A stretch of 43,683 bases of DNA. Source: Alteromonadaceae bacterium (GTDB taxonomy: Bacteria; Pseudomonadota; Gammaproteobacteria; Enterobacterales; Alteromonadaceae). Under the pieces are notes generated by a model. The model saw only the letters and a program-made list of their open reading frames with translations, had not been told where the DNA came from and did no database searches. Positions 1 through 43,683 of this stretch are shown here, piece by piece; positions within the stretch are counted from its first letter, which is position 1; each line of letters begins with the position of its first letter. The position numbers and the translations under genes are program-made. The stretch spans positions 1-43,683 of the forward strand of contig JALUXV010000438.1 in assembly GCA_027013165.1 (NCBI GenBank). Reading direction: 5' to 3'.

Positions 1-1272
<1,272 letters not shown>

Positions 1273-1278
1273 TTAAGG

Positions 1279-1293
1279 GCGGTTGATAACCGC
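1279..1293. promoter_or_regulatory. Inverted repeat in the lacZ/araC intergenic region
   Basis: GCGGTT-GAT-AACCGC is a perfect 6-bp inverted repeat with a 3-base spacer, 22 bp ahead of the beta-galactosidase start codon. It could be an operator or a 5' leader hairpin. It lacks the central CG of a typical LacI-family site. The assignment is inference from symmetry and position only. Confidence 0.3.
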
Positions 1294-1363
1294 AAATATA
1301 GCCAATTACAGTAAATTCACTTATGCTTAACACTCTCTTTTATTTATCCAAAACTATCATATA

Positions 1364-2203
1364 GTGTTAAATCGCGAATTTAGAGACATAGTTAATATTG
1401 GCCCGCACTGCCATGAACGCTTTATAGACAGCACAAATACGCCTGAAATTAAAGCATTAGATATTGAACTGGCGGGATGTTCTAATTTATCTGGAACTTA
1501 TCAAGTCGCTAGGGTCACACCGCCAAACCATACCGTATTTTATACTCTGTCTGGCGAAGGATGCGTGTTTACACCACAAGGGAAACTTGCACTACCAAAA
1601 CACAGTTTGGTGTTACTTCCCGCTGACCAAAGCTTTGAAGTGCAAATTGCAGCTGAGCATTGGGATATCATTTGGCTCAATCTAACTAACAGCCCCAGAT
1701 GGCAGCACTTACGAACAACTACTGCTCAGTTAAAGAGTAATGTTGATTTAGCGAGCGTACACCTTGCTATGGAGTTGCTTTATTTAGAAGAAGATGGTCA
1801 TAGGCGGGAAGGGTTAATGCCAATAATTCAGCACCACCTCCGCCGAGTGGTGTCACAAGAAGCAAACGTGCAACAAGCGCGCATTGATGTGTTATTCAGT
1901 GAAGTGGAAAAGCAGCTACAGTTTGATTGGACAGTAGATATCATGGCAAAGCGGGCACACTACTCTGCGCCACATCTTCACCGGTTATGCTTAGAAAAAT
2001 ATGGCAGAAGCCCCATTCAGCAAGTGATACATTTGCGAATGACAAGGGCCAAAAACCTACTTGAAAACACCCAATGGCCAATAGCACATATTGCTCACTA
2101 TGTGGGCTATACCAGCGTATTTACCTTTTCCAAACGATTTAAAAAATCAGCCGGTATATCGCCTACAGACTACCGACTTGAAACCTTAGATACCGATAAA
2201 TAG
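1364..2203 (+). CDS. AraC-family transcriptional regulator
   Basis: A 279-residue regulator. Residues about 45-110 look like the N-terminal cupin-type sensor domain of AraC proteins. Residues about 185-272 form the two helix-turn-helix AraC DNA-binding domain, with first helix pair near 191-212 and the second near 239-262 ending in the family signature 'FSKRFKKSAGISPTDYR'. The start is GTG at 1364; no in-frame ATG precedes it and no strong Shine-Dalgarno is visible, so the exact start is uncertain. It is divergent from the beta-galactosidase gene, so control of galactoside use by a sugar effector is the likely job. The effector cannot be read from the sequence. It ends one base before the convergent deformylase gene. 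Confidence 0.88.
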   Translation: MLNREFRDIVNIGPHCHERFIDSTNTPEIKALDIELAGCSNLSGTYQVARVTPPNHTVFYTLSGEGCVFTPQGKLALPKHSLVLLPADQSFEVQIAAEHWDIIWLNLTNSPRWQHLRTTTAQLKSNVDLASVHLAMELLYLEEDGHRREGLMPIIQHHLRRVVSQEANVQQARIDVLFSEVEKQLQFDWTVDIMAKRAHYSAPHLHRLCLEKYGRSPIQQVIHLRMTRAKNLLENTQWPIAHIAHYVGYTSVFTFSKRFKKSAGISPTDYRLETLDTDK

Positions 2204-2204
2204 A

Positions 2205-2741
2205 TCACTGCTTGTTTGCTGAGTGACCGAACTTTTTCATCCAAACATCGTTTGCCATAATGTCACTTGCACTTTCAATATGATCTAGCCATGTTTTACC
2301 AATCAAGTGGTCATATTCATGTAAGAATACCCGCGCAACAAAGCCTTCAAGTTTAATTTCATGTCGGCTTCCAGTTATGTCTTGATAGCTAACATCAGCC
2401 CAAACGGGCCTTGACACTTTGCCTCTTAACCCGGGCACAGATAAGCAACCTTCCCAGTCTTTAGTAAGCTGTTCACTTTGTGCAACAATGGTAGGGTTGA
2501 TTAACAGCAAGGGGGACATTTCAGGCGCATCGGGATAACGAGCATTGGGCCGTGATGCCACATACATAATTGCTCGAGGATCAAATACCTGAGGCGCGGC
2601 AATACCTATACCTTCGGCACGTAACATGGTTTCCAAAAGCGCATCACAAAACTGTGTTAACTCTAGACTACTGAAATATCCAGCTTCAACAGGTGTCGCG
2701 GGTGTAGCGAGTATTTCTTCACCGACTTGTGCTATGTCCAT
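2205..2741 (-). CDS. def: Peptide deformylase
   Basis: Removes the N-terminal formyl group from new proteins. All three family motifs are present in 178 residues: 'GIGIAAPQ' with Gln51, 'EGCLSVPG' with the metal-ligand Cys99, and HEYDH with His141, Glu142 and His145. Length is near the 169 residues of E. coli Def. It starts 11 bp after pmbA on the same strand, so it is probably cotranscribed with pmbA rather than with fmt as the usual housekeeping def is. It may therefore be a second copy; this is inferred from position and cannot be settled in this window. The C-terminus ends in a tail rich in polar residues without a recognisable domain. Confidence 0.93.
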   Translation of the reverse strand: MDIAQVGEEILATPATPVEAGYFSSLELTQFCDALLETMLRAEGIGIAAPQVFDPRAIMYVASRPNARYPDAPEMSPLLLINPTIVAQSEQLTKDWEGCLSVPGLRGKVSRPVWADVSYQDITGSRHEIKLEGFVARVFLHEYDHLIGKTWLDHIESASDIMANDVWMKKFGHSANKQ

Positions 2742-2752
2742 TTTAGCTGCTC

Positions 2753-4084
2753 TTAACTACCAGCAATCTTCATTTCGTTAAGCAAAATGGAGCCTGTTTG
2801 CACGCTGCCTCGAACATCACGCTCATTACCAATGGCTGCTATGCCCGCAAACATATCGGCTAAGTTACCCGCAATGGTGATTTCGTGAACTGGATACTGA
2901 ATTTCACCGTTTTCTACCCAAAACCCAGCAGCACCACGAGAGTAATCACCAGTCACAATGTTGACACCCTGCCCCATAAGCTCGGTAACAAGAAGTCCAG
3001 TGCCCATTTCTTTGAGTAAGTCTTTGTCACTGTGACCCGTATCGTTTACTAGCCAATTGTGAATACCGCCTGCATGACCAGTAGACTTTTCGTTTAACTT
3101 ACGGCCCGAGTAAGTGGTGTACAAATAAGTCGATAACTTACCCGCTTCAACAATCGTCATATCTCGTGTAGCTACGCCTTCGTTGTCGAAGCTTGAACTG
3201 GCTAATCCCGCCTTTATGAATGGGCGTTCTTGAATATTCAACCATTCAGGAAAAACTTGAGTACCCAATTTGTCGAGAAGGAAACTTGAACGGCGGTACA
3301 AGCTACCACCACTAATTGCGCCTACGTAATGACCAAATAAGCTTGAGGCGATGTCTTTGTTCAATATAACAGGCACTGTGGCGGTGTTTATTTTTCTTGC
3401 GCCCAAACGCTCGACGGTGGCTTGTGCCGCTTCTTCACCCACTAAAGCTGCACTTTTCAGCAAGTTAGCTTTGCGGTTTACCGTATAGGCGTAGTCTCTC
3501 TGCATGTCTTCGCCTTCAGCACCAATAACCATACAGCTCAAGCTATAACGACTGCTAGGATAGCCAGCATTGATGCCATGAGTGTTACCGTATACTCGCA
3601 TACCCAAATTAGCGTTGTACGACGCGCCGTCAGAATTAGTAATGCGTTTGTCATAGGCTAACGCCGCTGACTCTGCCTCAATAGCCAACTCAATACCTTT
3701 TTGCGTATCGAGTACCTCAGGGTGATACAAATCTAAATCTGGGAACTCAGTGGCAATAAGCGCTTTGTCGGCCAGCCCAGTACATGGATCTTCACTGGTG
3801 TACTTTGCAATATCTACGGCTTTTTCTACTGCTAAAGTCAACGCTTCTGGGCTTAGGTCTGCCGTTGACGCGCTACCTTTTCGCTTACCCACATAAACGC
3901 TAATGCCTAGGCCACCATCGTTGGTAAATTCAACGTTTTCAACGTCTTTCATTCGAGAAGAAACGGCGATGCCTTGTACCTTTGACATACTGGCTTCGGC
4001 TTGGGTTGCGCCCTTTTTGATCGCGAGTTTTAGAACGTCATCTACAACATTCTGTACATCGGATAACTGCTGCTCTATCTGCAT
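2753..4084 (-). CDS. pmbA: Metalloprotease subunit PmbA (TldE)
   Basis: PmbA/TldE pairs with TldD to form a cytoplasmic zinc-dependent protease known from processing of microcin B17 and degradation of the CcdA antitoxin in E. coli. The 443-residue protein matches the family over its full length (E. coli PmbA is 450). The N-terminal part carries the 'ISVYVGKRKGSAST' stretch and the C-terminal half carries 'YSGRKLNEKSTGHAGG' and 'VTGDYSRGAAGFWVENG'. It lacks the HExxxH zinc motif, which is expected because TldD supplies the metal site. It is divergent from darP across 73 bp and upstream of the deformylase gene. The tldD gene lies less than 1 kb away on the other side of darP. Confidence 0.95.
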   Translation of the reverse strand: MQIEQQLSDVQNVVDDVLKLAIKKGATQAEASMSKVQGIAVSSRMKDVENVEFTNDGGLGISVYVGKRKGSASTADLSPEALTLAVEKAVDIAKYTSEDPCTGLADKALIATEFPDLDLYHPEVLDTQKGIELAIEAESAALAYDKRITNSDGASYNANLGMRVYGNTHGINAGYPSSRYSLSCMVIGAEGEDMQRDYAYTVNRKANLLKSAALVGEEAAQATVERLGARKINTATVPVILNKDIASSLFGHYVGAISGGSLYRRSSFLLDKLGTQVFPEWLNIQERPFIKAGLASSSFDNEGVATRDMTIVEAGKLSTYLYTTYSGRKLNEKSTGHAGGIHNWLVNDTGHSDKDLLKEMGTGLLVTELMGQGVNIVTGDYSRGAAGFWVENGEIQYPVHEITIAGNLADMFAGIAAIGNERDVRGSVQTGSILLNEMKIAGS

Positions 4085-4157
4085 AGTAAGTTTTCGCTGT
4101 CTAAATTCGGCTGTGATAGTTACAATTTAGCTAAAGTGTAACACTTATGGGTTTGAA

Positions 4158-4694
4158 ATGAGCAATCACGATCCGAATTCCTTCGAAGAAAATGGCTTCG
4201 AAGAAGAGAATGAATTTGTTAGTAAGTCTGAACTTAAACGTCAGTCAAAAGAATTACATAAATTAGGCGAAACCTTAGTCAACCTTACCGCTGCCCATCG
4301 AGCAACAATTGCCATGGACGATGAGCTTCAAGAGGCTGTTGAGTTGGCGGCAGGGTTAAGTCGTAAAAAAGACGGCTTTCGTCGTCAATTGCAGTTTATT
4401 GGTAAACTGCTTCGCCAGCGTGATGTCACCGACATTCAGGCTGGGTTAGCAAAACTCACCCACCAACATCAAGCGAGTAATGCGGCGTTTCACGCCATCG
4501 AAAAAGCGCGAGATGCGATTATTGAACAGGGTGATACAGCTATTCAGGCGTTACTGGAAAAACACGAAGAACTCGACCGACAAAAACTGCGCCAGTTCTA
4601 TCGTCAAATCAAGAAAGAGCGGGAGAAGAATGGCCCTCCGAAAGCGTTCAGAGAGTTGTTTCAGTATTTAAAATCAATCATGCCACAGGCATAA
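4158..4694 (+). CDS. darP: Ribosome biogenesis factor DarP (YjgA, DUF615)
   Basis: DarP helps late maturation of the 50S subunit in E. coli. The 178-residue protein (E. coli YjgA 183) is highly charged with an acidic N-terminus (residues about 5-22), then 'SKSELKRQSKELHKLGETLV', and ends with a helical region carrying 'RQFYRQIKKE' and 'KAFRELFQYLK', both typical of the family. It has no signal or membrane segment. Divergence from pmbA is the same arrangement as in E. coli. A strong hairpin immediately after the stop codon, shared with the convergent tldD gene, ends the transcript. Confidence 0.93.
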   Translation: MSNHDPNSFEENGFEEENEFVSKSELKRQSKELHKLGETLVNLTAAHRATIAMDDELQEAVELAAGLSRKKDGFRRQLQFIGKLLRQRDVTDIQAGLAKLTHQHQASNAAFHAIEKARDAIIEQGDTAIQALLEKHEELDRQKLRQFYRQIKKEREKNGPPKAFRELFQYLKSIMPQA

Positions 4695-4727
4695 AAAAAG
4701 GCGATGTAGCAAATACATCGCCTTTTT
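4695..4727. terminator. Bidirectional terminator between darP and tldD
   Basis: GGCGATGTA (4700-4708) pairs with TACATCGCC (4714-4722) across a 5-base loop, extended by A and T runs on both sides, so each strand shows a hairpin followed by a T tract. It starts directly after the darP stop codon and lies 25 bp after the end of tldD. Confidence 0.92.
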
Positions 4728-4752
4728 AGTATCTATTAAGTAAAACCTTGCA

Positions 4753-6192
4753 CTAGGCCGTACCGCCCACAGTAAGCTCATCGATTTTAAGTGTAGGTTG
4801 ACCAACGCCTACCGGTACACTTTGACCGTCTTTACCGCAAACACCTACGCCTCTATCAAGGGCAAGGTCGTTGCCGATCATTGATATTTTTTGCATTACT
4901 TCAGGGCCATTGCCAATGAGGGTAGCGCCTTTAACAGGTGCCGTTATTTCCCCATTCTCAATCAAATAAGCTTCTGCACTAGAGAACACAAATTTGCCCG
5001 ACGTAATATCTACCTGACCACCTGCAAAGTTAGGGGCATAGATTCCCTTATCGATAGACGCGATAATTTCTTTGGGGTCGTACTCGCCAGCTAACATATA
5101 AGTGTTAGTCATACGAGGCATGGGTAGATGTGCATAAGACTCACGACGACCATTGCCAGTAGGTGCGACACCCATCAATTTGGCGTTGTGTTTATCTTGC
5201 ATGTAGCCTTTGAGAATACCGTCTTCAATTAATACATTGTATTGGCTCGGTGTACCTTCATCATCGACGGTTAACGAACCACGGCGATCAGACATAGTGC
5301 CATCATCTACCACAGTCACGCCTTTTGCTGCTACCTGTTGGCCAATGCGACCACTAAACGTTGAAGCGCCTTTGCGGTTAAAATCGCCTTCTAAACCATG
5401 TCCTACCGCTTCATGTAACAACACGCCAGGCCAGCCATTACCCAATACCACTGGCATTGCACCTGCCGGTGAAGCTACCGCTTGCATGTTTACCCGAGCC
5501 ATGTGTAAGGCTTCATCTGCAAGCTGCTCATAAAACAATTTGTCGCCTTCACGACTAAAAAAGCTATAAGCGTAACGTCCACCTGCACCAGCGCTTCCAC
5601 GCTCACGGCGGTCGCCTTTTTCAAGCAACACTGAACAGTTTAAACGCACCAAAGGACGAATATCTGTGGCTAAGGTACCGTCACTTCCTGCAACAAGTAC
5701 TTCCTCGTACACACCACTTAAGCTAACTACCACTTGACTCACGTCTGTGTCTTGCTGACGAATGTAAGCATCTACAGACTTTAGTAAGGCAATTTTTTCA
5801 GCGTCTTTCATGGCTAAAATGGGATTGTCTTCACTGTAGCGAGGGGTCACACTGTGTTGTCCTAGCGATGCCACCTTATGAGTACCACCCGCAGGCGCAA
5901 TACTTCGTGCAGCGCCGCATGCTTTGGTGATAGCATCTCGGCTGATCTCGTCTGAATAAGCAAAACCCGTCTTCTCGCCACTTATCGCACGAACACCAAC
6001 ACCGCGCTCGATGTTGTAGCTGCCTTCTTTAATAATACCGTCTTCTAACACCCAGCTTTCATGCTGACTTGATTGAAAATAAAGGTCGGCATAGTCAGTA
6101 GTGTGCGTGTGGATCTGACCAAGTGCATTTTCTAAAAACGCGATATCCAGATCGGAATCGGCCAATAAACGGCCTTCAACTGAATTAGACAA
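4753..6192 (-). CDS. tldD: Metalloprotease TldD
   Basis: Catalytic subunit of the TldD/TldE protease. The 479 residues align end to end with E. coli TldD (481). The zinc motif HEAVGH is present with His260, Glu261 and His265, and the third ligand Cys452 sits in '[11 protein letters not shown]'. The start is TTG at 6192, preceded by AGGAG six bases upstream. It overlaps the last 8 bases of the upstream Nit-type hydrolase, so translation is probably coupled. It is the last gene of the mreB-to-tldD block. The partner subunit gene pmbA is less than 1 kb away, whereas in E. coli the two are far apart. Confidence 0.96.
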
Positions 6193-7003
6193 AGTGACTC
6201 CTGAATCGATTATGTTTCGCTATGGGCATATTGCGTTTTAGCTTTTCCCGTAACTCTAGCTCGCATTGTACCTGAATGCAGCCGGGAAGTTTCTCTTGTT
6301 GTGCTAAAACTTCGCCCCACGGCGACACTATCATGCTGTGACCGTACGTTTCACGATTATTAACGTGAACGCCAGTCTGATTGGCGGCCACTACAAAACA
6401 TTGTTTCTCTACGGCTCTGGCTTGAATAAGCGTGTGCCAGTGTGCCTCACCGGTTTTCTGAGTGAATGCAGCGGGTAGCACCAAAATATCAATATCGCCC
6501 ATGGCTTGGAAAAGCCCGGGAAACCGAACGTCGTAACACACAGCTAAACCAATCACACCAACGTCTGTTTTTACTGTAACAACTTCGCTTCCCGCCTTGG
6601 TACAGTTGGATTCTTTATAGCTGCCAGTGGCATCGTCTACCGAAACATCAAATAAGTGAATTTTACGATAATCGGCAAGTACCTCTCCGGTGGGTCCGAA
6701 CAAATAACACGCCGCAGAAAACTTATCTTCATTCAGTACTTGTTCTGGAAAAGTTCCAGATACTATGTAGCACTGATGCAACTTGGCCAATGTAGCCAAA
6801 CGCTCTTGAATGAGTCCTGAGCCCTGCACTTCTGCATGTTTCAACACATTGATGTCTTTAGTACCAAAACAGGCAAAGCACTCAGGTAGAACAACCACAC
6901 TGTTCGGAGCAATATTGGTGTTCGCCAAAGAAGCTTCAACAAAGTGTAGGTTTTCTTCAACATTGGGAGTTGACGTCATTTGTACGGCAACTAAATTAAC
7001 CAT
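6185..7003 (-). CDS. Carbon-nitrogen hydrolase, Nit1/YbeM-like amidase
   Basis: Nitrilase-superfamily amidase of 272 residues. The catalytic triad is visible: Glu41 in 'VVLPECF', Lys114 in 'YRKIHLFD' and Cys156 in 'AVCYDVRFP'. The closest characterised group is the Nit1/YbeM amidase that repairs deaminated glutathione; that substrate is inferred from family resemblance. The start at 7003 is chosen because GGAGGTGG precedes it by a few bases; a longer frame would run far into yhdP. It overlaps the yhdP stop by 8 bases and tldD by 8 bases, so it is translated within the same operon. A gene of this kind between yhdP and tldD is common in marine gammaproteobacteria. Confidence 0.93.
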
Positions 7004-10000
7004 CGACCACCTCCATGTTAACCCGCTGAAGGTCTTCTTCAGTAAGTGGGCGCTCAGTGCTCTCTTGCGGGGGAGCGGTATTATTTTGTGCGGGAAGACT
7101 GATATCCTTGCTGTCGCGCCCCACTTCTTCAAACACAGGCTCACTTATGGTGCCCGTAACTTTATAGTTCACATTCGAAATGACCTTAGCTGAAGTCAAC
7201 ATTTGGTCGAGAGCCAAAGCTGCGAGTGCAGTTGGCGGCGTGGCCAAAAAATACACTAACACAGGCAAATTACCCGTTACGTTGGGGGTAAATGACACGT
7301 CGTAGTTTAACGACCCATCAGCCAGCACTGTAGAGCCCATAATTTCAATATCACCTGCGCCGCCATCAATTTCTGTATCACCAGTGTAGGCTACGCCATC
7401 TGAAATATTTAGGGTTCCAGACATGCTGTCATAGAAAAAGCCTTTGGCAAATACGTCTCTAAAATCCAAACTCAACTTGCGAACAATGGAGTTTAGACTG
7501 AACAAGGTAAATATACGTGAGCCCTTGTCGCTAAGTTCAGTGAGGTAACCATCGCTTAATCCCCACTCAATGTCACCGTTAAGCTTGGCTAATGAAAATG
7601 CCATGGGCGATCTTTCCCAAGACAGATCAAAGTTCAGGTCAGCTTGAGAGTCTTTGATACCCGATGTCACGCCAAACTGTTTAAGCATTTGCCCTACATC
7701 AGGAGAAACCAGAGTGCCTATCAGCTGAGTAGAAGCCTGCCCACCCACAATGCTCCACTCACCTGTAGCATTAACCTCTAATTCATCAGACAGAGTTCGC
7801 AACTGGCGAATCACCATACCTTGATCTGCGCGAGCCACATCTAATGTGACTTCTCCCAGTTCAACATCAAACACTTCACACTGGCGACAGTACAAAGACA
7901 AAGGAGGTAGCTTTGTTGGATTAAGCCCAGCAGTGTCTTCGTTGCCTGTCGTAATGGCACTGAGCTCTGGCGATTTATTGAGACTCAAATAGTCGATATC
8001 TATCTTAACGCCCTGCTCGTACAAATCCCGATTGAATAGAATTGAGCCACGGGCATCTTCGGCAACAATATCAAGTAACCAATCACCAAAGGCGTATTCA
8101 GCCTCCAAATCCACATTGTGAAGCGAGTAACTGCCCAATGACAATTGTTCGGTACTTGCCGCGATATGTGTTGGCAAGCCAAATAAAGACAGCCTCTTTC
8201 CCTCGCCAGACTTATTGGTTTCAGCGCGGGTAAACGAACCAATGGCGTCAAACCATTGGGTGACGTCAGCACTTTCAAGCTGTGCAACAATATTGAAGCC
8301 GTCGCCCGTATGGGTGATGCTGTCTTCCCCAATGGATAGTAATGATTGAGTAAACTGCATTGTGCTATGAGGCAGGGTTCCTTCAAACGTCACTGATTCA
8401 CCAAGAGCCACATTGACATGTGAGCCATCATTGACCCCCTTGCTTGTTATTATCAAAGGGAGATCTTGTGACAATGACGAGGAAAACGGTTGAGGAAGAG
8501 TGCTTTCCACGTCTGTTAAGTTAGCCTGTAATACGGCTTGGTATTCGTATGCTTGTTTGCCCAGTGAAAGCGCTAAGTCTAGCTGCCAATTCGATTCTCC
8601 TGTGAGATATTGAGCAAATTCATCAGAAACGTAACTCGCCAGTGGTGTAACGTCCCAGCGACCTTGCATGTCAATGGTTAATCCATAGGTGTCTTGTTGC
8701 TCTCCGGTAAACGACAAACTAACAGGTTGAGAAAGCAAGTTAGCCGATAAGTTATTCGCAGTAATGTTGCCGTTGATGAAGTCAATTTCACCAGATACCT
8801 GCTCGAAGGTCATCTTTGTGCTGGCGATATAAATGGGCGTGTTGTCGAGACGAGCGCGACCCGATGCAACGACTTTACGGGTGTGTAATGGAATATCCAA
8901 CTGAAGGTCGGCAGCTACAGGGCCAGATATTAATACGTCTTTATTGAGAACACGCCCTAATGAATTCGATAGACTAGATTCAGCCATGAGTGCAGCCAAC
9001 TGCTCGCCAGTACCGTCACTCGATGCGTTAATAGTCAGTGTTGAATTTGGCCGCATACCGGGAATAACCGCCACAATATCTTTAAGCGCTATATCGTTAA
9101 GCTGTGCAGCGTCGCTTTCCATGATAAGGTCGTTGTTTTCAAAACGCAGCGACAAATCAAGCTCTGATAAAGCTGGCCACTTAGATGAGAATATAAAGTC
9201 GCCTTTTTCCACATCGACATATGCTTGGAAAATACCTTGGTTATTTTCAAATGGCCAGTCACCTGCCTTACCCTTCCACAGCACAGTTGCGCGGGTTACG
9301 TCACCTGCCCCAGTAAAGGCTCTGGTAAGAAAAGCATTGGTATTTTTCCCCATGTACTTGTTGGGGAACAACTGGCTGACCGTATTCAGCGGCATCGGCG
9401 CTATATCAAGTAAACTTGTAACTTCTCCAGAAGTGAGGTTAACCAACCCCTCAGCAGACAAATCAACAATGTCTGATTCAATCATTACATCGTTAATGGC
9501 TAGCTGCCACTCTTTGCCGTCATTACTGGCTTGTGGGTATACGAAAATACTGGCATTAAGCGCATCTAATGCCAGATTTTGTTTTAATATTCTGTCTGAT
9601 AGTAGCTCGCTTTGAGCAGAATGAAGATGTACGGCACCGCTATTTTTGTACCAAAACACATCGGCATCTAACGAAGTCATCCCAGGTATACGTTCAGTTT
9701 GCGACCAAGACAAGTCAATGACTTTTGCAGCAAGCGCCACACCTCTGTCACGTATTTGAATTTGTAGAGTGGCTAATTCGCCTTTGGGGTTAAGCGCTCT
9801 AAACTCCTGTTCTCCAGCTTCACTCATCACAAGAGGTAACACCATAAGAAAAGGGTTAAGTTGGATGGGTTTAACCGTGTTGAGCACCAGTTCACCATGG
9901 TTATACCATTGACCAACAATGTCGGTAACAAGGGTTTCGTTGTTAGAATCCAGTACCAACTGGTCTACCCGTATATTCCATCCATCTTGATGAGGTAGCA

Positions 10001-10877
10001 GTTGAAAATCACCGCCGCGAATTGCGGTGAACAAGATATTCTCTTCACTTCCCCACTCTAACGTACTGTCTGAAAACTGGCCGGTAATTCCACTAATAGT
10101 GCCAGAATCGATATTCGCCCATAGTTCTAGATTAGCTTGGCTCTGTTTTAAGGGTCGCTTTGTTTTGAGCAAGTCGCTGACCCAAGGTGATATATCTAGC
10201 GCTTCCGCTTTTGCGTAAATAACACCACCAATACTCTCTTCGGTTTCCGTGAGGTCAACGATAAACGAAGCCGTATTCGCCGAAACACCTTTTAATCTAG
10301 CGCTTCCAGAACCTTGGTGGCGATCACCACGGTTTTGCCACGACAAGTGCTCTACTTCATAAACGTGTTGTTCGCTCTGATGGGACAAACTCACCACGCC
10401 ATCACGTAGTGAAAAGCTTTGAAGCTGATTGAGGAATAGGTTTCTAAGCGCCTCAAGCACGGGAAAGTCATTATCTCTCGCACCAATACGCTGAATATCA
10501 ATATCAACATTAACGCCGCGAAGCTCGAACCGGTTTGACGATATCATTCGTTGAGAAATGGACTGCCAAAAGTCAATTTCCACGTATACCTGACTCACAT
10601 CCAGAGCCACAGGAGATGCAATGTCTTTATCGAGGGTGACACCATTGAGCACAATACTTGGCCCAGAGCGCAACCACACTGCATGAACACTTTCAATGCT
10701 CAGGTTAACGCCGTACTGTTCATTGACCAAATCTTCAATGAGGTGTTTTTTGTGTTCTAAATGAGGCAATGCGTAGCGCATAGCACTGAGTGCAAGCGCA
10801 AACAGTACTAGCAATATCGCAAGAAAGAGCCACAGCTTTTTGACCGTATAGGCTATGACCGAAGAAAAATTAATCAC
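6996..10877 (-). CDS. yhdP: AsmA-like envelope protein YhdP (DUF3971)
   Basis: A 1293-residue protein matching YhdP (E. coli 1266). One membrane segment near residues 13-33 anchors it in the inner membrane. The rest is a long beta-rich periplasmic chain ending in the AsmA-like C-terminal region with 'DVSFTPNVTGNLPVL' followed by a conserved hydrophobic stretch. YhdP with TamB and YdbH is known to carry phospholipids between inner and outer membranes as bridge-like proteins. The start is GTG at 10877 with AAAGG seven bases upstream. It begins 25 bp after rng and overlaps the Nit-type amidase gene at its end, as part of the mre operon. Confidence 0.95.
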   Translation of the reverse strand: MINFSSVIAYTVKKLWLFLAILLVLFALALSAMRYALPHLEHKKHLIEDLVNEQYGVNLSIESVHAVWLRSGPSIVLNGVTLDKDIASPVALDVSQVYVEIDFWQSISQRMISSNRFELRGVNVDIDIQRIGARDNDFPVLEALRNLFLNQLQSFSLRDGVVSLSHQSEQHVYEVEHLSWQNRGDRHQGSGSARLKGVSANTASFIVDLTETEESIGGVIYAKAEALDISPWVSDLLKTKRPLKQSQANLELWANIDSGTISGITGQFSDSTLEWGSEENILFTAIRGGDFQLLPHQDGWNIRVDQLVLDSNNETLVTDIVGQWYNHGELVLNTVKPIQLNPFLMVLPLVMSEAGEQEFRALNPKGELATLQIQIRDRGVALAAKVIDLSWSQTERIPGMTSLDADVFWYKNSGAVHLHSAQSELLSDRILKQNLALDALNASIFVYPQASNDGKEWQLAINDVMIESDIVDLSAEGLVNLTSGEVTSLLDIAPMPLNTVSQLFPNKYMGKNTNAFLTRAFTGAGDVTRATVLWKGKAGDWPFENNQGIFQAYVDVEKGDFIFSSKWPALSELDLSLRFENNDLIMESDAAQLNDIALKDIVAVIPGMRPNSTLTINASSDGTGEQLAALMAESSLSNSLGRVLNKDVLISGPVAADLQLDIPLHTRKVVASGRARLDNTPIYIASTKMTFEQVSGEIDFINGNITANNLSANLLSQPVSLSFTGEQQDTYGLTIDMQGRWDVTPLASYVSDEFAQYLTGESNWQLDLALSLGKQAYEYQAVLQANLTDVESTLPQPFSSSLSQDLPLIITSKGVNDGSHVNVALGESVTFEGTLPHSTMQFTQSLLSIGEDSITHTGDGFNIVAQLESADVTQWFDAIGSFTRAETNKSGEGKRLSLFGLPTHIAASTEQLSLGSYSLHNVDLEAEYAFGDWLLDIVAEDARGSILFNRDLYEQGVKIDIDYLSLNKSPELSAITTGNEDTAGLNPTKLPPLSLYCRQCEVFDVELGEVTLDVARADQGMVIRQLRTLSDELEVNATGEWSIVGGQASTQLIGTLVSPDVGQMLKQFGVTSGIKDSQADLNFDLSWERSPMAFSLAKLNGDIEWGLSDGYLTELSDKGSRIFTLFSLNSIVRKLSLDFRDVFAKGFFYDSMSGTLNISDGVAYTGDTEIDGGAGDIEIMGSTVLADGSLNYDVSFTPNVTGNLPVLVYFLATPPTALAALALDQMLTSAKVISNVNYKVTGTISEPVFEEVGRDSKDISLPAQNNTAPPQESTERPLTEEDLQRVNMEVVDG

Positions 10878-10902
10878 ACGTTGCCTTTTGATAATAAACT
10901 CG

Positions 10903-12369
10903 TTACATCATCACGACGTCGTACTTATCCTGATTGTACAAGGGCTCTGTTTGCACTTTGATTTGCTTCGATACGAAGATTTCAAGTTCAGCTAACATGT
11001 GAGATTCCTCTCCCATGAGCGCGTCTGCTACTTTGGGTGCCGCATACACTACGAACATATCTGCATCGTAGGCGCGGTTAACTCTAACAATTTCGCGGGT
11101 GATCTCGAAACAAATGGTCTCGACAGTTTTTACCGTTCCGCGCCCCTTACACACAGGGCACTCACCACACAAAATGTGTTCAATACTTTCACGGGTCCGC
11201 TTTCTTGTCATTTCAATTAAGCCAAGCGCGGTAAATCCGTGAATGTTGATTTTTGCCCTATCCTTACTTGTCGCCACCTCTAGACTATGTAAGACCCGTC
11301 TTTTATGGTCTGGTTCAATCATATCGATAAAATCGATAAGAATCATTCCGCCGAGGTTTCTTAGGCGCAGCTGTCTGGCTATGGCTTGAGTTGCTTCAGT
11401 GTTGGTGTTGAAGATGGTTTCTTCCAGATTCCTATGACCAACAAAAGCTCCAGTGTTGATATCAATGGTTGTCATTGCTTCTGTTTGGTCAATGATCAAA
11501 TAGCCGCCAGACTTTAACTCAACTCTGCGCTCTAAAGCGCGCTGTGCTTCGTTTTCTACGTCATAAAGATCGAAAATTGGGCGTTCACCTTTGTAGTACT
11601 CTAACTTGCCGTTCATTTCAGGCACGTACTCTTTGGTAAATTGAAACAGCTCTTGAAAAGACAAATTTGAATCTATGCGGATGCGGTCAAGCTCTGTCCC
11701 TACAAAGTCTCTGAGTACACGACGGGCCAGCGGTAAATCTTCGTACAACACATTAGATTTGCGCTTTTTCATGCGAGATTGGATTTTATCCCATAGTCTG
11801 CGAAGAAACGCGGCGTCTTGCTGTAATTCGGCTTTACCCACACCTTCCGCAGCGGTTCTCAGGATAAACCCGCCATTCTCATCGCAAAATTCTTGAACGA
11901 GCTCTTTCAAGCGCTCCCGTTCAGTCTCTTCTTCAATACGCTGAGACACACCAACGTGAGTAACACTGGGCATAAAGACAAGATACCGGCTGGGGATAGT
12001 AATGTCTGTGGTTAGCCTTGCACCTTTGGTACCGATAGGATCTTTTACCACTTGCACAACAATGTCTTGGCCATCGCGAACCAACTCGCGAATGTCTTGT
12101 TTTTGAATATGACTTGCCGAGACATCGTCTACCACTTCATTATGTATAACAATATCCGAGGCGTGAAGAAACGCGGCCTTCTCTAAACCAATATCAACAA
12201 ACGCCGCCTGCATTCCAGGTAACACTCTGCTTACTTTTCCGCGATAGATATTGCCCACCAACCCTCGTTTGGTATGACGCTCTACGTGGATTTCTTGCAG
12301 AATTCCGTTTTCTATTAGCGCAACCCTAGACTCCGATGGGGTAACATTAATTAGTAGCTCTGCACTCAC
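10903..12369 (-). CDS. rng: Ribonuclease G
   Basis: Endoribonuclease that matures the 5' end of 16S rRNA and degrades some mRNAs. The 488 residues match E. coli RNase G (489). The S1 RNA-binding domain is at about residues 38-125. The catalytic region carries 'MTTIDINTGAF' and 'MILIDFIDM', whose aspartates bind Mg. The zinc-link cysteines appear in 'CGECPVCKGRG' near residue 404. The start is GTG, whose first bases overlap the maf stop codon as GTGA, so the two are translationally coupled. Placement after maf and before yhdP is the conserved gammaproteobacterial order. Confidence 0.97.
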   Translation of the reverse strand: MSAELLINVTPSESRVALIENGILQEIHVERHTKRGLVGNIYRGKVSRVLPGMQAAFVDIGLEKAAFLHASDIVIHNEVVDDVSASHIQKQDIRELVRDGQDIVVQVVKDPIGTKGARLTTDITIPSRYLVFMPSVTHVGVSQRIEEETERERLKELVQEFCDENGGFILRTAAEGVGKAELQQDAAFLRRLWDKIQSRMKKRKSNVLYEDLPLARRVLRDFVGTELDRIRIDSNLSFQELFQFTKEYVPEMNGKLEYYKGERPIFDLYDVENEAQRALERRVELKSGGYLIIDQTEAMTTIDINTGAFVGHRNLEETIFNTNTEATQAIARQLRLRNLGGMILIDFIDMIEPDHKRRVLHSLEVATSKDRAKINIHGFTALGLIEMTRKRTRESIEHILCGECPVCKGRGTVKTVETICFEITREIVRVNRAYDADMFVVYAAPKVADALMGEESHMLAELEIFVSKQIKVQTEPLYNQDKYDVVMM

Positions 12370-12944
12370 GATGTAACTCCAATCTCGTTTAGTAATTCTC
12401 GGGTCTCAAACAGGGGTAAACCCACTACTGCACTAGCACTCCCCTTGATTGCAACCACGAACTGACCGCCAATTCCCTGAATGGCATAACTTCCTGCTTT
12501 GTCAACTGGCTCCCCTGTGTCCCAGTATGCGTCAATTTGCGCTGGGGTCAATGAGGCAAATTCTACTTGCGTAGTAATTACTTGCGTCTTTTGTCCTTGC
12601 GTTGACATAACACAAATAGACGTATGTACCTCATGGGTGTTGCCAGACAACATGGAAAGAATTCTGTGTGCATCATTTCTATCAATGGGTTTACCAACAC
12701 TTTTGCCATTAAAAGAAATTAGCGTATCCGATGCTAAAATTACTGTGCTGGCCGTTAACCCGACTTTAGCAGCACTTGCTTGTGCTTTCTCTCTAGCCAA
12801 TCTTGCCACTTGGGCTAGTGGTGTTTCGTCTGCAAGCCTAGATTCGTCGATATCAACAGGAGCAACGCTGTGAGCTATGCCTAATTGGTTAAGCAATGCT
12901 GTTCGACGAGGAGACGCTGACGCCAAAATTACGGTTCGAGTCAT
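12366..12944 (-). CDS. maf: Maf family nucleotide pyrophosphatase (dTTP/UTP, YhdE type)
   Basis: Hydrolyses non-canonical or excess nucleoside triphosphates to monophosphates, acting as a house-cleaning enzyme. The 192-residue protein has the Maf start 'ILASASPRRTALLNQLG', a central 'LASDTLISFNGKSVGKP' and the C-terminal 'KAGSYAIQGIGG' and 'VVGLPL' motifs. These agree with the YhdE subfamily (dTTP/UTP) found between mreD and rng in E. coli. It starts 8 bp after mreD and overlaps the rng start by 4 bases. Confidence 0.95.
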   Translation of the reverse strand: MTRTVILASASPRRTALLNQLGIAHSVAPVDIDESRLADETPLAQVARLAREKAQASAAKVGLTASTVILASDTLISFNGKSVGKPIDRNDAHRILSMLSGNTHEVHTSICVMSTQGQKTQVITTQVEFASLTPAQIDAYWDTGEPVDKAGSYAIQGIGGQFVVAIKGSASAVVGLPLFETRELLNEIGVTS

Positions 12945-12952
12945 AGCTGCAC

Positions 12953-13432
12953 TTAATTGATAGATAACTGTCGTCTGATTTTACGCAACATCCAAAACAC
13001 CCAAGGCCAAATAGCCATGGAAGTGACTACTGGTAGTAAATAATCTACTTGGAAGTAGATGTCGGTAAGCAGATGCTGAACCCAAAAGGTTATCAGATGA
13101 TAGAAAGATGAAAGTAAACCGATGATAATGGCTTGCTGCCACACCGAATAGTTGCGCAAACGTTGGTAGTTCGCTGCCAAAATATAGATAGATATACTCA
13201 ATCCTAGACTGTGAATACCTAACGTAGTGCCCAGCAATATATCCATGGCTAAGCCAGACAAAAATGCTACGCCTACATTGACTCTATGGGGCAACGCCAT
13301 TGCCCAATATGCAAGTACAACCAATATCCAATCGGGGCGATACAAATCAACCTGCATGGGAAGGGGCATAATCTGGAGTACCAGCGATGCGAGTATCGAT
13401 AAGATGATGACGTAATGACGTTTACTGATCAT
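12953..13432 (-). CDS. mreD: Rod shape-determining protein MreD
   Basis: Inner-membrane component of the elongasome that works with MreB, MreC, RodA and PBP2 in side-wall peptidoglycan synthesis. The 159-residue protein is almost entirely hydrophobic, with about five membrane segments and the conserved 'PDWILVVLAYWAMALPHRV' and 'LSGLAMDILLGTTLG' stretches. Length matches E. coli MreD (162). It starts 3 bp after mreC. Confidence 0.95.
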   Translation of the reverse strand: MISKRHYVIILSILASLVLQIMPLPMQVDLYRPDWILVVLAYWAMALPHRVNVGVAFLSGLAMDILLGTTLGIHSLGLSISIYILAANYQRLRNYSVWQQAIIIGLLSSFYHLITFWVQHLLTDIYFQVDYLLPVVTSMAIWPWVFWMLRKIRRQLSIN

Positions 13433-13435
13433 GCA

Positions 13436-14302
13436 TTACTCCTCGTCACTGGCATTTGCATCAGGGCTTTCATCCTGTCCTTCACCCGCTAACCAAAGTA
13501 ACAATAGGTGATTCAGCCTGTCTAACTTCGCCATGGGGGTCACCGAAACTTGGGCAAATGGACGACTTTCATCCCTTGTTACGCTTTTTACTGTGGCTAC
13601 CGGATAGCCTTGAGGAAACACCTCGCCTAACCCTGAAGATACCAACACGTCACCCACTTCAATATCGACTGAATGGGGTACATGTTCTAAATACATTTCG
13701 GTTAAAGAGCCACTACCCGTGGCTATAAAACGAATATCATTGCGCAAGGATCGCACTGGAATAGCATGAGTTACATCGGCAACCAACAACACACGACTGT
13801 TGGTGGTACCCACTTCCATGACTTGCCCAACAATACCTTGGTCATCAATGACTGGTTGGGAAAGGTATACTCCGTCTAGTGCGCCTTTGTTAATCAACAC
13901 TTGCTGACTAAAAGGGTTTTTATCCACCGCCATAAGTTCAGCGGCTTGTCTTCTAAGGGTTTCTCGTACTGGCACGTTAAGAAGGTTACGCAAGCGATTA
14001 TTCTCTGCAACTAAACTATCAAATCGCTGTAGCTTTTCTCGCATTACCAACACTTCGCTCGCAAGCTCTTCGTTTTCGTCGAGCAACTCTTGATGAGAGG
14101 TCAGACGGTCAGCACTTTCGCTAAGTAGCACACTGGGCAAATTTGCCAAATACTGTAAAGGGCTAACCAATGAATTCAAATACACCCGTGTAGACTTAAA
14201 GCCATCGAGTTTAAAGTCTACAAAAATGAGAATGGCAGACAGCACTAACGCTAGAGCGAGTCTATTGTTGAGTGAGGGGCCGCGGGTAAAAATAGTGTCC
14301 AT
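13436..14302 (-). CDS. mreC: Rod shape-determining protein MreC
   Basis: Periplasmic scaffold of the elongasome, anchored by one membrane segment at about residues 13-30. A coiled coil follows near residues 70-110 ('EELASEVLVMREKLQRFDSL'), then the two beta-barrel domains with 'NKGALDGVYLSQPVIDDQGI' and 'GDVLVSSGLGEVFPQGYPV'. The 288 residues are somewhat shorter than E. coli MreC (367), mainly at the C-terminal tail, which ends in an acidic stretch. The gene lies 36 bp after mreB across an intercistronic hairpin. Confidence 0.96.
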   Translation of the reverse strand: MDTIFTRGPSLNNRLALALVLSAILIFVDFKLDGFKSTRVYLNSLVSPLQYLANLPSVLLSESADRLTSHQELLDENEELASEVLVMREKLQRFDSLVAENNRLRNLLNVPVRETLRRQAAELMAVDKNPFSQQVLINKGALDGVYLSQPVIDDQGIVGQVMEVGTTNSRVLLVADVTHAIPVRSLRNDIRFIATGSGSLTEMYLEHVPHSVDIEVGDVLVSSGLGEVFPQGYPVATVKSVTRDESRPFAQVSVTPMAKLDRLNHLLLLWLAGEGQDESPDANASDEE

Positions 14303-14312
14303 AATGACGAAG

Positions 14313-14334
14313 AAGGCAACCTGAGGGTTGCCTT
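14313..14334 (-). terminator. Hairpin between mreB and mreC
   Basis: AAGGCAACC (14313-14321) pairs perfectly with GGTTGCCTT (14326-14334) over a 4-base loop. On the transcribed strand it is followed by CTTCTTCG and not by a clean T tract, so it is more likely an attenuator or mRNA-stabilising hairpin than a full stop. It would let mreB be made in excess over mreC and mreD. Confidence 0.6.
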
Positions 14335-14338
14335 GTAC

Positions 14339-15406
<1,068 letters not shown>

Positions 15407-15530
15407 TTAACCCGCAGTTTCAAACTGGAAAATGCGAATTAAATGTAATTTAGAAAGATATCCGCTCACTTTAACAATGGCTTTATATTAGGGCAAGCGG
15501 ACTTATGCTGTGATGGAGACTTTTATCGCT

Positions 15531-16037
15531 CTAAGCAGAGAATTCGACGCGACCATTGTGAAAAAAGTAGTTAAATGACTCTCCAGAAGCCACTCGAAAT
15601 CTGCAACGGGCTTTGTCTTCGTCACTTTCACCGCGGGTTGAGAAATATTCGGCGTAAACTTTCATGCCATCTAGCATCAGCGACTCCATCATGACTGTTC
15701 GCCACAAACGCTCGCACCCGCTTTCGTCCGTTGGCGTTGCTAAAGGCCAGCCACGATGGTTGACTTTGACGGGTGTGCGACCAGTCTCGCGGCCTTGCAT
15801 GTCGTAATGAATCAAAATAACAATATTAGTTGCCCCCTGCGCGCGCCATGTAGAGTTCACAGTAAATACGTTTCTTTCAAAAGTAGTCGCGTATTTCTTA
15901 AAATCGTAAGTAATCATACTCGGCTTGTTCGCATCGAGCATCGCAATAATAGCAACCAAAGTACCGGCAAATGAGCCAATAAACACTAGATATAGTGCTA
16001 TCTTTAATGGGCTTTGTTGTTTGGTCGCTTTTTTCAT
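15531..16037 (-). CDS. Membrane-anchored protein, unrecognised (possibly MshF-like)
   Basis: A 168-residue protein with a short basic N-terminus, one membrane segment at about residues 11-34, and a soluble, probably periplasmic, C-terminal domain. The domain has 'NHRGWPLATPTDESGCERLW' and a second cysteine in 'KARCRFRV', so a disulphide is possible. The combination of a single anchor, a GWP motif and a C-x2-LW motif recalls MshF-type pilus accessory proteins, and MSHA pilus genes commonly precede mreB in related genera. That link is a weak inference and no other msh gene is in the window. It sits 148 bp upstream of mreB on the same strand. Confidence 0.7.
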   Translation of the reverse strand: MKKATKQQSPLKIALYLVFIGSFAGTLVAIIAMLDANKPSMITYDFKKYATTFERNVFTVNSTWRAQGATNIVILIHYDMQGRETGRTPVKVNHRGWPLATPTDESGCERLWRTVMMESLMLDGMKVYAEYFSTRGESDEDKARCRFRVASGESFNYFFHNGRVEFSA

Positions 16038-16115
16038 AGATTCAGTGGTAACGTCAAGGGCGCTAACTCATTTATCGGGATAAAAAATAAAATCTGAAGT
16101 AACAGGTGCTAGATT

Positions 16116-16658
16116 CTACTCACTTAAGCTTAGCGACAGTTTGCTAATTCCCCAATAGCTATTGCTTTTTTCGTTGACTTGCCAACCCAGTTGTTTCAGA
16201 TAAATCCTCAAATAGCGATTAGACATACCGTGCCCAAACACAACCATTCTTTGGTTAGATTGTGACGCGGTATGGAGCGCAGAGGCAGCACCTTTAATTC
16301 TTGCCTTGGCCTGTGAAAAGCTTTCAAACTGGCCTTTCACGCCCAGTATCCACAAAAATCGGTTTAGAAAAACCCAGTGCCACGCTTTCAGGATGAATGG
16401 CAAGCGGTAATAGGGAATGTCCATTTCCTTTAGCTCCGGCAGCGCCAACTCGGGTGGTAGGCCCGTATAATATTCCGCTGACAGCTTTGCTCGTTTTAGT
16501 GAACTACTGATAACCAACGCGGGAAAGAGGTTTCTTCTGGATTGAGGATAATTCGCGGGGTCTAACTCTGAGTGACCGTAATCTTTCACCCATTTTGCAA
16601 AGCCTGTAGCATTCAACTTTTCATTTTTTGCCGATAAGGGTTTGCCGTGCCTTATCAA
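16116..16658 (-). CDS. Histidine phosphatase family protein
   Basis: A 180-residue member of the phosphoglycerate mutase-like histidine phosphatase superfamily. The phosphorylated histidine is in RHGKP (residues 3-7), the second conserved arginine is in 'SSLKRAKLSAE', and the second catalytic histidine is in 'VVFGHGMSNR'. The substrate is not evident. The frame is open a little further upstream as 'EREIILI', the usual first beta strand, but contains no ATG or GTG before an in-frame stop. TTG at 16658 is the only common start, with AGGG about 9 bases upstream. A non-standard start a few codons earlier is possible. It is neighboured by glpD with no obvious functional link. Confidence 0.75.
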   Translation of the reverse strand: MIRHGKPLSAKNEKLNATGFAKWVKDYGHSELDPANYPQSRRNLFPALVISSSLKRAKLSAEYYTGLPPELALPELKEMDIPYYRLPFILKAWHWVFLNRFLWILGVKGQFESFSQAKARIKGAASALHTASQSNQRMVVFGHGMSNRYLRIYLKQLGWQVNEKSNSYWGISKLSLSLSE

Positions 16659-16779
16659 GATGATTTCCCTTTCGATACCAGACTCCCTCTTTACCTTTCA
16701 GCTCATTGCCTTCTCAAAGCCAAGTAGACATTAACAGTTACTCGCAAGGTTCAATAATACTATTCACGACTTCACCTTG

Positions 16780-18312
16780 CTATGCGCTCGATTTTAGTTG
16801 AGGTGCTTGTGCTTTAGCCGTGGTAGCAGCAAGAAAGCAGGCAAGTACTTCTTTTTGAGATGTGGTAAGTCGCAACCCATGCTTGGTTCTGCGCCAAAGC
16901 ACATCTTCTAAAGTGCACGCCCATTCGCTACCTATCAAATACTGAACTTCAGCTTCAAATAACCCGGCACCAAAGTCTTTACCCATCTCTTCGATTGACG
17001 TTTTATCCGCCAAAAATTGCTTACAGCGAAGTCCGTACTGCCGAACATATCTCACTATATTGGTGTTTGGTAGCCAAGGGAAATCTTGCGCTAATTCCCG
17101 TTGCAAACTTTCCTTGTCTGCAAATGCTCCCCCAGGCAAGGGGGCATTTTTGGTCCAGGCTCTACCAGCTTTTGGAAACAATGTGACAAGTTTATCTACG
17201 GCATGTTCAGCCAGTTTACGATAAGTTGTTATTTTACCGCCAAAAACATTGAGCAATATTGGCGTTGAATTGTCGCCATTCAACTCAACTTTGTAATCTC
17301 GGGTAAGTTCTTGTGCAGAAGCATTCGCTTCTTCCAATAATGGACGAACACCGCTATAAGAATGCACAATGTCCTGCTGTGTAATTTTGGTTTTAAAGTA
17401 GCTATTAACAATGTCTACCAGATAGTCGGTCTCTTCCTGAGAAATCGCCGCATTTGACGGATCGCCCACATAATTTTCATCTGTAGTTCCAACTAATGAA
17501 AAGTCGTCTTCGTAGGGGATCACAAACACAATTCTACCGTCCGCACTCTGCAAGATATAAGCTTCGTCAGTATCATAGAGCTTAGGCACAACAAAGTGAC
17601 TTCCTTTAACCATGCGCATTGCTTTCGGATTATCTATGTCGTTTACTCTATCTAAAAACGACACAGCCCAAGGGCCTGCTGCATTTACTATGGCTCTAGC
17701 AACAATTGTAAACGTTTTCCCTTCAGAATCCCGCAACGTTGCATGCCACTTATTACCCTGCTTTTCCGCGCGAAGACACTCGGTACGTGTGTGTATGTTC
17801 GCACCTTGTTTTTGAGCGGCAATTGCATTTAGCACAACCAATCTTGCATCGTCTACCCAGCCGTCTGAGTACTCAAAACAGGTTTTAATGTCGCTGATCA
17901 GTCCGCTATCTTGTGGATTTTTAATCCGCTTAGAGCGAGGCAACATGTTACGCTTAGCGAGTGAGTCATAAAGAAATAGTCCAATTCGGATCATCCACGC
18001 AGGACGAAGATGTTTTTGATGGGGTAAACGAAAACGAAGAGGCCACATGATGTGCGGCGCTTTTTGAAGCAATACTTCCCGCTCTGCTAGTGCTTCTTTT
18101 ACTAGCCTAAACTCGTAATGTTCTAGGTAACGCAATCCGCCATGAATAAGCTTACTGCTAGACGATGATGTCGCTCCGCCTAAATCACCCTTTTCACAAA
18201 GAGCTACAGACAAACCACGACCAGCTGCATCTAAAGCTATACCAGTACCATTCACGCCACCGCCGATAACTAGGACGTCTATCGAACGTTCACGGTTCAC
18301 TGTGTTATTCAT
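16780..18312 (-). CDS. glpD: Aerobic glycerol-3-phosphate dehydrogenase
   Basis: FAD-dependent enzyme on the inner membrane that oxidises glycerol 3-phosphate to dihydroxyacetone phosphate and passes electrons to quinone. The 510 residues agree with E. coli GlpD (501). The FAD-binding motif 'VLVIGGGVNGTGIALDAAGR' starts near residue 13, followed by 'SSKLIHGGLRYLE'. The C-terminal domain carries 'EVQYLIGSEWACTLEDVLWR'. The start at 18312 has AGAGAG about six bases upstream; upstream in-frame ATGs lack such a site. Transcription is separate from glpR, which ends at a hairpin 102 bp upstream, and GlpR-like repeats cover the promoter. Confidence 0.96.
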   Translation of the reverse strand: MNNTVNRERSIDVLVIGGGVNGTGIALDAAGRGLSVALCEKGDLGGATSSSSSKLIHGGLRYLEHYEFRLVKEALAEREVLLQKAPHIMWPLRFRLPHQKHLRPAWMIRIGLFLYDSLAKRNMLPRSKRIKNPQDSGLISDIKTCFEYSDGWVDDARLVVLNAIAAQKQGANIHTRTECLRAEKQGNKWHATLRDSEGKTFTIVARAIVNAAGPWAVSFLDRVNDIDNPKAMRMVKGSHFVVPKLYDTDEAYILQSADGRIVFVIPYEDDFSLVGTTDENYVGDPSNAAISQEETDYLVDIVNSYFKTKITQQDIVHSYSGVRPLLEEANASAQELTRDYKVELNGDNSTPILLNVFGGKITTYRKLAEHAVDKLVTLFPKAGRAWTKNAPLPGGAFADKESLQRELAQDFPWLPNTNIVRYVRQYGLRCKQFLADKTSIEEMGKDFGAGLFEAEVQYLIGSEWACTLEDVLWRRTKHGLRLTTSQKEVLACFLAATTAKAQAPQLKSSA

Positions 18313-18349
18313 GTGCTCTCTTTTTTTACTCATAGGGATATTTGTGGCT

Positions 18350-18378
18350 ATTTGACCCCCAAAACGAAAACATGTCAA
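18350..18378 (-). promoter_or_regulatory. Candidate glpD promoter
   Basis: On the minus strand TTGACA (18373-18378) and TCAAAT (18350-18355) are separated by 17 bases, a good -35 with a 4/6 match at -10. It lies 38 bp ahead of the glpD start codon and is embedded in GlpR-like repeats. Confidence 0.55.
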
Positions 18379-18406
18379 CACAAAACGAACACAAACGAAC
18401 ATCAAT
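18361..18406 (-). promoter_or_regulatory. GlpR-like operator repeats upstream of glpD
   Basis: Read on the minus strand, TGTTCGTTT, TGTTCGTTTT and TGTTTTCGTTTTG follow each other across the glpD promoter. The E. coli GlpR site contains ATGTTCG and its inverted partner CGAACAT, so these resemble half-sites arranged as direct repeats. GlpR is encoded next door. Binding is inferred. Confidence 0.55.
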
Positions 18407-18412
18407 AAATAC

Positions 18413-18439
18413 AAAAAAACCGCGCTAAGTCGCGGTTTT
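18413..18439 (-). terminator. Terminator after glpR
   Basis: AAAACCGCG (18416-18424) and CGCGGTTTT (18431-18439) form a 9-bp stem over a 6-base loop. On the minus strand it is followed by a run of seven T residues, the right form for a terminator of glpR. Confidence 0.88.
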
Positions 18440-18466
18440 CAACAATGTATCTAGCGCCAAACCACC

Positions 18467-19228
18467 CTAGGCATGTACAAATTCTATACTATTCTCATCC
18501 AAGATTTCTTTGATGGCTTGTGGCGGTGCCTTATCACAAACAAAACAGCCAACCTGAGAAATATGGCCCTGTTCAACCATAGCTCTGCGCTCAAATTTAC
18601 TGTAATCAGCAGCAAGAATGACCTTTTGAGTGTGTTGCAATATAGCCTGAGATACCTTTACTTCTCTAAAATCAAAATCCAACAATGCACCGTCACCACT
18701 AATACCACTGATACCAATAATGCCGTAGTCCATTCTAAATTGACTAATAAAGTCACAGGTAGCTTCACCAATAATTCCACCATCTCTAAAGCGAACTTCA
18801 CCAGCGGCTATAATCACAGAAAAGTCCTCTTTTGCCGATAAAATGGTCGCAACGTGAATGTTATTGGTGACAATATGCAGGTTCTTGTGATTGAGTAGCT
18901 TCTTCGCAACCATCTCAGTAGTGGTGCCTATGTTGATAAATAGTGAAGCACCGTCCGGAATCATTGCCGCAATGGCCTCGGCAATTTTTTCTTTTACTTC
19001 CTTATTTTGTGTTTTCCTTTCGTTATATGGCGTATTTTCCCAGCTTCGATTTAAACCAGCACCACCGTGATATCGACTTACCGTACCATCCTCAGCCAGC
19101 TGATTTAGATCACGCCGAATAGTTTGTGGTGTCACAGCGCATTGTGAGACCAAATCGTCAATAGACATAAATCCATTTTGTTTTATTAGTTTTATTATTT
19201 TTTCGTGCCTTTGGGATTGATTCATCAC
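18467..19228 (-). CDS. glpR: Glycerol-3-phosphate regulon repressor GlpR (DeoR family)
   Basis: DeoR-family repressor released by glycerol 3-phosphate. The 253 residues match E. coli GlpR (252). The helix-turn-helix is at residues about 20-45 ('SIDDLVSQCAVTPQTIRRDL'), followed by the family signature 'VSRYHGGAG'. The effector domain has 'SLFINIGTTTEMVAKKLL' and 'DYGIIGISGI'. It lies between glpD (same strand) and glpK (divergent), both preceded by GlpR-like sequences, which supports the assignment over other DeoR members. Confidence 0.93.
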   Translation of the reverse strand: MMNQSQRHEKIIKLIKQNGFMSIDDLVSQCAVTPQTIRRDLNQLAEDGTVSRYHGGAGLNRSWENTPYNERKTQNKEVKEKIAEAIAAMIPDGASLFINIGTTTEMVAKKLLNHKNLHIVTNNIHVATILSAKEDFSVIIAAGEVRFRDGGIIGEATCDFISQFRMDYGIIGISGISGDGALLDFDFREVKVSQAILQHTQKVILAADYSKFERRAMVEQGHISQVGCFVCDKAPPQAIKEILDENSIEFVHA

Positions 19229-19287
19229 CGCGCTCTATTGGTTAAAGAACGGACATTATACTAGGTCTGAAGGCCATCATCACCTCA

Positions 19288-19320
19288 ATATCGAAAACAA
19301 AAATGTTCGAAATCGAAAAT
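19288..19320. promoter_or_regulatory. GlpR-like operator region between glpR and glpK
   Basis: The stretch contains TCGAAAAC, ATGTTCGA and ATCGAAAAT in a row. ATGTTCG is the core half-site of the E. coli GlpR operator and the TCGAAAA units are close inverse relatives of the repeats ahead of glpD. It lies 60 bp ahead of glpR and 65 bp ahead of glpK, so it could control both. The exact operator boundaries are not resolved. Confidence 0.55.
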
Positions 19321-19384
19321 TATGATTGTTAATAGTGTGTAAATGATGCACACTTTATGTCAATTAAGTTTTAGGAGACGGGTT

Positions 19385-20869
19385 TTGGGTCAGTATATTC
19401 TTGCTATCGACCAGGGCACAACTAGCTCACGCAGCATTATTTTTTCTGCTTCTGGAGAAGCTGTTGCAATGGCACAAAGCGAATTTCCCCAACACTATCC
19501 TAACGACGGTTGGGTTGAACACGATCCAGAGAAAATCTGGGAAAGTGTTATCCAAACAGTTCGTCAAGTCGTCGAAAAGTCGGATATTCAAAGTGAGGAT
19601 ATAGCGACTGTTGGCATCACGAACCAACGAGAAACAACACTTGTTTGGAACAAGCATTCGGGGAAAACCATTTACCCTGCGATTGTTTGGCAAGATAGAA
19701 GAACATCTGCCCAGTGTAGTGAGCTTAGTAAAGATACAGCATTCACCGATTACCTATCGGAAACCACTGGATTGCTCTTAGACCCCTACTTTTCTGCAAC
19801 CAAAATTGCTTGGATACTCGATAATGTAAAAGGTGCAAGAGAAAGTGCCAATGAAGGTGATTTACTCTTCGGTACCATAGATACCTACTTAATTTGGCGC
19901 TTAACTGGCGGAAAATCTCATGTGACAGATGCTACCAATGCATCTAGAACCATGTTGTTTGATATTCACAACCAACTGTGGGATGACAAGCTACTTACCC
20001 AATTTAACATACCCAAAAGCATGCTTCCGGAAGTACTGGATTGCGCTGCGGAATTTGGTGAGCTAGATACTAGTATCATTGGACATAATACACCAATTCA
20101 AGGTGTTGCAGGCGACCAACAAGCAGCACTGTTTGGTCAGTGTTGCTTTAACAAAGGCATGGCCAAAAGTACGTACGGTACAGGTTGTTTTATGATCTTA
20201 AACACCGGTACTACTCCATTGCGTTCTAAAAATCGTTTGCTGACTACCATAGGTTATCGCTTGAACGGCGAAACCACCTATGCCCTAGAGGGCAGCATTT
20301 TTATGGCTGGAGCAACAGTGCAATGGCTTAGAGACGGTCTCAAACTTATCAGCAACGCTTCAGAATCCGAAGCACTAGCTATGAGCGCGAAAAAAGACAA
20401 CGGCGTATTTCTAGTACCAGCGTTTACCGGACTCGGCGCACCTTACTGGGATCCAAATGCACGAGGTGCCATCTTCGGCTTAACTCGCGATACGGGAATA
20501 AATGAAATCGTTGCCGCAGGCCTTCAGTCTGTGTGCTATCAAACTAAAGACCTTCAAAAAGCCATGGAAAGTGACGGTGCTAGACCTACCACTCTTCGTG
20601 TTGACGGTGGCATGGCCAATAATGATTGGGTAATGCACTTTTTATCAGATGTTTTGGGTGCCGACGTCGAGCGTCCAAAAAATACGGAAACTACAGCATT
20701 AGGCGCTGCTTATTTAGCAGGTCTTCAGTGTGGTTTATTCGCTTCTACCGACGAGCTTTCAGATCAGTGGAGTAGAGAAAACGTATTCTCTCCACGACTT
20801 TCAAAAGCAGAACGCGATACTGCGTATCAAGGTTGGAAAAACGCAGTAGAACGGGTCCGCTGTGGGTAA
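19385..20869 (+). CDS. glpK: Glycerol kinase
   Basis: Phosphorylates glycerol with ATP to glycerol 3-phosphate in the cytoplasm. The protein has 494 residues (E. coli 502), with the ATP-binding '[11 protein letters not shown]' at residues about 6-16, '[12 protein letters not shown]', '[10 protein letters not shown]' and the C-terminal '[11 protein letters not shown]'. The TTG at 19385 is chosen because AGGAG lies seven bases upstream and the family begins right before 'YILAIDQG'; an upstream ATG would add 14 unusual residues. It is divergent from glpR. No glpF glycerol channel gene is linked. Confidence 0.96.
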
Positions 20870-20954
20870 AAATCACTAAAAGTTACAAAAAGGTAGCTAA
20901 CTAACCCTCACTTTTGATTAAAACGACCGTATGAATTTTACATTTAATTTACTT

Positions 20955-20970
20955 TCTATGTTAACATAGA
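20955..20970. promoter_or_regulatory. 16-bp perfect palindrome upstream of the TonB receptor
   Basis: TCTATGTTAACATAGA is identical to its own reverse complement over all 16 bases. It lies about 180 bp ahead of the receptor start and 7 bp before a LacI-type operator. A dimeric regulator site is the simplest reading; no cognate regulator is encoded beside it. Confidence 0.5.
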
Positions 20971-20977
20971 CGCAACT

Positions 20978-20993
20978 GGGAAAACGTTTCACC
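20978..20993. promoter_or_regulatory. LacI-family-type operator upstream of the TonB receptor
   Basis: GGGAAAACGTTTCACC has a central CG and half-sites that agree at 6 of 8 positions, the pattern of LacI/GalR-family operators. Sugar-utilisation loci with TonB receptors in this group are often controlled by such regulators. The region 20870-21152 holds this site, the palindrome at 20955-20970 and an AT-rich inverted repeat at 21018-21034 (TAACTAT-CAA-ATAGTTA); no gene is seen in it. Confidence 0.6.
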
Positions 20994-21152
20994 GTCATCC
21001 TGGTAATAATAAAAATATAACTATCAAATAGTTAACTAATATAGAAAGCAATAAATACAAGATATTTGTAAACCCTGCGTTAACAGCCATTATTAAGCTC
21101 AGGGTTTATCGATAAGTACGTAAAAACGTAGCCTACTCACGGAGAAAACACA

Positions 21153-23888
21153 GTGACACATAAAATTAACACATCACAGTTAGGTCCCATCGCAAGACGC
21201 TCACTATTAGGTGTTGCCATTGCCTCTGCTCTACACGCTCCACTTACCTTTGCTCAAGAACCATCAGCTGACCAAGTTGAAGTTATTGAAGTAAAAGGTT
21301 TTACCAGTTCATTGAAAGCGTCGATGCTAGACAAAAAAGCTTCTGACGTAGTTTATGATGGTATTACCGCAGAAGACTTAGGTAAGTTCCCAGATCAAAA
21401 CGTTGCCGAGTCACTTCAGCGCATTACAGGTGTAGCAATAGACCGTAGTGGTGGTGAAGGTCAATTCATTACCGTGCGTGGTTTTGGTCCAGACTTCAAC
21501 ACTGTACTTGTAAACGGTCGCCAAATTGCCACTGAAAACCAAGGTCGAGCATTCAGTTTTGATACCTTGCCGGCTGAACTTATCAGCGGTGCAAAAGTAT
21601 ATAAGAGCCCAGTTGCTTCCATGCAAGAAGGTGGTATTGGTTCAACCGTTGAAGTAACTACAGCTCGTCCGTTCCAATTTGATGGTTTCCAAGCCGTAGC
21701 AAGCGTAAAGGGCATGTATGAAGACGTGTCTGAAGAAACTACACCGCAAATGTCAGGGCTTGTTACTAATACCTTCGCCGACGGTACTATCGGTGTTCTT
21801 GCGTCAGCGTCATTCCAGCAACGTAAGTTACAAACCAATATGCTTGAAACTCGTTACTGGCGCCCAGGGGTAAGCCTTACTGATCGTTCAGAATTGGATA
21901 ACCCAAATTATGCAGACAATGCGCAGCACAACGGCGTTTATGTTCCACAAAACTTCGACCAAATCGTTGACCTAGTTGACCGCGAAAGAACGTCTGCCAA
22001 TTTGGTGGTTCAGTACGCACCTAACGACGATATGACGCTTACACTAGACGGACTATATTCTAAGTTCGAAGTTGATTCTGATGCACACAGTGTTGGTCAC
22101 TGGTTCACCGACAGCAACCTAGACAACATGACATTCACAGAAAATGGCAGCCTTTCTAGCGTAACCAGTACTGTTGTTGATGGTGTTGGCGGTGCTACTG
22201 ACTTCATTCGTCGCCGTTATGGTCGTGACGTTGAAATTCAAGCGTTTGGCGCGAACTTCGAGTGGTTAGTGAACGATAATCTTACTGCTGTGATTGATGT
22301 ATCTACATCAACTGCGGAAGATAACAGTGGTGGTGATAACTTCTTCACAGTGGTTGGTTACAATAATGAGTACAGTGTAGATTACTCTGGTTCTACGCCA
22401 ACGCTTTCAGTTGCAGGCGGAGACGCAGCGCTTCAAAATCCTGCGTTAGGTCGTATGCACTACAATGAGCGCAACGGCTTCGACACTGAAGATACTATTT
22501 CAGAGTACCGTGCGGACTTTACGTGGACACCAGACTCAGACAATGCCTTCTACAAAATGGACTTTGGTGTTTACTACCAAGACCGTGAGAAGAGCAATAC
22601 TCGTCTGTTCGCTTCAGCGTGTAACGTATATTGTGGCTATAGCTTCGACCTTCCAGATGAATTGCTAACGGTATTTACAGCGAACAACTTCTTCGACGGT
22701 GTACCTAATCAATGGTTAACGTACGATCCTGCGGCATTCTTCGAGTACGCAACATCTGACGCAGCGGTAGCACAAATTGCAGCAGCTACTGGCTTAGATG
22801 CAGCCGACGTTCGTGCCACCATAGATGCAACTAACATTGCAAACCCACAACCTAGCAACGACTCTTTTGTAGTCAGCGAAGAAATTCTTAGCGCATACGC
22901 ACAGTTCTACTTCTCTACCGAAGTTTCTGATATGCCGTTAGACATTAACTTTGGTTTCCGCTTCAGCGACACAGATACTTCTGTAGATGGTACTAGCCAG
23001 ATTGTTAAAGATTTGGAGCCAATCCCTAACGATCCTTCTGATCTTAACGTTGTATACGAAACTGATGTTGGTGCGCCAGTTAACGAGACAAACAGCTACT
23101 CTACGTTGTTACCAAACGTCAACGTGAAACTACAGCTTACCGATGACCTATATCTTCGTTATGCATATGCTGAAACACTTACGCGTCCAATGATGGATGA
23201 CTTGGTGCCTGTGTTTAACGTAACTGTATCTCGTCCAGGTAACCTACAAGCACAAGCGGGTAACACAGAGCTACAACCATACAAATCAGCTGGTTGGGAC
23301 GTATCACTTGAATGGTACTACGATGACACTAGCTACTTCTCGGCGGCTGGTTTCAGTAAAGAAGTGGAAGACTTCATCGCAAGTGCTACTGCTGATGAGT
23401 CTTTATTCCTAGACAGCGGTGAATATGTTTTCAACGTGCTTCGTCCGCGTAATGGTGAAGCATTGGAAGTTGAAGGTATTGAATTAGCATGGTTACATAC
23501 GCTTGAGAACGGCTTTGGTATTCAAGCGAACGCCACTATCGTTAATTCAAACGATGAATTCAGCCTTCCTGGTTTAGGTAACTCACAAAACGTTACTGTG
23601 TTCTACGAAAAAGACGCTTTCCAAGCACGTTTAGCATTGAACAATCGTGAAACCTTCATGCAGGACGCTGTTAGCCCACTAGGTGGAACAGAGCCGCGCT
23701 TCACAGAAACCTACACTCAAGTTGATATGAGCGTAAGTTACGATGTTAACGAAACCTTCACGGTATTCTTTGAAGGTATCAACATTACTGATGAAGAGCT
23801 AACACGTCGTGGCCGTTTGTCTGAGCAATTCGTTCAGCAAATCAATGACGGTGCTCGTTACGCAGTTGGCGTACGTGCAAGCTTCTAA
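21153..23888 (+). CDS. TonB-dependent receptor, carbohydrate type
   Basis: Outer-membrane receptor of 911 residues. Residues 1-34 form a signal peptide, with likely cleavage near 'TFA-QEP'. A TonB-box-like 'VEVIEVKGF' lies at 42-50. The plug domain begins with 'EDLGKFPDQNVAESLQRITG' and has 'QFITVRGFGPDFNTVLVNGR', the signature of the large sugar-type receptors found in Caulobacter, Xanthomonas and Alteromonas. The beta barrel ends with phenylalanine in 'GVRASF'. The start is GTG with GGAG eight bases upstream. Neighbouring symporter and GH36 genes suggest alpha-galactosides as substrate; this is inferred. A terminator follows, so its level can exceed that of the genes behind it. Confidence 0.95.
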   Translation: MTHKINTSQLGPIARRSLLGVAIASALHAPLTFAQEPSADQVEVIEVKGFTSSLKASMLDKKASDVVYDGITAEDLGKFPDQNVAESLQRITGVAIDRSGGEGQFITVRGFGPDFNTVLVNGRQIATENQGRAFSFDTLPAELISGAKVYKSPVASMQEGGIGSTVEVTTARPFQFDGFQAVASVKGMYEDVSEETTPQMSGLVTNTFADGTIGVLASASFQQRKLQTNMLETRYWRPGVSLTDRSELDNPNYADNAQHNGVYVPQNFDQIVDLVDRERTSANLVVQYAPNDDMTLTLDGLYSKFEVDSDAHSVGHWFTDSNLDNMTFTENGSLSSVTSTVVDGVGGATDFIRRRYGRDVEIQAFGANFEWLVNDNLTAVIDVSTSTAEDNSGGDNFFTVVGYNNEYSVDYSGSTPTLSVAGGDAALQNPALGRMHYNERNGFDTEDTISEYRADFTWTPDSDNAFYKMDFGVYYQDREKSNTRLFASACNVYCGYSFDLPDELLTVFTANNFFDGVPNQWLTYDPAAFFEYATSDAAVAQIAAATGLDAADVRATIDATNIANPQPSNDSFVVSEEILSAYAQFYFSTEVSDMPLDINFGFRFSDTDTSVDGTSQIVKDLEPIPNDPSDLNVVYETDVGAPVNETNSYSTLLPNVNVKLQLTDDLYLRYAYAETLTRPMMDDLVPVFNVTVSRPGNLQAQAGNTELQPYKSAGWDVSLEWYYDDTSYFSAAGFSKEVEDFIASATADESLFLDSGEYVFNVLRPRNGEALEVEGIELAWLHTLENGFGIQANATIVNSNDEFSLPGLGNSQNVTVFYEKDAFQARLALNNRETFMQDAVSPLGGTEPRFTETYTQVDMSVSYDVNETFTVFFEGINITDEELTRRGRLSEQFVQQINDGARYAVGVRASF

Positions 23889-23903
23889 GATAGCCTAAAT
23901 AAC

Positions 23904-23927
23904 AAGGGGGCATACTCGCCCCCTTTT
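23904..23927 (+). terminator. Terminator after the TonB receptor gene
   Basis: AAGGGGG (23904-23910) pairs with CCCCCTT (23919-23925) across an 8-base loop, followed by TT, GTC and TTTTT. It would stop most receptor transcripts while letting some continue into the symporter gene 28 bp downstream. Confidence 0.8.
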
Positions 23928-23954
23928 GTCGTTTTTATTGCTGAGGAATTATTA

Positions 23955-25397
23955 GTGTCAGGTAGCCTTATTCAACTTAGTGTTTTTGTTTTAATCACTG
24001 CATTTATTGGACTTCTCACCTATTTAAAATGTCGTGGGCACGGGCACAGCACGGCAAGTGGCAACAAAGAATACTTTCTAGCGGGTGGCGGATTAACATG
24101 GATATTCGTGGCCGGCTCAATCACCTTAACTAACTTAAGTACCGACCAACTTGTCGGTATGAACGGTAATCAAATGGCCCTGCTAGCGTGGTGGGAATTT
24201 GCCGCCGTAGTAGGCCTTATTATACTTGCCAAAGTCTTCCTACCGGTTTATTACCATTACCAGTGCACTACAACCACTGAATTGCTGGAAATGCGCTACA
24301 ACAACAAACATATTCGCGCACTGATTGGCCTAATTTTCTTTCTAGGTAGCAGCCTTATATTCATGCCAGCTGTTATCTATTCGGGTTCACTGTTCATGAT
24401 TAACATGTTCAATGTGGATATTCCCTTGATGTATGTAGCAACGGCATTTGCCCTAATTGGCGCACTTTACGCTATTTTTGGTGGGCTTCGAGCAGTAGCC
24501 GTATCAGACACATATTCTGGCATCTTATTGTTAACCATGGCTATTGTGGTAGTAGTATTGGCCCTTTTGGCCATCGATTTCGACTTTTCAGGAATTCCAA
24601 AAGAGCGCTTAACCTTAATTGGAGACAACGACTCTCCACTACCTTGGCACACCCTATTAACCGGCATGATCTTTATTCAAGCGTTTTATTGGGGAACTAA
24701 CCAAGTAATAACCCAACGTGCTATGGCAGCGCCTAATTTAAAAGAAGCACAAAAGGGCGTTTATGCAGCAGCAGTTATTCGCTTTATCATTGTTCCAGCG
24801 ATCATAGTCGTACCTGGTATTATTTCTTATAAGCTTTACGGTGATATTAACGATGCAGCCTACGGTACGCTTGTAGGTGATGTGCTACCAAGCTGGTTAT
24901 CTGGTGTCTTTGCTGCCGCCTTAGCAGCAGCGGTACTTACCACTTACAACAGTAACTTAAACTCGGCAACCGCTTTGTATGTGTGTGACATCCACGAAGC
25001 CTACTTCCAGAAAGAGCCAAACGTTGCTCGCTTAAGCGGCTTTGTTACCGCAATACTTACAATAGTGTCTTTATTAATGGTGCCGGTATACGCGCAAGCG
25101 GAAAGTATTATTAACTTACTGCAAGAGCTGTACGGGTTAATTAGTATGCCAGTACTTTCTATCTTTGTTGTTGGCTTACTGTTCAACAATGTCAATGCAA
25201 ACGCTGGTATCTTGTCGGTAATTTTTGGTGTTGCGCTATATTCGTATTTTAGTTTTGTGCATGCACCATTTGGCCTACATTACATTCACCTTATGCCAAT
25301 AACACTGGCTTGTTGTATCGCACTTGCGCTATTACTCAACAAACTAGTGTTTAAGCAAACCGCACAGTGGCGCGGTAAATTGGTAGACGCTGAATAA
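23955..25397 (+). CDS. Sodium/solute symporter, SSS family (sugar type)
   Basis: Inner-membrane symporter of 480 residues with about 13-14 hydrophobic segments. Its N-terminal region carries 'EYFLAGGGLTWIFVAGSITL' and 'TELLEMRYNN', typical of the SGLT-like branch of the family. 'AALAAAVLTTYNSNLNSATAL' near residue 320 matches the segment that binds sodium and substrate in family structures. The start is GTG at 23955, with TGAGGA upstream; the next in-frame methionine is deep inside the protein. It lies 21 bp ahead of the halogenase-like gene in what appears to be one operon ending with GH36, so galactose or an alpha-galactoside is the probable substrate. Confidence 0.92.
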   Translation: MSGSLIQLSVFVLITAFIGLLTYLKCRGHGHSTASGNKEYFLAGGGLTWIFVAGSITLTNLSTDQLVGMNGNQMALLAWWEFAAVVGLIILAKVFLPVYYHYQCTTTTELLEMRYNNKHIRALIGLIFFLGSSLIFMPAVIYSGSLFMINMFNVDIPLMYVATAFALIGALYAIFGGLRAVAVSDTYSGILLLTMAIVVVVLALLAIDFDFSGIPKERLTLIGDNDSPLPWHTLLTGMIFIQAFYWGTNQVITQRAMAAPNLKEAQKGVYAAAVIRFIIVPAIIVVPGIISYKLYGDINDAAYGTLVGDVLPSWLSGVFAAALAAAVLTTYNSNLNSATALYVCDIHEAYFQKEPNVARLSGFVTAILTIVSLLMVPVYAQAESIINLLQELYGLISMPVLSIFVVGLLFNNVNANAGILSVIFGVALYSYFSFVHAPFGLHYIHLMPITLACCIALALLLNKLVFKQTAQWRGKLVDAE

Positions 25398-25418
25398 CTT
25401 AACTCAGGTTAGTTCTAT

Positions 25419-26969
25419 ATGACACCAATTAATCATGTAGTGATTGTTGGGGGCGGTACAGCTGGTTGGCTTACCGCCGGCTTGCTTGCTGCACAACATT
25501 CGATGCCTGATGCCAACGGAACATCACTTAGAGTTACCGTAATTGAGTCTGACGCTATTCACCCCATAGGTGTAGGTGAAGGCACTTGGCCAACCATGCG
25601 TAATACTTTGCACCGTATTGGTATTAGTGAGTCAGAACTCATTAAACAAGCCCATGCTACTTATAAGCAGGCGAGTAAGTTTCAACAGTGGCACAGCAAT
25701 GAAACTACTAACGCCTATTATCACCCGTTCAGCGCGCCTCAAGGATCGGCTTCAGCAGATATCACTCCCTATTGGCTGGTTTCTGAGGGTGAAGATAGTC
25801 ATTACGCCAATGCCGTTTGTTTTCAACCAACACTATGTGAACAAGGATTGGCACCTAAGGTTTCAGCGTTGTCGAACCAAGGTTTTTCCGCCAACTATGG
25901 CTATCATTTAGACGCAGGAAAGTTTATCGAGCTTCTCAAGTGCCATTGTATAAACACCTTAGGGGTGTCTCACATCAAGGATACTGTCACTCATGTGAAC
26001 AAAAATGATGAAGGTATCACCAGCCTAGTCACCTCTTCTAATGGTGAAGTATGCGGAGAACTGTTCGTCGATTGCACTGGATTTAACGGATTGCTCATCG
26101 AGAAAACACTCGGTGTTGGACTAAAAGACGCGTCTGACATCCTGTTTGCAGATACCGCCTTGGTAAGCCAACGTGAATACGCTTCTGCAAATCAGCCCAT
26201 TGCGTGCCACACGTTATCTACTGCACAAGAGGCTGGTTGGATATGGGACATTGGCTTACAACACAGAAGGGGGACCGGATATGTTTTCGCATCCCAATAT
26301 CAAGAAAAGTCCTCAGCTGAAGCTACCTTTAGTCGTTACTTGAAACAAACCGGAGAATCAGAAAACGCAGAATTCTCATTTAGAGAAATTAAATTCAAAA
26401 CCGGTTATCGCAACGAGTTTTGGCACAAGAACTGTGTTGCTATTGGGCTATCAAGCGGCTTTCTAGAACCTTTAGAAGCATCATCACTTATGCTCATTGA
26501 ACAAAGCGCCACCCAACTTTGTGAGCAACTCCCAGGCTACACTGAGCAAATGTCGCATGTAGCCAATAAGTTTAATCAATCACTTACCTATAAATGGGAG
26601 CGCACTATAGAGTTTTTGAAACTCCACTATGTATTGAGCAAGCGTACCGACCCTTTCTGGTTAGACAATAGAAAAGCCTGCTCTATTCCTTCGCGACTTA
26701 GTGAATTAATGGACGTATGGAAATATCGCCCAATATTAGACAGTGATTTTGAGCACACCAACGAAGTGTTCAGTGCACAAAGCTACCGCTATATTTTGTA
26801 CGGAATGTCTCGCTACAGTGACCTGAACCAATACGTCCGAACAATGAAACTCAACCAGTTTGCTCAGAAACAGTTTGAATTAAATAACACCTTAATTGCA
26901 CAGCTTACTAGCAAGTTACCCTCGCACAGAGGACTCATTGAAAGTGTACTTTCATCACAACAGAGGTGA
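25419..26969 (+). CDS. Flavin-dependent halogenase-like protein (tryptophan halogenase family)
   Basis: A 516-residue protein of the tryptophan halogenase family. The FAD motif GGGTAGW is at residues 11-17 and 'IGVGEGTWPTM' at 50-60. A lysine in the position of the catalytic Lys of PrnA is seen as Lys83 in 'TYKQASKFQQW'. The second family motif WxWxIP is present but altered: 'WIWDIG' at 274-279, with Gly for Pro. 'SGFLEPLEASSL' at 346-357 matches the C-terminal active-site region. Members of this clade occur beside sugar TonB receptors and SapC proteins; one metagenomic relative, BrvH, halogenates indole in vitro, but the natural substrate is unknown. No partner flavin reductase is encoded here. 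It starts 21 bp after the symporter and ends 3 bp before the SapC gene. Confidence 0.88.
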   Translation: MTPINHVVIVGGGTAGWLTAGLLAAQHSMPDANGTSLRVTVIESDAIHPIGVGEGTWPTMRNTLHRIGISESELIKQAHATYKQASKFQQWHSNETTNAYYHPFSAPQGSASADITPYWLVSEGEDSHYANAVCFQPTLCEQGLAPKVSALSNQGFSANYGYHLDAGKFIELLKCHCINTLGVSHIKDTVTHVNKNDEGITSLVTSSNGEVCGELFVDCTGFNGLLIEKTLGVGLKDASDILFADTALVSQREYASANQPIACHTLSTAQEAGWIWDIGLQHRRGTGYVFASQYQEKSSAEATFSRYLKQTGESENAEFSFREIKFKTGYRNEFWHKNCVAIGLSSGFLEPLEASSLMLIEQSATQLCEQLPGYTEQMSHVANKFNQSLTYKWERTIEFLKLHYVLSKRTDPFWLDNRKACSIPSRLSELMDVWKYRPILDSDFEHTNEVFSAQSYRYILYGMSRYSDLNQYVRTMKLNQFAQKQFELNNTLIAQLTSKLPSHRGLIESVLSSQQR

Positions 26970-26972
26970 AGC

Positions 26973-27725
26973 ATGACCCAGCCTAACTATATTGCGTTAG
27001 ACAGCGTAGCGCACAAATCTTACTGCGTGATCCCCGATGACCGCTTTAGTCACTCGGCGGCTTTCAACGCTGTCGCTTTGGGCTTTAACGAAATTGCCTC
27101 AATCGCTGGGTGTATGCCTATTCTAGTTGCCCCAGATTTGTTGGGCGCACCAGAAAAACTAATCGCCGTGGTTGGATGGCCTGAAACGGGAAATGTATTT
27201 TGTGGACGCAACCACTGGAAAGCTCATGCTGTGCCTTTAAGTATTCAGTGCACTCCGTTTAACTACGGACTTGAGAACGAGCGACTCACCGTATTAGTGG
27301 ATGAGGCAAGTGAGCGTTTTGTAGCTTCAACTCAGAATCATTCACAGCCGCTATTTTCTGGTGACGGCACACCTAGCCAGTTTTTAAAGCAAGTTCAAAG
27401 TCAGCTGAGCAACCTGGCATTGGGCCAACAACAAGCTCAAATGATGATTCAGGCGTTGTCAGATCTCGATATGTTTATTCCCTTGTCACTCACGCGAACC
27501 TTTGCCGATGGAAAACAAGATACCACCTCAGATTTGCTCACCATTGATGAAGAAAAACTAGTCAATCTGAACGCTGACACAATATATGAACTGCATAAAA
27601 ATGGATTACTCATGGCCATAAACGCCATGATACTTTCGTTGCGCCAGTACAACCGCCTTGTCCAACTCACACAGGGCTCAGATAACCCAATAAGTCGAAT
27701 CACGCTTAAAACACAGCGCGGGTAA
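26973..27725 (+). CDS. SapC family protein
   Basis: A 250-residue protein of the SapC family (named after an S-layer-locus protein of Campylobacter). It has 'GWPETGNVF' at 68-76 and the family segment 'SERFVASTQNHSQPLFSGDG' at 113-132. No signal peptide or membrane segment is visible, so it is probably cytoplasmic. Its function is not established. In proteobacteria such genes recur next to TonB receptors and halogenase-like genes, as here. It is 3 bp behind the halogenase-like gene and 25 bp ahead of the alpha-galactosidase, so all are probably cotranscribed. It is unrelated to the SapC permease of the Sap peptide transporter. Confidence 0.87.
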   Translation: MTQPNYIALDSVAHKSYCVIPDDRFSHSAAFNAVALGFNEIASIAGCMPILVAPDLLGAPEKLIAVVGWPETGNVFCGRNHWKAHAVPLSIQCTPFNYGLENERLTVLVDEASERFVASTQNHSQPLFSGDGTPSQFLKQVQSQLSNLALGQQQAQMMIQALSDLDMFIPLSLTRTFADGKQDTTSDLLTIDEEKLVNLNADTIYELHKNGLLMAINAMILSLRQYNRLVQLTQGSDNPISRITLKTQRG

Positions 27726-27750
27726 CATCAACTTCATCGAGAAAGAATGT

Positions 27751-29880
27751 ATGTCTTCTATTTCCTCTTTTATACGACTAGACAACGCCAAAACCACCCT
27801 TATTTTTGATTGTCAGGGGCGTATGCCATCACTTTTATATTATGGTTCGCAACTCAGCGACACCACTACGCCAGCCATGTTAGGTATTCTTAGTACCCGT
27901 CAAGAAGCTAAGTGCGCTCCAGTCGTCGAACCACCAATTTCTTTGGTGCCGACTCACGGTGAAGGTGTGACTGGTTCACCAGGCTTACAAATTCATGGAA
28001 GCACAGACCAATGGTCTGCCGGTTTTGAGCTTACCGCAATAGAGCAAGATGGTCTTTGTGTTGTGTTCAAAGCTTCAGATAAGCATCGGGAACTAACGCT
28101 AATCACAAAGGTCACCCTTGATGCCAATACCAGTGTGGTCAGCTACCAAAGCAAGGTGCAAAATGATGGCAGCGACAAGGTAAACGTCAACTTCCTCAAT
28201 GCAGCCAGTATTCCATTGCCCGCCCACGTAGATACCATTCGCAGCTTCGAAGGGCGTTGGTCTAGTGAGTTTGTCACCTCAGACCAAGAGTGGAACTTTG
28301 GTAGTTATGTGCGGGAAAATCGTCGAGGAAAAACCTCTCACGACACTTTTCCAGGTTTAATTACCTTCCCCAAAAGCACAACCGAACAACAAGGCGAGTG
28401 CTATGGCTTTCACTTAGGTGCCTCTGCGAACCACAGTATTCGTGCAGAGTTAATGGCTGATGGTAGACGTTACGTTCAATTTGGTGAGCTACTCTTCCCG
28501 GGTGAAGTATCACTAGCAGAAGGCGAGAGCTACGCTAGCCCAGTACTTTACAGCGGCTACGCGAGTGACGGCTTGTCTCTGTTATCACAAGAGTTTCACA
28601 ATTATATCCGTGCAAATATACTTACCCACTCGGCGGAGTCTAAGCCCCGTCCGGTGCACTACAATACATGGGAAGGTATTTATTTCGACCATGATGTAGA
28701 TACGCTGAAAACCCTTGCCAACAAAGTCGCCCCGTTAGGTATCGAACGTTTTGTTTTGGACGATGGTTGGTTTAAAGGCCGCCGTCATGACCATGCAGGA
28801 TTGGGTGATTGGTTTGTTGATGAGGCGATTTATCCAGAAGGCTTAGATCCACTGATCGACCACGTCACAGGGTTAGGTATGGAGTTTGGTATTTGGTTTG
28901 AGCCGGAAATGGTCAACCCAGACAGCGACCTATTCCGCGCACATCCAGAGTGGGCGTTGCAAACCAATAACAATCCTCATGTGCCATTCAGACATCAGTA
29001 CGTGTTGGATCTGACCAACCCTGAAGTGGTTGAGTATTTGTATAAAGTCATTACCGACATACTCACTGCATACCCCAAAATCAGCTATATCAAGTGGGAT
29101 ATGAACCGCGACGTTAACCATCCGGGCAACCTTAACGGTCAGCCAGCCATGCATGGACAGATGCAAGCGCTATATGGGCTAATCGACCGCGTTAAAGCAG
29201 CGCGTCCGGGCATTGAAATCGAGAGCTGTTGCTCAGGGGGTGGCCGTGTAGACTTAGGTATTTTGCCTCACACTGATCGTTTCTGGACCTCCGACTCTAA
29301 CGATGCACTGGACCGCTTATACATTCAACGGGGCTTCTCACTTTTCTTCCCATCGGAGGTCATGGGCGCTCACGTAGGGCCAAGAGACTGTCATATCACA
29401 GGCAGAAACCTTCCCATCGAGCTTCGTGCAGCCGTAGCTATGTTTGGTCATATGGGGATTGAAATGGACCCACGAGAGCTCACTGACCACGAGCAAGACA
29501 CGCTAAAAGATGCCATTGCTTTGTACAAAGCACACCGCCACATTACCCATAGCGGAGACTTATTCCGTATGGACGACGATGGGCTTAACGTGAACTTTGG
29601 CTATGTAGCTAAAGACAAATCTGAGGCTTTATTTGCTTATAACAGTGTGAAGGAAACGACTCGCACTACACCGAATAAATATCAGTTTATAGGGTTAGAT
29701 CCTAACAAGTCATACACGGTAAGCCGCATTTGGCCCAATACGCTGAAAGAATATTCACCGTCTATTTTGCAAAAAACTGACGGCCAAGTATTTACCGGTG
29801 AAGCACTGATGCGTTTTGGTATGCAGTTACCAGTACTCTTTCCGCAAACCTCATTAATTTACAGCGTAAAAGAAGTTTAA
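27751..29880 (+). CDS. Alpha-galactosidase, GH36 family
   Basis: Releases terminal alpha-linked galactose from melibiose, raffinose or related galactosides. The 709 residues match GH36 bacterial enzymes: an N-terminal beta-sandwich domain (to about 290), then the TIM barrel with 'FVLDDGWF' (334-341), the nucleophile Asp450 in 'YIKWDMNRD' and the acid/base Asp515 in 'FWTSDSNDA'. 'SCCSGGGRVD' precedes the second. No signal peptide is seen, so hydrolysis takes place in the cytoplasm after uptake by the receptor and symporter encoded upstream. A strong hairpin just behind the stop codon ends the operon. Confidence 0.96.
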   Translation: MSSISSFIRLDNAKTTLIFDCQGRMPSLLYYGSQLSDTTTPAMLGILSTRQEAKCAPVVEPPISLVPTHGEGVTGSPGLQIHGSTDQWSAGFELTAIEQDGLCVVFKASDKHRELTLITKVTLDANTSVVSYQSKVQNDGSDKVNVNFLNAASIPLPAHVDTIRSFEGRWSSEFVTSDQEWNFGSYVRENRRGKTSHDTFPGLITFPKSTTEQQGECYGFHLGASANHSIRAELMADGRRYVQFGELLFPGEVSLAEGESYASPVLYSGYASDGLSLLSQEFHNYIRANILTHSAESKPRPVHYNTWEGIYFDHDVDTLKTLANKVAPLGIERFVLDDGWFKGRRHDHAGLGDWFVDEAIYPEGLDPLIDHVTGLGMEFGIWFEPEMVNPDSDLFRAHPEWALQTNNNPHVPFRHQYVLDLTNPEVVEYLYKVITDILTAYPKISYIKWDMNRDVNHPGNLNGQPAMHGQMQALYGLIDRVKAARPGIEIESCCSGGGRVDLGILPHTDRFWTSDSNDALDRLYIQRGFSLFFPSEVMGAHVGPRDCHITGRNLPIELRAAVAMFGHMGIEMDPRELTDHEQDTLKDAIALYKAHRHITHSGDLFRMDDDGLNVNFGYVAKDKSEALFAYNSVKETTRTTPNKYQFIGLDPNKSYTVSRIWPNTLKEYSPSILQKTDGQVFTGEALMRFGMQLPVLFPQTSLIYSVKEV

Positions 29881-29891
29881 TTTCTTTTTAT

Positions 29892-29927
29892 CAGTGTGTT
29901 GGCAAAGTTGCGCCAACACACTGGGTT
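29892..29927 (+). terminator. Terminator after the GH36 gene
   Basis: A perfect 12-bp stem, CAGTGTGTTGGC (29892-29903) with GCCAACACACTG (29912-29923), is followed by GGTTTT. It begins 12 bp after the GH36 stop codon. Confidence 0.85.
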
Positions 29928-29991
29928 TTCACCATGTTTCTTGCTAATTTGTGGTTTAAATAACACACCACACACTGCAACGGCGAAATTT

Positions 29992-31281
29992 ATGGAAGAA
30001 ACTACTGGCTCTAAGAGTTGGCTTCAACGACTCAAAGATGAAAGTTGGGAAGCTGAGTTATTGGTATCTGCTGTTGCCACATTCGCTGCATTCCAACTGT
30101 TCCAACTTACCGACTGGACCATTTACCGCGCGGTAGACATTCTTCATCCAGACCAATATTTCTATGCTTACACCATTGTATTTATGGGCATGATAGCCGT
30201 AAGCGTACTCGTAACCATGTTTGTCATTCATTTCATGCTCAGGTCTTACTGGATAGGATTAGTAGGGCTTAATTCCGTTTTCCCCGATTATGGCTTGGAA
30301 GACAGCGCCTATTCTGAGCTTTACACTAATAAATTTAGGGAGATGCTCCCCAAGCTCACACACACCATCGACCAAGTCGACGAGCTGTGCAGCGTGATAT
30401 TCTCAGCGGCCTTTGTGAGCGTAGTGGTTTATGCATATTTCGGTGTATTAAGTGCGCTCTATTTAATGCTATTTAATATGCTCAATGACTTGCTACCCAC
30501 TTGGCTGTTATTACTCCCCATATTTACACTGATTTTGCTCACTGGTGTACAGGGGCTTCTTACCCTTCTTTCAAATATAAAGAAAATCAAAGACAACGAT
30601 ACTATTCAGTTATTTCTGTTCAGAATCGTAAAGCTGACCAACATGATAATGCTTGGGCCAATCTACAAAAGTGCATTACAGATCATTATGACTTTCGGCT
30701 CTAACTTCAAACGCAAAAAGCACATTGCATTCATGGTAATGGGTTTTATGTTTTTTGGATGCATAGTCGCGGGTGTAAAGTTTGCTAGATCAGACCTCAT
30801 GGTATTAATCAATAACGAAGCATATTTGTCACAACATACCCATCGTCCTGATATGTATCGTAGTGACAACAGCGCTGTTGACTTTTTGATTGGGCCTGAA
30901 ATTTCCTCTGATGTAATCAACGACACAGTGTTACGAGTGTTTATTCCTAGAATGCGCCATGAAAAAACCATATTCAAAGGCCAATGCGGCGAATTTGAAA
31001 CGCCTGAAGGTAAGACCGAAAGAGAAGTCAGAACACTGCGCAATACTCATGAAATTGCCTGTTTCCAAAGTTTCTACTCAATCTTCATCAATGACCAAGA
31101 AACAAATGCTGAACTTCAATACGCTTATCATCCAACAACTAATCAACTTGGATTTCTGACTTACATAGATCTGTCTAATACACAACCCGGTGGCCACGAG
31201 TTGAATGTGATAAAAACCTTGGGCGACGAATTAGAATACAACTGGAGCGTCCCTTTTTATTACGCGCCAAATTCAAGGTAA
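29992..31281 (+). CDS. Multi-pass membrane protein, unrecognised
   Basis: I do not recognise this 429-residue protein. It has an amphipathic charged N-terminus ('WLQRLKDESWEAELL'), then hydrophobic segments at roughly residues 17-40, 53-85, 128-160, 163-188 and 246-267. About 160 mostly soluble residues follow, with cysteines in 'KGQCGEFET' and 'HEIACFQSF', so the tail may be periplasmic with a disulphide. The start at 29992 is preferred because an earlier in-frame ATG would lie inside the GH36 terminator; no strong ribosome site precedes either. It follows the galactoside operon on the same strand but past its terminator, so a functional link is not shown. A terminator-like hairpin follows 94 bp after the stop. 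Confidence 0.75.
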   Translation: MEETTGSKSWLQRLKDESWEAELLVSAVATFAAFQLFQLTDWTIYRAVDILHPDQYFYAYTIVFMGMIAVSVLVTMFVIHFMLRSYWIGLVGLNSVFPDYGLEDSAYSELYTNKFREMLPKLTHTIDQVDELCSVIFSAAFVSVVVYAYFGVLSALYLMLFNMLNDLLPTWLLLLPIFTLILLTGVQGLLTLLSNIKKIKDNDTIQLFLFRIVKLTNMIMLGPIYKSALQIIMTFGSNFKRKKHIAFMVMGFMFFGCIVAGVKFARSDLMVLINNEAYLSQHTHRPDMYRSDNSAVDFLIGPEISSDVINDTVLRVFIPRMRHEKTIFKGQCGEFETPEGKTEREVRTLRNTHEIACFQSFYSIFINDQETNAELQYAYHPTTNQLGFLTYIDLSNTQPGGHELNVIKTLGDELEYNWSVPFYYAPNSR

Positions 31282-31374
31282 TCCCACCACTAAGACTTAA
31301 GTTTTATACTGCTATTGGAATCATGGACTATAGTTAAACAGATTGTATATCCGTTCCGTACGTGAGTTGTTTTG

Positions 31375-31396
31375 GCCGCGTATGCGGCAGTTTTTT
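31375..31396 (+). terminator. Terminator upstream of the GGDEF gene
   Basis: GCCGC (31375-31379) and GCGGC (31384-31388) form a short GC-rich stem with loop GTAT, followed by AG and six T residues. It lies 94 bp after the membrane protein gene and 24 bp before the GGDEF start codon, so it ends the former or acts as a leader attenuator of the latter. Confidence 0.65.
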
Positions 31397-31419
31397 GGAG
31401 CGCGGTAATCTAGCTATTT

Positions 31420-32567
31420 ATGCCTGACCTACACATACCAACATTAGCTTTTCTGACAGTTGTTTTCGCCTTCAGCTGCTTTTTTGTGCTGTCTGTGGTT
31501 CCATTTTTATATACCAATACACAGGGGCTCAGGCCCTTTTCTCTATCATTTTTATGCTTTGCCCTTGGCTTTCTGCTATTAGGGATGCGGGGTGATATTC
31601 CAGAATTTCTGTCAAAAGTAACAGCAAACGGTTTGATTTGTCTTGGTGGACAACTACTTTGCTGGGGGATGATTAAATTTAGAGGGATCCGCTGTCACTT
31701 TTTAAAAATAAGCACTGTGCTGCTAACGGTAAGTATTCTGTTATTCGCCTTTTTCACCTACAACTCACCCTCAGTAAACGGGCGTATCTTTGTTATCACA
31801 GGCTTCTTTATCGTTATTTTCTCACTATTTTTATTCGGCCTTGCTTTTAGAGTGGATAAGCCAGATAGAAAAGTCGACGTTATTACCGCCTTCCCTATGA
31901 CAGTCATGCTCGTATATTTTTACGTGCGAATAGTGGTCACAATAAGAACACCTGAAATAGAAAATTTTATGCTAACCGGCACCATTCAACAGCTGTCATT
32001 TGTCATTTTTATTTTCTTTATCGTATTTACCACGTTCAGCATGATCTTAATGATTACCAGCGACCTAGAAACAAAACTTCGATTAATCAGTATTAAGGAC
32101 GAACTCACTGGTGCGTATAATCGACGTGCAATGGATGAAGTTCTCAACAAAGAAATAGACAGAAGCTTAAGATACAGTGCACCGTTCTCTTTGCTTATGC
32201 TCGACTTAGACTACTTCAAAGAAGTGAATGACAATTATGGCCATCAAATTGGCGATTATGTACTTAGAGAGTTGGGGAGGTTACTAACTTCTAACCTTAG
32301 AATGCAAGACTCAGTATTGCGATATGGTGGTGAAAAGTTTCTTATTCTATTACCAGAAACCAGTACACAATATGCAACTCGAACAGCCAACAAACTCAGA
32401 AAAATTATTCAAGATTCAGTGTTATACACCCTGAAATACAACTGACTGCAAGTATAGGCGTAGCGTCTATCCAGCAAAATGACACTGCAAAAACCATGAT
32501 TGAGCGCGCTGACGTTGCACTTTATCAAGCAAAAGCTAGTGGTAGAAACAAAGTCATTTGTGCGTAA
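31420..32567 (+). pseudogene. Membrane-bound GGDEF protein, frameshifted
   Basis: The N-terminal region (residues 1-212) has six to seven hydrophobic segments. A GGDEF domain begins near residue 222 with 'KDELTGAYNRR' and 'LDLDYFKEVNDNYGHQIGD'. The active-site motif reads GGEKF (303-307) instead of GGEEF, which a single G-to-A change would explain, and the inhibitory RxxD site is intact as RMQD (294-297). The frame ends at a TGA at 32443-32445. The rest of the domain continues in the -1 frame from about 32430 as 'PEIQLTASIGVA' and 'ADVALYQAKASGRNKV' to the stop at 32567. One base has been lost in or after about 32400, where an A5 run lies. The protein made is 341 residues and probably not an active diguanylate cyclase. 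A sequencing error could explain the frameshift but not the GGEKF motif. Confidence 0.85.
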
Positions 32568-32570
32568 ACC

Positions 32571-32593
32571 CACGGAGCCAATAAGGCTCCGTG
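32571..32593. terminator. Hairpin between the GGDEF gene and btuB
   Basis: CACGGAGCC (32571-32579) and GGCTCCGTG (32585-32593) form a perfect 9-bp stem with loop AATAA between two convergent genes. No strong T tract follows on either strand, so its efficiency as a terminator is uncertain. Confidence 0.65.
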
Positions 32594-32602
32594 ATCACTC
32601 CA

Positions 32603-34447
32603 TTAGAATGAATAACGCACACCTGCGTTAAACGTACGCCCTGCAACATTAAAGCCTGTCACTTCTTGATAATCAGCGTCAGTTAGGTTTTCGATGCGCG
32701 CGTTTAGCACTAGTCGGTCAGACAAGGAGTATGTCGCACTCAGATCTAGAACTTCATAATCGTCCAACGCTATACCACCAACATCGATAGCATCCTTAGA
32801 TACGCGAACATTAGCTAATGCGCTAAGTTTACCTTCTACGTACTGCACACCAAGGTTAGCAAGATGTCTTGGACGGCGCAGGCGGGCAACGTCATCAATA
32901 TCTTTTGCATCGTTGTAAGTGTAGTTTGCGATAACACTAATGGTATCCATCACTTGCCAATCGGCAATAAGCTCAATACCTTCTGAACGGGCAACGCCAA
33001 GAGTTTGCACATATCCAGAATAAGACACTAAGTCAAAGCTAATACCGTCTTCCACTTTTTGGTTAAAGTAGATTGCTTGGAAAGTAGAACCGTCTTCTGT
33101 GTATAACTCAGCACCAAATTCCACACCCGATGTCTTTTCTTCTTTCAATGGCGTATCTGTTGCTGGAGAGAAACCAAAGCTGTTGTTGTAGTTAATCTCA
33201 AACAAGCTTGGCGCACGGAAACCAGTGCCGTAGGCGCCTCGTAACTTAACCGTATTGTCACCTAGCGGTAATAAATAAGCAGATGACACGCGATAGCTGG
33301 TATGCTCTCCAAAGTCTTCATTGTCATCGTGACGAACACCAGCAGTGACAAACCAGCCATTGGTAAGTTCATCTTGATACTCCACATAGTAACCTTTTTG
33401 AACCCGAGTCAAATCGCTAGAGGTAACCGTTTCCTGCTCCCAGTCGACGCCATAAACCAATTGTCCTGTATCAGAAATGGCATTTTGCCCTAAGTACTCG
33501 ATGCGCTCTACATTACCTTTAGCAAAGTAATCCGTAACACCGGTGTTGAAGGATTCGCGCTCAACCAGTGTTTTCGCATAAGCTAACTGATGCTGCCCCG
33601 CATCACCTTGGTAATTAAGCTCACCGCGAACATTCTGCTGTTCAAAATCACTAATACAGTCATGGCTGTAGCTGTCGCCAAATCCACAACCGTCGTATTC
33701 TGTGCTGCCATCAGTATGCCTACCTACAACTTGCACTGACCAATTGTCGTTAAAGCTGTAGCCTAGTTTTCCATGGAAAGTAGAGTTGTCGTATCCATCA
33801 TCATCCTGAAGGTCACTGTCGGCGGTTCTGCGATTAAACCCATCGCTGGCAAAGTCCGCCGCAGAGAAGAAGTAGTTCACATCGTCAGTGTTACCGCCCA
33901 CATTCGCACTTAAATTATAGGTGTCGAAGGTACCCGCTTCAGCCGCTACATTGGCGGCAAACGCTTTGTCTGTAGTTTGGTTTTGTATATTGATTACACC
34001 ACCAGCGTCAGCGCCATAAACCATACCTTGCACCCCGCGAAGAATTTCTACTCGAGCTAGGTTATTGGTGAGCAAATGGGCTAGCTGAGGTTGCACCTGT
34101 GTACCGCTGGGGTCAGAAATATCAACACCATCAATACGCACCAAGGTTCTAAACGCTTCTTCGCCGCGAATACGTGCACTGGTTACTGCGCCTGCACCAC
34201 CAGAATTAGAAACGGCAATACCTGGCTGAACACGCAGTAAATCGGCTAAATTAACCACTCCGCGAAGCTCAATTTCTTCTTGGGTAATAAGTGTGACTGA
34301 CGTTGCAAGTTCTCGAAGTGGCTCTGCAACACGGCTAGACACCACAACGTGTTCAATGTCACTGGTATCGGTAGGTTGTGATTCCGCAAGTACTGCACCT
34401 GAGCTCAAAGAGAGTGCAATTGCTAGCGTAAGTTTATTCGTTTTCAT
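32603..34447 (-). CDS. btuB: TonB-dependent vitamin B12 receptor BtuB
   Basis: Outer-membrane receptor for cobalamin and related corrinoids. The 614 residues equal the length of E. coli BtuB. A signal peptide spans residues 1-22, ending near 'AVLAES'. A TonB-box-like 'DIEHVVVSSR' follows. The plug has 'TLVRIDGVDISDPSG' and 'ARVEILRGVQGMVYGADAGG'. The barrel ends in phenylalanine, 'GVRYSF'. The start at 34447 is fixed by the signal peptide; the frame runs further upstream but into the leader RNA. A cobalamin riboswitch about 150 bp upstream and the B12 salvage operon next door support the identification over other siderophore receptors. Confidence 0.94.
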   Translation of the reverse strand: MKTNKLTLAIALSLSSGAVLAESQPTDTSDIEHVVVSSRVAEPLRELATSVTLITQEEIELRGVVNLADLLRVQPGIAVSNSGGAGAVTSARIRGEEAFRTLVRIDGVDISDPSGTQVQPQLAHLLTNNLARVEILRGVQGMVYGADAGGVINIQNQTTDKAFAANVAAEAGTFDTYNLSANVGGNTDDVNYFFSAADFASDGFNRRTADSDLQDDDGYDNSTFHGKLGYSFNDNWSVQVVGRHTDGSTEYDGCGFGDSYSHDCISDFEQQNVRGELNYQGDAGQHQLAYAKTLVERESFNTGVTDYFAKGNVERIEYLGQNAISDTGQLVYGVDWEQETVTSSDLTRVQKGYYVEYQDELTNGWFVTAGVRHDDNEDFGEHTSYRVSSAYLLPLGDNTVKLRGAYGTGFRAPSLFEINYNNSFGFSPATDTPLKEEKTSGVEFGAELYTEDGSTFQAIYFNQKVEDGISFDLVSYSGYVQTLGVARSEGIELIADWQVMDTISVIANYTYNDAKDIDDVARLRRPRHLANLGVQYVEGKLSALANVRVSKDAIDVGGIALDDYEVLDLSATYSLSDRLVLNARIENLTDADYQEVTGFNVAGRTFNAGVRYSF

Positions 34448-34596
34448 GTGTGCCTCAATGCGTTTTACAATAACGATTGAGGGAGGGGAAAGGTATGCAA
34501 TAGCACTTTTATAAGAAGGTAGTGCCACATCAAAGCCAAAGGCCAAGTTCATGCATTCCAATGAAGCCCTCCGCTCCATTCGCAAAAATAATGTAC

Positions 34597-34722
34597 TTCA
34601 GGCCGGTGTCGGGCTCCTCTTAAAACAAGAGATACCGTTGCGGGGGCAGCGGAGGCTTAACGTCACACACCACGTAGTGACGAATTACCACACTTCCCGT
34701 TTAACCTATCCAGACCAGCTTG
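34597..34722 (-). promoter_or_regulatory. Cobalamin riboswitch upstream of btuB
   Basis: On the minus strand the conserved segments come in order: 'GGTTAAACGGGAA', 'GCTGCCCCCGCAACGGTA' and 'GAGCCCGACACCGGCC', with flanking pieces AGCTGGT and ACCGGCCT that can form the closing stem with one bulge. These are hallmark elements of the cobalamin aptamer. The region 34448-34835 contains no gene: it holds a candidate promoter, this aptamer and a leader of about 150 bases before btuB. Cobalamin binding would lower btuB expression. Confidence 0.88.
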
Positions 34723-34783
34723 GTGAATCCTATTCAAAAACAATTAAATAGCGTCTGGCCGACAGGCACCTAAAAGCGCGGCA

Positions 34784-34812
34784 ACATTACAAATAGTTAA
34801 GGGCAATGTCAA
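34784..34812 (-). promoter_or_regulatory. Candidate btuB promoter
   Basis: On the minus strand TTGACA (34807-34812) is followed after 17 bases by TAATGT (34784-34789). The -35 is perfect and the -10 is weak. It sits between the btuF stop codon and the riboswitch aptamer, the expected place. Confidence 0.5.
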
Positions 34813-34835
34813 ACGCCTGTTAGACACAGTTGGTA

Positions 34836-35717
34836 TTACTTATCTTGCTGGGCGTAGAAGTCTCTTGCGGTTTGCAAATGGGTACACAACAACGTGAGTT
34901 CATCAAGCATACGGGTGGTCATGCGATGAACCTTGTCGGAGTTTGGGTGAAAGATAAAACCGTTAGCTACCGCCGGCAGATAGTCATAGTCTTGCCAAGC
35001 GATTCCGTCGACAGCAGGTTCTCCATGCTGAGTCGGTTGTATAATTACTTGGGGCTGTTGTTCTAACACGCTTTCTAAACCAATTTGCGGGTAGTCTTCA
35101 GCAGCATCAAGGAAGGGATTCACTCCACCACACAAAGCCACTTGTTGCTGAGGCCATGCATTCCCAGCCACTGTACGGAGTGGTCTAGACCATAACTCAT
35201 AGAATACCGATACAGGGGCAGCATTGGCATATGTACGTTTTAGTGTGTTGAGCTCATTGAGGTAGTCTGTTGCGAGTTGCTCTGCGGTTTGCGACCTGCC
35301 GGTTAACTGTCCAAGCATTTTTAGCTCGCTGGCCACATCTTCCAGTTGCTGTGGGTGTGAATACACCACCTCAAAACCAAGCTGCTGTAATCTGGCGAGA
35401 TCATCGGGAGGGTTTCCTGTTTTCCACGCAATGATAACGTCGGGTTGGAGTTCTATAACTCGCTCTATTTGAATGCGAGCATAATTGCCGATGCGAGGAA
35501 TTTGCTGAGCTTCAACAGGATAATCCGCATAGTCTGTGGTGCCCACAATTTGGTGACCAGCACCTATGGCGTACATAGACTCCACAATATGGGGCGCCAA
35601 TACAACAAAGCGATGACTTTGCTTAGGATCGGAATCGTCGGCAAATATCGCCCCAGATACCAGCAACACTGTTAAAACAGCCACTAGCTTACGCACAAAC
35701 ATCGCTGCCTTTTTCAT
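34836..35717 (-). CDS. btuF: Cobalamin ABC transporter substrate-binding protein BtuF
   Basis: Periplasmic B12-binding protein that delivers the vitamin to BtuCD. The 293 residues start with a signal peptide ending near 'GAIFADD'. The fold is that of class III binding proteins, with 'VVLAPHIVESMYAIGAGHQIVG', cut here as 'APHIVESMYAIGAG', and 'LQPDVIIAWKTGNPPDDLARL'. The ATG at 35717 overlaps the btuR stop as TAATG; a TTG six bases earlier is a possible alternative. It is the last gene of the B12 operon, with btuB next on the same strand behind its own promoter and riboswitch. Confidence 0.93.
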   Translation of the reverse strand: MKKAAMFVRKLVAVLTVLLVSGAIFADDSDPKQSHRFVVLAPHIVESMYAIGAGHQIVGTTDYADYPVEAQQIPRIGNYARIQIERVIELQPDVIIAWKTGNPPDDLARLQQLGFEVVYSHPQQLEDVASELKMLGQLTGRSQTAEQLATDYLNELNTLKRTYANAAPVSVFYELWSRPLRTVAGNAWPQQQVALCGGVNPFLDAAEDYPQIGLESVLEQQPQVIIQPTQHGEPAVDGIAWQDYDYLPAVANGFIFHPNSDKVHRMTTRMLDELTLLCTHLQTARDFYAQQDK

Positions 35718-36322
35718 TACCAATCGATTCCTTGCTGTGCTTTGATACCACTATCAAACGCATGCTTTATTGATTTAACTTCACTAACGGTATCAGCTAT
35801 GTCCATGACTTTGCGATGACAGGCTCTGCCAGTAATCACCACATTTTGATGCTTTGGACGTTCACTTAACGCAGCAACCACCTCGTCTACATCGAGATAT
35901 TTATAGGTGAGCATATAGGTAATTTCATCCAGCAGAACAAGGTCAATGGAGTCATCCTTCAACCACACCTTGGTTTGCTCCCACGCCTTCTGGGCAGCAG
36001 CTATGTCCTTTTCTTTATCTTGGGTTTCCCAAGTAAATCCCGTGCCCATCACATGAAACGGTACGCCGCATTTCATCAATAGATCGCGCTCTCCACAAGG
36101 CCAAGTACCTTTTACATATTGCACTACCGCAGTTGACATACCGTGCCCCACCGCTCGAGTCACTGTACCAAACCCAGAGGTAGACTTGCCTTTACCATTG
36201 CCGGTAATAACAATCAAAATGCCTTTCTCTTCCTGAGCTTGCGCAATGCGCTCGTCTACTTTAGCTTTGTGTTCCTGCATTCGCGCCTTATGGCGACTTT
36301 TATCATTATTGTCAGTGGTCAT
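35717..36322 (-). CDS. btuR: Cob(I)yrinic acid a,c-diamide adenosyltransferase
   Basis: Transfers the adenosyl group from ATP to the cobalt of reduced corrinoids, the step that makes the coenzyme form. The 201-residue protein (E. coli BtuR 196) has the P-loop 'GNGKGKSTSGFG' at residues about 42-53, 'VVQYVKGTWPCGERDLL' and the C-terminal 'VITGRACHRKVMDIADTVSE'. It is also called CobO or CobA. It lies 4 bp after cobQ and overlaps btuF by one base. Confidence 0.96.
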   Translation of the reverse strand: MTTDNNDKSRHKARMQEHKAKVDERIAQAQEEKGILIVITGNGKGKSTSGFGTVTRAVGHGMSTAVVQYVKGTWPCGERDLLMKCGVPFHVMGTGFTWETQDKEKDIAAAQKAWEQTKVWLKDDSIDLVLLDEITYMLTYKYLDVDEVVAALSERPKHQNVVITGRACHRKVMDIADTVSEVKSIKHAFDSGIKAQQGIDW

Positions 36323-36326
36323 TGGA

Positions 36327-37808
36327 TTACCCTTGTAAATGCATAATTTTCGATAGAATGTCCCAATTCAAATGGGTACTACACGCGTCAGCCATGCGAT
36401 TAATTTCTTGCTCCTGAAGCGCGTTGTAGGTTTGGGTTAGAGCAATATCAGCGCCCGCCCATGCGATGATTTCAACCAAGGTTTGAGGATTGTCGAACAC
36501 ACCATGAAGGTATGTACCCGCCACTTGATTATCAATGGATATGCATCCGTCGTTTTCACCACTATTTAACTTGGCAAAGGGTTCTGCATTATCGGTAATA
36601 CGCGACTGTCCAACGTGAATTTGGTAGCCCGATACTGAACAGTCTGCCGTTGAGTCACTACCGCTACTGAGCAACAATTTACCACTATCTCGGGTAAGTT
36701 GTTTCTCTTGTTCAAGGGTAGTTTGTATGGGTAGTAAACCCAATCCATCACTCTTTCCAGGAACGCCTTCAACCCCATTGGGATCGTCTATCCACTCTCC
36801 CAACATTTGATATCCACCACAGATACCCAATACTTTTCCGCCGTATCTTAGATGGCGTTTTATTTGACGGTCCCATTGGTTTACGCGAAGCATGGCAACA
36901 TCTGCGCGCACATTTTTACTGCCCGGCAATATAATAAGATCAGCAGGCGGTATGTCACTTTCTGGTGGTACTAGCACTAGGTTTATTTGGGGGTGAACCC
37001 GAAGCATATCAAAATCAGTATGATTACTTATGCGACTGAACACGGGCACAGCTACGGTTATTCTGGCAGGTTCAGTGCCATCGATTTGCTCTACATTAAT
37101 GGCGTCTTCTGCGGCAAGCTGAAGGTTGTGGAGGTAGGGTAAAACCCCTATTACCGGCTTTCCCGTTTTCTCTTCCAACCAGTCGAGCCCAGATTGTAAT
37201 AAGCTGATATCACCGCGAAAGCGATTAATCACAAAACCTACCACACGGTCTTGTTCACTCTGTGATAGTAGCGCGAGTGTACCCACCAAATGGGCAAACA
37301 CACCTCCCTTGTCTATATCTGCAATGATAATGACTGGGCAATCAGCGGCTTCAGCAAAGCCCATATTAGCAATATCTCTATCTCGTAGATTGATTTCAGC
37401 AGGGCTTCCCGCCCCCTCAACTAACACAACATCGTATGCCGATTGCAATCGAGTAAAAGATGACATTACCGCAGACATCGCTTGGGTTTTGTATTCGTGA
37501 TAAGGCTTGGCTTGCATATCGCCAATAGACTTACCATGAACAATGACTTGTGCCCCTGTATCTGAACTGGGCTTGAGCAATATGGGGTTCATATCGACAT
37601 GGGGCTCTATACCCGCTGCCTGTGCTTGTACTGCTTGGGCACGACCTATCTCTCCACCTTCAGCAGTCACTGCACTGTTCAGCGCCATATTTTGCGGTTT
37701 GAATGGAGCGACTTTCACTCCTTGTTGCAATAGGCATCGACACAAGCCTGCGACAAGGGTACTTTTTCCCGCATCCGAGGTAGTGCCCTGCACCATGAGT
37801 TTAGTCAC
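36327..37808 (-). CDS. cobQ: Cobyric acid synthase CobQ
   Basis: Amidates four side chains of adenosylcobyrinic a,c-diamide, using glutamine and ATP, to give adenosylcobyric acid. The 493 residues show the N-terminal dethiobiotin synthetase-like domain with '[20 protein letters not shown]' and the C-terminal glutaminase domain with the catalytic Cys in '[10 protein letters not shown]' and a His in 'YLHGVFDN'. The GTG at 37808 is chosen because GGGGA lies about six bases upstream and family members begin with M-T-x-LMVQG. It follows the cobC-like gene by one base. The next enzymes, CbiB and CobD, are not encoded in this operon. Confidence 0.95.
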
Positions 37809-37809
37809 T

Positions 37810-38460
37810 TCAATTCCCCATCGACTGATGTTGTAGTTCGCTTGCGGTAAGGCCAATAAATTTTATTTGCGGAACAGCACCAGCAAAGCGAGCAATTTGT
37901 ATACGAGTAACGCTGGCATAACGAATATCTAGCTGCCGATAAAGCTTTTGACTACGCCAATCTAGCCCAAGAATATAGGCGAGGATCTGGCGAATGACGC
38001 CACCATGACAAATCACAGCGATGTGTCCAGAGGTGTGGGTTGCGGTAATGTGATCCCACCCTCGGGTAACACGTTCATAAAGAGCATCTACGGTTTCCCC
38101 TTGTGGTGGCGGGTTTTCAAAAGGTGAATAGAAAAACTGCTCAACTACTTTCCACTCAGCACCCATACTCTCAAAGGGTACGCCATCCCACACTCCAAAG
38201 TGACATTCCTTTATATCTTCAAGTTGTTCTACGGCAATGCCTCTTTCTTTACCCAGCTCGAAAGCGCTATTGCTACAACGTTTTAGCGGTGAGGAAACAA
38301 CATGAGTGATAGCAGGAAGCCAAGACAGCAGATTGCTTACCGCACTATCACCCGCTTCACTTAGCTCGATATCTGTTAGTCCGTACAACGCCGCCGGACC
38401 ATCTACCGCACCGTGACGAACTAAGTCGAAAGTAGTGACATTGGATGAATCAGTGAGCAT
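37810..38460 (-). CDS. cobC: Histidine phosphatase, CobC type (alpha-ribazole phosphatase)
   Basis: Histidine phosphatase of 216 residues in a cobalamin operon. The phosphorylated His is in '[11 protein letters not shown]', the second Arg is in '[11 protein letters not shown]' and the second His in '[11 protein letters not shown]'. Removal of the phosphate from alpha-ribazole phosphate or cobalamin 5'-phosphate is the function of CobC in Salmonella, and the context supports it here. It starts one base after cobU and ends one base before cobQ. Confidence 0.9.
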
Positions 38461-38461
38461 T

Positions 38462-39001
38462 TTACGCTGTCTCTTGAGGTTTCATGGTCAAAGGTAAACC
38501 AGCTGCCATAAAAGTCACCCGAGTCGATACCTGTGCCACTGCCTGATTTAACCATCCCGCTAAATCAACAAAGCGACGACTGATGTTTCCCATAGGAATA
38601 ACACCAAGCCCTACCTCATTTGCGACTAACACCACATCGCCTTTGCAATTATTCAGTGCATTACAAAGCTGTTCGAAAAGCACATCAAAATTTTGTTCAG
38701 GGTAGTAATGCAGCTGATTGTTGAGCCACAGAGTAAGACAATCCACCAGGATAACTTGGGAGTCACTGCATGAAGCGAGCTGTGAAACCAGATCGAGAGG
38801 CACCTCTTTCACACACCAACCTTCGGGACGGTTATTCTTGTGATGGGCGATGCGCTTATCCATTTCCTCGTCTGTGCTCTCGGCGGTAGCAATGTAAATC
38901 ACGGGAGATGTTTTGCCTTTACTTAATTGCTCAACTATTTGCTGTGCGTAAGCAGATTTACCCGACCGTGCACCACCAATAACAAAATGAATCATGCTCA
39001 A
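38462..39001 (-). CDS. cobU: Adenosylcobinamide kinase / guanylyltransferase CobU
   Basis: Bifunctional enzyme that phosphorylates adenosylcobinamide and then adds GMP to give AdoCbi-GDP. The 179-residue protein (Salmonella CobU 181) has the P-loop 'GGARSGKSAYAQ' at residues 9-20, a DCLTLWLNN motif and 'VLVANEVGLGVIP' with the residues of the guanylyl-binding loop. Also named CobP. It lies 6 bp after cobS and one base before the cobC-like gene. Confidence 0.96.
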   Translation of the reverse strand: MSMIHFVIGGARSGKSAYAQQIVEQLSKGKTSPVIYIATAESTDEEMDKRIAHHKNNRPEGWCVKEVPLDLVSQLASCSDSQVILVDCLTLWLNNQLHYYPEQNFDVLFEQLCNALNNCKGDVVLVANEVGLGVIPMGNISRRFVDLAGWLNQAVAQVSTRVTFMAAGLPLTMKPQETA

Positions 39002-39007
39002 GCCTAA

Positions 39008-39775
39008 TCAACTATTAGCTAGTAAAACGACATAAATAGCTACTTCCTGCACTTGCTGCGCAGCGCCTAGGGTATCTCCGGTAAATCCCTCGATATGACG
39101 CTTCATAAAGCTGTTCAAAACAAAAAAAAGCACACCACACACTAAGGCAATAGCAATGAAATCCCACCATGACAACCAAACAATACAGATACCCGCGGTA
39201 GCAAAAAGCACCAGCCAATCTTGAGATTGCATTGGCCAAGCAACGGGACCACTTTTGCTACTTTGTGAACTAGACACATAAGGTAATGTCCCAATGTGAA
39301 GCAGCGCAAAAGCTCTAGACACGGCATATGCAGTTAGTAGTGCAATGGGCAAACGCTGTGCTTCGATAAGCGCTTCAAAGGCCGCAAACTTTGTCAGCAA
39401 TACTAACCCTATCGCCAAGGTCCCGTAAGTACCTAAACGGCTGTCTTTCATGATGGCTAACTTATGCGCTTTGTCCTGTCCGCCGCCAAAAGCATCAGCA
39501 ACGTCTGCAAGGCCATCCTCATGGAGAGCGCCGGTGAGCAGCACGCTTGCTGTCATCAGCAAAACTACGACAACACTGCTGGGTAAGAAGGGAGAAAGAA
39601 ACGTGTACAGGCCGATTAACAGGCCAGCGAGCAACAACCCTGTCAACGCAAAGTAGCGTCGAGACTGGGCCATTTCCTCATCGCTATACTTGGCCCATTG
39701 GAATACAGGAATACGGGTAAAGAAACCCAAATTGAGCAAAATTAAATTAATGTGTTTTCTCATGAGCCCTGACAT
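39008..39775 (-). CDS. cobS: Cobalamin synthase CobS (adenosylcobinamide-GDP ribazoletransferase)
   Basis: Inner-membrane enzyme that joins AdoCbi-GDP and alpha-ribazole or its phosphate to make cobalamin or its phosphate. The 255 residues (Salmonella CobS 247) are mostly hydrophobic, with about six to seven membrane segments. The conserved acidic motif 'GALHEDGLADVADAFGGG' is at residues about 83-100 and 'AIMKDSRLGTYGT' follows. It lies 3 bp after cobT and 6 bp before cobU. Confidence 0.96.
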   Translation of the reverse strand: MSGLMRKHINLILLNLGFFTRIPVFQWAKYSDEEMAQSRRYFALTGLLLAGLLIGLYTFLSPFLPSSVVVVLLMTASVLLTGALHEDGLADVADAFGGGQDKAHKLAIMKDSRLGTYGTLAIGLVLLTKFAAFEALIEAQRLPIALLTAYAVSRAFALLHIGTLPYVSSSQSSKSGPVAWPMQSQDWLVLFATAGICIVWLSWWDFIAIALVCGVLFFVLNSFMKRHIEGFTGDTLGAAQQVQEVAIYVVLLANS

Positions 39776-39778
39776 TGT

Positions 39779-40858
39779 TTAAAGTAAAACCTGCGCACTT
39801 TCAAAGGTGGCCATGTCGTTATAGAACGCTGCCGCCGCTCGTAACAATGGTATAGCGAGGGCGCAACCTGTACCTTCTCCCAATCGCATTTCTAACTTCA
39901 ACAAAGGCTGAGCTTCTAGTATCTGCATGACCTTTTCATGTGCTTTCTCTGCGCTGGCATGACAGAACACCATGTAGTCTCGCACTTGTGGCTTCAACTT
40001 AACTGCGACAAGTGCTGCCACAGAGGAAATAAAACCATCAACAAGTATCAGCTTTTTTTCACTTGCACAGGCCAACATAGCGCCCACCATATGGGCAATT
40101 TCAAAACCGCCCAATTGTTGTAAAACAACCAATGGCGATTCAGTAGCACCTTCTATGCGAGACAGTGCTTGTTGAACAAGCTGTTGTTTAACAAATAGTT
40201 GATCATGATTTATCCCAGTACCTAAACCTACGGCTTCGTTAACAGGCATGTCAGTAAGTGCGGCGAGTATGGCTGATGCACTGCTTGTATTGCCGATCCC
40301 CATCTCGCCAAAGCCCATCACATTAGTACCCTGTGAAAGCTCTGCAAAAGCCAACGCGGCCCCCTGAGATATAGCCGCTTCAACTTGACCACGAGACATA
40401 GCTGGTTCAACAGAGAAGTCTTTAGTGCCCGCCCCCATTCTTGAAACGACAAAGTTGTCGTTGTCGGACGTTATTGGTTCAATAACACCACAATCTACGA
40501 CTTTCAAACGAACATCGTTTGCAAAACAAAAGCAGTTGATAGCCGCTCCACCGGCTAAAAAGTTATGAACCATTTGCTCGGTAACTGCTTGTGGGGCAAT
40601 ACTTACTCCATGAACAGCAACGCCATGATCAGCGGCAAACACCATAATAGTTGGCGATATCACCTCAAGTTCAACAAACTCACCTTTCAATTCACACTGC
40701 ACATTTGCCATTTGTCGAGCTAGAGTTTCTAATTGCCCGAGCGCTCCGGGTGGTTTGGTTTTGTTATCTATCTTTAAACGAATATCCTTGTCAAAACCAT
40801 AAGACAAAGGAGTAACAGCGTCGAAAATAGAAGAAAGCGTAGACATGAATAAACTCAT
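39779..40858 (-). CDS. cobT: Nicotinate-nucleotide-dimethylbenzimidazole phosphoribosyltransferase CobT
   Basis: Makes alpha-ribazole 5'-phosphate from nicotinate mononucleotide and a lower-ligand base such as dimethylbenzimidazole. The 359 residues match Salmonella CobT (356), with 'KTKPPGALGQLETLARQ', 'FAADHGVAVHGVS', 'FGEMGIGNTSSASA' and the catalytic Glu in 'LGEGTGCALAIPLL'. The ATG at 40858 abuts the btuC stop codon; a second ATG four codons later is an equally good start. It sits between transport genes and cobS in the salvage operon. Confidence 0.96.
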   Translation of the reverse strand: MSLFMSTLSSIFDAVTPLSYGFDKDIRLKIDNKTKPPGALGQLETLARQMANVQCELKGEFVELEVISPTIMVFAADHGVAVHGVSIAPQAVTEQMVHNFLAGGAAINCFCFANDVRLKVVDCGVIEPITSDNDNFVVSRMGAGTKDFSVEPAMSRGQVEAAISQGAALAFAELSQGTNVMGFGEMGIGNTSSASAILAALTDMPVNEAVGLGTGINHDQLFVKQQLVQQALSRIEGATESPLVVLQQLGGFEIAHMVGAMLACASEKKLILVDGFISSVAALVAVKLKPQVRDYMVFCHASAEKAHEKVMQILEAQPLLKLEMRLGEGTGCALAIPLLRAAAAFYNDMATFESAQVLL

Positions 40859-41863
40859 TTAAGTTTTGCGCATAGCAAGCAGAAAAAACACGCTACCAAT
40901 GGCAGACGTAATAATACCAATAGGAATTTCTTGATTTGGAACCGCAGCGCGAGCAATGACATCAACCCATACCATAAAAATACCCCCCAACAACACACAG
41001 CCAAGCATAAGCCTTCTGCTCGTGACTCCAAACCAACGACGCACAATATGGGGGATCATTAACCCAACAAAACCGATGCCACCACAGTAGGCAACCACCA
41101 CGGCGGTAAGCAAGGCACACACAATGAGACACAGCATTCTGAGTTGTTGCACATTAACACCCAACGTCTGAGCGCTTTCGTCACCGAGTAACAATGCGTC
41201 TAATCTGGGGCCAAGCAGTATCAGCACGACTGTGCAAATCATCACGATGCCCAATAACCCCCACATATACGCCGTATCCACTCGCGACAAGCTTCCCATT
41301 AACCAAAAAATCACTTGGTTAGTTGCATAGGGGTCGCCAATAAAAAGTAAAAAGTGAGTTAAGGCGCTGAGCATAAAAGACACCGCAATCCCTGCCAGTA
41401 GCATATGTTCTATTCTTCCACCCAGTGAGGAACTAGCAATGCTTCTGACTAGAAGCACCGCAAGCAAAGACCCAGTAAACGCAAACATAGGGAGCAAAAA
41501 CGGCTTTACTTCTGGCGGTATTGGGGCAGCTAAAAAGGTCTCATTAGCAAAAAGTAAACTTGCGATACTGGCACCAAACCCTGCGCCTGATACCACACCA
41601 AAGAGATAAGGATCAGCTAAACTGTTTCGCGTCACGTTTTGAAGTGTGGCACCCGATATGGCCAGAGCACTACCGACTAGGAACCCCACCATGACTCTTG
41701 GAAACCGAATGTCCCAAAATATGCTTTCGCTCACCACACTACTGCATTGTTCGACCAAGCAAACGGTAATGTCTTGTACTGAGAGACTGGCAGCACCAAA
41801 AAATAAGCTGCCTATTGGAGCCGCTATGGCCAATACCACTAATAGGATCCATTTGAACTTCAC
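40859..41863 (-). CDS. btuC: Cobalamin ABC transporter permease BtuC
   Basis: Inner-membrane permease of the FecCD/BtuC family. The 334 residues contain about ten hydrophobic segments, with 'RFPRVMVGFLVGSALAISGA' near residue 54 and 'GIGFVGLMIPHIVRRWFG' near residue 265, the second being the stretch that contacts the ATPase. It overlaps the btuD stop by 4 bases (ATGA), so translation is coupled. Binding-protein gene btuF is at the far end of the same operon. Confidence 0.95.
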   Translation of the reverse strand: MKFKWILLVVLAIAAPIGSLFFGAASLSVQDITVCLVEQCSSVVSESIFWDIRFPRVMVGFLVGSALAISGATLQNVTRNSLADPYLFGVVSGAGFGASIASLLFANETFLAAPIPPEVKPFLLPMFAFTGSLLAVLLVRSIASSSLGGRIEHMLLAGIAVSFMLSALTHFLLFIGDPYATNQVIFWLMGSLSRVDTAYMWGLLGIVMICTVVLILLGPRLDALLLGDESAQTLGVNVQQLRMLCLIVCALLTAVVVAYCGGIGFVGLMIPHIVRRWFGVTSRRLMLGCVLLGGIFMVWVDVIARAAVPNQEIPIGIITSAIGSVFFLLAMRKT

Positions 41864-42687
41864 AGCAAAACATCCTCTGAGCGCGATGAAGAGTGCCCCT
41901 CTAAATTTGGGTACAAATCAACTTTGATTCGACCGTCTTTGGTACTGGTTCTAATATCGCTATCTACACTAAACACATGCTGGATGAGTTCATGGGTAAT
42001 TTCAGTTTCTGGCGCACCTATTGCTCTGAGCTGTCCCCGCTGCAACACGCCTATGGTATCGCAATACTTACTCGCTAAATTCAAATCGTGAAGACTAATG
42101 ACAATGGTTTTGCCCTGGGTTTTAGCGAGTGTTTTTAGCAACCCCAATATTTGATGCTGATAATATACATCTAGATGATTAACAGGCTCGTCAAGTACGA
42201 GCAGTGAAGCTTGCTGAACCAACGCACGAGCTATCAAGCAACGTTGCTGCTCGCCACCTGATAACGCGCTAAAAGCCTGCGTTCTTTTGTGTTGCAACCC
42301 CACATAATCAAGGGCTTGAGATACACTTTTTTTATCATGTCGCGAATGGCGAGACAGCAGCGATTTATGAGGCAGCAACCCCATTGCCACTACTTGTTCT
42401 GTCGTTAAAGCGAATATTGGCGTATTGGTTTGATGCACTACGGCAAGCTGCTTTGCACGCTGCTGCGCTGATAGCCGTCGCAGTGACTCATCACGCCAAA
42501 AGACATCACCGTCGAAATCTGTCAGCCCAGAAATCGCGTTGAGCAAACTAGACTTCCCCGCCCCATTGGGGCCAAGCAATCCAAAAATTTGCCCTTGGGG
42601 AACGTCAAAAGACACGCCACTGAGAATATGGTGTTTTTCTATATGATAATTAACGTTTTCAACGCGTAGCGCTGGCTTTAACACCAT
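41860..42687 (-). CDS. btuD: Cobalamin ABC transporter ATP-binding protein BtuD
   Basis: ATPase that drives BtuC. The 275 residues hold the Walker A motif 'GPNGAGKSS', the Q-loop region, the signature 'LSGGEQQR', Walker B 'LLVLDEP' and the switch His in 'VISLHDLNLASKY'. The ATG at 42687 is preferred to a TTG nine bases upstream because AGAGTGA is then at a workable distance. It is the first gene of the nine-gene B12 operon. A short inverted repeat TCACT/AGTGA (42697-42714) covers that ribosome site, which fits control by the upstream riboswitch. Confidence 0.95.
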   Translation of the reverse strand: MVLKPALRVENVNYHIEKHHILSGVSFDVPQGQIFGLLGPNGAGKSSLLNAISGLTDFDGDVFWRDESLRRLSAQQRAKQLAVVHQTNTPIFALTTEQVVAMGLLPHKSLLSRHSRHDKKSVSQALDYVGLQHKRTQAFSALSGGEQQRCLIARALVQQASLLVLDEPVNHLDVYYQHQILGLLKTLAKTQGKTIVISLHDLNLASKYCDTIGVLQRGQLRAIGAPETEITHELIQHVFSVDSDIRTSTKDGRIKVDLYPNLEGHSSSRSEDVLL

Positions 42688-42696
42688 GAAATACAA

Positions 42697-42714
42697 TCAC
42701 TCTAAAAAAAGTGA
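42697..42714 (-). promoter_or_regulatory. Small hairpin over the btuD ribosome-binding site
   Basis: TCACT (42697-42701) and AGTGA (42710-42714) are perfectly complementary and flank a T/A run. On the minus strand the second arm is part of AGAGTGA, the only Shine-Dalgarno-like sequence ahead of btuD. Sequestration is inferred; five base pairs is weak. Confidence 0.35.
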
Positions 42715-42816
42715 GGAATACAACGCGCACAGAAACCAGCAACTGCTTTGCTAGCGAGCTGCCTAAAGGAGAATCTATGTTTCTATCGTGTTTTCCCGCA
42801 CGAGAATACAAATTGG

Positions 42817-42933
42817 GTGGTTAGGCTGGTATCTGACTTGCCAACAAATAGTGGCTTACAGTTGCGGGTACAGTTTTGGTTTTTCACCAAATTCCCATTT
42901 AATTGCCTTTAAAAACACAAAGGCAAACCTCAA
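42817..42933 (-). promoter_or_regulatory. Cobalamin riboswitch upstream of btuD
   Basis: On the minus strand the aptamer reads, in order, 'AAATGGGAATTTGGTGAAAA', 'ACTGTACCCGCAACTGTAAG' with 'CCACT' directly behind, and 'AAGTCAGATACCAGCC', a textbook cobalamin riboswitch. CCCGCA in the aptamer (42863-42868) is complementary to TGCGGG in the loop of a downstream hairpin (42786-42803), as expected for the kissing-loop of this class. The region 42688-43165 has no gene; besides this leader it contains a candidate promoter and the leader of the aldolase gene. Confidence 0.95.
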
Positions 42934-42942
42934 CGCGAAACG

Positions 42943-42951
42943 AGTGTATCA
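42943..42951 (-). promoter_or_regulatory. Candidate extended -10 of the B12 operon
   Basis: TGATACACT on the minus strand is an extended -10 (TGn plus TACACT) located so that transcription would begin just before the aptamer. No good -35 is visible. Confidence 0.35.
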
Positions 42952-43055
42952 AGAGTGGTGTTCGCAAACCAGTGGAAATAGCTTTTAACCTAGCCAGCCT
43001 TAACTGACATTACATAACTAAATGACATCGTTCAAATTTGCCAGCTTCAACAGCT

Positions 43056-43069
43056 ATATCGGACGATAT
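43056..43069. promoter_or_regulatory. Inverted repeat upstream of the aldolase gene
   Basis: ATATCG-GA-CGATAT is a perfect 6-bp inverted repeat about 100 bp ahead of the DapA-type gene. It could be an operator; no regulator gene is adjacent in the window. Confidence 0.3.
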
Positions 43070-43165
43070 GTCATGCGATAATGTCTTGTTTGTCTTCATG
43101 AGTCGGCCTTTTTGGGTTAAGTTAGAGTTCATCTCACATATCTACTTATTCAACAAGGACTCACC

Positions 43166-43683
43166 ATGTTTAAGGGACTTTCAGCATTTCCTATTACTCC
43201 TTTCAAAAATGAAGCTATCGACTTCGATGCGTTTGAAAAAATTGTAGATAATCTAGTTGATGCAAAGGTAGATTCCATCTGTGCCATGGGCTCTACCGGT
43301 TTATATCCTTACTTGAAACCCGACGAGATATTTCAAGTTGCTAAGAAAACAGTCGATCTTGCCAATGGGATCCCCGTAATGGCGGGAGTAGGAGCACTTC
43401 GTACTGTAGATGTACTGAAGAATGTTGAAACGGCTCAAAAGGCTGGCGTGAGTGCCGTGTTGCTTGCCCCTGTGTCATATCATCCGTTAAATGATCAGGA
43501 AGTCTTCTCTTTATACGAAAAAGTCACTCATGAACTATCTGTTCCCTTATGTGTTTACGAGAACCCTCGAGTCACCCAATTCACCTTTAGTGATAACCTT
43601 TACGAAGCGATTACCCAACTCCCCAAGGTTGGCGCTATTAAAATTCCAGGAATGCCATTTGCCACTGCCGAAGGCGACGCTCG
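43166..43683 (+). CDS. DapA/NanA superfamily aldolase (N-terminal part, cut by window edge)
   Basis: Class I aldolase of the dihydrodipicolinate synthase / N-acetylneuraminate lyase superfamily; 172 codons are visible before the window ends. It starts 'MFKGLSAFPITPFKNEAIDF', has 'MGSTGLYPYLKPDE' where the family has a G-T/S-T-G-E loop, a Tyr in 'LCVYENPRVTQF' and a Lys in 'GAIKIPG', the expected Schiff-base lysine. The Glu that normally follows STG is replaced by Leu, so it is probably not a standard DapA. The substrate cannot be named. AAGGA precedes the ATG by six bases. The gene begins a new plus-strand unit divergent from the B12 operon. Confidence 0.88.
   Translation, partial: MFKGLSAFPITPFKNEAIDFDAFEKIVDNLVDAKVDSICAMGSTGLYPYLKPDEIFQVAKKTVDLANGIPVMAGVGALRTVDVLKNVETAQKAGVSAVLLAPVSYHPLNDQEVFSLYEKVTHELSVPLCVYENPRVTQFTFSDNLYEAITQLPKVGAIKIPGMPFATAEGDA

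Follow-up and report, generated by a model that had tools for sequence, protein, structure and literature searches.

Why should genes for a halogenase-like flavoprotein and a SapC-family protein lie between the transport genes and the alpha-galactosidase gene of a nutrient-uptake locus? The question is raised by the window, by which we mean the whole stretch of 43,683 nucleotides analyzed here from an Alteromonadaceae bacterium. The source genome (4.79 Mb in 586 contigs, contamination 6.5%) contains 18 PF04820 matches, 4 SapC genes and 19 receptors above the TIGR01782 cut-off. The features of the locus are as follows.

16780..18414, minus strand: GlpD, aerobic glycerol-3-phosphate dehydrogenase (NF008899, 749 bits, cut-off 360)
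18467..19228, minus strand: DeoR-family regulator, GlpR-like (PF00455, PF08220)
19343..20869, plus strand: GlpK glycerol kinase (TIGR01311, 721 bits, cut-off 590)
20977..20993, no strand: AAACGTTT-centred palindrome, candidate LacI-type, 5' of the receptor gene, conserved in relatives
21153..23888, plus strand: TonB-dependent receptor of the TonB-Xanth-Caul class, core of the cassette (TIGR01782, 621 bits, cut-off 310)
23955..25397, plus strand: SSS-family Na+/solute symporter (PF00474; TIGR00813, 207 bits, cut-off 184)
25419..26969, plus strand: flavin-dependent halogenase family protein, subgroup A (PF04820, 391 bits, cut-off 21)
26973..27725, plus strand: SapC-family protein (PF07277, 157.7 bits, cut-off 28.9)
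27751..29880, plus strand: GH36 alpha-galactosidase (PF02065, 408 bits; PF16875, PF16874)
29896..31281, plus strand: ORF of 461 residues, membrane-like by eye, 15 bases downstream of GH36, putative member of the transcription unit

Family-profile matches place the five plus-strand genes from receptor to GH36 where the preliminary description had put them, and the measured gaps of 66, 21, 3 and 25 bases agree with its 3–25 bp between the last four. The five genes are real, but the locus is bigger than that description allowed, as it omitted glpD, glpR and glpK just upstream. The 461-residue ORF at the other end has no match in Pfam or NCBIfam. Two further genomes of the genus (L100 and L101) keep the gene arrangement of the window. 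The AAACGTTT-centred palindrome, which we take to be of the LacI type, stands 5' of the receptor gene in six of the seven loci examined, one of the six being that of the window, whereas in L302 the receptor extends to the end of the stretch.

The sugar-handling part of the locus provides a first insight. The GH36 enzyme has all three domains of its family, and its KWDMNR and WTSD catalytic stretches align with those of AgaB (4fnq). Neither GH36 nor SapC has an apparent signal peptide, as assessed by eye only. The nearest solved relatives of the symporter are the sodium/glucose cotransporter entries 2xq2 (146 bits) and 3dh4, and its score against NF007790 (PRK10484 solute:sodium symporter) is 382 bits, under the cut-off of 401. 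A GH36 with no signal peptide and a symporter nearest to glucose cotransporters argue that an intact small galactoside is probably hydrolyzed inside the cell.

The identity of this galactoside is suggested by the genes that surround GH36. A search at E 1e-120 found its orthologues at 55 places in 54 of the 246 genomes of the family; 49 of these loci were read (9 reached through the halogenase, 40 through GH36 alone) and 6 were left out. GlpK or GlpD is found in 27 of the 49, including 19 of the 40 that were reached only through GH36, while the other 22 have neither within the stretch read. Among 81 halogenase loci, GlpK or GlpD accompanies eight of the nine with GH36 versus none of the 72 without it (Fisher 2.8e-10). 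Putative galactose-handling genes are present in 30 of the 49 GH36 loci, as GalK- or GalT-like genes or as members of gene clusters c40 and c46. By eye, these two clusters are DgoK/DgoA-like.

As glycerol genes recur near GH36, the locus probably serves to take up a galactosyl-glycerol, for example floridoside. Hydrolysis to galactose and glycerol would fit such a compound, and floridoside would require an alpha-galactosidase alone. The window has the alpha-galactosidase together with genes of glycerol catabolism, the combination by which a galactosyl-glycerol locus would be recognized. GH36 enzymes are commonly active on melibiose- and raffinose-type alpha-galactosides and on galactolipid head groups, and it is possible, if in our judgment rather less than probable, that the locus imports one of these and not floridoside. 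For a comparable Alteromonas macleodii receptor, MASE_00935, which lies beside an alpha-galactosidase, the part of the source covered gives "Galactolipids" as the predicted substrate and describes strain ATCC 27126 of this species as genetically tractable (PMC7190382). A digalactosyl head group, however, needs a beta-galactosidase, and no such family was found among the ten window proteins scanned. Melibiose and raffinose, the substrates envisaged in the preliminary description, become less likely than galactosyl-glycerol given the GlpK/GlpD neighbours, which recur in varied arrangements and fit glycerol as a product. The galactosyl-glycerol reading is thus the one we carry forward; synthesis of isofloridoside by a GH36 enzyme through reverse hydrolysis has been reported in the part of that study covered here (PMC8509150).

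The halogenase and SapC genes accompany this pathway closely. Receptor, halogenase and SapC, referred to here as the cassette, are together in 43 of the 49 GH36 loci, and in 34 of the 40 that were reached only through GH36. In two GH36 loci (L318 and L328), the stretch read contains neither a halogenase nor SapC. A further locus, L303, was considered as a cassette-free galactoside locus and rejected: its receptor is merely a 272-residue remnant and the adjoining GH36 is without its N-terminal part, so it is no counter-example.

The association extends well beyond GH36. Matches to the window halogenase (E 1e-90) occur in 175 of 246 genomes of the family. In 68 halogenase-seeded loci from other genomes, a receptor was present in 67, SapC in 59, Cupin_8 in 21 and DUF6445 in 20; halogenase, SapC and receptor stand together in 58, and 10 are without one of the three. 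When the window is added to these loci, 60 of the 69 have SapC no more than 150 bases from a halogenase and on its strand. From four SapC genes per 4.79 Mb, SapC would be expected anywhere in about 1.7% of 19.5-kb stretches, so that the linkage of halogenase and SapC goes beyond chance. When loci were seeded with SapC, by a query that represents one SapC subgroup, 76 of the loci of the best 80 of 499 relatives had a TonB receptor, 77 a halogenase and 79 Cupin_8; the stretches of the four receptor-less loci (L183, L194, L202 and L237) have under 2 kb of sequence 5' of SapC. Represented among these best 80 are Alteromonadales, Cellvibrio, Shewanella, Steroidobacter, Woeseiaceae, Lysobacterales and an alphaproteobacterial MAG. 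In the source genome itself a receptor adjoins three of the four SapC genes, and six regions have receptor and halogenase without SapC.

Genome counts give the same picture. Across 299 Pseudomonadota genomes, SapC is found in 111 and the halogenase (E 1e-60) in 55, with SapC in 50 of the 55 halogenase genomes versus 61 of the 244 others (Fisher 4e-20, kinship ignored). In a set of 51 distant genera, 24 of 53 SapC genomes carry a halogenase, and a comparison of coordinates (38 SapC places listed) puts SapC less than 3 kb from the halogenase in at least 12 of the 24 with both. The possibility that halogenase, SapC and receptor families are unlinked was put to these locus and genome counts, and the linkage supposed in the preliminary description stands. 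The halogenase–SapC link is real yet not obligatory: SapC without a halogenase is common, 61 of the 111 SapC genomes having none at E 1e-60.

The fullest form of the cassette has the order receptor, halogenase A, SapC, Cupin_8, halogenase B, DUF6445, and the window form is without Cupin_8, the second halogenase and DUF6445. We also looked for a small precursor peptide between the receptor and the next cassette gene. This candidate was rejected, as no recurrent small ORF was seen in 131 pairs (131 gaps measured, ORFs read where the gap was at least 150 bases). Two long ORFs in such gaps are, by eye, DUF6445 genes.

What surrounds the cassette is mostly nutrient-uptake and catabolic genes, among them GH3, GH16, agarase-CBM, GH94, sulfatase, YgjK-like glycosidase and MR/MLE enzymes, and also an alanine-dehydrogenase-like/saccharopine-dehydrogenase-like pair with an NhaC-type antiporter. 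The cassette accompanies receptors for varied nutrients, and with neighbours so diverse it is not tied to one sugar or to GH36. The earlier suggestion of a tie to sugar sensing finds no support, as the same cassette lies beside diverse glycosidase, sulfatase and amino-acid-dehydrogenase-like genes. That the cassette lies mostly amid uptake and catabolic genes could be taken to mean that what it modifies is the nutrient brought into the cell, or else a glycan of the cell surface. We regard this as very unlikely: neighbours that range from GH3 to amino-acid-dehydrogenase-like genes have no nutrient apparent in common, and no glycosyltransferase was found among the ten recurrent neighbour clusters scanned. 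A surface glycan and a small aromatic signal had both been named as targets in the preliminary description, and nothing found here points to either.

If not the sugar, what does the cassette follow? Distances between proteins were compared in 37 of the 49 GH36 loci, chosen because none of the five genes was missing or of unsuitable length, taking per locus the best match to each window protein. Spearman correlations were 0.88 for receptor and halogenase, 0.81 for receptor and SapC and 0.88 for halogenase and SapC, each reached in 0 of 200 permutations. Against GH36 the values were 0.21 for the receptor (5 of 200 permutations), 0.18 for the halogenase and 0.24 for SapC (1 of 200), and against the symporter 0.07 (29 of 200), 0.14 and 0.15, respectively. 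The GH36 and symporter correlations are weak, though a few still beat most permutations. Within these galactoside loci, halogenase and SapC follow the receptor and not the sugar, and appear to be inherited with the receptor.

The same behaviour is visible within the genus. Identities of the window proteins to those of three loci (L299–L301) are 78% for GH36, 76–78% for GlpK and 71–72% for the symporter, with 53% for the receptor, 42–45% for the halogenase and 23–25% for SapC. Compared with L100 and L101, they are 73–77% for GH36 and 74–76% for GlpK, with 89–90% for the receptor, 63–65% for the halogenase, 51–53% for SapC and 90–91% for the symporter. A swap of receptor, halogenase and SapC within the genus is thus visible, and here the symporter moves along.

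Adjacent genes are transferred together, and this alone raises such correlations. The genes might accordingly travel with the receptor only for regulation or transfer and have an unrelated role, for example in redox or halide stress; some receptors of the same clades are indeed without the cassette. We consider such hitch-hiking unlikely. GH36 and the symporter also lie close by in the galactoside loci, yet correlate at only 0.07–0.24, and the cassette association recurs over several receptor lineages as well as in at least 12 of the 24 distant genera that have both genes.

The partners do not behave alike in every setting. In 70 Cupin_8-type loci, receptor and SapC correlate at 0.65 (0.61 given Cupin_8), receptor and halogenase at 0.20 (0.04 given Cupin_8), halogenase and Cupin_8 at 0.64, and SapC and halogenase at 0.34. 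In 102 mixed loci the values are 0.75 for receptor and SapC, 0.58 for halogenase and SapC and 0.46 for receptor and halogenase. The high receptor–SapC and low receptor–halogenase values of the Cupin_8-type loci suggest that SapC would be the receptor-specific part of the cassette and the oxygenases its enzyme part.

The motifs of these oxygenases indicate that they may act as enzymes. The catalytic residues of halogenases are a lysine and a glutamate; the window protein has both (K83 and E353), and no exception to either was seen among 192 halogenases that make up the two main groups, a set from which 9 proteins with another motif and 1 degenerate protein were left out. GxGxxG is present in the window protein as GGGTAG (residues 11–16), and its GEGTW, WIWDIG and EPLEASSL motifs are those of subgroup A. 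Subgroups A and B were defined by motif, as a midpoint split had separated just one degenerate protein. The final position of WxWxIP is glycine in 123 of 129 subgroup A proteins and proline in all 63 proteins of subgroup B. With WxWxIG in place of WxWxIP, halogenation itself is unsure for the window protein, which we file by profile as a member of the sequence family and not as a halogenase. HxD...H is kept in 91 of 91 Cupin_8 and 37 of 37 DUF6445 proteins. In all three cassette oxygenase families the catalytic residues are intact and, by these motifs, the enzymes look competent. A contig search with the halogenase as single protein yielded 12 stretches that fit a pattern, of which 0 were confirmed.

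Structural relatives place the two subgroups apart. The nearest solved entry to the window subgroup A enzyme is 2pyx (467 bits). The one subgroup B protein compared (L130) matches 6y1w (Xcc4156) at 653 bits, 9luq at 562, 6frl (BrvH) at 465 and PrnA at 312. For SapC, the predicted structure is confident (pLDDT 91.7); neither Foldseek nor VIA, the latter covering mainly residues 165–250, returned a solved fold, and no sequence relative was found in the PDB.

A joint explanation of the locus can now be proposed, as uptake of a galactosyl-glycerol combined with a receptor-modifying halogenase cassette that has SapC as its adaptor. We hold it tentatively, at somewhat short of an even chance. Its observed basis is the linkage, the cassette behaviour and the intact catalytic residues. 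Floridoside, the simplest alpha-galactosyl-glycerol, would cross the outer membrane through the receptor, and the SGLT-like symporter would carry the galactoside over the inner membrane. GH36 in the cytoplasm would cleave it, and the glycerol would be burned via GlpK and GlpD. Halogenase and SapC would stand outside this sugar pathway and form with the receptor an inherited cassette, one that in other loci is extended by a second halogenase and by two oxygenases, of the JmjC-type Cupin_8 and DUF6445 families. The enzymes, apparently cytoplasmic, would oxidatively modify the receptor polypeptide, by halogenation or hydroxylation, prior to export, and SapC would serve as the receptor-specific adaptor. 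We infer the nutrient, the identity of the modified molecule, the chemistry, its location and the role of SapC.

Modification of the receptor before export is favoured because the receptor is the partner found most constantly, the cassette diverges with it in the galactoside loci, the enzymes look cytoplasmic by eye, and oxidative protein-modifying relatives exist (QhpG, LodB and JmjC hydroxylases). A protein-sized substrate is hinted at by the nearness of the one subgroup B protein compared to Xcc4156 and BrvH, which are suspected peptide enzymes. Of the targets named in the preliminary description the receptor fits best, with halogenase and SapC both tracking it in the galactoside loci, but only SapC doing so in the 70 Cupin_8-type loci. 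Against receptor modification stand the places where halogenase and SapC are found without one another, and the slight correlation of halogenase with receptor in those 70 loci. Cassette-free receptors are nested among cassette-bearing ones and keep the same residues; no receptor residue that tracks the cassette was found in a comparison of little power (23 cassette-free receptors, 14 of them compared column by column). A broader version, in which cytoplasmic halogenases and JmjC-type and DUF6445 oxygenases, directed by receptor-specific SapC adaptors, would place halogen or hydroxyl groups on side chains ahead of export in a general maturation of TonB receptors, this being the native job of the BrvH/Xcc-type enzymes, seems to us doubtful.

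Alternatively, the halogenase and oxygenases may make or alter a small molecule (an indole, an aromatic signal or a surface metabolite) coupled to expression of the receptor, with SapC as carrier or regulator. The absence of a signal peptide by eye is consistent with work on a cytoplasmic metabolite, and in the Cupin_8-type loci the halogenase tracks Cupin_8 and not the receptor. BrvH and the Xanthomonas enzymes act on free indoles in vitro according to the parts of the two studies covered (PMC5945002, PMC7336383); the activity of BrvH on indole was low, however, and its authors doubted indole as the natural substrate (PMC5945002). One shared small molecule is also hard to square with several distinct cassette copies per genome, with a receptor beside three of the four SapC genes of the source genome, and with co-divergence in the galactoside loci. 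We judge this explanation improbable and keep to modification of the receptor.

Known systems share parts of this arrangement. The CUT/PUL-like loci of Proteobacteria are the TonB receptor class of carbohydrate-utilization loci, and the window has in common with them the receptor, the inner-membrane symporter, the glycosidase and the LacI-type operator; it differs in two cassette genes that track the receptor and not the catabolic genes. QhpG and LodB are flavoproteins that act on a partner protein; their profiles match the window enzyme very weakly (31 and 20 bits, against cut-offs of 240 and 400), and the window enzyme differs in keeping the halogenase lysine. JmjC/Cupin_8 proteins function as protein hydroxylases, and the Cupin_8 proteins of other cassettes keep HxD...H, while the window cassette has no Cupin_8. 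The one cassette subgroup B protein compared is near BrvH and Xcc4156, and subgroup B keeps the lysine and WxWxIP, in contrast to the window enzyme, a subgroup A protein nearest to 2pyx with WxWxIG and EPLEASSL. In the part of the source covered, BrvH and three Xanthomonas halogenases are described as enzymes whose natural substrates are not known, and the authors suggest peptides for enzymes of the Xcc4156/BrvH type (PMC7336383); larger substrates are likewise discussed for BrvH (PMC5945002). The literature passages covered make no mention of SapC or receptor neighbours of BrvH, and no description of the cassette, or of a role for the halogenase/SapC pair, was found in the open-licence PubMed Central literature.

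The claim of linkage is strong, and that of function is a well-aimed hypothesis. A halogenase and SapC beside a nutrient receptor in a marine bacterium point to an undescribed job in making or adjusting the receptor. With relatives of BrvH and the Xcc enzymes travelling with SapC and one class of receptor, the question of their orphan substrates becomes a direct test on that receptor. The locus also offers a testable route for floridoside or galactosyl-glycerol. If the receptors of marine carbon degraders are indeed halogenated or hydroxylated, this would add a new level of control to the uptake of algal carbon.

Side observations in and around the receptor, halogenase and SapC cassette and the galactoside locus:
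Window, 29896-31281: membrane-like ORF of 461 aa, immediately 3' of the GH36 gene.
Related galactoside locus L303, 7330-10000: receptor remnant (272 aa) and an adjoining GH36 gene without its N-terminal part.
L083 (G000:C38, the window's own genome), 6645-12597: four consecutive PF04820-family genes.
L090 (G000:C60, same genome), 10768-11523: SapC gene.

The ORF behind GH36 matched no known family in Pfam or NCBIfam, and a comparison with the called ORFs of the other 80 loci gave no homologue. The symporter, halogenase and SapC genes are all missing from L303, a state that reflects either an internal deletion or an assembly fault.

Of the four PF04820-family genes in L083, one lacks the halogenase motifs; TonB receptors flank the row on both sides, at greater distance. 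The SapC gene of L090 lies immediately 5' of genes that read, by eye, as mraZ, rsmH, ftsL and ftsI (division cluster), and neither a receptor nor a halogenase accompanies it within the stretch read.

In a further type of cassette locus (L097, L129, L134, L136 and L139), the receptor is separated from the halogenase by alanine-dehydrogenase-like and saccharopine-dehydrogenase-like genes and one for an NhaC-type antiporter; a YgjK-like glycosidase gene adjoins the receptor.

Genes named by eye as ECF sigma and FecR-like are present in 12 of the 20 loci with DUF6445 (L092, L096, L104, L105, L107, L109, L110, L112, L114, L115, L116 and L127), which suggests that these loci are controlled by cell-surface signalling.
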